From a virus, in IMG/VR virus record IMGVR_UViG_3300008216_000004, positions 1 through 42,809 of that record: DNA of 42,809 nucleotides; one strand, 5' to 3'. This document shows, piece by piece, positions 1-42,809 of this stretch (the stretch's first letter is position 1; every line of letters starts with the position of its first letter). Position numbers and translations under genes: made by a program. Under the pieces are notes generated by a model. That model had not been told where the DNA came from and did no database searches. It saw only the letters and a list, made by a program, of their open reading frames with translations.

Positions 1-225
1 TAGATTTTTTCCATATTCCCTGAATTTTTGAAAGCTCTTGTTTCTATTCGCCGCATCTGACGCAAAGTTCTGCTGTAATGTTTGAGACAATCTACCCAGA
101 CTCTGTGAAGTTCCACTCCACCATTGGGCATTAGCACCTGTACCTCCACCCCCACCAATACCAAAAGCACCTATCTGTTGTCTAGGTTGCTGTGGGGTTT
201 GGGACTGTATTCGTGTGTAAGGCAT
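1..225 (-). CDS. gp15-like internal virion protein, N-terminal part (gene split by window ends)
   Basis: These are the first 75 codons of the gene that continues at 40971-42809. ATG at 225 opens a frame that passes through the 123-bp end duplication without a stop, giving a 646-residue protein on the circle. The N-terminus is Gln/Pro-rich, followed by a Gly run (IGGGGGTG) and WWSGTSQSLG. No Shine-Dalgarno is visible before the ATG (AATTAAATGATTA), as with several other late genes here. It lies 19 nt after the gp14-like gene and before the gp16-like gene, which is the T7 position of the core protein that is ejected into the host with gp14 and gp16. The family call is by position and size; T7 gp15 is about 750 residues. 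Confidence 0.8.
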   Translation of the reverse strand, partial: MPYTRIQSQTPQQPRQQIGAFGIGGGGGTGANAQWWSGTSQSLGRLSQTLQQNFASDAANRNKSFQKFREYGKNL

Positions 226-244
226 TAATCATTTAATTCATAAA

Positions 245-799
245 TTAGGCATGATCAACAAGATCGGCATTATCCCCATATTGATCCAAATCAGCCTGAT
301 TCTTTTTGTAAGTGGAATATGCCCCACCCAAATCCAACATCCCTGCCACATAATTAGGTTGGGCTATCTCCTTGTTTATATTCCTCATTTCAGCTTGAGA
401 ATATAGTGCATCACTCATCCCCCCAAGCATCCTACCTTCTTCCCTGAATTTAGCCCCCATATCCTTTGCTGCCCTGTATTCAAGGTAGTCACGGTTGGCT
501 TCATCTATGGATAGGGCTACAGCAGTACCTGTTACACCCCTAGAAGCCGCTTGCGCCCTTATCTCACCTATGTTCCTTTGAGCTATCTTCTGTGCCTTTT
601 CTGTATCAAAGACATCCTGTATGGTAGCCCTGCGTTCTTCTGCCGCAGTTGAGGTTAAACGAAGTAATTGTTTCCTTCTCGAAAGCTCTGTTAATTGTTC
701 CTGTCTTTGTTCCTGCGCTCTTGCCGCACTCCTTTGAGCCATGAGACTAGCACCTGTCTGTGCCGCTGATAACATGAACATTGCCGCTGGACTACACAT
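245..799 (-). CDS. gp14-like internal virion protein B
   Basis: A 184-residue protein starting MCSPAAMFMLSAAQTG, like the short Cys-containing hydrophobic start of T7 gp14. A long Arg/Gln/Glu-rich helical region follows (about residues 20-80), then the segment AAS-RGVTGTAV at about 85-95, common in podovirus gp14 proteins. In T7 this protein is part of the inner core and forms the channel through the host outer membrane at ejection. The ATG overlaps the end of the upstream gene by 8 nt, so translation is probably coupled; GGAAGG lies about 9 nt upstream. The order gp13-, gp14-, gp15-, gp16-like supports the call. Confidence 0.8.
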   Translation of the reverse strand: MCSPAAMFMLSAAQTGASLMAQRSAARAQEQRQEQLTELSRRKQLLRLTSTAAEERRATIQDVFDTEKAQKIAQRNIGEIRAQAASRGVTGTAVALSIDEANRDYLEYRAAKDMGAKFREEGRMLGGMSDALYSQAEMRNINKEIAQPNYVAGMLDLGGAYSTYKKNQADLDQYGDNADLVDHA

Positions 800-1295
800 C
801 TCCTCTTACCTTCCAGAATTTTCTAAATTTATAACCGTTTCTTGTGATTTCAGTACCTAGTTCAAAACCCATGTACTTTAACCATTTGATATGTACTTCA
901 TTTCGTACATCTATGATATTATATACGATCCTGTATCTTCGCAGTAGTTTAGCAAGCCATTCTTTACAATGCCTCAAGAACTCAAGCTTAATCTTTGAAA
1001 TATCATCACTCCCCAGCATCCAGACATATCCAGAATAAGGAATGTTTTCTATGTCTCCTGAACCAAATACAGCAATAGCCTTATCATCCTTCTTGTTCCA
1101 TACCGTATAGCATTCAATTGAATCCCTGACTCCCGAAACAAGGGCATTTTCTATATCCACCAGACCATGTGCCTTTAGTTCATTCAAGTCTGCATCCCTC
1201 AATCTGGGGGCTAGGCTCTTGGCATGATCTTCTGTAGATTTGAGGATGCAATTATCAGTATAATCTTTAACGAGAAGTTCTTCTTGAAGTACCAT
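792..1295 (-). CDS. gp13-like protein with GNAT-like fold (DUF2833-type)
   Basis: A 167-residue protein with the segments LAPRLRDADLNELKAHG, IAVFGSG, YVWMLGSDD and IKWLKYMGFELG. These match the acetyltransferase-like proteins that T7-like phages carry at the gene 13 position (DUF2833 type). In T7 gp13 is needed for assembly of the internal core. The ATG at 1295 lies inside the last 29 nt of the tail tubular B gene and has no clear Shine-Dalgarno, so translational coupling is likely. Whether it has acetyltransferase activity cannot be judged; an assembly role is inferred from position. Confidence 0.7.
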   Translation of the reverse strand: MVLQEELLVKDYTDNCILKSTEDHAKSLAPRLRDADLNELKAHGLVDIENALVSGVRDSIECYTVWNKKDDKAIAVFGSGDIENIPYSGYVWMLGSDDISKIKLEFLRHCKEWLAKLLRRYRIVYNIIDVRNEVHIKWLKYMGFELGTEITRNGYKFRKFWKVRGDV

Positions 1296-3993
1296 TTACG
1301 AAGCTTTCAAATTCAGCAGAGATCAGTTGGACAGGCAAATAAGTAGGATTTAAAATCTTTATCTCTACATCTTCAGCCCTTGAAAGAACTGGGAATTTAA
1401 AGACTCCATTCTTAACAATGTTGTTTTGTTGGAGATTTAAACCATTCGAGTCTCCCAGAGGGGTTCCTTTAAAGACAGAAGAGAAGGCATCCCTACCCTT
1501 GGGTTTAACCGTGATCTCGAAGTATCCAGTATTCTCATAAGATACCTTACCATTCCTTATCTGGTTCCTCATGTTCATTACATGGGTTCTTCCCCCCATT
1601 TTGGAATCCTCCCTCAATGCTGGAGAAGCCATTTCATATTCCATGTTGTATTCCAAGCCTACAAAGAACTCACTACCTGTGGTATTCCCTTCCAATGTGA
1701 ACCTGTCTTTATTGGAACCAACTGCTGTAGCTTCTATTTCTACATAATCCCCCAGAGGACTAAATCCTAATGCGGAGTTGGCAGTAGATGAATCTATTTT
1801 CTTTAGTACCTTTAGCTTACTTATATCTCCTCCCATTACATTTCTGGAAAGGGTATAAGTAGTGAGGTCTGTGGCTGAATCATACGCTTTAGTAGTGAAA
1901 TGTGAGGCTACTTCAGTATCCAAAACATGATCCAAATGAAAGCTTTTCTGGGGTGCTGGATTCTTATTATCAGCCAAATCCATTTTTAAGAATACTAAAT
2001 TCTTACTTACTCCACCAATGTCTTCAGAAGCATATATATATAATTCTGAATTGAGGATAGCTATATCTAATATTGTTAATTTATCGTGGAATAGGAATTC
2101 AAACCAAGAACTTTGAACCTTCTCCCTCCCCTTCCAATAGTATTTATAAATCTTTATTCTTTTAAATCCTACTTCTTCACCACAACTAGTGTCATCACAG
2201 ATATGAGTAAGACTTGTATCAAGGACAGCTATTACCTTCTCCTTTGAAGACCCTGCCAATACTATTTCAGTACCTCCATTCTCTATATAACTGGGGACAT
2301 GTTCTGTTATTTCCACCCCTTCATATTTATTATTATCATTGGTAATAAAGTATTCATAGATGCCTACATGCCCTCCCCTTTTGAACCCGAAATATATCTG
2401 TGCATCCAATGTGATTGGTTCGATATTAGTATCCATTTCATAGGAGGATTTATGCAGGATACTCACAGTCTTCGGAGTTAAACTATCCCCACCTTCCAAG
2501 GAAAATTGGGCATTTTCAGAGAATAGAATCAAACGATTATCAAAAGGTAATGCGTATTTAAGGTTGATAACCTTGTCATAAGCCACTCCAACATCTATTG
2601 GATCACTATCCTTTGAAACCCTGACAGTCTTCCTGAAGAAATTATAGTAATATCCCACCTCTGACATTATTACCTTGTCCTCACAAATGAAGCCAAGCCT
2701 ATCCTTAAAGAAGAATACATTACTAATTGCTTTGCCTACAAAAGAAGGAGTGGGATTGGTTTCTTCTGTACCCGCTATCCTAGCATCCCAAGTTTCATCG
2801 GTCATAGTGAACTCATTGAGTGCGGTACTCTTAATGACAAGCGGCATATTGTCCCCTAAAGCTTTCCTGACTTCAGATTCATTATCTGTATCAGTCATCC
2901 ACCCCAAGCATTCTGTCCAAGTCCCTTCAGCAACATCTCCGTCATCCAAAGATTCATCATTGGTTTGGAACTCTACAAAGTAATCATCCTCATCCCCATC
3001 CAGACTCCCATGAACCTTGACCCTGTATCCCTTTGGAGCCTTCAGGGGAAGATCAGTAATATGGTCTACAGCTTTAAAGACCAAACCCAATCCTGATCCA
3101 GCCAAACCATCATCAACTGATATACTGGCAATACCTCCAGTTTTCTTGAGAACAAGTAAATTGCCATATCTATCTACAGAGGTTAAGTCTCCAGCAGTAA
3201 TGGCTGTATTGGTGTATGCGTTTGTTACATATTTAAGTAACCCATCCCCACTATCATTATCAGAACCAGCATCAGGATCATCTTTTCCCCCACGAAGTCC
3301 TGCGGCAATAACTTCACTATCTGCTGATTTTGCCTGTTGCGTGTCAGTAGGCGTTAGAGATTTACCAGAAGTATATGTATAAGTGTTATCACCTATAGTA
3401 ATTTCATACTTCTTTTCGTAATCCCCCTGCTTTATAAATACCAAGGCTGTTTCATCCCCATCAACTCCTTCAGCATCCTTATATGTATTTACATTGGTGG
3501 ACGGAGTCCATGTTTCACCAGCCGCTTCACATTTTGCTTGAGTGTTGTGTTGGGTATCTGTGCAAGAACCAGCCATTACCACAACCTTGCTATCATTAAC
3601 AATGAAAGTGGTATCCAATGCTGTTGTTGCCCTTAAAGTTCCGCCAATTAAATATGCTGATTCAGCGGCCTCATAGCTGTCATTTATTTTGGCTTGAGTA
3701 CCATCCAGATTGAAAATCTTCATTTCATCATCCTTCACTATAATTGCATACTTTTCAGTAGCACTTCGCTTTATAGTGTGGATAAATCCAGAAAATATAT
3801 TCTCTGAATCTGTGTATCCCTCACCTACCACCACATCCTTAATGAAATGGGTACTGGGACGTTTAGTTAGTCCCTTCGTGGGGTCTGAATAGGCATTAAC
3901 CTGTGCTACTGCCTGTGTGGAATACTTTAAGCTTTCTGGCTGTTGCGATACCCCATTGATCAGGTTGGGAACTTTGTAGGTAATCAGGGGCAT
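1267..3993 (-). CDS. Tail tubular protein B (gp12-like nozzle)
   Basis: A 908-residue protein whose first 50 residues carry the gp12 signature: PNLINGVSQQPESLKYS, then QVNAYSDPTKGLTKRPSTHF. It forms the tail nozzle below the gp11 ring and binds the fibres. T7 gp12 is about 794 residues, so this one is longer. Part of the difference is an unusual insert at residues 141-165 with two cysteines (C144, C155). The start overlaps the stop of the gp11-like gene as TAATG, and the 3' end overlaps the gp13-like gene by 29 nt, so the three are one translational unit. Confidence 0.93.
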   Translation of the reverse strand: MPLITYKVPNLINGVSQQPESLKYSTQAVAQVNAYSDPTKGLTKRPSTHFIKDVVVGEGYTDSENIFSGFIHTIKRSATEKYAIIVKDDEMKIFNLDGTQAKINDSYEAAESAYLIGGTLRATTALDTTFIVNDSKVVVMAGSCTDTQHNTQAKCEAAGETWTPSTNVNTYKDAEGVDGDETALVFIKQGDYEKKYEITIGDNTYTYTSGKSLTPTDTQQAKSADSEVIAAGLRGGKDDPDAGSDNDSGDGLLKYVTNAYTNTAITAGDLTSVDRYGNLLVLKKTGGIASISVDDGLAGSGLGLVFKAVDHITDLPLKAPKGYRVKVHGSLDGDEDDYFVEFQTNDESLDDGDVAEGTWTECLGWMTDTDNESEVRKALGDNMPLVIKSTALNEFTMTDETWDARIAGTEETNPTPSFVGKAISNVFFFKDRLGFICEDKVIMSEVGYYYNFFRKTVRVSKDSDPIDVGVAYDKVINLKYALPFDNRLILFSENAQFSLEGGDSLTPKTVSILHKSSYEMDTNIEPITLDAQIYFGFKRGGHVGIYEYFITNDNNKYEGVEITEHVPSYIENGGTEIVLAGSSKEKVIAVLDTSLTHICDDTSCGEEVGFKRIKIYKYYWKGREKVQSSWFEFLFHDKLTILDIAILNSELYIYASEDIGGVSKNLVFLKMDLADNKNPAPQKSFHLDHVLDTEVASHFTTKAYDSATDLTTYTLSRNVMGGDISKLKVLKKIDSSTANSALGFSPLGDYVEIEATAVGSNKDRFTLEGNTTGSEFFVGLEYNMEYEMASPALREDSKMGGRTHVMNMRNQIRNGKVSYENTGYFEITVKPKGRDAFSSVFKGTPLGDSNGLNLQQNNIVKNGVFKFPVLSRAEDVEIKILNPTYLPVQLISAEFESFVNGTSRRTSR

Positions 3994-4559
3994 TATCTGT
4001 TTAGTACACCAGCTACTGAAACATCATCAAAAATAGTCCTGTCGGCATTTTGAGAGTCGTAGTCAATGAACTTTGCCTTGGCGATTATCTCATCACGCAG
4101 GAGTTCCTGATTCAATATCCTGTCACCCATCACACGCATCTGGAGTTTCCTGCCTGATACCCTTGCAATGTAATCCTTGAAGGCTTCTGGAAGTTGATCC
4201 CATGTCCTCTTGTAGATGATCTCAAGCTTTACCTTACTTGTGAAGGTGTAACTGTTCTTTTTGTAATTGTAAAGTTTACCATCAATTTCAACTGGGTCTA
4301 TATCCTGATATTCATCCTTTGCGGAATCTATGGACAGGACATTGGTGGGAACCAGTATTTCATTATTACCGTCAGGAGAGAGGGTTTTATTTTCGGTATT
4401 GAAATGCCACCCTTCACTTTGGATAGCCCTGTTCACTTCCTCCAGAATATTGATGGCAATGGTTACATCCGCTGGAAGCTGGGAATCAGTAATGGTATTA
4501 ACTGGAGACTCCCCGATTACAGACAGTATCTGGTTTATCGCTTCGAGTTCGCTAGTCAT
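3993..4559 (-). CDS. Tail tubular protein A (gp11-like adaptor)
   Basis: A 188-residue protein with the usual start SELEAINQILSVIGESPVNT and the WHFNTENKTL motif of the T7 gp11 family. Near the C-terminus PEAFKDYIARVSGRKLQMR matches the typical YIA-RAAR-like helix. It forms the dodecameric ring joining portal to nozzle. It is the first gene after the strong hairpin terminator that follows the capsid gene, as in T7. The ATG is preceded by TATATATTTACC with no Shine-Dalgarno. It overlaps the next gene by one base (TAATG). Confidence 0.93.
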   Translation of the reverse strand: MTSELEAINQILSVIGESPVNTITDSQLPADVTIAINILEEVNRAIQSEGWHFNTENKTLSPDGNNEILVPTNVLSIDSAKDEYQDIDPVEIDGKLYNYKKNSYTFTSKVKLEIIYKRTWDQLPEAFKDYIARVSGRKLQMRVMGDRILNQELLRDEIIAKAKFIDYDSQNADRTIFDDVSVAGVLNR

Positions 4560-4570
4560 GGTAAATATAT

Positions 4571-4622
4571 AAAAAAAGAGAGGGCCAGAGGAAAGGAAAA
4601 AATGGAAACCTCTGACCCCCTC
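4571..4622 (-). terminator. Strong intrinsic terminator after the capsid gene (T-phi analogue)
   Basis: On the minus strand GAGGGGGTCAGAGG pairs with CCTCTGGCCCTC across a 17-nt pyrimidine-rich loop, and the stem is followed by TCTTTTTTT. On the plus strand the arms are 4580-4591 and 4609-4622, with the A run at 4571-4577. It sits between capsid and tail tubular A, the position of T-phi after gene 10 in T7, where partial termination keeps capsid mRNA in excess over tail mRNA. Confidence 0.88.
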
Positions 4623-4654
4623 ATAATTGAGTGGTAACTGTGGGAGTTAAGAAT

Positions 4655-5680
4655 CTAGCTCTTCAATAACAGTTCAACAGCGTTGGAGCCACGGAGAATA
4701 CCATGTCCCATTGCGTATTTTGCTACGAATAGATGACCTTGACGCTGAATTTGGTATTCAGACTCCAGACCCAAGTCCATTAACTTGACAGTACCAGCGG
4801 CGGCAGGATGGAAAACAGCACCAAGAGTCTTGGCGAAGTCTCCTCCGTAACCTGTGTTGGTTCCACCAGAGAACAGATCATTGTTTTCCCCAACAGTATC
4901 AGCACCAGATTCGTCTGTGCTGGGGATATGATTGGTCTTATGGATACGAATACCAGCAACTTCAACAATAGTACCAGAGGCAATGGAGCCATTGGGATTG
5001 TTGTAGTCACGGCTTAACTGATTGAGCTTATTGTCAGTCGAATTGAGCAGTTTGTAATAAGCGGCAGGACGCAGAACGCAATTTCTGTTATCCTCTGGCA
5101 CATCGTTCTCATCCAGCTTCTGTGCGGCGGCAAAGAGAAGATCAACCAATTCATCACCAGTAACAGCAGATTCGGTAGTTGCGGTGGCACAAGTAGCTGA
5201 ACCTCCTGCTGGTGTGGATGTGGCATCAATCAATGCGGCGGCTCTTGAAGCGGCAACAACGGTGCGGATAATGTTCTTATCAAACGTGTTGGCGAGTGCG
5301 TTTCCGATTTCAGTCGAATAGATGGATCGGACATCATAATGATTCTTCGCTTCGTCAAGGTTCGCAATGAACACAGGACTAATGAGGAGTTCATCAATAG
5401 TGATTACACGCTCGTTATGTTTGATGTTGTTAAGATACGAATTAGCTGTGTCAGCAATGTCGTCTCCTACAACGTGATATGCGGCCGTAGCTTTGCCAGT
5501 AACAGGGAATTGAGCAGACTTACCGTTTTGAATAGTCCTAACGGTATGCATACTCTTCATAATGTTCTTCTCTTCAAAAGCAGACAGGACTTCTCCTGCA
5601 AACTTCTTTAAGAAAAGAGCATCAACCCCTGTTCCAGTAGCATTAACTAGGCCAAGGCGGGATGGATTAGTATCAGCCAT
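4655..5680 (-). CDS. Major capsid protein (gp10-like)
   Basis: A 341-residue protein, close to the 345 residues of T7 gp10A. Segments typical of podovirus HK97-fold capsids are visible: FLKKFAGEVLSAFEE, the NGKSAQFPVTGKA loop, RVITIDELL, DKNIIRTVV, and a C-terminal part ending KYAMGHGILRGSNAVELLLKS. It lies between the scaffold and tail tube genes. The stop is TAG, and no slippery run or long downstream frame suggests a 10B-type frameshift product. The leader before the ATG has no Shine-Dalgarno, which is odd for the most highly expressed gene. Confidence 0.92.
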   Translation of the reverse strand: MADTNPSRLGLVNATGTGVDALFLKKFAGEVLSAFEEKNIMKSMHTVRTIQNGKSAQFPVTGKATAAYHVVGDDIADTANSYLNNIKHNERVITIDELLISPVFIANLDEAKNHYDVRSIYSTEIGNALANTFDKNIIRTVVAASRAAALIDATSTPAGGSATCATATTESAVTGDELVDLLFAAAQKLDENDVPEDNRNCVLRPAAYYKLLNSTDNKLNQLSRDYNNPNGSIASGTIVEVAGIRIHKTNHIPSTDESGADTVGENNDLFSGGTNTGYGGDFAKTLGAVFHPAAAGTVKLMDLGLESEYQIQRQGHLFVAKYAMGHGILRGSNAVELLLKS

Positions 5681-5787
5681 GATAGTTTAATGATTAGAAT
5701 GTGAGTGTTAATTTGAGTTTACGTTTGGATGATTCAGTTCTTGTACTTCCGTCTTTTCAATTATCTGCCTCGGCAGGTCGATTTTAC
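5681..5787 (-). promoter_or_regulatory. Capsid leader with short perfect inverted repeat
   Basis: This 107-nt leader separates the lipoprotein-like gene from the capsid gene, and most late genes abut or overlap instead. It contains the palindrome CTGCCGAGGCAG (plus coordinates 5765-5776) and then an AT-rich stretch up to the ATG without a purine-rich ribosome site. A phage promoter or RNA processing hairpin before the capsid gene would fit T7 biology, but no T7-type promoter consensus can be read here. Confidence 0.35.
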
Positions 5788-6051
5788 TTAATTACTTTCA
5801 CCTGAAATATCTATATTACCAGCATACCAACCTTCGGGGATCAAGCTTTTATTTGTGGAGAGTTGCCATGCTTCTTCTTCTTCATTATAAAAATAGACTT
5901 TTCCCTTAACATTAGGCCCGATTCTTATGACATCATCACTTGGGTTTATGAATACTACCCTCGTACTTACGCATCCGCTCCAGAAACTTATTCCTAATAT
6001 CATCAGGAGTTTCCACATCCCTACCCAGTTTAGGTTTTTTAAGATCATCAT
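5788..6051 (-). CDS. Putative phage lipoprotein (spanin-like position, function unknown)
   Basis: An 87-residue protein if started at the ATG at 6051, which follows GGAGGG by about 8 nt; a TTG 15 nt further upstream overlaps that ribosome site and is less likely. Residues 13-26 are a hydrophobic signal segment (WKLLMILGISFWSG) followed by Cys27 in a lipobox-like setting, so lipid attachment and export are likely. The rest is a small beta-rich domain with VVFINPSDDVIRIGPNVKG and a late IPEGWYAG motif, seen in small podovirus lipoproteins. It is next to a membrane protein gene; an outer spanin role is possible but unproven. Confidence 0.55.
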   Translation of the reverse strand: MMILKNLNWVGMWKLLMILGISFWSGCVSTRVVFINPSDDVIRIGPNVKGKVYFYNEEEEAWQLSTNKSLIPEGWYAGNIDISGESN

Positions 6052-6095
6052 AAACCTTCCCTCCAAGGAAATTTAAAACAATTCCAAATAAAGCT

Positions 6096-6299
6096 TTAAG
6101 GAGTTTCGTCACTTATAGCATCACCTGTTTCTTTTGCCTTACCTACATTTAAAGCCGCCCATTCAATCAATTTATATATCTTCCCCTTAACTGTTCCTGC
6201 TTTGGGAGTAGGGGTTAAGGCGCAAATTGCGGATGCCACGCTAATGATTGCTCCAAGAAGAAGGAGTAGTTGTTCCTTGTTTTCTGTAATATATTCCAT
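6096..6299 (-). CDS. Small membrane protein, holin-like or virion-associated
   Basis: A 67-residue protein with one hydrophobic helix at residues 10-29 (LLLLLGAIISVASAICALTP), then a motif TPKAGTVKGKIYKLIEWAALNVGKAKE. Proteins with this arrangement are common beside structural genes of environmental podophages and have no established function. The start follows TAGGAGATTAAACA, where the Shine-Dalgarno overlaps the stop codon of the scaffold gene. Together with the lipoprotein gene next to it, it may belong to a lysis set, but a second holin-like gene lies at 32871-33056. Confidence 0.55.
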   Translation of the reverse strand: MEYITENKEQLLLLLGAIISVASAICALTPTPKAGTVKGKIYKLIEWAALNVGKAKETGDAISDETP

Positions 6300-6311
6300 T
6301 TGTTTAATCTC

Positions 6312-7049
6312 CTATAGTATAGTGCTAACTGCAAGTCGGTTTTCAATTTGTTTACGATAAGCGGAATCATGCTCGTACTTCTTACGGCCCGATTGATCCC
6401 TTACCCTCATTGCTTCGGTGTACTCTCCTATTGATTCAAATGGTTTAGCACCAGCCCTACCTGCCGTGGAACCCTGAATTAACTCTGGGCTGTATCCGTT
6501 GGCATTGTTAAATCTGGCTTCAAGACCCTTCACGGCAGTAGTGACATTATCAAATGATTCATCATTCAACTGTTTATCAATGACATCAATTTCAGCTTGG
6601 GTAAGGTTTTCAGATGCCCATTGCCTGATTTCTTCAAACCTTTCCTCTCCACCAACTGAACTGTAAATCTGGTTTACTTGGTTTTTCTGCATCGCCGCCT
6701 GACCCTCAATAAATTTTTCCACCAAATCCTTTGGGATACCTTGGCTCTCAAGGGCTTTAAAGGAGTCTTCAGAGAGTTTGCCGCTATCAGCGTACTCCTC
6801 TGCATACTTGGAGACATCAAGGGATTCCTGTGGCGTTTCTGGCGTTTCCTCCTCCTTGCTCCCTAGTTTACTCTCCAGTTCAGAATAAGCTTTAGCCAAA
6901 TCTTCGGGAGAAGAGAACTTTTCTGGCAACCATTCAGGCTTTTCAGAGACTTCCTCTACGGATTCCTCTTCAGTAACTTCCTCCTGAACTTCTTCCTCTG
7001 GTTCTATTTCCCCTGCTGTGGGTTCGTTTATAACTACTCGTTCTACCAT
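6312..7049 (-). CDS. Scaffolding protein (gp9-like)
   Basis: A 245-residue, very acidic protein: the first 90 residues hold many Glu runs (EPEEEVQEEV, EEESVEEVSE), followed by the segment EWLPEKFSSPEDLAKAYSEL shared by T7-like scaffolds. The C-terminal half is helical with a basic end (RKKYEHDSAYRKQIENR) that would contact the capsid shell. It lies between portal and capsid as in T7. The ATG follows AGGAAAAACA. The stop codon is embedded in the ribosome site of the next gene. Confidence 0.88.
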   Translation of the reverse strand: MVERVVINEPTAGEIEPEEEVQEEVTEEESVEEVSEKPEWLPEKFSSPEDLAKAYSELESKLGSKEEETPETPQESLDVSKYAEEYADSGKLSEDSFKALESQGIPKDLVEKFIEGQAAMQKNQVNQIYSSVGGEERFEEIRQWASENLTQAEIDVIDKQLNDESFDNVTTAVKGLEARFNNANGYSPELIQGSTAGRAGAKPFESIGEYTEAMRVRDQSGRKKYEHDSAYRKQIENRLAVSTIL

Positions 7050-7067
7050 TGTTTTTCCTATGTTGAA

Positions 7068-8633
7068 TTATTGAGGTGGGGGTTCCTCCTGTTGTGCCGC
7101 TTCCTGTTTCATTTCTTCCACGTTCTGTTGACCCATTGCATTAACAGCATTCGGCCCCATCTTTTCAGCAAGGGCTTGCATCTGTTGTTGTTGCATCATC
7201 TGTTGGACTTCTTCCTCATCACGGATCAAACCATCTATGTCGATCCCCAAGGCAGTTGCCCTCTTCGTGAAATAATTAGACAGATTTAAATAGGTCTGCA
7301 TTGCTTCTGGCCCAACTGTCTGCATCGAACCAGCTACAAAAGAATCCAGCCTGTTAAGGTCATTCCCCCTGCCCAATGCCTCAACACCAGTAATGATCTT
7401 TGGCCTGACAACCTTCTTGGGTAACGGAGGAAGTTGTTTCTTCTTGGTCATCCTGTTCATAATGGTATTGACCAAGGGCATCTGAAGTTCAGTAGCCAGA
7501 ATTGAATAAAGACCTCCAAGGGCAGATTCCAATTCCTGTGATAAAGTCCTGATTTCCTCTGCTGTTACACGTTCAGCCTGTCTCTGGATTGAAGAATTTA
7601 AAAGGAAAGCGTAACTCAATCTTCCGTTAATGGTTTCTATGGTTTCCAATGCCACCCTGAAATCATTGTATTTCTCCATTTGGAGAACAGTTACATCTGC
7701 CGCATTGCCTTGAACAACAGCACCATTTGGAGAGTCGGTGAGAGTCCTTATCCTAGTAGTTCCATTTGGATTAACCAGAAAGATAGCCTTGGATGCGGCG
7801 GCGGCTCCTTCAACAATGGACTTGGAAAGGACTTCAAGGGATTTTAAATCACCCAGATATTCCTCAACAAATCCTCTTCCATAATCTTCGCCATCTATTC
7901 GAGTGTAACGTAATGGAATATAAGGAAGTTTATCCTCCCTGAATGATCCTTCGGATTTGGGTATCCTGATCCCCTTTACCTCCTGAAAGACCTTGAATTT
8001 CTTACCCTCCTTGTAGACAGCAGTATAAAGATCACAGGTTTGAATGGTTCCATCCTTTGGTTCCTCATCCTCACCTATCAATTCCTGAACTTCTAATGGT
8101 AGTGCATCATAGGCTACAGATTCCTTCGTGGCTAATGCCAAGATTCCCCCCATTGGATCACGCCTCATTATGTATCTGTCCAAATGAAATACACGAATCC
8201 CATTGTCTGGAGAAGCATAGAGCAAGGCATTGCCAGTTATAATCAAGTGCCGTAAAGCTTCAAAGATTACTTCCCTGATAGCTTGAACTTCAATTTCCGA
8301 CATGACCGATTGTTCGATCTGGGAAAGTGAATACTCTATTTCAGCCAGAACTTCTTCATCCTGTATCTTGCTTAATTCCTTCTCATTTAAAAGGAGTTTG
8401 AAGAAGGGACTGTTGGGAGGCATGAGTGCCAGTAACAGTTTTGAGGACAGGTTGTTGACTCCCCTAGCACCTATCCCCTGAAAAGGAGTGGAGTAATTGG
8501 TTGCCGATCCTGAACCCTCTGGAGGAAGAACAAAAGGAATTGTCAGTTCCGAAGCATCCCTTCCACGTTGAAGAAAGGATGATCTTGTACTCTCCCCAGA
8601 ACTGTAAAGCTTCTTTGCGGAATTTACGATCAC
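7068..8633 (-). CDS. Portal protein (head-to-tail connector, gp8-like)
   Basis: A 521-residue protein, near the 536 of T7 gp8. It shows the family segments REVIFEALRHLIITGNALLY, LPYIPLRYTRIDGEDYGRGFVEEYL (shortened here: YGRGFVEEYLGDLKSLE), and a Gln-rich C-terminus. It forms the dodecameric ring for packaging and ejection. The start is GTG at 8633, overlapping the stop of the previous gene as TAGTG. Residues about 208-222 (YKEGKKFKVFQEV) are also found, at both protein and DNA level, in the early gene at 25749-26192. Confidence 0.93.
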   Translation of the reverse strand: MIVNSAKKLYSSGESTRSSFLQRGRDASELTIPFVLPPEGSGSATNYSTPFQGIGARGVNNLSSKLLLALMPPNSPFFKLLLNEKELSKIQDEEVLAEIEYSLSQIEQSVMSEIEVQAIREVIFEALRHLIITGNALLYASPDNGIRVFHLDRYIMRRDPMGGILALATKESVAYDALPLEVQELIGEDEEPKDGTIQTCDLYTAVYKEGKKFKVFQEVKGIRIPKSEGSFREDKLPYIPLRYTRIDGEDYGRGFVEEYLGDLKSLEVLSKSIVEGAAAASKAIFLVNPNGTTRIRTLTDSPNGAVVQGNAADVTVLQMEKYNDFRVALETIETINGRLSYAFLLNSSIQRQAERVTAEEIRTLSQELESALGGLYSILATELQMPLVNTIMNRMTKKKQLPPLPKKVVRPKIITGVEALGRGNDLNRLDSFVAGSMQTVGPEAMQTYLNLSNYFTKRATALGIDIDGLIRDEEEVQQMMQQQQMQALAEKMGPNAVNAMGQQNVEEMKQEAAQQEEPPPQ

Positions 8634-9076
8634 TAGGCTAGGGTGATTACCAAAGCATCAGCGGCAAATTTGAAGGTATCACCAGCACTTACGGTCTTGT
8701 TGGTAGCCAATGGGCCATAGAATAGAATCTGGGAAGAATCTGCACCATACCTTTTACCATAAATAGCCACTCCCTTAACTTCAGCACTATAATCATTGGT
8801 AGATTCCAAGAAGGAAATTTCAGCAGTATTCTTGGCTGTAGTATCATAAGGGGAAGACCCAGAACTTGCGATGGTCATCGCTCCTATCAAACTCTTGCGA
8901 GCATAATTGCCACCACTACCGTCAGTAACTTCAACAGCATTCCCCAAGGCACTATCATCTGCGGGTACAGTTGTTAATAGGGCAAGCTCTACATCTTCAG
9001 CATCCAGATCGTCTGCCGCTACAAAGATTGAACTCAAGATACGCTCTTCAAGATTATTAGAAGCATTATTAGCCAT
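8633..9076 (-). CDS. Small virion structural protein (phage fibre/decoration-like)
   Basis: A 147-residue protein with the pattern YARKSL, PYDTTAKNTAEISFLEST, VKGVAIYG, ILFYGPL and KTVSAGDTFKFAADAL-ITLA. This layout occurs in many small phage beta-proteins annotated as tail fibre or head fibre/decoration. The clear Shine-Dalgarno GGAGGG lies 8 nt before the ATG, after a 115-bp spacer with a weak terminator hairpin, so this may be the first gene of the portal-to-capsid unit. Its end overlaps the portal start. Attachment site on the virion is not known. Confidence 0.6.
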   Translation of the reverse strand: MANNASNNLEERILSSIFVAADDLDAEDVELALLTTVPADDSALGNAVEVTDGSGGNYARKSLIGAMTIASSGSSPYDTTAKNTAEISFLESTNDYSAEVKGVAIYGKRYGADSSQILFYGPLATNKTVSAGDTFKFAADALVITLA

Positions 9077-9159
9077 AAGGGATTCCCTCCAAAATTAAGA
9101 TTTATTGCAATAAAACACCAAGTTTTTGCAAAAAACCGTAGTCCGTCAACAATTTTTTA

Positions 9160-9184
9160 CCAAAAATACCAGAAAAACTCTGGT
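9160..9184 (-). terminator. Weak intrinsic terminator after the LamG unit
   Basis: On the minus strand ACCAGA pairs with TCTGGT across a 5-nt loop and is followed by a run of five T (plus arms within 9168-9184, A run 9162-9166). It sits in the 115-bp gap between the 79-residue protein gene and the next structural gene. The stem is only 6 bp, so termination would be partial. Confidence 0.45.
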
Positions 9185-9191
9185 TTAGGTA

Positions 9192-9431
9192 CTAAATGTC
9201 TTCGTCTGATACCCAATCTCCATCGGGATCATTAAGGATGGCAAGTATTTCTGCCTGATTATGAGGGGTCTTTCCTGCCAACCATGCTGGAGTGCTTCCC
9301 TCAAACTTAACGAAGGTTTCGGATTGGTCATTGTTCCACCTTAAAGTGTCGGCAGAGGTTTCCATTACGTCAGCAAAGACAATATCATCTGCCTCTTCTG
9401 CTGTGAGTATTATATAGGTTCGGTTGTTCAT
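9192..9431 (-). CDS. Conserved small protein next to LamG virion gene, unknown function
   Basis: A 79-residue acidic protein: MNNRTYIILTAEEADDI, then ETSADTLRWNNDQSETFVKFEG and an N-terminal-like end HNQAEILAILND. Proteins of this type occur after fibre or virion genes in marine podophages without an assigned role. Its ATG overlaps the stop of the 1482-residue gene (ATGA), so it is translationally coupled to it and may be a chaperone or assembly partner; that is inference. Confidence 0.55.
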   Translation of the reverse strand: MNNRTYIILTAEEADDIVFADVMETSADTLRWNNDQSETFVKFEGSTPAWLAGKTPHNQAEILAILNDPDGDWVSDEDI

Positions 9432-12400
9432 GTTGGTATATCAGTTGAGAAATTGCCGCTTCCGTCTCCCTCACTATTCTGGATTGTTCCTGCATTACTA
9501 TATCCTGTGCTGGAGTCTGCAATTGAAGTTCCTGTTCCTTCCTCCATTCTCCACCACCCAGTAAGGTTGCTAGATTGGGTGTATAGACCAGCAGAAGTGT
9601 TAAGGTCAATTGGTCGGCCAGCATTATAAATCTGTGAGATTGCGGAAGAGGGAAGTGCTACATCCCAAAATGCACACTCATCAAGATGACCGTCATGGTG
9701 GGAAAGGCTATTTCCGAAAGCTCCAAGTTGCATACGTCCATCATCATCAGTACCGCCCTCTCCAGATGCCACATCAACTCCATATTCTGTATTAGTTCCT
9801 TCATCTACTAAAACCCCATCAAGGTAAATTTTTGCTGTAGTTCCGCTACGTGTACAAGCCACATGATACCATCTATCAATCACTAAATCGTCAGTAGCTA
9901 CATAAGCACCCCCAGCATTTCCCTTCCTGCATAAAAACTTTATTCCCTCTTCGACGGGATGATACTGAAGAAGAATATAATTATGAGAGTTTCCAGAGTC
10001 TCCCATAAAGAAGATTGAAGAGTAATTATCAGTTGTAGTATTCAACTTTATCCATCCTGAAAATGTGAAGGCATTTGTCCCAATACTTTCAGGATCGAAT
10101 CCTGAAGAACCGTCCCATAGGGTTATATATTCGTCCGCTCCATCACAAAGGTAGGAGTAGGTATTATCCACAGCTTCCAGCGGAACATCCGCAGACCATG
10201 TTGGGCCATTGGTAAGGGTTGCCGTGTTACTATTGCTTGAACTATCAGCAACAGTCGTACCTGTGTTTTCTTCCATCCTCCAATAAGCAACCAGATTAGA
10301 ATCAAGACCTTGGTTAACAGGTGCGCCACTATTATAAATTGCTGTTATATCGCTGGCTGAAAGTGCGCTGTTATAAAGAGCAAACTCATCTAGTTTTCCG
10401 TTGGTTGGATTTTGATGAAGGTTGCTACCATTCTTTAATCCACCAATGTGCATAGGCTCATAGGAACCTGAGTCGCTAGTCCATGTAAACGAGATAGTAC
10501 CAACGCTTGAGCCATTAAGGTAGTAGGTGAATGTGCCAGAACTTCCTCCGCTGAACGTATAAGCAACGTGATACCATGTTCCAGTAGACATACCATGCGA
10601 TAACGTAGATGTATCAAAGGATGTGCCTATTGCAGCACGTACATTACTACCTGTTATCCCAAAGTAGAACCTACCAGTAGAGTTTCCATACCGTCCGAAA
10701 AAGTCTTGGGTCGTACTAACATCATCTAGTTTAACCCAGAGGCTTGCACTAAATCCATTCTTTAGGTTGTGGGTGTTGGTTACTAAGCTGGTTGATAGAT
10801 GGTCATTGGTTCCGTCAAATTCTAAACTGTATCCATTTTCGTAAACTATTGGAGCGTTTGTACTAAAGGTTGGCCCATTAACCAATGTAGCGGTATTACT
10901 GTTACTAGAACTGTCGGCAACGCTTGTGCCACTTCCTTCTTCCATGCGCCACCAACCTTCTAGGTTACTGTGTCCATCAAGGTCGTAAACGCTTGCATTA
11001 TTATAAATGGTGCTTACTTGTGACGAACTTAAAGCGGCACTAAATATTGCTACTTCGTCAAAGTCCGCATCAACTTCGTAGTTAGGTGTACCCCCTCGAT
11101 TACTTGCCCCAAATGTCATGTCAACATTACCAGCAAAGTACGACATGGTTACTGAAGACATGGTGCTATCTACCTCATCAACGCTTACCGCAGACCCATT
11201 CTTGTACATTTTGATGCCGTCATTTGCTTCCTCAACTGTGATGACTACATGTACCCATCCAGTTGCTCCCGATGCGAAAAAAGCACTAGCAGAACGAGCT
11301 TGGACTTGGTTTCCATTAGCCTTGTAATAGACTCGTAATTTACCAGCATCAGAGTCCCCACCTCGCCCTATCAACCCAAAGAACCTGTGAGCATTGCCGC
11401 TATTACTTAAACCGAATATGTTGGAGTTGGAAGTGGTACTATGCCCTGACCCTGTGGGTTGTCCTTCAGGAAGGTTGATCCAGAATGCAACTGAAAAGGA
11501 AGAGTCGAATACGGTTGAAAAGTTACTGTTTAAGTCAATGTAATCGTCTGTTCCGTCACAAGAAACTGAATATTCATTTTCCCAAGTGCTTCCAACAATT
11601 GCTTCCGCTTCCAAAGTAAATGTTACATCCAAGTCTGCCACTCCATTCTCTATAGAACCTTCAATAGCTGTTGCCCCTACGGTGAATGCAACACTCAAGT
11701 CTGATGCCCCACTATGTGTAGTTGATGTTGTAGCTTCGGCTGTCATCCCTGTAGCCATCACCAAGTCTGCCTCTCCAAACTTCGCATCAACTTCCATCTT
11801 CCACCAAGCTTTCAAGTTACTCGATCCTGATAAACTTGTCCCACTTCCGCTATTATACAGAGCCGATACTTGAGTTCCTGTTAATACGGTGTTCCAAAGA
11901 GAAACATCGTCCATGAATCCTTCTATTGTCCCAGACGACCCCCCCACAACAAACGAACCAAGAATTAAATTTTGAGTGCCATTGTAGTTACTTATAGAAG
12001 TCAGGGAGGTGTTTTCCGAAGTTCGAGTCGTTGTTGTAGTCCCATTCACATAGAAGGTAGGAACTGCACTACTGGAGACAGTCAATACAATATGTTTCCA
12101 AGAATTTTCTCCTTCCGAAAAGTATGAATTAGTGTGGTATCTACTTATAAGCGGATCAGCACCACCAACAGCCGCCCATTTAGCTTGGAACAATAATTCC
12201 CCCGAATTGTAAATGCCAGAATGTACTATTTGAAAAGAATAGTAATCCTGTCCTGCCGCACCATCGTAGGTAGCAAATAAAGCTTCGTTAAGCTCTTTAT
12301 AATCCAGCTTTACCCACATACTTATCGACCAACCAGATCGTAAAGTAGTTTGAAAATTACTGTTGGCTTCTATCCAGTTACCAGTTCCATGACCTCCAAA

Positions 12401-13876
12401 TTCTATAGACCCATTTCCCAGCACAGAGGTTGAAGAAGTTGTAGCCCTGTAAACGGAAAGATCAATATCATTAGCTGTTTCATCCTGTATAATTATACTT
12501 GTATCCCCCATTGTGAACCAAGCCTCAAGATCAGAAGCAAAACTTGTGGTGGATAATTTCTTTCCTTCTGCAATATCGGATATTTGTGATGCACTTAATT
12601 CTGTAGACCAAATGGCAAAATCATCCATCCTGCCGTCTAAATAACTACCAGAATCCTCATTAACATGCTGCCGGCCAAGAATTGGATTTAGAGAGGATTC
12701 ATAATTGGATAGAACAGGAGTTCCAAAGTTACTAGTTAGAGTTGATCCTGTAGCAACTCCATCTACATAGAAGACAGGAACCCCACTTGAATTAACAGTT
12801 ACAGCCACATGATGCCAACCTGTACCCGCATCCTGAAACGGTTGTGTTGAGGATAGGTATGATTTCTGTTGCGCCGAAGTTATATATAATGCAAATCCTA
12901 ATTTACCTGAAGTGGATGAAGTATTTGATCCAGCGTGGGATAGCCGTATGAAAGGCGCACCACCACTAGATGTTGGGGCTGTAGAGAATAAAAAATTAGA
13001 TTCTCCACCAGAGGGTCTTCCATCCGTGAACATCACCCACATACTTATTGAAAATCCAGATTGGAATACGCTTTCATAAGTATCAGAAAGTTCCACATAA
13101 TCATTATCTCCATCAAAGGTTATATAAGCAGTTCCTACTGGAGCCGTACCTGTTGTCGTCTGGGTTATCCCATAACCTATTGCATCATTACTATCAATTT
13201 CATTTAAAAGAGGAACTTCCGAAGCAACCTTTCCTGTAGCCGACATACTAGCTGACACACTCAAATTAGATTCAGCCAAATGTGATCTCTTTATTTCAGC
13301 TTCAGAGGTCATCCCCATTGCCATAGACAAAGAAGACTCTCCCAATCTTTCACCAGAGATACCTGTAGCTGTTAAATTGATTCCAATAACCAAGCTGGAT
13401 TCTCCCTGTATCCGAAGTTTAAGTGTCGGGGTGGAAACCATTCCAATTGCAAGAGTTAATTCCCCAACAGCCTCATGTGTTGTGATCATTGTCGGGGTAG
13501 CAACCATCCCGATAGAGAGATTTAAATCAGTTTCTCCTGTTGCACCCACCTCACCAGTTGCAACCATCCCGATTGAAACCTTGAAGTCATCGGACTGTGC
13601 TAATTTAAACCCACCTGAAATTGCTGTAGCATCCAGCGAGATACCAGCACTTAAATCAGATGAACCCTCACGTAAGAATCCAGAAGCGTTTGCCGATATA
13701 TTAAAATCAATTAAATGAAAGGAGATTGCATTGTACGTTTGTGGCCCACTTACCTCACGTACCAAATACCATAGCTCTTCATCTTCTGAATTAGCTGGGC
13801 TAGTTAAAATCTTATTGGGAGAGGCTATCCCAGCAAGTGTTCTTCTAGTCTTGTTGGTTCTACGAACAGAGGGCAT
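9428..13876 (-). CDS. Five-LamG-domain virion protein, probable fibre or adhesin
   Basis: A 1482-residue protein. Residues about 70-215 hold six or seven repeats of roughly 25 residues around L-L-IGM-AT (for example DLNLSIGMVATPT, ELTLAIGMVSTPT); more copies of this repeat lie at 700-765. Five concanavalin A-like LamG domains (Laminin_G_3 type) follow at about 250-456, 489-695, 768-978, 1015-1203 and 1240-1482, each with FDG-DYI near its start, W-H-VAV in the middle and DEF-A-W-S--L-S near its end. Three units end with W-RMEEG-GT--ADSS. Such domains bind glycans or cell surface polymers. The gene lies between the replication and head genes, apart from the gp17-like fibre. Confidence 0.85.
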   Translation of the reverse strand: MPSVRRTNKTRRTLAGIASPNKILTSPANSEDEELWYLVREVSGPQTYNAISFHLIDFNISANASGFLREGSSDLSAGISLDATAISGGFKLAQSDDFKVSIGMVATGEVGATGETDLNLSIGMVATPTMITTHEAVGELTLAIGMVSTPTLKLRIQGESSLVIGINLTATGISGERLGESSLSMAMGMTSEAEIKRSHLAESNLSVSASMSATGKVASEVPLLNEIDSNDAIGYGITQTTTGTAPVGTAYITFDGDNDYVELSDTYESVFQSGFSISMWVMFTDGRPSGGESNFLFSTAPTSSGGAPFIRLSHAGSNTSSTSGKLGFALYITSAQQKSYLSSTQPFQDAGTGWHHVAVTVNSSGVPVFYVDGVATGSTLTSNFGTPVLSNYESSLNPILGRQHVNEDSGSYLDGRMDDFAIWSTELSASQISDIAEGKKLSTTSFASDLEAWFTMGDTSIIIQDETANDIDLSVYRATTSSTSVLGNGSIEFGGHGTGNWIEANSNFQTTLRSGWSISMWVKLDYKELNEALFATYDGAAGQDYYSFQIVHSGIYNSGELLFQAKWAAVGGADPLISRYHTNSYFSEGENSWKHIVLTVSSSAVPTFYVNGTTTTTRTSENTSLTSISNYNGTQNLILGSFVVGGSSGTIEGFMDDVSLWNTVLTGTQVSALYNSGSGTSLSGSSNLKAWWKMEVDAKFGEADLVMATGMTAEATTSTTHSGASDLSVAFTVGATAIEGSIENGVADLDVTFTLEAEAIVGSTWENEYSVSCDGTDDYIDLNSNFSTVFDSSFSVAFWINLPEGQPTGSGHSTTSNSNIFGLSNSGNAHRFFGLIGRGGDSDAGKLRVYYKANGNQVQARSASAFFASGATGWVHVVITVEEANDGIKMYKNGSAVSVDEVDSTMSSVTMSYFAGNVDMTFGASNRGGTPNYEVDADFDEVAIFSAALSSSQVSTIYNNASVYDLDGHSNLEGWWRMEEGSGTSVADSSSNSNTATLVNGPTFSTNAPIVYENGYSLEFDGTNDHLSTSLVTNTHNLKNGFSASLWVKLDDVSTTQDFFGRYGNSTGRFYFGITGSNVRAAIGTSFDTSTLSHGMSTGTWYHVAYTFSGGSSGTFTYYLNGSSVGTISFTWTSDSGSYEPMHIGGLKNGSNLHQNPTNGKLDEFALYNSALSASDITAIYNSGAPVNQGLDSNLVAYWRMEENTGTTVADSSSNSNTATLTNGPTWSADVPLEAVDNTYSYLCDGADEYITLWDGSSGFDPESIGTNAFTFSGWIKLNTTTDNYSSIFFMGDSGNSHNYILLQYHPVEEGIKFLCRKGNAGGAYVATDDLVIDRWYHVACTRSGTTAKIYLDGVLVDEGTNTEYGVDVASGEGGTDDDGRMQLGAFGNSLSHHDGHLDECAFWDVALPSSAISQIYNAGRPIDLNTSAGLYTQSSNLTGWWRMEEGTGTSIADSSTGYSNAGTIQNSEGDGSGNFSTDIPT

Positions 13877-14187
13877 TAGACCGAAACGGTGGCAACCACA
13901 TTAAATGTGCCAGAGCTATAGTCCCTTAATACCGCCCTTACAGCCAAATAAGCACCGTCACCATCCTGAATAATAATAGGATCGGTACTGGTCACACCAG
14001 CAGAATCTATCGTCAACCAATTACCAGCAGGAGTTTTAACGTCTATGTCTATAGTCCCAGCAATGGAACCACCTGTAGCCTCAATATAAAAAGTTAATCC
14101 CCTACCAAGAGATGTATTCTGTTCTTCTCCAGTTGTATTGGCTGTAGCACCTGTCAAAAGAAGAACCTGTTGTAATTCCAAAGGCAT
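13876..14187 (-). CDS. Small beta-rich protein, probable virion component
   Basis: A 103-residue protein with no charged helices and alternating beta-like segments (GLTFYIEATGG, TIDIDVKTPAGNW, GAYLAVRAVLRD, FNVVATVSV). It resembles small head or decoration proteins but no specific family is recognised. It overlaps the LamG gene by one base (TAATG) and abuts the preceding 76-residue gene in the same way, so the three are expressed together. Confidence 0.5.
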   Translation of the reverse strand: MPLELQQVLLLTGATANTTGEEQNTSLGRGLTFYIEATGGSIAGTIDIDVKTPAGNWLTIDSAGVTSTDPIIIQDGDGAYLAVRAVLRDYSSGTFNVVATVSV

Positions 14188-14417
14188 TATACAGGTACGT
14201 TGGAGGATGGATACTTGGAACCAGAATAACCTGTTGGCTGTACTCTTCGCATCGAAGGCTTCACTCTGTTCTTCTGGCCTGCCCTCTTGACTCCACCCTT
14301 ATTGGTAGAACTGGCTGATGTTGCACCTGAAGCTACCCGAATAGCCATTGGAGTAGGTGGAGGGAGTGGGGCTGGGGCAGGAGGAATTGGTGGGAGTCTT
14401 GATCTACCGAAGCACAT
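14187..14417 (-). CDS. Short Pro-rich protein starting MCFG, unknown function
   Basis: A 76-residue protein beginning MCFGRSRLPPIPPAPAPLPPP, then a Ser/Thr-rich stretch and a basic C-terminal half (KRAGQKNRVKPSMRR). Short proteins with MCFG followed by a proline run are frequent in marine T7-like and related phages just before structural genes; no role is established. The start overlaps the 69-residue gene by 14 nt. Confidence 0.55.
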   Translation of the reverse strand: MCFGRSRLPPIPPAPAPLPPPTPMAIRVASGATSASSTNKGGVKRAGQKNRVKPSMRRVQPTGYSGSKYPSSNVPV

Positions 14418-14613
14418 TTTCGTTTTGTCTCTTTAGGTGTTCTTTTAAAAAATCTATTACATTCCTCTGCCCCACAGCAATCCAAATCTCTCTATTTCTT
14501 GAATTCATTTCAGGTAAACGCAAGGGAAATATCTTGTCAAGTTCCTTAACAAGTCCCGCATCCACATGAGAAAGGGTTGTTTCTTCTAGCCCAAGCTCTT
14601 CTCTGGAGTCCAT
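14404..14613 (-). CDS. Small conserved podophage protein, unknown function
   Basis: A 69-residue protein with HVDAGLVKELDKIFPLRLPEM and REIWIAVGQRNVIDFLKEHL. Short proteins of this type lie between exonuclease and portal genes in marine podophages; function unknown. It overlaps the exonuclease gene by 28 nt and the MCFG gene by 14 nt, which supports it being translated as part of the same unit. Confidence 0.55.
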   Translation of the reverse strand: MDSREELGLEETTLSHVDAGLVKELDKIFPLRLPEMNSRNREIWIAVGQRNVIDFLKEHLKRQNENVLR

Positions 14614-15353
14614 AGGTCTACCCCCTTCCTTACACGATATTCACCGAACCGTAGAATCCTAGCCATCCTTGCATTCATTAAGGCATCCTCTTCAGTCATG
14701 CCATATTCCCCATAACATTCAAGAACCTTATCCCAATCACATTTACCTTTCAATATCTTATCCGCAGTCTTCACACCAATTCGAGGGACTCCACTATATC
14801 CATCTGTACTATCCCCTGCCAAGGTTTGAATGAAATGGAAGTAATCGGCTTCCTCCTTTGTACTGGATTCAATACCAAGTTCAGGTTTATCAGGATTGTA
14901 TCTTCTTGAAGGAATTGTCTGGAAGTCTTTATCAATTGAAACAATTATCCTATCCTCCGTAGTTTCCTCTGTTGCCCAGATACCTATGACATCATCAGCC
15001 TCAAGGGTTGGGAGAATAGCCGCTCCATGCTGTACCCGCATCCATAACTTTAATTCTGGATAGCACATGGGTTTCCTCTTTCCCTTCCTGTTGGATTTAT
15101 AATCAGGATTCAGAAGCTTCCTGAAATTTGTCATGTCACTCAAGGCTATCCTATATTCATCAGCCTTCAGGTCTGCCATGAGATCATGGATATAAGCTTC
15201 AGTTAATCCTCTGGCTTCAGCTACATCAACGTGCATTGTCCAGACATCATCGCCCCAATGAATAGGCTTTTCAGCCACTATGGATATTTTGAATGCAACA
15301 ATGTCACCGTCTATTAGTAATACTCTTTTAGCTTTCAATGTGTTTCCTTCCAA
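14586..15353 (-). CDS. 5'-3' exonuclease (gp6-like, FEN/PIN fold)
   Basis: A 255-residue protein with the acidic residues of the FEN-type exonucleases: LLIDGDIVAF (D15, D17), LEADDVIGIW (D120, D121), IVSIDKDFQTIPS (D141, D143) and LAGDSTDGYSGVPRIGVKTA (D181, D184, with the helix-hairpin-helix Gly-Val-Pro-Arg-Ile-Gly). In T7, gp6 removes RNA primers and degrades host DNA to nucleotides. The gene overlaps the DNA polymerase gene by 19 nt, as is usual in this phage group. Confidence 0.92.
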   Translation of the reverse strand: MEGNTLKAKRVLLIDGDIVAFKISIVAEKPIHWGDDVWTMHVDVAEARGLTEAYIHDLMADLKADEYRIALSDMTNFRKLLNPDYKSNRKGKRKPMCYPELKLWMRVQHGAAILPTLEADDVIGIWATEETTEDRIIVSIDKDFQTIPSRRYNPDKPELGIESSTKEEADYFHFIQTLAGDSTDGYSGVPRIGVKTADKILKGKCDWDKVLECYGEYGMTEEDALMNARMARILRFGEYRVRKGVDLWTPEKSLG

Positions 15354-17158
15354 TTTGTCCCGATTTTATATTCCCCATCAAGAGGGCATTTAAGTTTGAA
15401 ATCTTTTGTAACCTGTTGGATTGCAAGGACAGCGAGTTTGCCGACTGCCTCTGCATTTTCAGGCTCTGTCTCAATTTGAATTTCATCATGTATATGGGCC
15501 ACGTTATAGGCTTTAATATTATTTGTTAGTAGCAACTGCTTCAGATTGATGGTTGCCTTCTTCATTATGACTGCACCAGCAGATTGGAGCAAGGCATTCA
15601 GGGCTGAATGTTTAGACCTGATGTGAAGCTTCCTGCCATCCAATCCATTAAGACCCTTCTTTCCAGAAAGGATTATGTCTATGGTTTTCTTCAGTCTTGA
15701 GAGTGCTGGTGTCTGCTTGAGGAACCTGCTCTTGATCTTCTTACCTTCCCTTGCTCCTCCACCTACAATCTTACCAATCAATTCATCTCCTGCTCCGTAA
15801 AGGTACGCATAGATAAACTTCTTGGCTTCATCCCTAGTTGATAGATTGGCCGCTTTCTGGTTCACGGAATGAATGTCACCAGTAACTACTGCTCTAGCAT
15901 AATCCCCACCGTCAAACCGATAAAGATAATGAGCAAGACATCGTAGCTCAAGACCAGAAGCATCACACCCAACAAGGCTGTATCCCTTGGTTGCCTCAAA
16001 CAATTCTCTGCAATCCTCACCGTAAGCAGAACCATTAGCAGGAACTTGGCTGATATTAGGCCCAGAATGAGTACATCTCCCTGTGACAGCCCCATTACTA
16101 TTAACCTTTCCATGTATTCTCCCCTCCTTTTCTAGTTTAATCCAAGCCTCATTGCCTTCTGCAATCTGACTCAAACGCTTTTGTACCATCAAATATTCAT
16201 TTAGTACAGGGGCTTCTTCAAAAGGTAATTCCTTTAAAACACCCTCATCTATTTTAGCCCTGCCATTGGGAGTCAGAATCTTGGGTTCCCATTTGTACTT
16301 CTCCCTGAATCTCTGTTCGATCTGAACTCTGGAGGATGGATTAAAAGGAATTACATTAACCTTGTTCCCTGTCCTCTTTGCCTGATTGACAAGAATCTGT
16401 TTGAAGCCTTGATCCTTCAGTCTCAATTTCAGTTCCCCCTTGGTTGTGGCTTCAATCACATGACCATCAACCTCTACAGACCAGCCAAGTGCTGACTTGG
16501 TTTCTTCCTCAACAGGTGGAAAGAGTTCCTGAAGCTTGTCTTCAATCTCCACCCTCTTCTTTAGAAGCTTACTGATTAAGGATTCAGCCTTCTTTACATT
16601 GAATGCAAATCCATACTCCGTCTGCTCCTGCATGATCTTTGCAAACTGATGCTCCAACATGAGTGAGCGTGGACTTGGGCTGTACTTGCACATCTCTTCA
16701 TAGAGACGGTAGGTTATATCCACATCACGAAGACAATACTCACCCATTTCCTCCCCATAAGTATCCCAATCAGTTTCAATCTCCTGCTTGTGGAGTCCAA
16801 GCCTGTAACCCCAAGCCTTTAATCCCTGTGAACCGTAAACAGACTTGGGCATATCCTTGGGTGCATCCAAGAAATCCCTGTCATATACGTTGGGGGCTAC
16901 CAATCTGGAAATTACCAAGGTATCCATCAACCTGCCATGATCCAAACCATACAGTCTCTTCAGGATTGGGTAATCAAAACCTATGATATTATGTCCACAA
17001 ATTATATCTGAATCCTGTAGGTACTGGACTCCCTCCTTAATCTGGCTACCAGAAAAGAGCATAGACCTGCCCAAGCTATTGTCGTAGATGCCGATACAAT
17101 GCACCTTGGTAGCATCAAATCCATCTGTTTCTATATCGAAGAAGCTAATCTTTTTCAT
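15335..17158 (-). CDS. DNA polymerase (gp5-like, family A)
   Basis: A 607-residue protein from the ATG at 17158, chosen because AAGGAGAA lies 8 nt upstream; a longer frame reaches 17185. The 3'-5' exonuclease is intact: FFDIETDGFD (D8, E10), ICGHNIIGFDYPIL, and YCLRDVDITYRLY. The polymerase has motif A LVGCDASGLELR (D399), the fingers helix RDEAKKFIYAYLYGAG and motif C AHIHDEIQIE (D558). The fingers residue matching E. coli Phe762 and T7 Tyr526 is Tyr450. No separate thioredoxin-binding loop can be confirmed; the protein is about 100 residues shorter than T7 gp5 (704). The ATG overlaps the TGA of the preceding gene. Confidence 0.95.
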   Translation of the reverse strand: MKKISFFDIETDGFDATKVHCIGIYDNSLGRSMLFSGSQIKEGVQYLQDSDIICGHNIIGFDYPILKRLYGLDHGRLMDTLVISRLVAPNVYDRDFLDAPKDMPKSVYGSQGLKAWGYRLGLHKQEIETDWDTYGEEMGEYCLRDVDITYRLYEEMCKYSPSPRSLMLEHQFAKIMQEQTEYGFAFNVKKAESLISKLLKKRVEIEDKLQELFPPVEEETKSALGWSVEVDGHVIEATTKGELKLRLKDQGFKQILVNQAKRTGNKVNVIPFNPSSRVQIEQRFREKYKWEPKILTPNGRAKIDEGVLKELPFEEAPVLNEYLMVQKRLSQIAEGNEAWIKLEKEGRIHGKVNSNGAVTGRCTHSGPNISQVPANGSAYGEDCRELFEATKGYSLVGCDASGLELRCLAHYLYRFDGGDYARAVVTGDIHSVNQKAANLSTRDEAKKFIYAYLYGAGDELIGKIVGGGAREGKKIKSRFLKQTPALSRLKKTIDIILSGKKGLNGLDGRKLHIRSKHSALNALLQSAGAVIMKKATINLKQLLLTNNIKAYNVAHIHDEIQIETEPENAEAVGKLAVLAIQQVTKDFKLKCPLDGEYKIGTNWKETH

Positions 17159-17442
17159 GTAACGAGTTCTCCTTTTGTATTCCATTCCCTGTAGGATATT
17201 GTTTCCCCATCCTTTTGAATGCGCTCAAAAATAGGTTGACCATCAGGATGCCATTCAGCCTCAACCCCTTCAGCAACTCCATCATCCACCCTAGTTGTAT
17301 ATTCAGATGTTTTAATTCCATTAGCAGTATAGTGAGTTCTCACTTCAATGGAAAAAACTCTTTTCTCTAATCGTGATCCATCTGTATGAATGGCAACTTC
17401 AAACCCCTTACCTAGAGCTATTGTTTTTATTTTCTTTTTCAT
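17155..17442 (-). CDS. Unknown 95-residue protein in the replication block
   Basis: A 95-residue protein of mostly beta pattern with a basic start (MKKKIKTIALGKGFEV) and turns such as EWHPDGQPIFERIQKDGETISYREWNTKGEL. The last part resembles the short repeats of proteins that contain WHPNGK-like motifs (MORN/toxin-antitoxin type repeats), but only one or two units are present, so the likeness may be chance. GGGAAATCAA precedes the ATG. It overlaps the 143-codon frame upstream by 35 nt and the polymerase start by 4 nt. Confidence 0.6.
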   Translation of the reverse strand: MKKKIKTIALGKGFEVAIHTDGSRLEKRVFSIEVRTHYTANGIKTSEYTTRVDDGVAEGVEAEWHPDGQPIFERIQKDGETISYREWNTKGELVT

Positions 17443-17806
17443 TTGATTTCCCTATGTTGTCTGATTCCAGCCAAATGCCTGTATGAAGCATCGAGCCTAT
17501 TGTTCCGTAGTTTGATAAATCCATCCAACTATCAGCAATGGATTCATGTTTTGGATTGCCCCCATCCTCCAGAAATAAATTCATTAACCGCTGAATCTTG
17601 TCCCCAGCCCTGAAAGCTACGCCCAATTCTGGATGAGGATTGCCGCAGATATTATACGGCCCATAATCCTGTTGCTTCTCATCCAGTACAAGGATGTTGG
17701 CAATAGCTACCCTCATTGCAGTCCTACCCTGATAAGTCTCAAGAGGTAGTTCCTTAATGAACTCGTTAATTTTTTCAGCAATACTAGAATGGTGTGTCTG
17801 TTTCAT
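17408..17806 (-). CDS. DUF1599-like all-alpha protein (possible nucleotide-modification-associated)
   Basis: A 132-residue protein from the ATG at 17806, chosen because GGAGGAAGAAGAAG lies just upstream. The middle part VLDEKQQDYG, RAGDKIQRLMNLFLEDG and ESIADSWMDLSNYG follows the DUF1599/Nmad1 pattern (K--DYG, R--DK--RL, D-W-DL-NY), a helical family related in layout to MazG-type nucleotide pyrophosphohydrolases and found beside phage replication genes. It may act on deoxynucleotides. The start overlaps the helicase gene by 23 nt, and the C-terminus is a Lys/Asn/Ser-rich tail. Confidence 0.65.
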   Translation of the reverse strand: MKQTHHSSIAEKINEFIKELPLETYQGRTAMRVAIANILVLDEKQQDYGPYNICGNPHPELGVAFRAGDKIQRLMNLFLEDGGNPKHESIADSWMDLSNYGTIGSMLHTGIWLESDNIGKSNEKENKNNSSR

Positions 17807-19415
17807 CTTCTTCTTCCTCCTCAAAAATTGTTGTGTCAAATTCTGTTAATCTTCCTGTTTTTTCATCATACCTGACGGCAGTTGAAATTCCTGTCTGGCC
17901 TGAATATCTGTTCTTCAGTACCCTAGCCAAAGTGATGTTGCGTTCATCATCCTCTGCCTGTTGATTACGCTCCAGCCCTATGACCATATCTGATAGCTGT
18001 GCTATGGCATGGCTACCCCTCAAGTGAGATAGGCTGGTCTTGCCCCCTTCCTCATGGGCCTTGCCATCTATTCGTTTCAAGTGGGAGACAAGTACAAGAC
18101 CTATCCCAAGTTCCTCCACCAGTTGACGAAGCTTTGTCATAATTGAATCTATGGCTCGCCTTTCGTCACGATGGATGGAGCTTTCCATTCCTGAAACAAC
18201 TATACTCAAGTGATCCAGAAAGATGTATTCACAATCACAGGCTACTGCCATGTAACGGATTCGATTGAATAGGTTCTCTGAATCCAGACTACCAAAGTGA
18301 TCGAAGCAAAAGAAGTTGCCTGATCCTACTGTTGAATCAAATCCAGCACGGTACTCACCCCAATCCTCAACATCCATCAGGTGCAAGGGTTTATCGTGAT
18401 GCAGTCCCATGAAACCCAGCACCGTTCTCCTGACTGATTCTTCGAGGGCTATATAACCAATTGATTTATCCTGTTGAAGAAGATGGTATCCAATTTCTTT
18501 ACAGAACAAACTCTTACCCACTCCAGAACCAGAACAGAAAGTTACCAGTTCACCCTTCCTCAAGCCATGAGTAATCTCATTCATCTTGGGCCAAGGGTAG
18601 GGAACAGATTCAGCATTGGTTTCCTTGACTACCAATTCCCAGAGGTCAGTCCCATCCAAGATGCCATCTGGTCTCCAATCTCTGGACTTCCAAAGACAAT
18701 CAATTAAAATCTGGGAGTCACCAGCAACCAACATTTCATTGGCATCCTTGAGTGGGAGTTCAGTTATCTTTGCCTTCCCTGCTGGCAGGAGAGCGGCACA
18801 TTGATTGGCGGCTTTTCGTCCCTGCTCATCCATGTCAAAGCAGAAGACAACCTGTTCATACTTGTTGAGCCATTCAATGCTCTTGGCTACAGACTTTCTG
18901 GCTCCAGCCGCGCCGTTTGGAATGGAAACGCAGGGCCATTTATGACTCTGGATTTGTGAGACAGACATTGCATCAATCTCACCCTCCGTAACCACTACCC
19001 TCTTGCCGCCTGTAGGATACAAGTGCTGACCAAACAGACCAGCTTTTGATATGTCCCCAACGATTTCAAATTTTTTACCAGAATACCGAACCTTCTGTGC
19101 CACCAGTTCCCTATTGTGATTAAAGTAATTGAAGACATGGCATGGCCCTCTGTCAGTTGCACCTACTCCCGAACTGTACTTGTGGAAAGTCTCCTTGTTC
19201 AGCTTCCTCTTGCGAGAGAAGGTTGGTTGATGGTTTATAAAATCCATATTTACATTCTTTCTCCTTTTCTTCCACTTGGTTGCCCCACCTTCCCAGTTAC
19301 CACATGAAAAGCAGTAGGTATGATTGCTGTATTCAGCCAGAGCATCAGAACTTCCACAACTATCACACGGTAAGTGAGTCCTGATCGGCTCTTCTGGTGA
19401 ATGGGATGAAGTCAT
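17784..19415 (-). CDS. Primase-helicase (gp4-like)
   Basis: A 543-residue protein. The zinc-binding domain has C17, C20, C35, C38 (CDSC and CFSC). The TOPRIM primase part shows VVVTEGEIDAMS (E145) and FCFDMDEQGR (D194, D196). The helicase has a Walker A SGSGVGKS at 295-302, YIALEES, Walker B-like CEYIFLDHLS (D401), LVLVSHLKRI and VLKNRYSGQTG. The C-terminus is acidic and ends in Phe (EEEEEDETDTPF), as in T7 gp4, where the final Phe contacts the DNA polymerase. It overlaps the upstream nuclease gene by 53 nt and the DUF1599-like gene by 23 nt. Confidence 0.95.
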   Translation of the reverse strand: MTSSHSPEEPIRTHLPCDSCGSSDALAEYSNHTYCFSCGNWEGGATKWKKRRKNVNMDFINHQPTFSRKRKLNKETFHKYSSGVGATDRGPCHVFNYFNHNRELVAQKVRYSGKKFEIVGDISKAGLFGQHLYPTGGKRVVVTEGEIDAMSVSQIQSHKWPCVSIPNGAAGARKSVAKSIEWLNKYEQVVFCFDMDEQGRKAANQCAALLPAGKAKITELPLKDANEMLVAGDSQILIDCLWKSRDWRPDGILDGTDLWELVVKETNAESVPYPWPKMNEITHGLRKGELVTFCSGSGVGKSLFCKEIGYHLLQQDKSIGYIALEESVRRTVLGFMGLHHDKPLHLMDVEDWGEYRAGFDSTVGSGNFFCFDHFGSLDSENLFNRIRYMAVACDCEYIFLDHLSIVVSGMESSIHRDERRAIDSIMTKLRQLVEELGIGLVLVSHLKRIDGKAHEEGGKTSLSHLRGSHAIAQLSDMVIGLERNQQAEDDERNITLARVLKNRYSGQTGISTAVRYDEKTGRLTEFDTTIFEEEEEDETDTPF

Positions 19416-19695
19416 CTAGTCGAAGTGTTATAAGTATTTCTTTCCTATTCTTTTTATGAATCACGCACGGAGGCCTGTCCCCGCATTCAGATACAGCTTG
19501 TTCAAAAGCCTTATCCAAATTCAGTTTCTCAACTGCCTTTGCCTCAATGTGGAGGGGAAAGTCCGATACGACATCGGGGGAATCTGGCGAACCAGAAAAC
19601 TGTTGCCCCCTTCTTGCTTCAAATCCCTTGTGTCGGAGATATTCAGCAACCTGCCGCTCGAACCTTGCCCCTTTCTGACGAGCATTTAGAGACAT
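19363..19695 (-). CDS. PD-(D/E)XK nuclease, Holliday junction resolvase-like (Hjc type)
   Basis: A 110-residue protein with KGARFERQVAEYLRHKGFEARR (E13), GSPDSPDVVSD (D41) and PLHIEAKAVEKL (E51, K53), the catalytic layout of archaeal-type Hjc and phage resolvases, then PPCVIHKKNRKEILITLRLDDF. It occupies the slot of T7 gene 3, endonuclease I, which resolves branched DNA before packaging and helps break down host DNA; the family is different, so this looks like replacement by an analogue. It starts a few bases after the SSB stop and overlaps the helicase gene. Confidence 0.85.
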   Translation of the reverse strand: MSLNARQKGARFERQVAEYLRHKGFEARRGQQFSGSPDSPDVVSDFPLHIEAKAVEKLNLDKAFEQAVSECGDRPPCVIHKKNRKEILITLRLDDFIPFTRRADQDSLTV

Positions 19696-19699
19696 CGAG

Positions 19700-20347
19700 T
19701 TACTTGTCTAGATCGAAATCAGATTGATCCATATCCACAACAACTTCATCCACATCCTCTGCGAACTCGAAGTCTTCACCATCAGAAACGAAACCTTGTT
19801 CCTCTGTAGTGAATCCGAATCCTTCAGCGGTCTTTGCAGATGGTGCATTGTAGGTCTGGAGTTCAATAACTTGCACCGCTTGCAGCTTGAGTGTCACCCC
19901 AACGCCTTTACTGGCAACATTCCAATAGTAGGGTACAACAGCCATTTTAAGCTTACTGCCAGAGCCTACCTGCTCATTGATAGCATTCTGCTTGGAATCA
20001 AACTGAATGATACGGTTCTTAACTACCTTGTCGGATTTGCTGGTGTATTGAGCATCCTGCTTGGCCTTAATAATCCAAGGGGAGTCACCGTATTCATCGT
20101 TATCATCATCGAACTCACGGCATGGAAGATCGGCAAACCGAAGCTTCTTCTTGCCTGACTTGAGCAGTTCAGAATCGTGGAAGGTTTTAAGGCCGACCTT
20201 GATGATTTTTTCAAACGCTTTGCCGTCCTCTTCAGAGACGATCAAATCGCATTGGTATGTCCCGTCTTCATTGAAGCGGGTGTTAGGCTCTACAATCCAA
20301 GGAAAGCGAGCAATGCCTTGCGGCGTGATGATGGAGTTCTTGTCCAT
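19700..20347 (-). CDS. ssDNA-binding protein (gp2.5-like, DUF2815 type)
   Basis: A 215-residue protein if started at the ATG at 20347, which has AAAAGGA 9 nt upstream; a longer frame runs back to 20458 into the RNA polymerase gene and lacks this support. Segments TPQGIARFPWIVEPNTRFNE, WIIKAKQDA and VGSGSKLKMAVVPYYWNVASKGVGVTLKLQAVQVIEL match the OB-fold SSB of T7-like and related phages. The C-terminal 30 residues are strongly acidic, as expected for contact with polymerase and helicase, but the chain ends DLDK rather than in the terminal Phe of T7 gp2.5. Confidence 0.85.
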   Translation of the reverse strand: MDKNSIITPQGIARFPWIVEPNTRFNEDGTYQCDLIVSEEDGKAFEKIIKVGLKTFHDSELLKSGKKKLRFADLPCREFDDDNDEYGDSPWIIKAKQDAQYTSKSDKVVKNRIIQFDSKQNAINEQVGSGSKLKMAVVPYYWNVASKGVGVTLKLQAVQVIELQTYNAPSAKTAEGFGFTTEEQGFVSDGEDFEFAEDVDEVVVDMDQSDFDLDK

Positions 20348-20364
20348 GATTTTTGTCCTTTTGG

Positions 20365-22749
20365 TTAGCAGAAAAAATATTCCGAATCCTTTACCTGACT
20401 CAAGTTTAGCGAACCAGTTTGAAATTGCGGAATGTCCTTTCCTAGTTGAATTTCCCAAGACTTACGGAAACCTTCCAGCAAGTCAAGGGAAAATATTGAG
20501 AAAATTTGATTTTTAAGAATACTTTGGAACAGATTCACCGAATTTGCTGGTATCCCAAAGCTGTCATGGATGAGACTGAAGTTCCTGATGCCAGCACGGT
20601 GACCATCCAGTACGGAGAGGTGCATGACAGAAGCATCCAGACTGTGAACGATGTTTGCAGAGATGGCATTACGCATCTTCCTTCCATCCTTCTCTTCAAG
20701 ATCACTTACAAACCTGATCCACTTGCAACTCTCACCTATCCTGCTCTTGATGTGGCGCAAGGCTGTCTTCGGATACCCCTGTAATACGCTGAAGCCTGTT
20801 GGAGTTGACCACATCATGGGGATATTTTCAGAAGTGAATTCATCAGCTACATCTTTAAACCAATTCATTAACTCCAAGGGCTTGTCTATCATTCCACCCA
20901 TCACATCCACAAAAACAGAAGCCATATAGTTACAGGCTTTTACCTTGTCTTGAAAATGATCCACGGTTTGAGCGTTGAGGAAATCCATGAAGTTCTTGGA
21001 GAAAGCATGGTAGGTTCCAGAATACGGAACAATCATAACGGAGTTCTTGACCAGTTTTCTAGTCACCCCCAGATCAATCCACTTGTCGGCATACTGGACA
21101 AGCAGAGGATCATCCTCGTTAAACATCTTGTTGTGAATCAAGTCAGCTACGTCCTGATATATGTCACGAACTGAACGGCTAGGGATTACGTTTGTTCGTC
21201 TTGCTGAAACCGAATCCCCAGACAGGAGAGACAGAATTTGAAGCCCATTATTAGTAGCATCGAGATGAATAGGAATCCTACTAACAAATGAGCTAGGATC
21301 AGCACACCAATGTGAATATTCATTAGCCCATGCGAGGAATTTGAAGGGTTCACCCTCATCTTCCCATTCCTCAAGGAGTTCAAGTGGTTCCTCTGCAATC
21401 GCAATGATCCTATCGTGTTCTTTTTTAACATAATCCAGTCTTTCGTTATAGGGTTTCTTGTCTTGTCCCATTAAATTAGCACCGTGAATGAGGAACCATT
21501 TTTCAGCCTCATCATTATCCAGCTTGCAGGGTTCAGCAAACTCAAGCAATCCCCTTGCAAGATCATTGCCTTGAGGGTTCAGGAATGAAGGAGAGTAGTA
21601 CATCCTTGACCTGAAATCCAACTGACATGGAAACCAAATGGATTGATTCTTAAACCTTCTGGATAAATGGAGAAGACGAGAGCTTACAAACCGTTTGGAT
21701 TGGTTTAAGTAGTTTCTCTTGTAGACTGCACCAGCCTGCTTCCTCCATACCTTTCGGGATTCATCATTCTTATCCATGTCAAAAGGCTTGGGAGGTAAGT
21801 CTTCCGCAAAGCTTTCAGCCAGATCACCGATACCAACCCCCAGTTCCCATAGCCTGTTGGCTACATTATAAACTGTTTCATTTACTTTAAACTCTGTTGA
21901 CTGTGCGATACTTGCTGAATCCATGCAGGTCTGGATACTGGCAGAGTCTCCGCTGTACCTTGACTTGACCAGAAAGAACTTTGGGAGATCATATCCCCCC
22001 TTATTGTAGTCAGTCCATTTAATAGGCTGTTCAACAGTAGGAAGATACAAGGGCTTCATAAATTCCTTGCTTGAATTGTAATCCTTTATCCAATCCAAAG
22101 TCTTGTCCGTAGGAGTTACATAGAGTTTCTTTCTGGCGGCTCCATGACTACCCCTCAAGCCTTCCTGAAATAAATAAGTGTACTCAATCAATCCTGTTGA
22201 TCTGCGGAACAGTTCGAGGAGAATGTAACCGACTGATGCCCTCTCCCCTGTTGGAAACAATCTCCATTCCAGATTCGTTACCTTCCTGACAGCACCCATG
22301 AATCCTTCCCTGCAATACTCATACGAATTACCGTAGAGTCGATTGTAGTGCATGACCCCCTTAAATAACTCTGGCTCCTGCTTACCCAAGAAGTTCCATC
22401 TTACCTCATCCTCTAATCTCCTACCGATTGCCAAGGAAATTGCATTCAGGGACATGGCTTTTGAGAGTCCGTCCACTATAATTTTTGATCCTAAATATGC
22501 AAGGATCGGAGTAGGCAGGGAATGGAACAACCTGTAGTAGTTGAAGTTCGAGGGGTTCCTGCATTTAGTATTTAGGTCTTCCTTGAAATCATCCAGTTCA
22601 TCTAGGTAGGCAGGGATGACATGACGAAGAATAGCCTGACCATATGCGGCTCTTGTCTCGTTGCCCTGTTCCCTTGATTTGATTAGATTATTCCAATATC
22701 TTTTCCCACCTGATTTAAGCATTTCCAGATTGAGTCTGTTTTGTCTCAT
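20365..22749 (-). CDS. Single-subunit DNA-directed RNA polymerase (gp1-like)
   Basis: A 794-residue protein, shorter than T7 gp1 (883). Motif A is RIPIHLDATNNGLQILS (catalytic D497), motif B is RKLVKNSVMIVPYSGT (K568, Y576, matching T7 K631 and Y639), and motif C is FSLIHDSFGIPA (D729). The chain ends YFFC, comparable to the aromatic C-terminal foot of T7 RNAP. It transcribes the phage middle and late genes. GGAG lies 7 nt before the ATG, and the start overlaps the preceding small gene by 35 nt. Unlike T7, it is directly followed by the SSB gene. Confidence 0.96.
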   Translation of the reverse strand: MRQNRLNLEMLKSGGKRYWNNLIKSREQGNETRAAYGQAILRHVIPAYLDELDDFKEDLNTKCRNPSNFNYYRLFHSLPTPILAYLGSKIIVDGLSKAMSLNAISLAIGRRLEDEVRWNFLGKQEPELFKGVMHYNRLYGNSYEYCREGFMGAVRKVTNLEWRLFPTGERASVGYILLELFRRSTGLIEYTYLFQEGLRGSHGAARKKLYVTPTDKTLDWIKDYNSSKEFMKPLYLPTVEQPIKWTDYNKGGYDLPKFFLVKSRYSGDSASIQTCMDSASIAQSTEFKVNETVYNVANRLWELGVGIGDLAESFAEDLPPKPFDMDKNDESRKVWRKQAGAVYKRNYLNQSKRFVSSRLLHLSRRFKNQSIWFPCQLDFRSRMYYSPSFLNPQGNDLARGLLEFAEPCKLDNDEAEKWFLIHGANLMGQDKKPYNERLDYVKKEHDRIIAIAEEPLELLEEWEDEGEPFKFLAWANEYSHWCADPSSFVSRIPIHLDATNNGLQILSLLSGDSVSARRTNVIPSRSVRDIYQDVADLIHNKMFNEDDPLLVQYADKWIDLGVTRKLVKNSVMIVPYSGTYHAFSKNFMDFLNAQTVDHFQDKVKACNYMASVFVDVMGGMIDKPLELMNWFKDVADEFTSENIPMMWSTPTGFSVLQGYPKTALRHIKSRIGESCKWIRFVSDLEEKDGRKMRNAISANIVHSLDASVMHLSVLDGHRAGIRNFSLIHDSFGIPANSVNLFQSILKNQIFSIFSLDLLEGFRKSWEIQLGKDIPQFQTGSLNLSQVKDSEYFFC

Positions 22750-22915
22750 TCATTTTCTCCAGTTGTTGCAACAAGAAGGATTCAAACTTCCTGTTACTCC
22801 TGACTTCCCCAAGCTTCACGATCATTCCTGATTCGCATAGAATGTGGATGAGTCCTTCCTTTAGTTTGATTCCCTGTGCGTTCTGAAAACTGTTGTCCAG
22901 TAGTATAATTGGCAT
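22715..22915 (-). CDS. Small unknown protein before RNA polymerase
   Basis: A 66-residue protein if started at ATG 22915 (MPIILLDNSF), which follows GGGAGAG by 5 nt and lies just past the stop of the preceding gene; the open frame extends 17 codons further upstream. A hydrophobic N-terminal strand is followed by KLKEGLIHILCESGMIVKLGEVRSNRKFESFLLQQLEKM. No family recognised. Its end overlaps the RNA polymerase start by 35 nt. Confidence 0.6.
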   Translation of the reverse strand: MPIILLDNSFQNAQGIKLKEGLIHILCESGMIVKLGEVRSNRKFESFLLQQLEKMNETKQTQSGNA

Positions 22916-22931
22916 TCTATTCTCTCCCATT

Positions 22932-23237
22932 TCATAGTTGTTCCACAAAAACTGATTGTCCTTCAAACGCCTGTTGAGTCCGCTCTATCAATCTATCCGT
23001 AAAGAGATAGTAAGCTTCCTCACTCAAGTTCGGATTGGATTCAGCTAGAATTTCAGCACAAATCTTATTCCTGTCGTAAATGAATCTGAAGGGTTCTCCG
23101 TCATGTTCCTCACCCAGCGTAATCCCAATAATAGCATCATCCAAACGGTGGAGTCTACCAATTTTAGGGACTTGCAGGGTATCCAGAATACATTCAACGG
23201 ATAACTTCATGCCTTGATTATCTGTGTGATGTTTCAT
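22932..23237 (-). CDS. Small unknown protein in the early block
   Basis: A 101-residue protein if started at ATG 23237 (MKHHTDNQGMKLSVECILD), 16 nt after the zinc-ribbon stop; the frame is open further upstream but would overlap the zinc-ribbon gene. It contains GRLHRLDDAIIGITLG and FRFIYDRNKICAEIL, then a helical C-terminal half. No family recognised. It sits just upstream of the 66-residue gene and RNA polymerase. Confidence 0.6.
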   Translation of the reverse strand: MKHHTDNQGMKLSVECILDTLQVPKIGRLHRLDDAIIGITLGEEHDGEPFRFIYDRNKICAEILAESNPNLSEEAYYLFTDRLIERTQQAFEGQSVFVEQL

Positions 23238-23253
23238 GGTTCCAAGATAATTC

Positions 23254-23481
23254 TTATAAAAGGTCTTCTTTATTAACTGGTTGGGCTTGCCAGCTACAGA
23301 CAGGACACTTGAAAAACTTGATAGTTTCCTTACGTCCGTCTGGTATCCAGACAATTTTCATCTCAACCATAATGTTTTGAGCCTCGCATTGAGGACACTT
23401 CTTACCAGTAGCTTCCCAAGTGGGAGGTTCCGTAGGTAAGAATATTACTTCTTCTTCCTGTTCTGTGTCGTGATAGCCCAT
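23254..23481 (-). CDS. Zinc-ribbon protein
   Basis: A 75-residue protein with an acidic N-terminus and two Cys pairs, CPQC (residues 29-32) and CPVC (59-62), spaced as in a single zinc ribbon. It may bind DNA, RNA or a host protein; small zinc ribbons are common among early phage genes that modify host transcription. This is fold recognition only. Confidence 0.65.
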   Translation of the reverse strand: MGYHDTEQEEEVIFLPTEPPTWEATGKKCPQCEAQNIMVEMKIVWIPDGRKETIKFFKCPVCSWQAQPVNKEDLL

Positions 23482-23574
23482 GATTTCTTTTCCTTTCTGG
23501 GATTGGATAAGCTCTGCCTGATGACTCCTTCCTTCACTTCCGATCTGGAATGCCTTCTGGCTACTTCCTCATTG

Positions 23575-23943
23575 TTAAGCCTCTTGAGTGTTTCCAAATC
23601 CCACATACTGTTGGTTATTGCCGTTATAAAAATAAAGCCAAGCTTTATGTGGATGCTCGAATGAATCCAATACGCTTACAGATTCCCTGCAATACAGCAT
23701 TGGATGACCTTCAAGCCTGTCAATGTAAACCATGTCAGGTACAGCATACAATTCTCCATCAACCTGCCTTGCTCTCTTGCCAGCAGATATATTGTAAACC
23801 TTTGGAAGATTGGTATCCGTCCTGATGTATTTTTCCTTTGTCTTTGCGAACAAGTCAATCGGTACAGCCTTCGACATTTCGAGAACTGAATGATTGTAGT
23901 GTCCCTGACGTAAGGTTCCGTAAACAAATACTTTGTTGTCCAT
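23575..23943 (-). CDS. Gamma-glutamylcyclotransferase-like protein (GGCT/AIG2 fold)
   Basis: A 122-residue protein from ATG 23943; the frame is open 19 codons further but those codons do not fit the family. VFVYGTLRQG (5-14) is the diagnostic substrate loop. VDGELYAV (61-68) and DRLEGHPMLYCR (75-86) follow, with E78 at the position of the catalytic acid. The family cleaves gamma-glutamyl amide bonds to give 5-oxoproline, on free amino acids or on isopeptide links such as gamma-glutamyl-lysine. In phage and bacterial operons these enzymes occur with amidoligase and class II amidotransferase genes, and both of those are encoded here at 26987-29619. It lies in the early minus-strand block after DUF932. 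Confidence 0.85.
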   Translation of the reverse strand: MDNKVFVYGTLRQGHYNHSVLEMSKAVPIDLFAKTKEKYIRTDTNLPKVYNISAGKRARQVDGELYAVPDMVYIDRLEGHPMLYCRESVSVLDSFEHPHKAWLYFYNGNNQQYVGFGNTQEA

Positions 23944-24051
23944 GTTGATCCGAAAAGGACAGGAGCCAGACTGTCGAAGAACCACGAGTAAAGGCAACAA
24001 CTCCTTACTCTTTTCCTAGCCTGAACTCCTGCCCGAAATCGGTTCCTTTCT

Positions 24052-24939
24052 TTAGTTCGCCAAGCAGAATTGCTTCAAGTCATTCATAACTCCACGCTGG
24101 AAGTCACGATTCCGACCCAGTTCCATACTGTTGAAACGATTCTCATCAGCACTCCGTGAACTGGTTTGACGGTAAACAGCATGATGCTGTTGGTACTCCG
24201 TGATAGCGTTGAGCAAGTCCCAACAGCTTTCACCCTTGTTACCAAGTCCAGTACGATACAGTTGACGGACAGTAATTCTTGTATTCTTGCTTCGGGAACT
24301 TTCACCCTTGAACCAACGGTTCAGGTGAGTGTCAATATCCTTGTCCTTCATTTCTGTACGCTGGAAGGTTTCAAACAGTTCCCGATTGTATTCAATCGTT
24401 CGCTTGATTCCAGTTATGTCAGCAACAGCATCAACCAAACGATCATGCTGGTTAACGGTATGCCTGACTCTGGCTCTTTGTCCGTCCTCCATAGCTGTCA
24501 TCCCATTTGAACAAACCAATCTCAACCAGCCCATTGTGAAGGTGGATGGCATGGTTCCATCAAAGCTAGTCCAGAAGTTTAACTGGAAGGATAGCCTGTC
24601 CCCAACTTTAGGATTCACATTGATGGTTTCAGGGATTTCAGCACGGATGAACAGTTTGCGTCCATTGTCCAGAAATCCAGCTTCCTTGAAGTCTGCTCCA
24701 AGATGTTGCCGAACATCATCAACATAACTAAAAGCTTCAATCGGTTGCAGAAGCTTGTAGCTGTCATTGTTGATGCAGAGCGGTTTTCCGTTACCGTCCA
24801 CGATAGCCTTGTATCCATCCATAGCCACTTGATCAGGCAGGAAACTCCAGACTGGTTTAGTGGTGTAGGGCTTGTCAGCCCCGATAGCTTCAAGAGCCTC
24901 GTTTACGTTTTTAGTGTCTGATATGTCTAATAATTTCAT
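24052..24939 (-). CDS. DUF932 phage/plasmid-like protein
   Basis: A 295-residue protein. KLLQPIEAFSYVDDV, GRKLFIRAEIPE, GDRLSFQLNFWTSFDGTMP and RLVCSNGMTA are the core segments of the DUF932 family found on phages and plasmids, whose biochemical role is not settled. Its ATG overlaps the stop of the preceding gene (TAATG), with AAAGGAC upstream. The coding sequence is less AT-rich than its neighbours. In this phage it is the largest early gene before RNA polymerase. Confidence 0.8.
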   Translation of the reverse strand: MKLLDISDTKNVNEALEAIGADKPYTTKPVWSFLPDQVAMDGYKAIVDGNGKPLCINNDSYKLLQPIEAFSYVDDVRQHLGADFKEAGFLDNGRKLFIRAEIPETINVNPKVGDRLSFQLNFWTSFDGTMPSTFTMGWLRLVCSNGMTAMEDGQRARVRHTVNQHDRLVDAVADITGIKRTIEYNRELFETFQRTEMKDKDIDTHLNRWFKGESSRSKNTRITVRQLYRTGLGNKGESCWDLLNAITEYQQHHAVYRQTSSRSADENRFNSMELGRNRDFQRGVMNDLKQFCLAN

Positions 24940-25169
24940 TATTGTCCTTTCGGGAGGAATCGAGTCCTTACCCAGTAGTATAGTTTAGGTTCTGATTGAA
25001 TTACTTCAGCTTCCATGAGGAAACCAGCTATCTCTTTCCAGTTATAGCCTTTCTTTCGCAGGTTGCTGATAGCTTTTTTATGAGGGTCAAGAGGTGAAGC
25101 GAGTTGATGCTTATTACTCTTGCGAGGTGTTTCCTTGGCGAGTGCCAATACTTCTTCAGGTGTTTTCAT
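24939..25169 (-). CDS. Small basic protein with possible helix-turn-helix
   Basis: A 76-residue basic protein. After a Lys/Ser-rich start comes HKKAISNLRKKGYNWKEIAGFL and KLYYWVRTRFLPKG. The pattern of a basic helix, G-W-EI--FL, and a later aromatic helix is like the small helix-turn-helix units of mobilisation and replication proteins. AAAGGA lies 7 nt before the ATG. It is coupled to DUF932 by TAATG. DNA binding is a guess. Confidence 0.55.
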   Translation of the reverse strand: MKTPEEVLALAKETPRKSNKHQLASPLDPHKKAISNLRKKGYNWKEIAGFLMEAEVIQSEPKLYYWVRTRFLPKGQ

Positions 25170-25170
25170 G

Positions 25171-25422
25171 TTATTGTCCTTTTTCTATTTCAGGGTTAGC
25201 TGTTAGTGTGAAGCTGATCAGGATTTGCTCCTGAACGCCTTCTTTGGTATCAAATCGTAGCTCGCTACCTAAATTGGTAACACTACCCTTGGCAGATACT
25301 CCAAAGGCTCTCTTGGCACGTTTAACGATGCCCAGATCACTTTCGGTTCCGTTGATGCCAATGAACTTGACTGTTTTAAGTCCAGCCTCACCTAAATGGG
25401 TGACTTTTAAATTATGCTTCAT
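25171..25422 (-). CDS. Small unknown early protein
   Basis: An 83-residue protein with alternating beta segments (MKHNLKVTHLGEAGLKTVKF, ELRFDTKEGVQEQILISFTL). No family recognised. AGGAGAG precedes the ATG at good spacing, and it is separated from the next gene by one base, so it belongs to the same early transcript. Confidence 0.6.
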   Translation of the reverse strand: MKHNLKVTHLGEAGLKTVKFIGINGTESDLGIVKRAKRAFGVSAKGSVTNLGSELRFDTKEGVQEQILISFTLTANPEIEKGQ

Positions 25423-25425
25423 TCT

Positions 25426-25728
25426 TTATGCTCTCCTTTTCTTGAGGCTGGGGGTTAAGAACATTGCCATATCCAGATAATGAAGCCGATTCAGGTGCAT
25501 TGGAATACCTCCACTTTCCTCAACGATAATTTCTTGTATTGTTGTCAACTCATCAGGCATCCATAGGACACTTGATCCTTTTAAATCTAGTTCCTTCCGA
25601 ATTGCTCCGTCTATGAGAAGTCTAGATATTTCAAGTTCTTCTTTTCCTTCAAGCAGATCATACTGTTCTTCGGTGAGAACGATTTGCAGGGTCTTCCCTG
25701 TTTCTAGGTAGCGTACTATTAGTTCCAT
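25426..25728 (-). CDS. Small unknown early protein
   Basis: A 100-residue acidic protein with a basic end (LKKRRA). The first 30 residues look like a beta-hairpin (MELIVRYLETGKTLQIVLTE), and the middle is acidic and helical. The ribosome site is weak (AAAGAAAGAAATAAC). No family recognised; grouped with neighbours by strand and 3-nt spacing to the next gene. Confidence 0.55.
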   Translation of the reverse strand: MELIVRYLETGKTLQIVLTEEQYDLLEGKEELEISRLLIDGAIRKELDLKGSSVLWMPDELTTIQEIIVEESGGIPMHLNRLHYLDMAMFLTPSLKKRRA

Positions 25729-25748
25729 GTTATTTCTTTCTTTGATTG

Positions 25749-26192
25749 TTATCCCTGCATTACTTGGGGTTCATCCTTTTCAGGGTAGTCGTTTGGATCA
25801 TCCTGACCAGTAGCGTCATAGTCAGCACGGTAGGGTTCGACCTGAAAGACCTTAAATTTCTGACCTTCCTTGTAGGGTTCGATCAGGTCTTCAGTCTGTC
25901 CACGGTAGGGGCCACGGTAGGGGCCATCAAAATGGAAAGAGTGGATATCTTCAGTCTGTCCACCATTCTTAATGATCCTCATGAATTCGCGAAGGTCATT
26001 ATTCGGGTCAGGACTGATGGCATCAAAGAAGGAGTTTTTTAGGAGATCAAACCCTACTTGGAAGATCAGAATCTTCCTACTCCTGTCCGTCACCAATGAA
26101 GCCAGTTCTGTTGCGGCTTCAAGGACGGTGATGTTATGGCTATTGAGTGAAGCCCTGATCTGCTTTTCTATTAGTGTTGATATGTTTTCCAT
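25749..26192 (-). CDS. First early-block gene; carries repeats and a portal-like segment
   Basis: A 147-residue protein. Residues 1-75 are helical (ISTLIEKQIRASLNSHNITV, ILIFQVGFDLLKNSF). The remainder is repetitive: QTED occurs twice, PYRG is repeated in tandem, and the end is Asp/Pro-rich. Residues about 106-117 (YKEGQKFKVFQV) match the portal segment YKEGKKFKVFQEV; over 35 bp (25841-25875 against 7982-8016) the DNA differs at three positions only. AAAGGA lies before the ATG. It is the first gene downstream of the 0.8-kb repeat region, so it would be the leading gene of the early transcript. Function unknown. Confidence 0.65.
   Translation of the reverse strand: MENISTLIEKQIRASLNSHNITVLEAATELASLVTDRSRKILIFQVGFDLLKNSFFDAISPDPNNDLREFMRIIKNGGQTEDIHSFHFDGPYRGPYRGQTEDLIEPYKEGQKFKVFQVEPYRADYDATGQDDPNDYPEKDEPQVMQG
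25888..25963 (+). repeat. In-frame direct repeats inside the first early gene
   Basis: TCTTCAGTCTGTCCAC occurs at 25888-25903 and again at 25948-25963, exactly 60 bp apart and in frame. CACGGTAGGGGC is repeated in tandem at 25901-25912 and 25913-25924. Related GTAGGGTTCGA copies lie at 25830-25840 and 25872-25882. Together they make the QTED and PYRG repeats of the protein and suggest duplication by slippage or short-homology recombination. Confidence 0.8.
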
Positions 26193-26310
26193 TATTATTC
26201 CTTTTATTGTTTAGTTAGGTTATTCTTCTTTATCTTCTACTCTATATTTCTGAAGTATGTTCTATTTGTATTAGAATCCTATCAGAATATTATTAGAATC
26301 TTATTAAAGT

Positions 26311-26395
26311 AAGGGGGAGGAGCATACTCAGTACCCCAACCTTTCTGCTCCGTGAGTAAGGAAAGAAAGAATAATAAAACCTCACTCTCCCCCTT
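26311..26395. repeat. Nested and competing inverted repeats (possible structured leader)
   Basis: AAGGGGGAG at 26311-26319 is the exact complement of CTCCCCCTT at 26387-26395. Inside, GGAGCA (from 26319) pairs with TGCTCC (to 26351), and TACTCA with TGAGTA in an interleaved order, so the inner pairings compete; GTGAG/CTCAC is a third option. On the plus strand a T run follows at 26403-26408. On the minus strand this would be the leader of the early transcript. An attenuator-like switch is possible. Confidence 0.5.
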
Positions 26396-26588
26396 GAAAT
26401 TCTTTTTTGTCTTTTCTATTTTTCTGTCTCCTAGCTGGCTCCGTTGAGCCGATTGTGTCCGTTTGTCTGCCATCAAGTTCCCATAGAAAGGAATCCAAGT
26501 CAACTGGAATTTAAGATATTTGCATTAACAGAAGGAGTCCTGTTTGAGTCGATTAGATCAGCTAATCCTTCAGGGTTGTCATTTTTTC

Positions 26589-26624
26589 AAGACCGCACTC
26601 AAAAATCTGAAGACCGCACTCAAA
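26589..26624. repeat. 15-bp direct repeats with 21-bp period
   Basis: AAGACCGCACTCAAA occurs at 26589-26603 and 26610-26624, and a partial third copy (CGGCACTCG) follows at 26633-26641. The 21-bp period is two helical turns, as in iterons or operator arrays. Open frames across the repeats look like chance frames. Confidence 0.6.
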
Positions 26625-26701
26625 CTGTACTTCGGCACTCGCAACGCATCCGCACACGCCCACAGGCACACACGCAGGGAGCGTTCCGCTATACATAGGT
26701 G

Positions 26702-26760
26702 CTTGTTTATAACCCTCTGTTTCGAGGTCTTGTTTAGAAGCCTATTTAGAAGCTTGTTTA
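26702..26760. repeat. CTTGTTTA repeats
   Basis: CTTGTTTA occurs at 26702-26709, 26729-26736 and 26753-26760, with TTTAGAAG copies between them. Spacing is 27 and 24 bp. It continues the repeat-rich character of this divergent region. Confidence 0.5.
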
Positions 26761-26986
26761 TAGCTAATGAGATCCATTAGGGAATCTTCTCAAAAAAAAT
26801 TTCTAATCCCCTCCATTAGCTCATCTTCTAACTGCTAAATGTGAATAACTTTTTCTCGCCATTGGCTCTTTTATATGGAATAGATAAAAACCTATGGCAA
26901 TCTATGGAAATAAACAAAGAAAGAACCTTTTCGATAAATACCTATGTATAGATATATAGGACAATACAAACACCAAAAAAATAAGA

Positions 26987-28711
26987 ATGAATAAACCAAT
27001 CATAAACCTAGTATGGAATAGAGTTAACAAATTCTATTCTTTAATTCAGATGGTAAAGATGCTATTGCAAACTGCCATCCTATCTAATAAGTCAATACCT
27101 ACGTTTGGTAGCAATGGAATAGCTAATACTATAAATCCATTACCGCTAGCCACTACGGTTAGACAGTTAGTCTATAATCTCAATAGTCTGACAGGTCTAT
27201 TCGGTAGACAGGTCAAAATAGTTAATGAGATTGAAATGTTATCTATATTAGATAGAACCTCTACTAAGTGGAAGTTGTTTGATAATAATAACAATATACA
27301 ATGTACACATATTGACTTACATCGCTCTCCAACCAGATATATACATCTATTAGCAGATTCGCCATCTGCAAGGAAACATCTATATATGAAACAAGGAATC
27401 TTCCTGTTTTATGATGATACCTTGAAAGGTGAAGGATGTAACAATGGTGAACAGGTCTACATCTCTTTAATGAGAAGGATACCTACAGTAGATACAGGTT
27501 ATAGCAGTTCCATTGCATTACCTGCCATTTGCAATGCGGAAAGCGATTATAATGGAACTAGATTAGGAAACCTAATTGATGTAGTGAAAACTATTCCTAA
27601 TGGTGAATATAGGTGGAGAAAAGATTGTACACTAGTAGACCATATAGATGTATATGATTATCATCACGGCTGGATTAGTGCAGATGAATCTATCTACTGT
27701 AGGGATATACATGACTACGTTCATCAGGATAATGCTAACTATTGCGATATAGACGACAATTATTATTATGATACAGCTAGGATGCCACAATCCGATCCTA
27801 TTAGAAGATGGAATGCAGGTATTCCCCTAGATTCAAAATTCCTATGTTTAAAAAAGAAGAGGAATATAGGTCTAGAAGAGTTTACAGCCACATCTAATCC
27901 ATTGAGCCATAGATTGTATGTATTAGAGATCGAATCCATGTTTGATAGCAATGCAGACAGAACAGAGTTTGTTCACGCAATGAATAACTCTTCAATTAAT
28001 GCGTACTGTAAACAAGATGGTAGTTTATCAGATAGTAGAGGATGCGAAGTTGCAACTGCACCCTACAATTTTGAAGCATCTAAAAAAATAGCTGTAGACG
28101 TTCTTTCTATAATACATAGATACAATGGTAAATGCTATGTGCAAGGGACAGGTCTACACATTCATCCTAATAAGAATGTGACTAGATTAGAGTTTTCCAA
28201 GATAGCGCAAATAGTATGTAGAGAGAATAGAGAGTACTGTCTGCAATTAGGAGAACGTCAAATATCATATAGCTGTCTGGAATTCACTAATGATAATAGG
28301 CTAGTAGACAGACATAACTATCCAAATAGATATGATGCTTGGAATGTTAGAACACATTCTTACGAGAATAGAATGTTTGGTGGAACAGATACGAATGCGG
28401 GAATCATTAAAGCTATAGAGACAGTAGAGTCTATGTGTGCATGGTCTAGGGAAACACCTATAATAGATATAATGTGTTATGGTAAAGAAGGAGGATTTGA
28501 TACCATACGTCACCCTAATCCTCATAAAGCATTAGAATCATGGGAAAGGTATGTGTCTAATCATATGGAGGTCTATCCAAACCTGTATGCATTCCTAGCA
28601 ACTAATAAGATGTTAAAGGAAGACCATGTAGGAAGAAATAACATCCTACCAAGTAAACCAAGCAGGAAACTATTCTTAAAGAAGCATATCCCAATCTTGA
28701 ACCTAGCATAA
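26987..28711 (+). CDS. Amidoligase-type COOH-NH2 ligase with long N-terminal extension
   Basis: A 574-residue protein. Residues about 309-490 match the amidoligase (Amidoligase_2, glutamine-synthetase-like) family: YVLEIES (E314, E316), KQDGSLSDSRGCEVAT (D344, E354), VQGTGLHIHPNK (H391, H393) and SYENRMFGGTDTN (E460, R462). Members are predicted to use ATP to form amide bonds, usually with glutamate or peptides. Residues 1-300 have no recognised family; a Cys/His/Asp-rich stretch (about 222-262, with YCRDIHDYVHQD and YCDIDDNYYYD) may bind metal. It is on the opposite strand to almost all other genes, AT- and CTAG-rich, and 20 nt ahead of a class II amidotransferase. The ribosome site at ATG 26987 is weak, so an internal start (Met23 or Met26) is possible. 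Confidence 0.85.
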   Translation: MNKPIINLVWNRVNKFYSLIQMVKMLLQTAILSNKSIPTFGSNGIANTINPLPLATTVRQLVYNLNSLTGLFGRQVKIVNEIEMLSILDRTSTKWKLFDNNNNIQCTHIDLHRSPTRYIHLLADSPSARKHLYMKQGIFLFYDDTLKGEGCNNGEQVYISLMRRIPTVDTGYSSSIALPAICNAESDYNGTRLGNLIDVVKTIPNGEYRWRKDCTLVDHIDVYDYHHGWISADESIYCRDIHDYVHQDNANYCDIDDNYYYDTARMPQSDPIRRWNAGIPLDSKFLCLKKKRNIGLEEFTATSNPLSHRLYVLEIESMFDSNADRTEFVHAMNNSSINAYCKQDGSLSDSRGCEVATAPYNFEASKKIAVDVLSIIHRYNGKCYVQGTGLHIHPNKNVTRLEFSKIAQIVCRENREYCLQLGERQISYSCLEFTNDNRLVDRHNYPNRYDAWNVRTHSYENRMFGGTDTNAGIIKAIETVESMCAWSRETPIIDIMCYGKEGGFDTIRHPNPHKALESWERYVSNHMEVYPNLYAFLATNKMLKEDHVGRNNILPSKPSRKLFLKKHIPILNLA

Positions 28712-28731
28712 ATAAAGGAGAATAAATTATA

Positions 28732-29619
28732 ATGTGTGTAATAATATACGAGAAAAGAAATAACGATAAGATAAACCTATCTGAATTGAAGACAGGTTTT
28801 GAAAATAATCCAGATGGAGCAGGTTACTGCATAAAGAAGGAAGATGGCACATTGGAAATAAAGAAAGGTTTCATGGACTTTAAAAGTTTCATGGCATCCT
28901 ATGGTAATGAAGACCATCGTAATGAAAAGTTAATCCACTTCCGAATCAGTACTAGCGGATTAGTCAATATGTCTAATTGTCATCCTTTCTATTGTGATAA
29001 TGGTAGGAAGATGGCCCTAGCACATAATGGCATCCTTCCTGTAGGGTTTCCTAGGTCTGCAAAGAAGTCAGATACAAGGAAGCTTGCAACGTCTATAATG
29101 CCTTCCTTAATAAACAAGCTAGGTAATACAAGCGTTAGATTCCTATTGAAACAAGCTATAGGTACTAACAACAAACTAGTGATAATGAAACAAGGTAAAG
29201 AGAATGAAACCTATATCGTAAATAAAGACCAAGGGACAACGATTGACGGTGTGTGGTTCTCTAATACTACCTGTCATGCCGCTAGGTATGTATATAATCC
29301 TGCTTATAATACCTACCAATCAGGAACATATAGAACCCTCTGGCCCGAAACCAAACAAACTAGAAAGGTAGAAAAGAAAGAGAAGAAGAATAATCCGGCT
29401 ATAGAAGTAGATGAAATAGAGTTAGATCATCTGCATTTATTAGATGTAGATAAAAAGACCTACTACACACAACATCAGCTAAATATGATATACCTAGATT
29501 ATCCTGAATGTGTAAGTATGGATTGCTACGAGATGGAAGATTATCTAAATAAGTCTGACCCTATCAGGTTTAACTATAATGATCATGGAAGAATGGAAAT
29601 AGGAGAACGATGCTTTTAA
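28732..29619 (+). CDS. Stand-alone class II glutamine amidotransferase (Ntn hydrolase)
   Basis: A 295-residue protein starting Met-Cys, so Cys2 becomes the N-terminal nucleophile after Met removal. Class II signatures are complete: NPDGAGY (26-32), HFRISTSG (69-76), NCHPF (82-86) and LAHNG (96-100). The family releases ammonia from glutamine, or acts on gamma-glutamyl amides. No synthetase domain is attached; residues about 210-295 form a charged extension with no known family. AAAGGAGAA lies 8 nt before the ATG and the gene follows the amidoligase by 20 nt, so the two act together. The same pairing is known for other phage amidoligase operons. Confidence 0.88.
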   Translation: MCVIIYEKRNNDKINLSELKTGFENNPDGAGYCIKKEDGTLEIKKGFMDFKSFMASYGNEDHRNEKLIHFRISTSGLVNMSNCHPFYCDNGRKMALAHNGILPVGFPRSAKKSDTRKLATSIMPSLINKLGNTSVRFLLKQAIGTNNKLVIMKQGKENETYIVNKDQGTTIDGVWFSNTTCHAARYVYNPAYNTYQSGTYRTLWPETKQTRKVEKKEKKNNPAIEVDEIELDHLHLLDVDKKTYYTQHQLNMIYLDYPECVSMDCYEMEDYLNKSDPIRFNYNDHGRMEIGERCF

Positions 29620-29704
29620 AGAGCAGACGTTTCTAAAGTGGATAGTTGAAAGAATAATTGAAATAGCTTTTGTAGTTTGGTTATTCTGGATAACAAGAAG
29701 ATAG
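29585..29704 (+). pseudogene. Amber-interrupted small membrane ORF
   Basis: ATG at 29585 starts MEEWK, is closed by TAG at 29600-29602, and the same frame then continues for 33 codons to TAG at 29702-29704. The continuation includes FLKWIVERIIEIAFVVWLFW, a plausible transmembrane helix followed by ITRR. It overlaps the amidotransferase 3' end by 35 nt. Either it is a broken gene, or it is translated from a rare start, or the amber is read through. TAG serves as a normal stop elsewhere, for example in the capsid gene. Confidence 0.35.
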
Positions 29705-29719
29705 AAAGGAAAAGAAAGA

Positions 29720-29875
29720 ATGAATCTTAATCTGTTAAAGCAAACTTGTTATAACTACAAACTGCCATTATGGAAAAGAATAGTTATAATGATAGTGTTT
29801 TGCAATGTGTTCAATAAAACAGATATAGCTAGTAAGGTTCTTTGGAAGATCGCACCAAACAGCTTGTCAGGTTAA
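29720..29875 (+). CDS. 51-residue unknown protein, last gene of the plus-strand cassette
   Basis: ATG at 29720 follows a purine-rich ribosome site (GGAAAAGAAAGA) and runs to TAA at 29873-29875. The product has a hydrophobic middle, WKRIVIMIVFCNVF (residues 18-31), with Lys on both sides, so it may be a membrane peptide. It ends 23 nt before the cassette terminator. No family recognised. Confidence 0.55.
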   Translation: MNLNLLKQTCYNYKLPLWKRIVIMIVFCNVFNKTDIASKVLWKIAPNSLSG

Positions 29876-29898
29876 AAGCATATAGAAGCAAACATAAA

Positions 29899-29939
29899 GG
29901 GAGTCTAGGTCTTAGATAGGTCTAGGCTCCTTTTTTTTT
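29899..29939 (+). terminator. Intrinsic terminator of the plus-strand cassette
   Basis: GGGAGTCTAGG pairs with TCTAGGCTCC through a short loop and the stem is followed by nine T (29931-29939). It ends the amidoligase-amidotransferase transcript, showing that the cassette is an independent unit. Confidence 0.85.
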
Positions 29940-30285
29940 GTGCAATGGTCTTGAAATGCCTTACACATAGGTAGAAATCCTTTCCTGATGGTCTAGAAGC
30001 CACAAAACCCTATCAAATAAGCTTTCCAATGGTTCAACCTATCCATTCTATCAAAAGAACCTTGCAAGATGCCTTATCGTTGGAATTTGGGCCTTCCCCT
30101 AATGCGTCCATGCATATTAAAAAGACAGGCCTGCGCTTTATAAAGTTATATGCGCGTAGGTTCAGGTTTCCCTTGTTTATAGCTTATATAGAACCTTAAA
30201 AGGAATAAGATGGAATCCGATAGGATGCTGTTTATAACTGCACATTAGCCGATCTAATAGGATTAAAAACATTGCATCTCTAATT

Positions 30286-30332
30286 GAGACAGGTTTCGCA
30301 ATTTATATCGGCATAGTTCATGAACCTGTCTC
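30286..30332. repeat. 10-bp perfect inverted repeat with 27-nt loop
   Basis: GAGACAGGTT at 30286-30295 and AACCTGTCTC at 30323-30332 are exact complements. The right arm is followed by TTTATTTATAGGGA. It could be a stem in RNA or a protein-binding palindrome near a promoter; the T-rich tract after it is too broken for a typical terminator. Confidence 0.6.
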
Positions 30333-30335
30333 TTT

Positions 30336-30428
30336 ATTTATAGGGATGTATCGACCCTTATTTGCATATAAAAAGGGAAAAGGTTTCGGCCTTATATATA
30401 AATAAAAAACTGGCTCAATTTATAGGGA
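30336..30428 (+). promoter_or_regulatory. Two ATTTATAGGGA sites, possible phage RNA polymerase promoters
   Basis: ATTTATAGGGA occurs at 30336-30346 and 30418-30428, 82 bp apart. The second reads TATAGGGAG, the same as the start-site part of the T7 promoter, and is preceded by GGCTCA. Upstream halves agree only partly. Both point right, towards the antisense strand of the nuclease and terminase genes. Use as promoters or origins is a hypothesis. Confidence 0.35.
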
Positions 30429-30501
30429 GGCACGGGGGGAATTTTGCCAACCGACCACATAGCGTAACCCCCTTAAACTTTTCCGTCAAAAATCCCAGAG
30501 A

Positions 30502-30912
30502 TCACTCTAAAAATATATCCCAATTATTCCGATACGGTTCCCATTGGCTTTTACTATCCTTGGAAGGGAAGAAGACAAAGCTTTGCCTACCGATAGCACG
30601 GGTCATGGGGAGCAGATACCAAGTATTCTTTGGAGCGATATAGCAAGCCAGCACATCAACTTCCTTTGCTGTAGCATCTTCTTTAGCGGCGTGCATGATA
30701 CACTTATATTTGGTGGTTCTACCAAGGTCTACATCACTTCTTTTACTGGTTCCCTTTACTTGTACCCTGAAAGACTTGCCAACTTGATTTAGGACAATGG
30801 CATCGACCAGACTATAATCGCCTTCGGGGTTAAAGACATCAAACCCTTGTTTAAGTGCATCCATTCTGAACTGCACTTCATATATGGTTCCCATCTTCTT
30901 ATGGTTCTCCAT
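30502..30912 (-). CDS. PD-(D/E)XK nuclease-like protein (PDDEXK_5 / intron-endonuclease-type fold)
   Basis: A 136-residue protein with GTIYEVQFRMDALKQGFDVFNPEGD (E12, D32), LVDAIVL (D37) and FRVQVKGTSKR (Q51, K53), the layout of the small PD-(D/E)XK family in which the last acidic residue is Gln. VDVLACYIAPKNTWYLLP follows, also typical. It may cut host or competing DNA or act in recombination. The gene stands alone just after the late terminator, behind an imperfect palindrome (GTAGT-ACTAC, 30918-30935 region), so it needs its own promoter. ATG 30912 lacks a ribosome site; Met7 at 30894 is an alternative. Confidence 0.75.
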   Translation of the reverse strand: MENHKKMGTIYEVQFRMDALKQGFDVFNPEGDYSLVDAIVLNQVGKSFRVQVKGTSKRSDVDLGRTTKYKCIMHAAKEDATAKEVDVLACYIAPKNTWYLLPMTRAIGRQSFVFFPSKDSKSQWEPYRNNWDIFLE

Positions 30913-30951
30913 GACAGTAGTGTGTATATACTACGATTGAAATAAGTAAAG

Positions 30952-30997
30952 AAAAAGCCCCCCTCCAGACGGGCAATCGGGTATCTGGAGAGGGGTG
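30952..30997 (-). terminator. Strong intrinsic terminator after the large terminase gene
   Basis: The 12-nt arms 30958-30969 and 30984-30995 match at 11 of 12 positions, with a 14-nt loop, and on the minus strand the stem is followed by CTTTTTC. It ends the late transcript 27 nt after the terminase stop. Confidence 0.9.
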
Positions 30998-31023
30998 GAC
31001 AATATCAGACAACTAGGAAAAGT

Positions 31024-32682
31024 TTAGAACCAGACAGGAACTTTTTGTTTTGTTCCAAAGCAGTTCTCCATGAACTTGTTTAATTCTTTGTCTAAAAGAT
31101 CAGATTTTCGTTCAATCATGGATTGGTCTGCATCTTGATTCATTTGTTCAACCCAATATGCAACAGCCATAGCCAATGCGTCTAGTCTGTCATCATGTAT
31201 TAGGGAACCTCTGTCTCTGGTAATGCGTGAAAGTTGATAGAAGAGCATATACTTGAGTTGTTTTTCAGCGGTATATTTCTGTGCTGTACTGAAGTCCTGC
31301 TCTATAACCTTTGGGTCTATGATAAGCTTATGTTGATTCAGTACAGGTTCAAGAGTATCTATGATTCTTCTTTCCTTTTGTACGGAAGACCTGACTTCTT
31401 CTACTGTAACTGGGTATGTCTTGGTAAGGAAAGGTTTCAAGAGTTCCATAAACATACCATCCCCGAAATTTGATTCTATAAGGATAAGGTTTACAGAGTT
31501 TCGTTTGGCAGTATTGACAAGTTTCTGTAAAGTTTCCTCTGAATATCCCCCCTGTATCCCCCCAGCTTCTGGAACAAAGAGTTGTCCATTAAGCATTTTG
31601 ACTACTGCAAATCCAGTTTCATCCTGTCCTCTACCAGCAGGGTCTATGGACATGACTGAACCAGTAAATTTTACATGATCACCTTCAACAGAGAAGGGTC
31701 TATAAAATCTGTCACCATTAAATCCAACACATGGAAGTTCTGAATAGGATGAATCTGGATGTGAACACCAGACCAGTTTTTCAGGGGCTAGTTCATCATC
31801 AATTGGATGCACAACAAGCTCTGGAATCTTGAGCGGATACCGCTCCATGTCTGACATTGAGGTGTCCAACATGAACTGTAAATTGAATCCAGATTTTCCA
31901 TAGGAAGCCTCTCGTTCTGCCAAATCCACCTCATCAAAACGCCTTGGATCAACAGGTTCCAACTCCTCAATTTCCCCTTCTTCAAGCCTAGTAGCGACAA
32001 GTGGAGCAAGCCTTCCATTATATCCAAGAATTTTATTTTTGGTAGGGTATCTGGCAGGCCAAATCCTTATATTATACCCTCTTTCTGGAAGTTCATTATA
32101 GATGGACATTTCAGTTTGGGGAGTACCCAGATACACAATGTCTCCATCAGGGGATAGAACAGCATCAAATTCCTTTATGGTTTCAGAGAGTCTATCCCTC
32201 ATGGTTTGGGTCATGGAATTATTGGCAGATTCTATATCATCAGCAATAATGAGGTTGGCTCTTGAACCAGTTAATTGTCCTGTGATACCCACGGATTTAA
32301 CAGAAGGTGCATGGGCAGGTTGTGTTGGGCCTACATCAAAACTTATCTTTGACTGTCTTTGATCCTCACTTGGTTTGAGATGTCTCAACACAGGCATATC
32401 ATTGATAAGCCTCTGTACAAAGGTTGAGAAATCATCAGCCCTGATCTTGGAAGCTGATACAACCAGAATCTTTATATCTGGATCAAGGAGTAATTGATGA
32501 CAGGCATAAGCGGAGGTAATGAAGCTTTTCCCAACTCCACGGAAGGCTTGAACCATCCTTCGTTTCTCCCCGAATTGGACATAATTCGCTATGTCATACT
32601 GTACTGGGGTGGGTTCTGGTAGTCCTATATGTTCCCAGCAGATATATAGGAAGTTCCTGAAATCATTCAGTCTGTCATCCAT
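31024..32682 (-). CDS. terL: Terminase large subunit (gp19-like)
   Basis: A 552-residue protein from ATG 32682, which follows AGGAAG and overlaps the small-subunit stop as ATGGATGA; the frame is open 7 codons further. The ATPase shows Walker A QAFRGVGKSF and Walker B NLIIADDIES. The nuclease domain has SIDPAGRGQDETGFAVV, LILIESNFGDGMF and DDRLDALAMAVAYW. It packages and cuts concatemeric DNA at the portal. As in T7 it is the last late gene. T7-type terminases go with direct terminal repeats, so the packaged genome probably has such ends that the assembly has collapsed. Confidence 0.95.
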   Translation of the reverse strand: MDDRLNDFRNFLYICWEHIGLPEPTPVQYDIANYVQFGEKRRMVQAFRGVGKSFITSAYACHQLLLDPDIKILVVSASKIRADDFSTFVQRLINDMPVLRHLKPSEDQRQSKISFDVGPTQPAHAPSVKSVGITGQLTGSRANLIIADDIESANNSMTQTMRDRLSETIKEFDAVLSPDGDIVYLGTPQTEMSIYNELPERGYNIRIWPARYPTKNKILGYNGRLAPLVATRLEEGEIEELEPVDPRRFDEVDLAEREASYGKSGFNLQFMLDTSMSDMERYPLKIPELVVHPIDDELAPEKLVWCSHPDSSYSELPCVGFNGDRFYRPFSVEGDHVKFTGSVMSIDPAGRGQDETGFAVVKMLNGQLFVPEAGGIQGGYSEETLQKLVNTAKRNSVNLILIESNFGDGMFMELLKPFLTKTYPVTVEEVRSSVQKERRIIDTLEPVLNQHKLIIDPKVIEQDFSTAQKYTAEKQLKYMLFYQLSRITRDRGSLIHDDRLDALAMAVAYWVEQMNQDADQSMIERKSDLLDKELNKFMENCFGTKQKVPVWF

Positions 32683-32908
32683 TAGCCGCTTCCTGCTGTC
32701 CATCGAATGGTAACAGGTTTGGAACTGGAGCCGTTTCCTTCAACTGCAATCCCAATTCAACACCATTCCTATGATACAGGTCTGCCAGCACCCGCATTTC
32801 AGCAGGGGAGATGGATTCATCGTCAACCTTGGCTTCAAGGAGAGCGATTAGTTTTTCCAAGCCATTAGTTTCAGTCTTCTTTTCTGTCTTCTTTTCTGTC
32901 TTTGCCAT
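32675..32908 (-). CDS. terS: Terminase small subunit (gp18-like)
   Basis: A 77-residue protein, near the 89 of T7 gp18, with a Lys/Thr repeat start (EKKTEKKTE) and ISPAEMRVLADLYHRNGVELGL, comparable to the small terminase helix of T7-like phages. Position directly before the large subunit and the ATGGATGA overlap support the call; sequence similarity is modest. Confidence 0.75.
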   Translation of the reverse strand: MAKTEKKTEKKTETNGLEKLIALLEAKVDDESISPAEMRVLADLYHRNGVELGLQLKETAPVPNLLPFDGQQEAANG

Positions 32909-33056
32909 TATCTTCTTTCAATAGACGTTGTAGTTTACAGAACAAATATATCAGGGTTGTGAGGCCAACGCAAATGCCTACTATTTCATTTACTGAACCA
33001 AGACCAAAAGTGGCTATGGTTCCCCCTGTGCCTACGTATGGAGTTGTGTCTGACAT
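32871..33056 (-). CDS. Holin-like small membrane protein (gp17.5 position)
   Basis: A 61-residue protein from ATG 33056; a longer frame uses a TTG inside the tail fibre end. It has a Gly-rich hydrophobic helix (VNEIVGICVGLTTLIYLFCK) and a repeated, strongly charged tail GKDRKEDRKED. It lies between tail fibre and small terminase, exactly where T7 has its class II holin gene 17.5, so pore formation for lysis is the likely role. It overlaps the small terminase gene by 38 nt. Confidence 0.7.
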   Translation of the reverse strand: MSDTTPYVGTGGTIATFGLGSVNEIVGICVGLTTLIYLFCKLQRLLKEDNGKDRKEDRKED

Positions 33057-33064
33057 TATACAAA

Positions 33065-34393
33065 TTACCAAACTATACCTATTACACGGAATGACCAGTT
33101 GGCAGGTGTTAATTCACGTCTTCCTTGATCTTCGGAGGTAGCGTCTGTAACAGTAGCAAACTGATCCTTGAATGCCCACTTGACATAAATGTTTGTATCA
33201 TCCGCCCAACAAGTCCGTAAGAATACCCCAGCTTGGTGTCCCCCACTCCCGCCTGAATAGTAATCAGATATATCATGTCCTATTCCAGTTATAACATCAT
33301 CCACGCTATAACCATATTCTGTTGTGGTACATTTCAACTGGAAGAGTATTTCATCAGGTGCTGATCCTAACCCGTGGGCTACACTATAATTATCAAATGT
33401 TCCAGAAGAGTTGTAATCATAGTATGAAGCATTGTTACAAGTAACATAGGAACCCTTAAATGCTGTCCCGCTTGCCGCACCAATGGTAACGGTAACATCC
33501 TCCCCTGAATTGGTAGCTGTAACCCCCGAACCTACAAAATTTATAGAATCTGCACTAGTTGTCTTGTCTGTTCCCTCATCTTTGACCGTAAGATTGCTGG
33601 GTTTATTTGCATCACTTGTATTATCTACATTCCCAAGTCCAACCTGATCCTTGGTTACGCTGTGGGGATTCAAACTACTTCCTGTGTGTCCTACAATCCC
33701 CTCATCTACATCTGATATTTCAGCCCAAGTAGTTGAATCAGTCTTCTTATAGATTTTATTGGTAGTGGAATTAAAGAAGAAATCCCCTGTTACTCCTTGT
33801 TCGGAACTGGGTGCTGATGAGCCATTTAACCATTGTGTACCTGCCGCTCCATCTGCTCCATCCGATCCGTCAGCACCGTCCGCTCCATCTGATCCATCTG
33901 CTCCGTCAGCACCTGCTGGGCCAGTTTCACTTTCAAAAGTGGTATCCACATATGCCTTGGTAACAGCATCTGTATCTTCTGTAGGGGTCGCAACATTAGT
34001 GACCTTTAATCCCCCCATGTTCCATACTTTAGTACCAACAGTTTTAAGGGTCTGTATTAATGTATTGCTGATCCTGTGATAAAGTTCTTGGATCAGGTTA
34101 CGGTTATGTTCATAGGATAAATCCAATGCCGCTTCTGTTACCCTTGAAGTCTTTTGGAAATCCACCAGAGCCGTATCTACATCAGAATCTCTTTTAATTA
34201 CTATTAGATCACCGTTAACAGGAGCAGTAGTGAAGGTTAAGACTTCTGTAGCAGTATTTATAGTATAATCAGTAGTTACCGTTTTTTCGACTCCAGCAAC
34301 CTCAACGACTAGGAATTCATCCTTTATCAATGGGAATGCGTAGGTGAAATTAACTTCCGTTCCATCTCCTATAAATTCTGTATATGTTGGCAT
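33065..34393 (-). CDS. Tail fibre protein (gp17-like N-terminus, collagen-like stem)
   Basis: A 442-residue protein. Residues 1-150 are the T7 fibre attachment domain (TEFIGDGTEVNFTYAFPLIK, RDSDVDTALVDF, LDLSYEHNRNLIQELYHR). A collagen-like run of GAD/GSD triplets lies at about 158-186, then the GDFFFNSTTNKIYKK motif usual after such stems, and a C-terminal receptor-binding part (about 300-442) unlike T7. GAGGAT precedes the ATG. Being short, it is probably helped by the five-LamG protein in host recognition. Confidence 0.88.
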   Translation of the reverse strand: MPTYTEFIGDGTEVNFTYAFPLIKDEFLVVEVAGVEKTVTTDYTINTATEVLTFTTAPVNGDLIVIKRDSDVDTALVDFQKTSRVTEAALDLSYEHNRNLIQELYHRISNTLIQTLKTVGTKVWNMGGLKVTNVATPTEDTDAVTKAYVDTTFESETGPAGADGADGSDGADGADGSDGADGAAGTQWLNGSSAPSSEQGVTGDFFFNSTTNKIYKKTDSTTWAEISDVDEGIVGHTGSSLNPHSVTKDQVGLGNVDNTSDANKPSNLTVKDEGTDKTTSADSINFVGSGVTATNSGEDVTVTIGAASGTAFKGSYVTCNNASYYDYNSSGTFDNYSVAHGLGSAPDEILFQLKCTTTEYGYSVDDVITGIGHDISDYYSGGSGGHQAGVFLRTCWADDTNIYVKWAFKDQFATVTDATSEDQGRRELTPANWSFRVIGIVW

Positions 34394-34412
34394 TTTACTG
34401 TATCCTCAATGT

Positions 34413-37400
34413 TTATGGTGTTCTAATTCTCCCATTAAATAGGTCTTTGCTATTATGCCAATCTATAATTTGGTTAATAACCCTACTTTGGAACTCTTCA
34501 TTCTTTTGTTCTTTGGCTTGTCCTGTATGTTTTGTCGCTTCCATATATGGTTTTTCCATATATTTATATTCTTTTAACCAAGGAAAGGATCGTTCCACTT
34601 GATCCAAGGCTCTTGACCTATATGTTTCAAATATCTTATTAACCATCCGTACCCTGAAATCGGATACACCTGTTCCTTTCGTCTGTTTTGTGGAAATACC
34701 TGCTAATCTTTGATATTCCTGCGTTCCGAAGAGGGTATAAAGAGCTTTCCGCAATGTAGGTGATCCTTTTAGGGGTCGAAATGTTGGGTCACTCATAATA
34801 GTTTTCCCAAGGGCAGTATTCAACTTGTCCAAATCACCCTCCCTTAAACGGATACTGCTGGTAATGTCATGCCAAACCTCGTAGGGGGCTGTATTATGGC
34901 CTAACTTCGCAAGTTCCCCAACATTCATGGTGACTTCCTGACCATCTACAGTATCAACCGTTACGTTGGGCCAAGGTTTTCCATTAAGGGAATCCAGATT
35001 GAGATTAACACTTCTACCATAGCGTTCAGGATTGGTTTGAAGTAATTTCAATCCTTTCGGATCGAAGGTGTATATTTCATAAAGTTCTCTTTGTACAGGA
35101 TCAGGCTTAACTTTCCTGATTGAGAGAGGTAGGAGCCATTCCAATAAACTAGCATTTACAGTAACTGGTTCAGAGAGTGCATTCCTATAAACTGGATTTT
35201 TACTGGCTAATGAAGGGATGGAGTCCTTAAAGGTCTGTAGCATTTCCTTATGTAATCCCTCCCATTCCCTATTTCGTTCCCTAACAAGGGGGTCTACAAG
35301 TGCTGTTTTTCTAAAGAGGGCTGGGATAAATCCTTTTGCAATCGGTTGGAAGAATCCTTTATGGAATCGTATTGCGGCTTCAGTCCCTCCCTCTAAATCA
35401 GTCAATCCAAGTCTTTGTTTCTCGTATTCGGTGTACATTCCAGAATCCGAAACTGTCTTGAGAATTTGGAGGTAATTTCTATTGGTTATTAGATTGTATG
35501 TGGATATTGCGAAAGCTTCCTTGAACACTAACAATTTTTGAAACAATCCATCCCTTACCTTTGGGTCTTGAATCATTTGCAATTGATTATGTATGTCCCT
35601 CATGTCGGCATTAAAGGCCAGAATTGCGAACCAAGGATCACCTCTATTATAAGTGTAGGATTTGATTGGGGTTCCATCCTTGTCTAATGTGATGACAGAA
35701 TATGGTTGATACCCTAAATTTTTCTTAATTTCAGCACGAATTTTATTATTGGCTACCAAACTCCCAGTAATAAAGACGCTTTGACCATTTGGCCCTTTTT
35801 CATGGTTATTTACTAATTGATGAGCGGCATACCATAACCCTGCTCCTGCCACCATTTTTCCACGAAGTTCTGCGGCAACCTCTCTATCAGCCGCTTTCAT
35901 AGCCACGCTATATTGATTTTGTCCAAAAACTGCATTCAATTTGGGGAAGCTCGCCGCTGGAAATGTCTTATGCAATTCCTTCATTAAATTTACTGGAGTC
36001 CTTACGAAAGGTACTGCCAGTTGTAATAAAGAAGAACCTACTCCACCTCCCTGCCTTGCTTTTTGAATATGAGCCGCCCAACCTTCAATGAAATACATCC
36101 ATGTTTGAGGGTCTTTCAGTCCAGTTTCTTTGGCGATTTGAGCATGATATTTAGAAAGTTCGTCTGGAAGACTTAAAGCATTTTGGAAAGGGCCAGATTC
36201 TCCGAATTTTAAAGAGGCTTCCCTTAATGGAGAGAATTTTTCCAATTCCATTTCAAATTCATAATTAAAAGCTTTTTGGAAGTCTTCTTTATTCATCTTC
36301 GCAAAAGCCGCCTGATTTATATCGCCAGTTTTAGCATCCCTAACCTCAAACTTTTCCAATGTTTTTAGGAATGTTTCCTGTTGTATCTCGCCTTCTGTCT
36401 TGTACCTTCCGTCTGGCGTTAGGACTTTTAATGTTTGATCCGCATCGTATTGCCTGAAAACTTCCTTCATCTGCTTACGTGTCAGATTGTTAATGGGTAA
36501 ATCCTTCAGGGCTGGACTGTTTATTCCAGTTGCTTCACCTACGGTGGCATTTCCAGATAACTTTGATTTTGAAAGAATATCATCAAATTGTTGACCATGC
36601 TTGGCAGACAATACGTTCCTTGCCCCCCATTGTTTGAAAATCTCATCAATCCACATCATAGTCTTGGCAGGAGCATTGACACCTTGCCTAATGCCATTGG
36701 CTAACCCCCCCAATGCTGAAAATTTTCCCTCGAAAGGCAGGTCTACTCTTTTCCCCATTTCTTCAATTACACTCTTACTGGACAATTGCCCCCTCATTGT
36801 TTTTGCCGCAGTCAGGGCTATAGCATTGATACTCCCCCATTTTTGACCGTTGTAGTAACCAAAGGTCAGTTGGTTTTGTAGGACACGCCCATATAGATTA
36901 CTTGTATCATTATCCTTGGCTATACGTGACCTGATGGCACTTATACTTTCAGGGGAATGTCTCCAGTATTTAGCCCAACCAAGATCAACGTATCCTAATC
37001 CTTCATTTATTTTACCACCTAATGCCCTCGTTCCTGATTGCCAGTAAGAGTTCATAAAGTTTCCAATAAATGTAATAGCCTGTGTAGGGGGTGCGGACAG
37101 AATGGAATTAACATAGTATTCAACTGTACCCCTCATAAATCTATCTATATACCCACCCATTCTCGCTCTTCCTGTAGCCGACCTTGTGAGTTCCTTGAGG
37201 AATGCTGTTGGATCATCTAGTGCGTCCAATACCTGCATTTGCTTTATGAATGCCGCACGATCCCCCCTGTTCTTGAGATATTGCCTAGCTATTTCAGGAG
37301 TTAATTCCCCATTACCATGAAGTTCCTTTAGGAATGCCTGATCCTCCCTTAACACAGTTCCCTTCGTTAAGTTGACAACCTCCATCAATTCCGCTCTTCC

Positions 37401-40400
37401 ATCTTTTCCAAGCAGTTTATTCTTCTGCATGGTCATGCCACGGTGATGCCATTCATATCGAAGGTTTCTGGCAACACGAAGAGCATCAATAGCTTGATCT
37501 CCAGCATTTGCCAGTTGAGCCGCTATTTTTACATTATCAAGATTATCTACACTCTTTTCCAATTCATGTCGGAACCTGTTCATAAAGGCCACGGCAATAT
37601 GGTCTACAACTCCCTGTCTCATCATAAGCTCTTGAGACATTTGACCAGCACCCACCAAGGTTGCATCAGTTTCCAATGCTCCTGCTCCATGTAACAAATT
37701 GTAGTATTCCAAGGAGTATTTCCCATAAGCGTTCATACCTTTCGAGTCAGACCCACCAAAAGGTTTGAATATAAAGTCTTTAGGATTCTTTGAGGCTAGA
37801 TCACCAAGGCCCAGCATAATAGCCCTTAAATCTGAATGATCCCCAATTTCATTGAAGTTGACAGCATTCTCAACCCATTCTTCAAATTCGCCTTCTTTAA
37901 GTTGCTTCACCCAATTTTTAAGAAATTCCGCTCTCTCCTTTTCAGGCTTTAGAGAGAATCCCTTGAAAGGCTCCATTGGCCCAGCAAGTGTTTCTACTGA
38001 ATGTTTCCCTTGTTCACCAACATCAGCCTTCGGTGCTTTCCCAGCCTTAATTTCAGGAACTCCTTCTCTACCATATTTTATTATGTCCTCTATTTTGTGG
38101 GGGGTTGTTCCCTTGGCTTTAGCAATCTTTCCTTGAATCTCATCCCAAGAATCCAGATAAACTTTATCAACCTTTGACCCTGCATTTACTTTTTTATTTA
38201 AAACTCCTTCATCCACCAATACCATTTTCTTTGTTCCTTTACGCATCCCCCAACTAGAAGGACGCATAAAATCTCCATGCAAAACGTCATAATTCAAAAT
38301 GTCTACAAGACCAATTTTTTCTAATTCTTTCTGTAGTTCTGGAGTGTGATTTTCCCAATCTTTAGCTGTAAATTTTTGAAAGGGTTTTAATTTTTTATTA
38401 ACCTCTTTGTCATTTCTTGGAACATACTCTACAACAATGTAGTTATCCCCCTTTTCGTATAGTTTTGCGATATGCTCCCCAAGCATCTGATCCTCTCCCC
38501 AACTATGAGCGTCATTTTGTTCTAATCCTTTGGGATTTTTTGCCACCTTTACTACTAAATCTTCCGTTCGGTATCCTTGTCTGCTAGAACCTCCACCCGA
38601 TAACTTCTTCAAGTCTTTTAAGTCTACTTTATTTTGTATTACTTTTTCAGTAGTCTCTTCATTGAATAGTTCTTTTACGATCCTCTCACCTCTTGCTTTT
38701 TGAGCCTTTACAGTCCCTTTATTGTGAGGATTAACCCACTCTTTTTCAGCTAGATTTTTACGATCTAAAGCTTCTTGTTCTTTTCCAGCCTTAACCTTTG
38801 CTTTATATTCTGCTAGCGATTGATTATAATCCTTCTGTTCTTGGGCTTCAGTTTTATATTTCTTACTCCCAATTTCCTTTTTGAAGGTCTTGGTGGTAGT
38901 GTCTAAAATATTTTCCCTATCCTTAACGCCCTTAATAACTTTAGTCTGTAAATTCTGTAAATCTTTAATGTATTTATTATGATCCCTCCTTTTCAAAACC
39001 CCTGTTACGACTGCACTTTGAGCTATTTCCAAATCTTCTTTTATCAGGAACCTGATTTCATTATAAAGATTCAATTCATCCCCTACAGCCCGAATATCAG
39101 TCAGTAATCCTTGAAGCTTGCCATTCTCTACATTATCAAAAATTCTTGTGTATTCAAATTCTGGAACTTCCTTACCTTTGGTTAGCTCTATGAATTGGCT
39201 AATGAGATTGCTGTTGGTTGATCTGAAAGAGGCTATTAACTCCTTGGCTTCATCTGTATCTTTTTGGAGTTTTTCCCTGTATGCCAACCGTGTTTGATCG
39301 TTGGGATCAATATCTTTAAGTTCCTTCTCCCACTCAACAATCTTACCCTTCAATCCTTTATGGATTTTAGCTTCTGTAATGAATGCCAAGGCATCCTTTG
39401 AATCATTAAACAGATACTTTGAGAAGCCGTGGAAACCTCCACCAAGAACCAAACCAAAAACAGAACTGATCCCAACTTCAGTAGGATTCAAACCAACTTG
39501 CCCTCTCAATTCTGCCCAATTTCTACTAGTACCCTTACCCCATTGATACATGAGATTATGCCCCCCACCCATCAATCCTCCTTGAGAAGCTGACCATAGT
39601 AATTCACGGTATTTGACTCCCTTTAAGAAACCTTTTGGAGCTTGGGCGAAAAAGACAGGTGCAAGAAGAGTATCAGCCAGAAGTTCCATCTGATTGATTT
39701 CATCCTGTTCACCCATTTCTATTCTTAAATTCTGGGCAAATTTAGAGGAATAGTATCCTGCTGGCATATTGATTGCGGCATAAGCTGATAGCCAACCTAT
39801 CGCAGTCCAAGGATGTCGAGCCGCCCATGCCTGTGCTGATCCAGTAGCCAAACTCCCTGTAACTATGTTTGTCCCCATTGGAACACCCATCTGTATTGCC
39901 AAGGATTGGAGATATTGAGGCATTGCGGCACTTGGATCAAATTTCGTTGCCTTCTCCATATAAAAGAAATCTGGAATTACTCCATCAACAGGGGTAGTCC
40001 ATCTCTTTAATGTATAAGAATTTCCCTCTGCATCCTTAAATCCTCCGTAACCACTTGTATTTATTTTATTGTAGGATTCTCCTTTTTCATTTCCGAATAT
40101 ATCCCTGTTTCCCATTACATCTTCAGGCAATACATACACCAATCCATCTGTACCCAATAGATAGTTCCATCCCTCTTCTAAATTCCCTTTACCATCAAAA
40201 ATATTCTTCCCTATTTTATCGTAGGATTCTCCTCCTTGAGTTCCTTCGTATGCTTTTACTTCAGATAAATCTGTTTCAATTTTACCACCTATCCCTGCTA
40301 ATTTGCTCAATTCTCCGATTGAACTTAAAATTTGATTTCTTAAAAAAGTATCAGGTTTCCTGACCTCCTCCCCTTCCTTCCTTTTTTCCTTGGCTATTGC

Positions 40401-40958
40401 CTCCTCTTCTTCATCTATTTTCTTATCTTCTTCAGCTAAAGCAGTTTGTAATTCAGCAAGCAATTCCTTTACGGATTTTATAATTTGAGGATCATCAGAT
40501 GGATTTTGTCCATGTTTAAGTCTATATGTTTCAAATGCGGATTTAGCTTTTTCGTATGCTTTAGTCCCCTTCACTAGCCTCTCTACCGCTTTAGTCCCAT
40601 CAGTGCCTGTTAAAGCTTCCAAAAGTGGATTCTCAAGTGCTTTATTAACCATCTGATTCCATTCTGGAGGACGGAGTTCATTAGTGATGGTTCGTGTTCT
40701 GTTCTGATTGGCTTGATCACCTGTAATTAAACCGCTTGATTCCAGCATCCCAAGGAATGAACTGATTTGAGGTTTAACGGTCATATTCTCATTGTGATAA
40801 CTCTCCTCAACTGGTCTCTTCTTTCTTCCCCACGTAAGTTCTGGGGGTAATGGAGGGAGTCCCATATTAGAAACCTCTTTAGCATTACGAAGAACTTCTT
40901 CGTCTACTTCATTGGGGACATTTTCAGGATCAACTTGATTATTTTTTGGAATAGCCAT
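34413..40958 (-). CDS. Giant internal virion protein (gp16-like) with embedded kinase-like domain
   Basis: A 2181-residue protein at the gp16 position; T7 gp16 is 1318 residues. Residues 150-210 are charged and helical; hydrophobic stretches lie at about 375-405, 425-445 and 455-510. Residues about 785-925 resemble the kinase-like domain of phage polyvalent proteins: GGGSSRQGY, LVVKVAKNPKGLEQND (K804), YIVVEYVP, VLHGDFMRPSSWG (D896) and KMVLVDEGVL (D916). The C-terminal half has long amphipathic helices and VRTPVNLMKELHK-type segments seen in other giant podovirus ejection proteins. No N-terminal lytic transglycosylase, present in T7 gp16, is seen. The ATG has no Shine-Dalgarno and follows gp15 by 12 nt. 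Confidence 0.85.
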   Translation of the reverse strand: MAIPKNNQVDPENVPNEVDEEVLRNAKEVSNMGLPPLPPELTWGRKKRPVEESYHNENMTVKPQISSFLGMLESSGLITGDQANQNRTRTITNELRPPEWNQMVNKALENPLLEALTGTDGTKAVERLVKGTKAYEKAKSAFETYRLKHGQNPSDDPQIIKSVKELLAELQTALAEEDKKIDEEEEAIAKEKRKEGEEVRKPDTFLRNQILSSIGELSKLAGIGGKIETDLSEVKAYEGTQGGESYDKIGKNIFDGKGNLEEGWNYLLGTDGLVYVLPEDVMGNRDIFGNEKGESYNKINTSGYGGFKDAEGNSYTLKRWTTPVDGVIPDFFYMEKATKFDPSAAMPQYLQSLAIQMGVPMGTNIVTGSLATGSAQAWAARHPWTAIGWLSAYAAINMPAGYYSSKFAQNLRIEMGEQDEINQMELLADTLLAPVFFAQAPKGFLKGVKYRELLWSASQGGLMGGGHNLMYQWGKGTSRNWAELRGQVGLNPTEVGISSVFGLVLGGGFHGFSKYLFNDSKDALAFITEAKIHKGLKGKIVEWEKELKDIDPNDQTRLAYREKLQKDTDEAKELIASFRSTNSNLISQFIELTKGKEVPEFEYTRIFDNVENGKLQGLLTDIRAVGDELNLYNEIRFLIKEDLEIAQSAVVTGVLKRRDHNKYIKDLQNLQTKVIKGVKDRENILDTTTKTFKKEIGSKKYKTEAQEQKDYNQSLAEYKAKVKAGKEQEALDRKNLAEKEWVNPHNKGTVKAQKARGERIVKELFNEETTEKVIQNKVDLKDLKKLSGGGSSRQGYRTEDLVVKVAKNPKGLEQNDAHSWGEDQMLGEHIAKLYEKGDNYIVVEYVPRNDKEVNKKLKPFQKFTAKDWENHTPELQKELEKIGLVDILNYDVLHGDFMRPSSWGMRKGTKKMVLVDEGVLNKKVNAGSKVDKVYLDSWDEIQGKIAKAKGTTPHKIEDIIKYGREGVPEIKAGKAPKADVGEQGKHSVETLAGPMEPFKGFSLKPEKERAEFLKNWVKQLKEGEFEEWVENAVNFNEIGDHSDLRAIMLGLGDLASKNPKDFIFKPFGGSDSKGMNAYGKYSLEYYNLLHGAGALETDATLVGAGQMSQELMMRQGVVDHIAVAFMNRFRHELEKSVDNLDNVKIAAQLANAGDQAIDALRVARNLRYEWHHRGMTMQKNKLLGKDGRAELMEVVNLTKGTVLREDQAFLKELHGNGELTPEIARQYLKNRGDRAAFIKQMQVLDALDDPTAFLKELTRSATGRARMGGYIDRFMRGTVEYYVNSILSAPPTQAITFIGNFMNSYWQSGTRALGGKINEGLGYVDLGWAKYWRHSPESISAIRSRIAKDNDTSNLYGRVLQNQLTFGYYNGQKWGSINAIALTAAKTMRGQLSSKSVIEEMGKRVDLPFEGKFSALGGLANGIRQGVNAPAKTMMWIDEIFKQWGARNVLSAKHGQQFDDILSKSKLSGNATVGEATGINSPALKDLPINNLTRKQMKEVFRQYDADQTLKVLTPDGRYKTEGEIQQETFLKTLEKFEVRDAKTGDINQAAFAKMNKEDFQKAFNYEFEMELEKFSPLREASLKFGESGPFQNALSLPDELSKYHAQIAKETGLKDPQTWMYFIEGWAAHIQKARQGGGVGSSLLQLAVPFVRTPVNLMKELHKTFPAASFPKLNAVFGQNQYSVAMKAADREVAAELRGKMVAGAGLWYAAHQLVNNHEKGPNGQSVFITGSLVANNKIRAEIKKNLGYQPYSVITLDKDGTPIKSYTYNRGDPWFAILAFNADMRDIHNQLQMIQDPKVRDGLFQKLLVFKEAFAISTYNLITNRNYLQILKTVSDSGMYTEYEKQRLGLTDLEGGTEAAIRFHKGFFQPIAKGFIPALFRKTALVDPLVRERNREWEGLHKEMLQTFKDSIPSLASKNPVYRNALSEPVTVNASLLEWLLPLSIRKVKPDPVQRELYEIYTFDPKGLKLLQTNPERYGRSVNLNLDSLNGKPWPNVTVDTVDGQEVTMNVGELAKLGHNTAPYEVWHDITSSIRLREGDLDKLNTALGKTIMSDPTFRPLKGSPTLRKALYTLFGTQEYQRLAGISTKQTKGTGVSDFRVRMVNKIFETYRSRALDQVERSFPWLKEYKYMEKPYMEATKHTGQAKEQKNEEFQSRVINQIIDWHNSKDLFNGRIRTP

Positions 40959-40970
40959 TTTAAAAGTTCT

Positions 40971-42809
40971 TTAGTTTCCCAATTGTTCTATAGCTAGTTT
41001 TAAAGCTGTCTTTTGCGAGTCACTCAGCTTTTCAAAAAACTCTGTTTTTTTATAGGCAATGTTCCTATCAATAATGAAACCCAGAAATTGTTTTTGTTGT
41101 GTAGAAAAAACGAGGGTTTCAGTTTGTTTTCCATCTTTTATCTCGTATTTGGATGGGATTACAAGTTGCCTTTGCAGTACCCCTAACGCATTAAGCATTT
41201 CCCGATCCCCTATGGCATTAACATCGTCCCAAAGTTCATTTATAATTTTATCTCTAACTTTGTCTTCATGTTCCTTCCACGATCCAGATGTATCCCCTGC
41301 TTCTAAATTTCCAATATACAGTTCTTGTTCTTCAAGTAACCACTTTTCAATTTTTTTATTTACATAAATAGTAGCCAAACCCTGCACTTTCCGCATTTGG
41401 TTCAAAGTAATCTCATTATTTTTGCCTTTACCGAATACCTCATGCAAGGTTTCCCCAAAATCAAAATATGGCCCAGCAGTTTTAGCTATAGTGGCTGGAA
41501 CAAACCCTTGAGGTTGTTGTTCAAAATAATTATAAAGGGAATCAATTTGTTCTTTATTTCGGCGGTCAGTTATAAAATCATTGAAACTTTTATTGGTAAC
41601 GTCCGTTGTTGTTATAGCATCCCATTGCCCATTAGTGATTACTCCAGCCTGATGTGCTTCTCGCAGGATTTTAAAATCCTCACCACTTAAAGGCGACCCC
41701 TCTTCACTCCGAATAAAAATATCCTCGTAATGTAACCAAAGGTCTTCTTCAACTACTGAAATATTGTCTGATTTATAGTCTTTAAAATTATCCCGAATCC
41801 ATGCCGCTCCTACATCCCAATCAATATTGAAATTAGGATCATCTTCCAGCACCCCCAATAATTCAAAAAGTTGCCCTTTAGAGGCTCCAGTTGTTCCATA
41901 GGTTCGCATAGCCAATATGGATAAACCTCTCGTACTTCTTTCCTGCGCCGCTACTTCGGCTTTATCAAAAGCAGTATAAGCATCTTGACGTAGGGTATCG
42001 GTTATTTTCCCAGTACCAAATATAACTCCATTATCTAATTTTAGAGCCAATAAATCTTCAAAAATACTTTTGGCTTTATCTGCTCCACCATAATCACGGC
42101 TGGAAGCTACTGTACTTATTAGATGAGGGATGACCCCATGCTCTAAAAAGAACTCCTCATTCCCTTGGAAATATCCAGCAGGGTCTTGTAACCATTGGGA
42201 AAGAAGATACTTTGCATCTGGTTCCCGATGAGCATCCCCTTGGGTTGAAATATATTGATCAAAAAGATCAACCCCTACCTGTGACCAAGCGTGTTTACCC
42301 CTTTCAGTATAATCATCTATAGATTTCTTTGTCAGTATCTCCTCAATGTGACTTTCAGATTCATTCAGTAGGGTATTCAAGGTGTTTAGTGCATAACTAC
42401 TACCCCTGATAACTTTATATTCATCATTATCAGCTAATTTTTCTCTACTTATTTCCCTAATTTCTTCAAAGGATAGCCCACTTCCCATTGCTTCATTCAA
42501 ATCCTCTTTATAACTCCCTGCCAAACGGAAAGCTCTGGCATCAAGTGAACCAATTCTGAAAGCTTGAGATTGCCAAGGCTCCATCTTTCCTCCCATTATA
42601 AGTTTCCTTATAACGCCTAGACTTTTCTTATTCTTTGTTTGGAGTCCCTTGTAAACTTTTTCGTATTGTTCGGGATCAGTTTCATATAGATTTTTTCCAT
42701 ATTCCCTGAATTTTTGAAAGCTCTTGTTTCTATTCGCCGCATCTGACGCAAAGTTCTGCTGTAATGTTTGAGACAATCTACCCAGACTCTGTGAAGTTCC
42801 ACTCCACCA
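40971..42809 (-). CDS. gp15-like internal virion protein, main part (continues at 1-225)
   Basis: This is the bulk of the 646-residue protein whose true ATG lies at 225 across the circular join; a TTG at 42776 is only an apparent start. It is charged and helical throughout, with SQAFRIGSLDARAFRLAGSYKEDLNE and repeated Trp-containing helices, as in podovirus core proteins. In T7, gp15 and gp16 form the tube through the periplasm during ejection. The last 123 bases repeat the window start. Confidence 0.8.
   Translation of the reverse strand, partial: WWSGTSQSLGRLSQTLQQNFASDAANRNKSFQKFREYGKNLYETDPEQYEKVYKGLQTKNKKSLGVIRKLIMGGKMEPWQSQAFRIGSLDARAFRLAGSYKEDLNEAMGSGLSFEEIREISREKLADNDEYKVIRGSSYALNTLNTLLNESESHIEEILTKKSIDDYTERGKHAWSQVGVDLFDQYISTQGDAHREPDAKYLLSQWLQDPAGYFQGNEEFFLEHGVIPHLISTVASSRDYGGADKAKSIFEDLLALKLDNGVIFGTGKITDTLRQDAYTAFDKAEVAAQERSTRGLSILAMRTYGTTGASKGQLFELLGVLEDDPNFNIDWDVGAAWIRDNFKDYKSDNISVVEEDLWLHYEDIFIRSEEGSPLSGEDFKILREAHQAGVITNGQWDAITTTDVTNKSFNDFITDRRNKEQIDSLYNYFEQQPQGFVPATIAKTAGPYFDFGETLHEVFGKGKNNEITLNQMRKVQGLATIYVNKKIEKWLLEEQELYIGNLEAGDTSGSWKEHEDKVRDKIINELWDDVNAIGDREMLNALGVLQRQLVIPSKYEIKDGKQTETLVFSTQQKQFLGFIIDRNIAYKKTEFFEKLSDSQKTALKLAIEQLGN
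42687..42809. repeat. Exact 123-bp copy of the window start (circular overlap)
   Basis: Bases 42687-42809 are identical to 1-123. Since the repeat lies inside a gp15-like gene that reads through in frame when the ends are joined, this is an assembly overlap of a circular contig rather than a biological terminal repeat. Confidence 0.92.

Follow-up and report, generated by a model that had tools for sequence, protein, structure and literature searches.

An amidoligase-GATase gene pair has been described in the OM43 phages MEP401 and MEP402 (MEP401 gp05-gp06; PMC10580990), and a podophage "peptidoglycan modification module" in phiEco32, LUZ24, RIO-1, and PSA-HP1 (PMC5498523, PMC11945000). The pair of Mycobacterium phage Marvin (gp105-gp106) has been published as well, with both genes annotated only as "glutamine amidotransferase domain." Here, we analyzed the whole 42,809-nucleotide stretch of IMG/VR record IMGVR_UViG_3300008216_000004 (the window), which comes from a T7-like phage. 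Its + strand cassette at 26987-29939 had been read in an earlier note, made from the sequence alone, as a self-contained amidoligase plus class II amidotransferase unit. This cassette is a new, divergent member of the described phage module, with an unusual genome position. MEP401 and MEP402 have the same gene order and strand, encode homologous proteins (34% identity for the amidotransferase), and likewise carry the pair in the early region, but they belong to Zobellviridae and are not T7-like, their pair runs with the early genes, and the ligases are only about 20% identical. In Marvin, the homologous pair is located at one genome end and is followed by a small ORF; however, Marvin is a Marvinvirus and not T7-like. 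No cyclotransferase (GGCT) gene was found in the examined stretch around gp105-gp106. The podophage module has Amidoligase_2, GATase, and GGCT in common with this phage, but additionally contains a COOH-NH2 ligase and an ATP-grasp enzyme. We found no COOH-NH2 ligase (PF14395) in the closed genome and no ATP-grasp enzyme in this genome.

Bases 1-123 of the window are identical to bases 42687-42809. Given this exact 123-base overlap of its ends, the contig represents a complete genome, closed at 42,686 bp and circularly permuted so that it opens at the gp14/gp15 boundary. The T7-like markers include the RNA polymerase (RNAP), the portal, a T7-type SSB, a T7-type primase/helicase, a gp13-like protein, and a T7 tail-fibre N-terminus. 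T7 gene order breaks at the contig ends, which places the expected physical termini of the genome at around 29.9-30.5 kb, following TerL and a small endonuclease. LUZ100 likewise has its end repeats after TerL; no terminal repeat was located in the genome studied here. The endonuclease is of PDDEXK_5 type (30502-30912, - strand) and just follows TerL, and LUZ100 also has an endonuclease beside TerL. With ends at this position, the cassette would occupy the far left of the genome and be transcribed outward, divergently from the early block. This left-end, divergent position is the reason why the cassette may be made early. A search for sigma-70-like sites returned 16, compared with 19.9 expected, which is not above chance, and a hunt for T7-type phage promoters in this genome gave no convincing repeated motif. 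Two - strand genes elsewhere in the genome encode very large proteins. The 1482-aa product of 9428-13876 has five Laminin_G_3 (lectin-like) matches and probably serves as a large protein for host binding or virion decoration; its gene is situated between those of the exonuclease and the portal, and a Gp80-type fibre protein is encoded nearby. The 2181-aa internal virion protein (34413-40958) had no Pfam match and is far larger than the LUZ100 gp16-like protein.

The cassette comprises the 574-aa ligase gene (26987-28711, + strand) and the 295-aa gene of a stand-alone class II glutamine amidotransferase/Ntn hydrolase (GAT-II; 28732-29619, + strand), the latter preceded by a Shine-Dalgarno sequence. 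The two tiny membrane-type ORFs proposed to follow them were borne out in part. The ORF at 29720-29875 (+ strand) has a start codon and encodes 51 residues with a hydrophobic stretch, and a search for its relatives found none. The second (about 29595-29705, ...FLKWIVERIIEIAFVVWLFWITRR) is without a start codon. The strong terminator that had been proposed is located at 29896-29934 (+ strand; 17 pairs, T-rich tail, -24.6 kcal/mol, z -4.8) and closes the + strand unit. All other credible genes lie on the - strand, as the earlier note had it. The GC content of the cassette region is 35-36%, compared with mostly about 42-44% in the rest of the genome, and this difference suggests that the cassette was acquired. 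The divergent intergenic region contains three 21-base direct repeats with a spacing of 11 bases (26269-26311). GCTTGTTTATARC-like 13-base repeats occur on both cassette flanks (26701-26713, 26752-26764, and 30171-30183, + strand), but we dropped them as a flanking signal because 3 of 100 shuffles yielded an equal number of matches in the window.

The ligase became recognizable only through the relatives of its neighbor, GAT-II. Pfam gave no PF12224 match even at an E value of 10, so the gathering cut-off was not reached, whereas 45 of 49 records of the ligase's relatives exceed it. In PHROGs, the ligase weakly matched phrog_16683 (2.4e-4). The same family is matched by MEP401 gp05, Marvin gp105, and the amidoligase of MW202733; of these three, only the MW202733 protein exceeds the PF12224 cut-off, with the other two falling just short. 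When scored against a profile of 99 relatives from which it had been left out, the ligase of this phage reached 83.8 bits, and the runner-up ORF of the same genome scored 2.9. The compared relatives score 150-373, and by this measure the ligase is an outlier among them. With the ligase as query, tblastn retrieved nothing from 50,697 phage records and nothing from the viral contigs, and a PDB search with a small ligase alignment gave a chance match only.

The catalytic domain spans about residues 310-555 (27914-28651) and contains the motifs LEIE (313-316), QDGSL, GLHIH, and ENRMFGGT. These, like the GAT-II motifs given below, are found in the ORFs where the earlier note had placed them. The conserved residues are E314, E316, D344, S346, E354, H391, H393, R424, Y449, N453, E460, and R462. 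The residues at E314, D344, E354, G389, H391, R424, E460, R462, and F464 are invariant in 68 relatives, and those at E316, S346, H393, and N453 are common to most of them. Only one conserved motif residue among those checked was lost, namely the glycine of the GxExE strand motif, which is Val here. One alignment had placed this glycine motif at G295, but the profile alignment and the structural model favor residues 312-316, with Gly replaced by Val.

In the AlphaFold2 model, pLDDT is 85-97 over most of residues 310-555, and residues 34-310 are poorly modeled. Residues 311-318 form the first strand, which supports the assignment of E314 and E316 as the ExE pair, in line with the earlier note. 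Foldseek matched the model of the C-terminal domain to glutamine synthetases (GS), YbdK, and gamma-glutamylmethylamide synthetase, and the ligase model also to viral amidoligases, including that of Salinivibrio phage CW02. The whole-chain TM-scores were low (0.22-0.29 by query length), partly due to the poor modeling of residues 34-310. The GS-like fold with an intact site that the earlier note had called for is therefore present in the model. The ligase thus belongs to the Amidoligase_2 (PF12224) superfamily by profile homology, with a GS-like fold and the ExE, DGS, HxH, and ExR residues, one glycine being Val, and without reaching the Pfam gathering cut-off. By homology, it is established as a predicted carboxylate-amine ligase, with the fold and motifs for carboxylate activation by ATP and joining to an amine.

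GAT-II carries Cys2, NCHPF, and LAHNG. It fell below the family cut-off for PF13230 (3.3e-4), and it matched phrog_25883 at 1.3e-21 and the profile of its relatives at 199 bits. In 48 sequences, the glutamine-site residues C2, R71, T74, N99, and D114 are invariant and G100 is nearly so, with Ser at position 100 in one relative. The protein aligns with GlmS up to the Asn-Gly, its model has pLDDT mostly >90 over residues 1-180, and Foldseek matched it to GlmS, GFAT, and EgtC. The Cys nucleophile, Arg/Thr, the Asn-Gly of the oxyanion hole, the Asp, and the fold of a class II glutamine amidotransferase are all present. Homology establishes GAT-II as a predicted glutaminase or gamma-glutamyl amidohydrolase, with the N-terminal nucleophile Cys and the residues for binding glutamine or a gamma-glutamyl group. 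Profile scores, folds, and motif residues of both proteins thus uphold the identities first read from the DNA.

The low GC content (35-36% versus about 42-44%) and the ligase itself, which is among the most divergent of 85 and carries the Gly to Val change, would also fit an inactive or decaying acquired module that was retained by chance at the genome end. However, neither frame is interrupted across about 870 codons, the remaining checked residues of the conserved set are intact, and the genes have a shared terminator and a Shine-Dalgarno sequence before GAT-II. We consider decay very improbable.

The ligase-GAT-II pair is almost obligate. In viral contigs, the ligase adjoins GAT-II on the same strand in 77 of 80 GAT-II loci and precedes it in every case except one, and the three loci without a ligase begin 36, 168, and 128 bases from the contig start. 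Conversely, GAT-II accompanies the ligase in 79 of 80 ligase loci, and 36 of 38 loci in bacterial genomes have both genes. The pair therefore does co-occur in other phages, as the earlier note had anticipated. The pairwise distances of the two proteins are correlated (r = 0.77; ≤0.13 in 2000 permutations), to which shared ancestry alone contributes. At least 528 GAT-II and at least 580 ligase relatives were confirmed in the viral contigs. In 33 viral loci of the two overlapping sets, GAT-II has an ATP-grasp gene nearby; ATP-grasp and GGCT showed zero overlap in compact loci around the pair, but chance expects about one, so we do not propose mutual exclusion. Among actinobacterial carriers, eleven Nocardia loci have tandem double ligase-GAT-II pairs, and a related single-pair locus of Labedaea, possibly an integrative element, has DprA, SSB, and DUF4192 genes. 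The only neighbors of the actinobacterial pairs were DprA, SSB, and DUF4192, which gave no hint of a substrate.

This near-obligate 1:1 adjacency, with the ligase upstream in the viral sets except at one locus, is what would be expected if GAT-II hydrolyzed glutamine and passed the ammonia to the ligase, which would convert a host or cell-wall carboxylate into a carboxamide, as in MurT-GatD or LtsA, with GGCT unrelated. The co-inheritance (r 0.77), the invariant glutamine-site residues, and the nearest solved folds to GAT-II, which are the glutaminase domains of GlmS and GFAT, also fit such amidation. On the other hand, GS-fold enzymes can themselves use free ammonia or amines, no GS-fold ligase is known to draw its ammonia from a separate GAT partner, and the GAT-II-GGCT fusions described below would be left unexplained. 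We regard amidation as possible but on balance unlikely.

The fusions involve a third enzyme that the earlier note had missed and that makes "self-contained" a doubtful description of the cassette. In the divergent early gene block, 3 kb from the cassette and on the opposite strand, lies a 122-aa GGCT gene of the gamma-glutamylamine cyclotransferase (GGACT/AIG2-like) family (23575-23943, - strand). Its product matched PF06094 with 61.2 bits (1.8e-16; cut-off 22.8) and has the YGTLR.G motif and the catalytic Glu, which aligns with the position occupied by E in 3jub and by Q in the mutant 3jud. Among solved structures, its best relative is the AIG2-like protein 3jub, which we take to be mammalian GGACT. 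By homology, it is established as GGACT-like, the predicted type that cuts gamma-glutamyl amines. The adjoining DUF932 gene (24052-24939, - strand) has relatives in two other carriers of the pair.

GAT-II and GGCT domains form one protein in phages C75C1 and MW202828, which have the same three activities as this phage, whereas the two domains are encoded here by separate, opposite-strand genes. The C75C1 fusion, which is the only phage record matched by the GGCT of this phage, adjoins an annotated amidoligase. The MW202828 fusion adjoins a 574-aa protein that was missed by Pfam and found by the ligase profile. In four further viral loci, GGCT directly follows GAT-II. The fusion to GAT-II in relatives makes it probable that GGCT and the pair act in one pathway, although only 3 of the 50 records with the pair contain GGCT.

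EgtA/EgtC in ergothioneine synthesis and PuuA/PuuD in putrescine metabolism each pair a GS-fold ligase with an amidotransferase-type hydrolase. Because of these precedents, we favor gamma-glutamyl writing and erasing over ammonia channeling, which would rank close behind; the ligase-GAT pairing would fit it too. The cassette and GGCT would then form a phage amide-bond editing unit using gamma-glutamyl/amide chemistry, in which the bond made by the ligase can be cut by GAT-II and the cyclotransferase. In this scheme, a small amine or peptide would receive a gamma-glutamyl (or similar) amide from the ligase, while hydrolysis or cyclization of gamma-glutamyl amides would fall to GAT-II and GGCT. 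We give this editing unit about an even chance. Its most likely target would be host cell-wall peptides or their precursors, with the effect of excluding other phages; this cell-wall and superinfection-exclusion idea, also raised in the earlier note, has already been published as a proposal.

The same chemistry could instead serve small-molecule metabolism, with gamma-glutamyl amines (polyamine- or glutathione-like) made or cleared to feed the phage or to blunt host stress or defense, and with no cell-wall role. The ligase model does resemble gamma-glutamylmethylamide synthetase and YbdK, and small gamma-glutamyl amines are the substrates known for the GGACT family. However, no amine-metabolism gene was seen beside the cassette, and one actinobacterial pair is found among DprA and SSB genes rather than in a metabolic operon. 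We consider this metabolic role doubtful. In a further variant of the preferred editing scheme, which we hold to be improbable, the ligase with its 300-residue N-terminal region would attach a gamma-glutamyl group or a peptide as a tag, either to an envelope molecule or to a protein of the host, and GAT-II and GGCT would act as dedicated erasers. No DNA-hypermodification gene, which could have hinted at a base-modification role, was seen among the scanned proteins of this phage.

The pair is rare in T7-like phages, yet not unique to this one. Of 50 pair-bearing records, none contains a T7-like RNAP scoring above the cut-off, in agreement with the view that such a unit is not standard in T7-like genomes; any implied uniqueness is contradicted by two other T7-like carriers. 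One is Podoviridae sp. ctgrD200 (MW202733; RNAP PF00940 3e-99), which compares with this phage at 49% for TerL and 45% for the capsid. Its pair lies in the early region and shares its strand with almost every other gene, its ligase is recognized by Pfam, and no GGCT was found in it. The other is a short contig from a Pseudomonadota MAG (L191) with the ligase, GAT-II, and a T7-like RNAP. In both, the pair lies upstream of the RNAP on the same strand. An RNAP-based search of the viral contigs found no close relatives of this phage.

As this genome shows, the five-gene "peptidoglycan module" can be reduced to the ligase, GAT-II, and GGCT, without the ATP-grasp enzyme or the COOH-NH2 ligase. With just three genes in a T7-like genome of 43 kb, this compact version offers a small and tractable system for finding the product. 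If write-and-erase tagging proved true, it would be a phage-encoded modification unlike any characterized phage takeover system. The presence of the pair in hundreds of viral contigs points to a conserved two-enzyme reaction in phages.

What the first reader, a model, noticed from the sequence alone, without database searches (positions are those of the whole stretch)
38184..38606. Kinase-like domain inside the ejected gp16-like protein
Residues about 785-925 read GGGSSRQGY, VVKVAKNPKG, VVEYVP, HGDFMRPSSWG, VLVDEG, which fits the nucleotide-binding lobe, catalytic loop and metal-binding Asp of a protein-kinase or aminoglycoside-kinase fold. T7 gp16 has no such domain. As gp16 is injected with the DNA, a kinase would be among the first phage activities in the cell. 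Kinase-like domains are described in phage polyvalent proteins, so a role against host defences is plausible.
Basis: partly seen in the sequence, partly recalled or inferred. Interest (0 to 1): 0.65.

Follow-up and report, generated by a model that had tools for sequence, protein, structure and literature searches.

The report
Kinase-like cargo in phage ejection protein
A T7-like marine-type phage carries a small, real protein-kinase-like domain built into the large protein that such phages normally eject into the host with their DNA, so it may phosphorylate something in the cell at the very start of infection, although one expected catalytic residue is changed and no activity has been shown.

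Summary
Residues 775-925 of a 2181-aa gp16-like ejection protein (window 34413-40958, minus strand) contain the motifs named, at the coordinates given. They belong to a widespread phage protein family of unknown function, phrog_4301. A profile built from 59 relatives without the window scores it 69 bits, against at most 7.7 for 1000 shuffles. K804, D896 and D916 are invariant in 60 relatives and the window. AlphaFold gives a kinase-type fold (family model pLDDT 92), and the structure matches are almost all kinases (protein kinases and aminoglycoside phosphotransferases). The C-lobe is truncated just after the DxG motif.

First, a Glu present in 60/60 relatives, probably the helix-C Glu, is His818 here, so catalysis is uncertain. 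Second, none of 122 complete gp16-like ORFs I collected has this domain. Third, other long gp16 N-termini carry different effector-type domains (ART-PolyVal, RelA/SpoT, ddrB-ParB, RadC, methyltransferase), and phrog_4301 itself is fused elsewhere to ART-PolyVal and GNAT. The best reading is an effector-type cargo module on the ejection protein. Kinase activity, host target and any anti-defence role remain unproven.

The parts
34413..40958 (-). gp16-like (internal virion protein D) ejection protein, 2181 aa
   Evidence: ORF. Profile of 68 gp16-like proteins matches residues 930-2151, E 1.4e-65. tblastn to 'internal virion protein D' of pelagiphages and roseophages. Gene order as in HTVC041P and CRP-804.
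38184..38636 (-). Kinase-like domain, residues 775-925, divergent relative of phrog_4301
   Evidence: HMM of relatives without the window: 69.4 bits. 39 IMG/VR loci by tblastn E<=1e-3. AlphaFold and Foldseek.
38571..38597 (-). GGGSSRQGY, residues 788-796, glycine-rich loop (G790 and R793 invariant)
38526..38555 (-). VVKVAKNPKG, residues 802-811, strand 3 with ATP-contacting Lys804 and family signature KxAxNxKGxxQN
   Evidence: K804, A806, N808, K810, G811, Q814, N815 invariant in 61/61
38505..38507 (-). His818 (codon CAT) at the position that is Glu in 60/60 relatives, probable helix-C Glu
38247..38279 (-). HGDFMRPSSWG, residues 894-904, catalytic loop with Asp896
   Evidence: D896 and G904 invariant in 61/61
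38205..38222 (-). VLVDEG, residues 913-918, DFG-like metal-binding Asp916
   Evidence: D916 and G918 invariant in 61/61
34506..38171 (-). gp16 core homologous to other T7-like ejection proteins, residues ~930-2151
   Evidence: alignment with four cultured phages
40971..42776 (-). gp15-like gene, cut by the window end; 646 aa in the identical contig L001
   Evidence: position as in HTVC041P and CRP-804
33065..34393 (-). tail fibre gene downstream of gp16, T7-type N-terminal domain
   Evidence: PF03906 E 1.9e-19
1267..3993 (-). tail tubular protein B-like gene, upstream of gp15/gp16 across the circular join
   Evidence: phrog_457 tail protein E 1.3e-171; contiguous in L001

Best explanation
The domain is a small kinase-fold module (N-lobe, short helical part, catalytic loop and DxG, no large C-lobe) of the phage family phrog_4301. 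It was inserted upstream of the conserved ejectosome core of a gp16-type protein as an effector-like cargo. The protein is packaged in the virion core and ejected with the DNA. The domain most likely binds ATP in the host cytoplasm and phosphorylates a host (or phage) target at the onset of infection. Shown here: homology, fold prediction, conserved catalytic residues, and location in a gp16-like protein at the syntenic position. Inferred: packaging and ejection (from T7), cytoplasmic exposure, catalysis, target and benefit.
For: Motifs and statistics. Model of the domain with order beta-beta-beta-alphaC-beta-beta-helices-catalytic loop-beta-beta-DxG. Family model pLDDT 91.7, pTM 0.86. Foldseek top matches are kinase-fold proteins: APH(2''), MPS1, CK2, ULK1 (VIA-align). 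Family profile against PDB sequences returns kinases only, best E 1.4e-4 to 2.6e-4. gp16 core E 1.4e-65 and syntenic gene order. Cargo context: phrog_4301 relatives fused to ART-PolyVal and GNAT. Other gp16 N-termini carry ART-PolyVal (5 of 42), ddrB-ParB + RelA_SpoT + RadC, or a methyltransferase. T7 gp16 is ejected and its C-terminal part is cytoplasmic (review PMC8954989).
Against: Glu at 818 (60/60 relatives) is His here and the codon differs at two bases, so this is not a one-base error. No direct Pfam or PHROGs hit for the window domain itself. The window model is only moderately confident (pLDDT 73.5). VIA Z scores are mostly 6-8, which alone is not conclusive. No other gp16 with this domain was found. 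Membrane topology is not resolved: only one weak hydrophobic stretch, 488-513.
Confidence: 0.55

Rival explanations
1. Pseudokinase: the domain keeps the fold and perhaps nucleotide binding but no longer transfers phosphate. It serves as a binding module or structural spacer in the enlarged gp16.
For: Loss of an otherwise invariant Glu (60/60) to His818 and the unusual Glu813 in place of Ala (95% of the family).
Against: G790, R793, K804, N808, K810, Q814, N815, D896, G904, D916 and G918 are all retained, which is more than relaxed selection would be expected to leave at about 25-30% overall identity.
Confidence: 0.27
2. Small-molecule kinase of the aminoglycoside/choline-kinase type that phosphorylates a metabolite or nucleotide rather than a protein.
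For: The best Foldseek rows include APH(2'')-type enzymes as well as protein kinases.
Against: The large C-terminal substrate lobe of APH enzymes is missing: the domain ends just after DxG. Family profile hits in PDB sequences are protein kinases.
Confidence: 0.1
3. The kinase-like domain acts before ejection: it modifies phage proteins in the producer cell (assembly, scaffolding, core stability) and is passive after injection.
For: gp16 is made late with the virion proteins (established T7 biology). Nothing here shows that the domain reaches the next cell's cytoplasm.
Against: Other cargo-type domains in the same region of related gp16s (ART-PolyVal, RelA/SpoT, ddrB-ParB) fit delivered effectors better.
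Confidence: 0.06
4. Assembly chimera: the domain-coding stretch was wrongly joined into gp16.
For: No second genome covers residues 278-2181; the identical contig L001 stops at residue 277.
Against: One uninterrupted 2181-codon ORF, composition of the domain close to the flanks (GC 0.355 against 0.34-0.40), and a circularly closed genome.
Confidence: 0.02

Closest known systems
phrog_4301 (phage family, unknown function; e.g. XacN1 ORF170, RM378 p120)
   Same: Glycine-rich GxGSSR, VxKxAxNxKGxxQN, catalytic Asp, W/Y/F-G, DxG; full-length alignment over residues 781-920
   Different: Family members are mostly stand-alone proteins of about 190-270 aa or the C-terminus of small fusions; here the domain is internal in a 2181-aa ejection protein and the Glu at 818 is His
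Kinase-PolyVal (PF18762) of polyvalent proteins
   Same: Kinase lacking the C-terminal subdomain, in injected multidomain proteins (paper PMC5512222)
   Different: No HMM match; known mainly from Verrucomicrobia-Chlamydia and Bacteroidetes elements
T7 gp16 / internal virion protein D
   Same: C-terminal core, gene order
   Different: 2181 aa against 1318 aa for T7 and 1205-1243 aa in the cultured relatives; no transglycosylase hit; extra N-terminal half with the kinase-like domain
T7 gp0.7 protein kinase
   Same: Phage kinase thought to act early on host proteins (cited in PMC5512222)
   Different: Early-expressed separate protein, not part of the virion; no sequence comparison was made here
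T4 Alt (virion-packaged ADP-ribosyltransferase)
   Same: Works like it in principle: protein-modifying enzyme delivered with the DNA (PMC5512222)
   Different: Different chemistry, fold and carrier protein
Minimal/atypical kinases such as PRPK (Bud32)
   Same: Kinase fold with reduced C-lobe; among the VIA-align rows
   Different: Distant structural match only, about 20% identity

Membership tests
Protein-kinase-like (PKL) fold | N-lobe sheet with helix C and following catalytic segment | tested here: met
   AlphaFold models; Foldseek rows are kinase-fold proteins
Protein-kinase-like (PKL) fold | Lys of strand 3 and glycine-rich loop | tested here: met
   G790, R793, K804 invariant in 61/61
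Protein-kinase-like (PKL) fold | Helix-C Glu pairing with the Lys | tested here: not met
   His818 where 60/60 relatives have Glu; geometry could not be inspected
Protein-kinase-like (PKL) fold | Catalytic-loop Asp and metal-binding Asp (DxG) | tested here: met
   D896 and D916 invariant in 61/61
Protein-kinase-like (PKL) fold | Phosphotransfer activity | not testable with these tools
   needs biochemistry
phrog_4301 | Sequence homology over the whole domain | tested here: met
   HMM of 59 relatives 69.4 bits; 60 of the 61 sequences in A4 hit phrog_4301, all but the window
phrog_4301 | Direct match to the PHROGs profile | tested here: not met
   no phrog_4301 row for the window domain; it is divergent
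Kinase-PolyVal PF18762 | Match to the Pfam profile | tested here: not met
Kinase-PolyVal PF18762 | Loss of the C-terminal subdomain | tested here: met
   domain ends just after DxG in both models
Kinase-PolyVal PF18762 | Special Glu before strand 2, Gln in last N-lobe strand, insert between His and Asp (PMC5512222) | not tested
   reference alignment not available here
T7 gp16-like ejection protein | Homologous C-terminal core | tested here: met
   E 1.4e-65 over residues 930-2151
T7 gp16-like ejection protein | Gene order tail tube B - small - small - gp15 - gp16 - tail fibre | tested here: met
T7 gp16-like ejection protein | N-terminal transglycosylase domain | tested here: not met
   no Pfam hit; not universal in gp16 homologues (PMC8954989)
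Polyvalent protein | Several unrelated enzymatic domains in one injected protein | tested here: inconclusive
   only the kinase-like domain is recognisable; other gp16s do carry several

The most novel reading that the evidence does not exclude
The N-terminal half of T7-type gp16 is an exchangeable effector bay. In different phages it carries a kinase, an ADP-ribosyltransferase, a RelA/SpoT synthetase-like domain, ParB/RadC domains or a methyltransferase, all delivered into the cell by the DNA ejectosome itself before any phage gene is expressed.
Probability: 0.5. Interest if true: 0.75.

Novelty: new variant of a known kind. Interest (0 to 1): 0.55.

Why it matters
If the domain is active, this phage phosphorylates host molecules with a protein that arrives with its DNA, earlier than T7's own gp0.7 kinase, which must first be expressed. 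More generally, it suggests that the T7-type ejectosome protein gp16 doubles as a carrier of interchangeable effector domains. Polyvalent proteins are known for that role, but the papers found here do not describe it for T7 gp16 homologues. It makes a direct test possible: delete or inactivate a mapped domain in a virion protein and ask what the first minutes of infection lose.

Tried and rejected
Pfam on the window domain gave only a weak Methyltransf_10 match (E 0.077), rejected because the kinase alignment covers the same residues with invariant motifs. The top single-sequence PDB hit, AcrVIA1 (E 0.28), is chance level. The Bacillus phage Bp8p gp006 weak tblastn hit lacks the kinase motifs and was dropped. 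No relative was found in plasmids or with the domain's own peptides in IMG/VR. A search for PF18762 in the own genome was negative, and nothing rang in the controls either, so it is uninformative alone. A search for the domain in 153 other gp16-bearing loci was negative. Composition gave no sign of a chimera. Paper searches for kinase or ADP-ribosyltransferase domains in internal virion proteins found nothing relevant. Hydropathy did not give clear membrane segments, so the topology argument was not used as evidence. Searches failed on input format.

Full report
Observation. The finding's coordinates and motifs are right. ORF 34413-40958 on the minus strand encodes 2181 aa, with the motifs at residues 788-918 and K804, D896 and D916 as stated. 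The genome is a T7-like podovirus: it has a T7-type RNA polymerase, primase-helicase, DNA polymerase A, connector, capsid, terminase and T7 tail-fibre domain. It is a closed circle: the window ends share a 123-bp direct repeat, and contig L001 runs across the join with 100% identity.

Which protein carries it. A profile of 68 gp16-like proteins matches residues 930-2151 with E 1.4e-65 and does not match the first 930 residues convincingly. The gene order tail tube B, two small genes, gp15-like, gp16-like, tail fibre equals that of cultured pelagiphages and roseophages, whose gene here is annotated 'internal virion protein D'. Their proteins are about 1205-1243 aa. Among 122 complete gp16-like ORFs longer than 700 aa collected from IMG/VR the median is 1255 aa and only one is longer than the window's. 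A review gives 609-1337 aa for the gp16s it compares (PMC8954989). The window protein therefore has roughly 900 extra residues, mainly N-terminal to the core, and the kinase-like domain sits directly before the core.

What the domain is. Weak tblastn hits led to XacN1 ORF170 and RM378 p120, both members of phrog_4301, a phage family of unknown function. An alignment of these with the window recovered 95 and then 39 IMG/VR relatives, the latter by tblastn with the window domain itself. In 60 non-identical relatives plus the window, G790, R793, K804, A806, N808, K810, G811, Q814, N815, D896, G904, D916 and G918 never vary. An HMM without the window scores the domain 69.4 bits; the best of 1000 shuffles scores 7.7. 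One limit of that test: the search patterns that recovered the relatives were partly derived from the window's own motif, so the invariance of the KGxxQN stretch is in part selected for; the D896, G904, D916 and G918 positions were not in the patterns. The PHROGs profile itself does not reach the window domain, so it is a divergent member.

Fold. The AlphaFold model of the window domain has pLDDT 73.5, higher over the core; the model of relative L087 has 91.7 and pTM 0.86. Both show strands 1-3, helix C, strands 4-5, a helical stretch, the catalytic loop, two strands and DxG, and stop soon after, so the large C-lobe is missing. The leading Foldseek rows are aminoglycoside phosphotransferases, MPS1, CK2 and ULK1; viral rows include several phage kinases and uncharacterised phage proteins. 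VIA-align Z values of 6-8 are moderate and would not suffice alone. Independently, a sequence profile of the family against PDB sequences returned twelve chains, all kinases. Fold, sequence profile and motif order agree.

The residue three after the invariant QN is Glu in 60/60 relatives and His818 in the window. By position it is the probable helix-C Glu that pairs with the strand-3 Lys; I could not inspect coordinates. The codon CAT differs from Glu codons at two positions. Activity may be reduced, altered or lost.

Context supporting a cargo role. phrog_4301 relatives are fused to ART-PolyVal (L094, E 4.8e-19), GNAT (L009, L045, L076) and, weakly, an amidoligase (L112). These are domain types of polyvalent proteins, predicted to be injected effectors (PMC5512222), except that the amidoligase was not checked against that paper. 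In the gp16 N-termini of other T7-like contigs Pfam finds ART-PolyVal in 5 of 42, ddrB-ParB plus RelA_SpoT plus RadC in L152, and a methyltransferase in L144. The ART of gp16 in L166 is closely related to the ART fused to the kinase-like domain in L094 (E 2.6e-18). None of the 153 gp16-bearing loci has the kinase-like domain. So the module type is shared, but this exact architecture was seen only once.

Mechanism. In T7, gp16 is ejected, its N-terminal part stays in the periplasmic tunnel and its C-terminal part reaches the cytoplasm (PMC8954989). The kinase-like domain adjoins the core, so cytoplasmic exposure is plausible but not shown. The most likely role is phosphorylation of a host target at entry. 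Anti-defence action is one possibility without direct evidence.

Verdict. The kinase-like fold and its location are well supported. Catalysis (somewhat better than even odds), delivery and target are inferred. It is a new variant of a known kind: a polyvalent-type effector domain carried by a T7-type ejection protein.

Noticed in passing
window 1-123 and 42687-42809: A 123-bp direct repeat at both ends; contig L001 crosses the join at 100% identity, so the window is a circularly closed genome and the gp15-like gene is split by the window ends.
   Followed up: yes
L152 3640-10389: A 2250-aa gp16-like ORF with RelA_SpoT, ddrB-ParB and RadC domains upstream of the gp16 core: a possible ejected (p)ppGpp synthetase-like domain.
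   Followed up: partly
L144 4147-10200: A 2018-aa gp16-like ORF with a methyltransferase domain at residues 767-857.
   Followed up: partly
L166 ORF from base 3, residues 228-332: An ART domain in a gp16-like protein, closely related to the ART fused to the kinase-like domain in L094; ART-PolyVal matched 5 of 42 gp16 N-termini.
   Followed up: partly
L094 7461-8531; L009 684-2516; L045 1297-3567: phrog_4301 kinase-like domains fused C-terminally to ART-PolyVal or GNAT (and ParB-looking) segments.
   Followed up: partly
window 9428-13876 (-): A 1482-aa protein with five Laminin-G/concanavalin-A-like repeats and sialidase/pentraxin-like matches, possibly an adhesin or head/tail decoration.
   Followed up: no
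window 26987-28711 (+): A 574-aa plus-strand ORF without any Pfam match, next to a 295-aa ORF weakly like class-II glutamine amidotransferases, both against the direction of nearly all other genes.
   Followed up: no
window 24052-24939 (-): A DUF932 protein (E 6.9e-30), a domain of unknown function.
   Followed up: no
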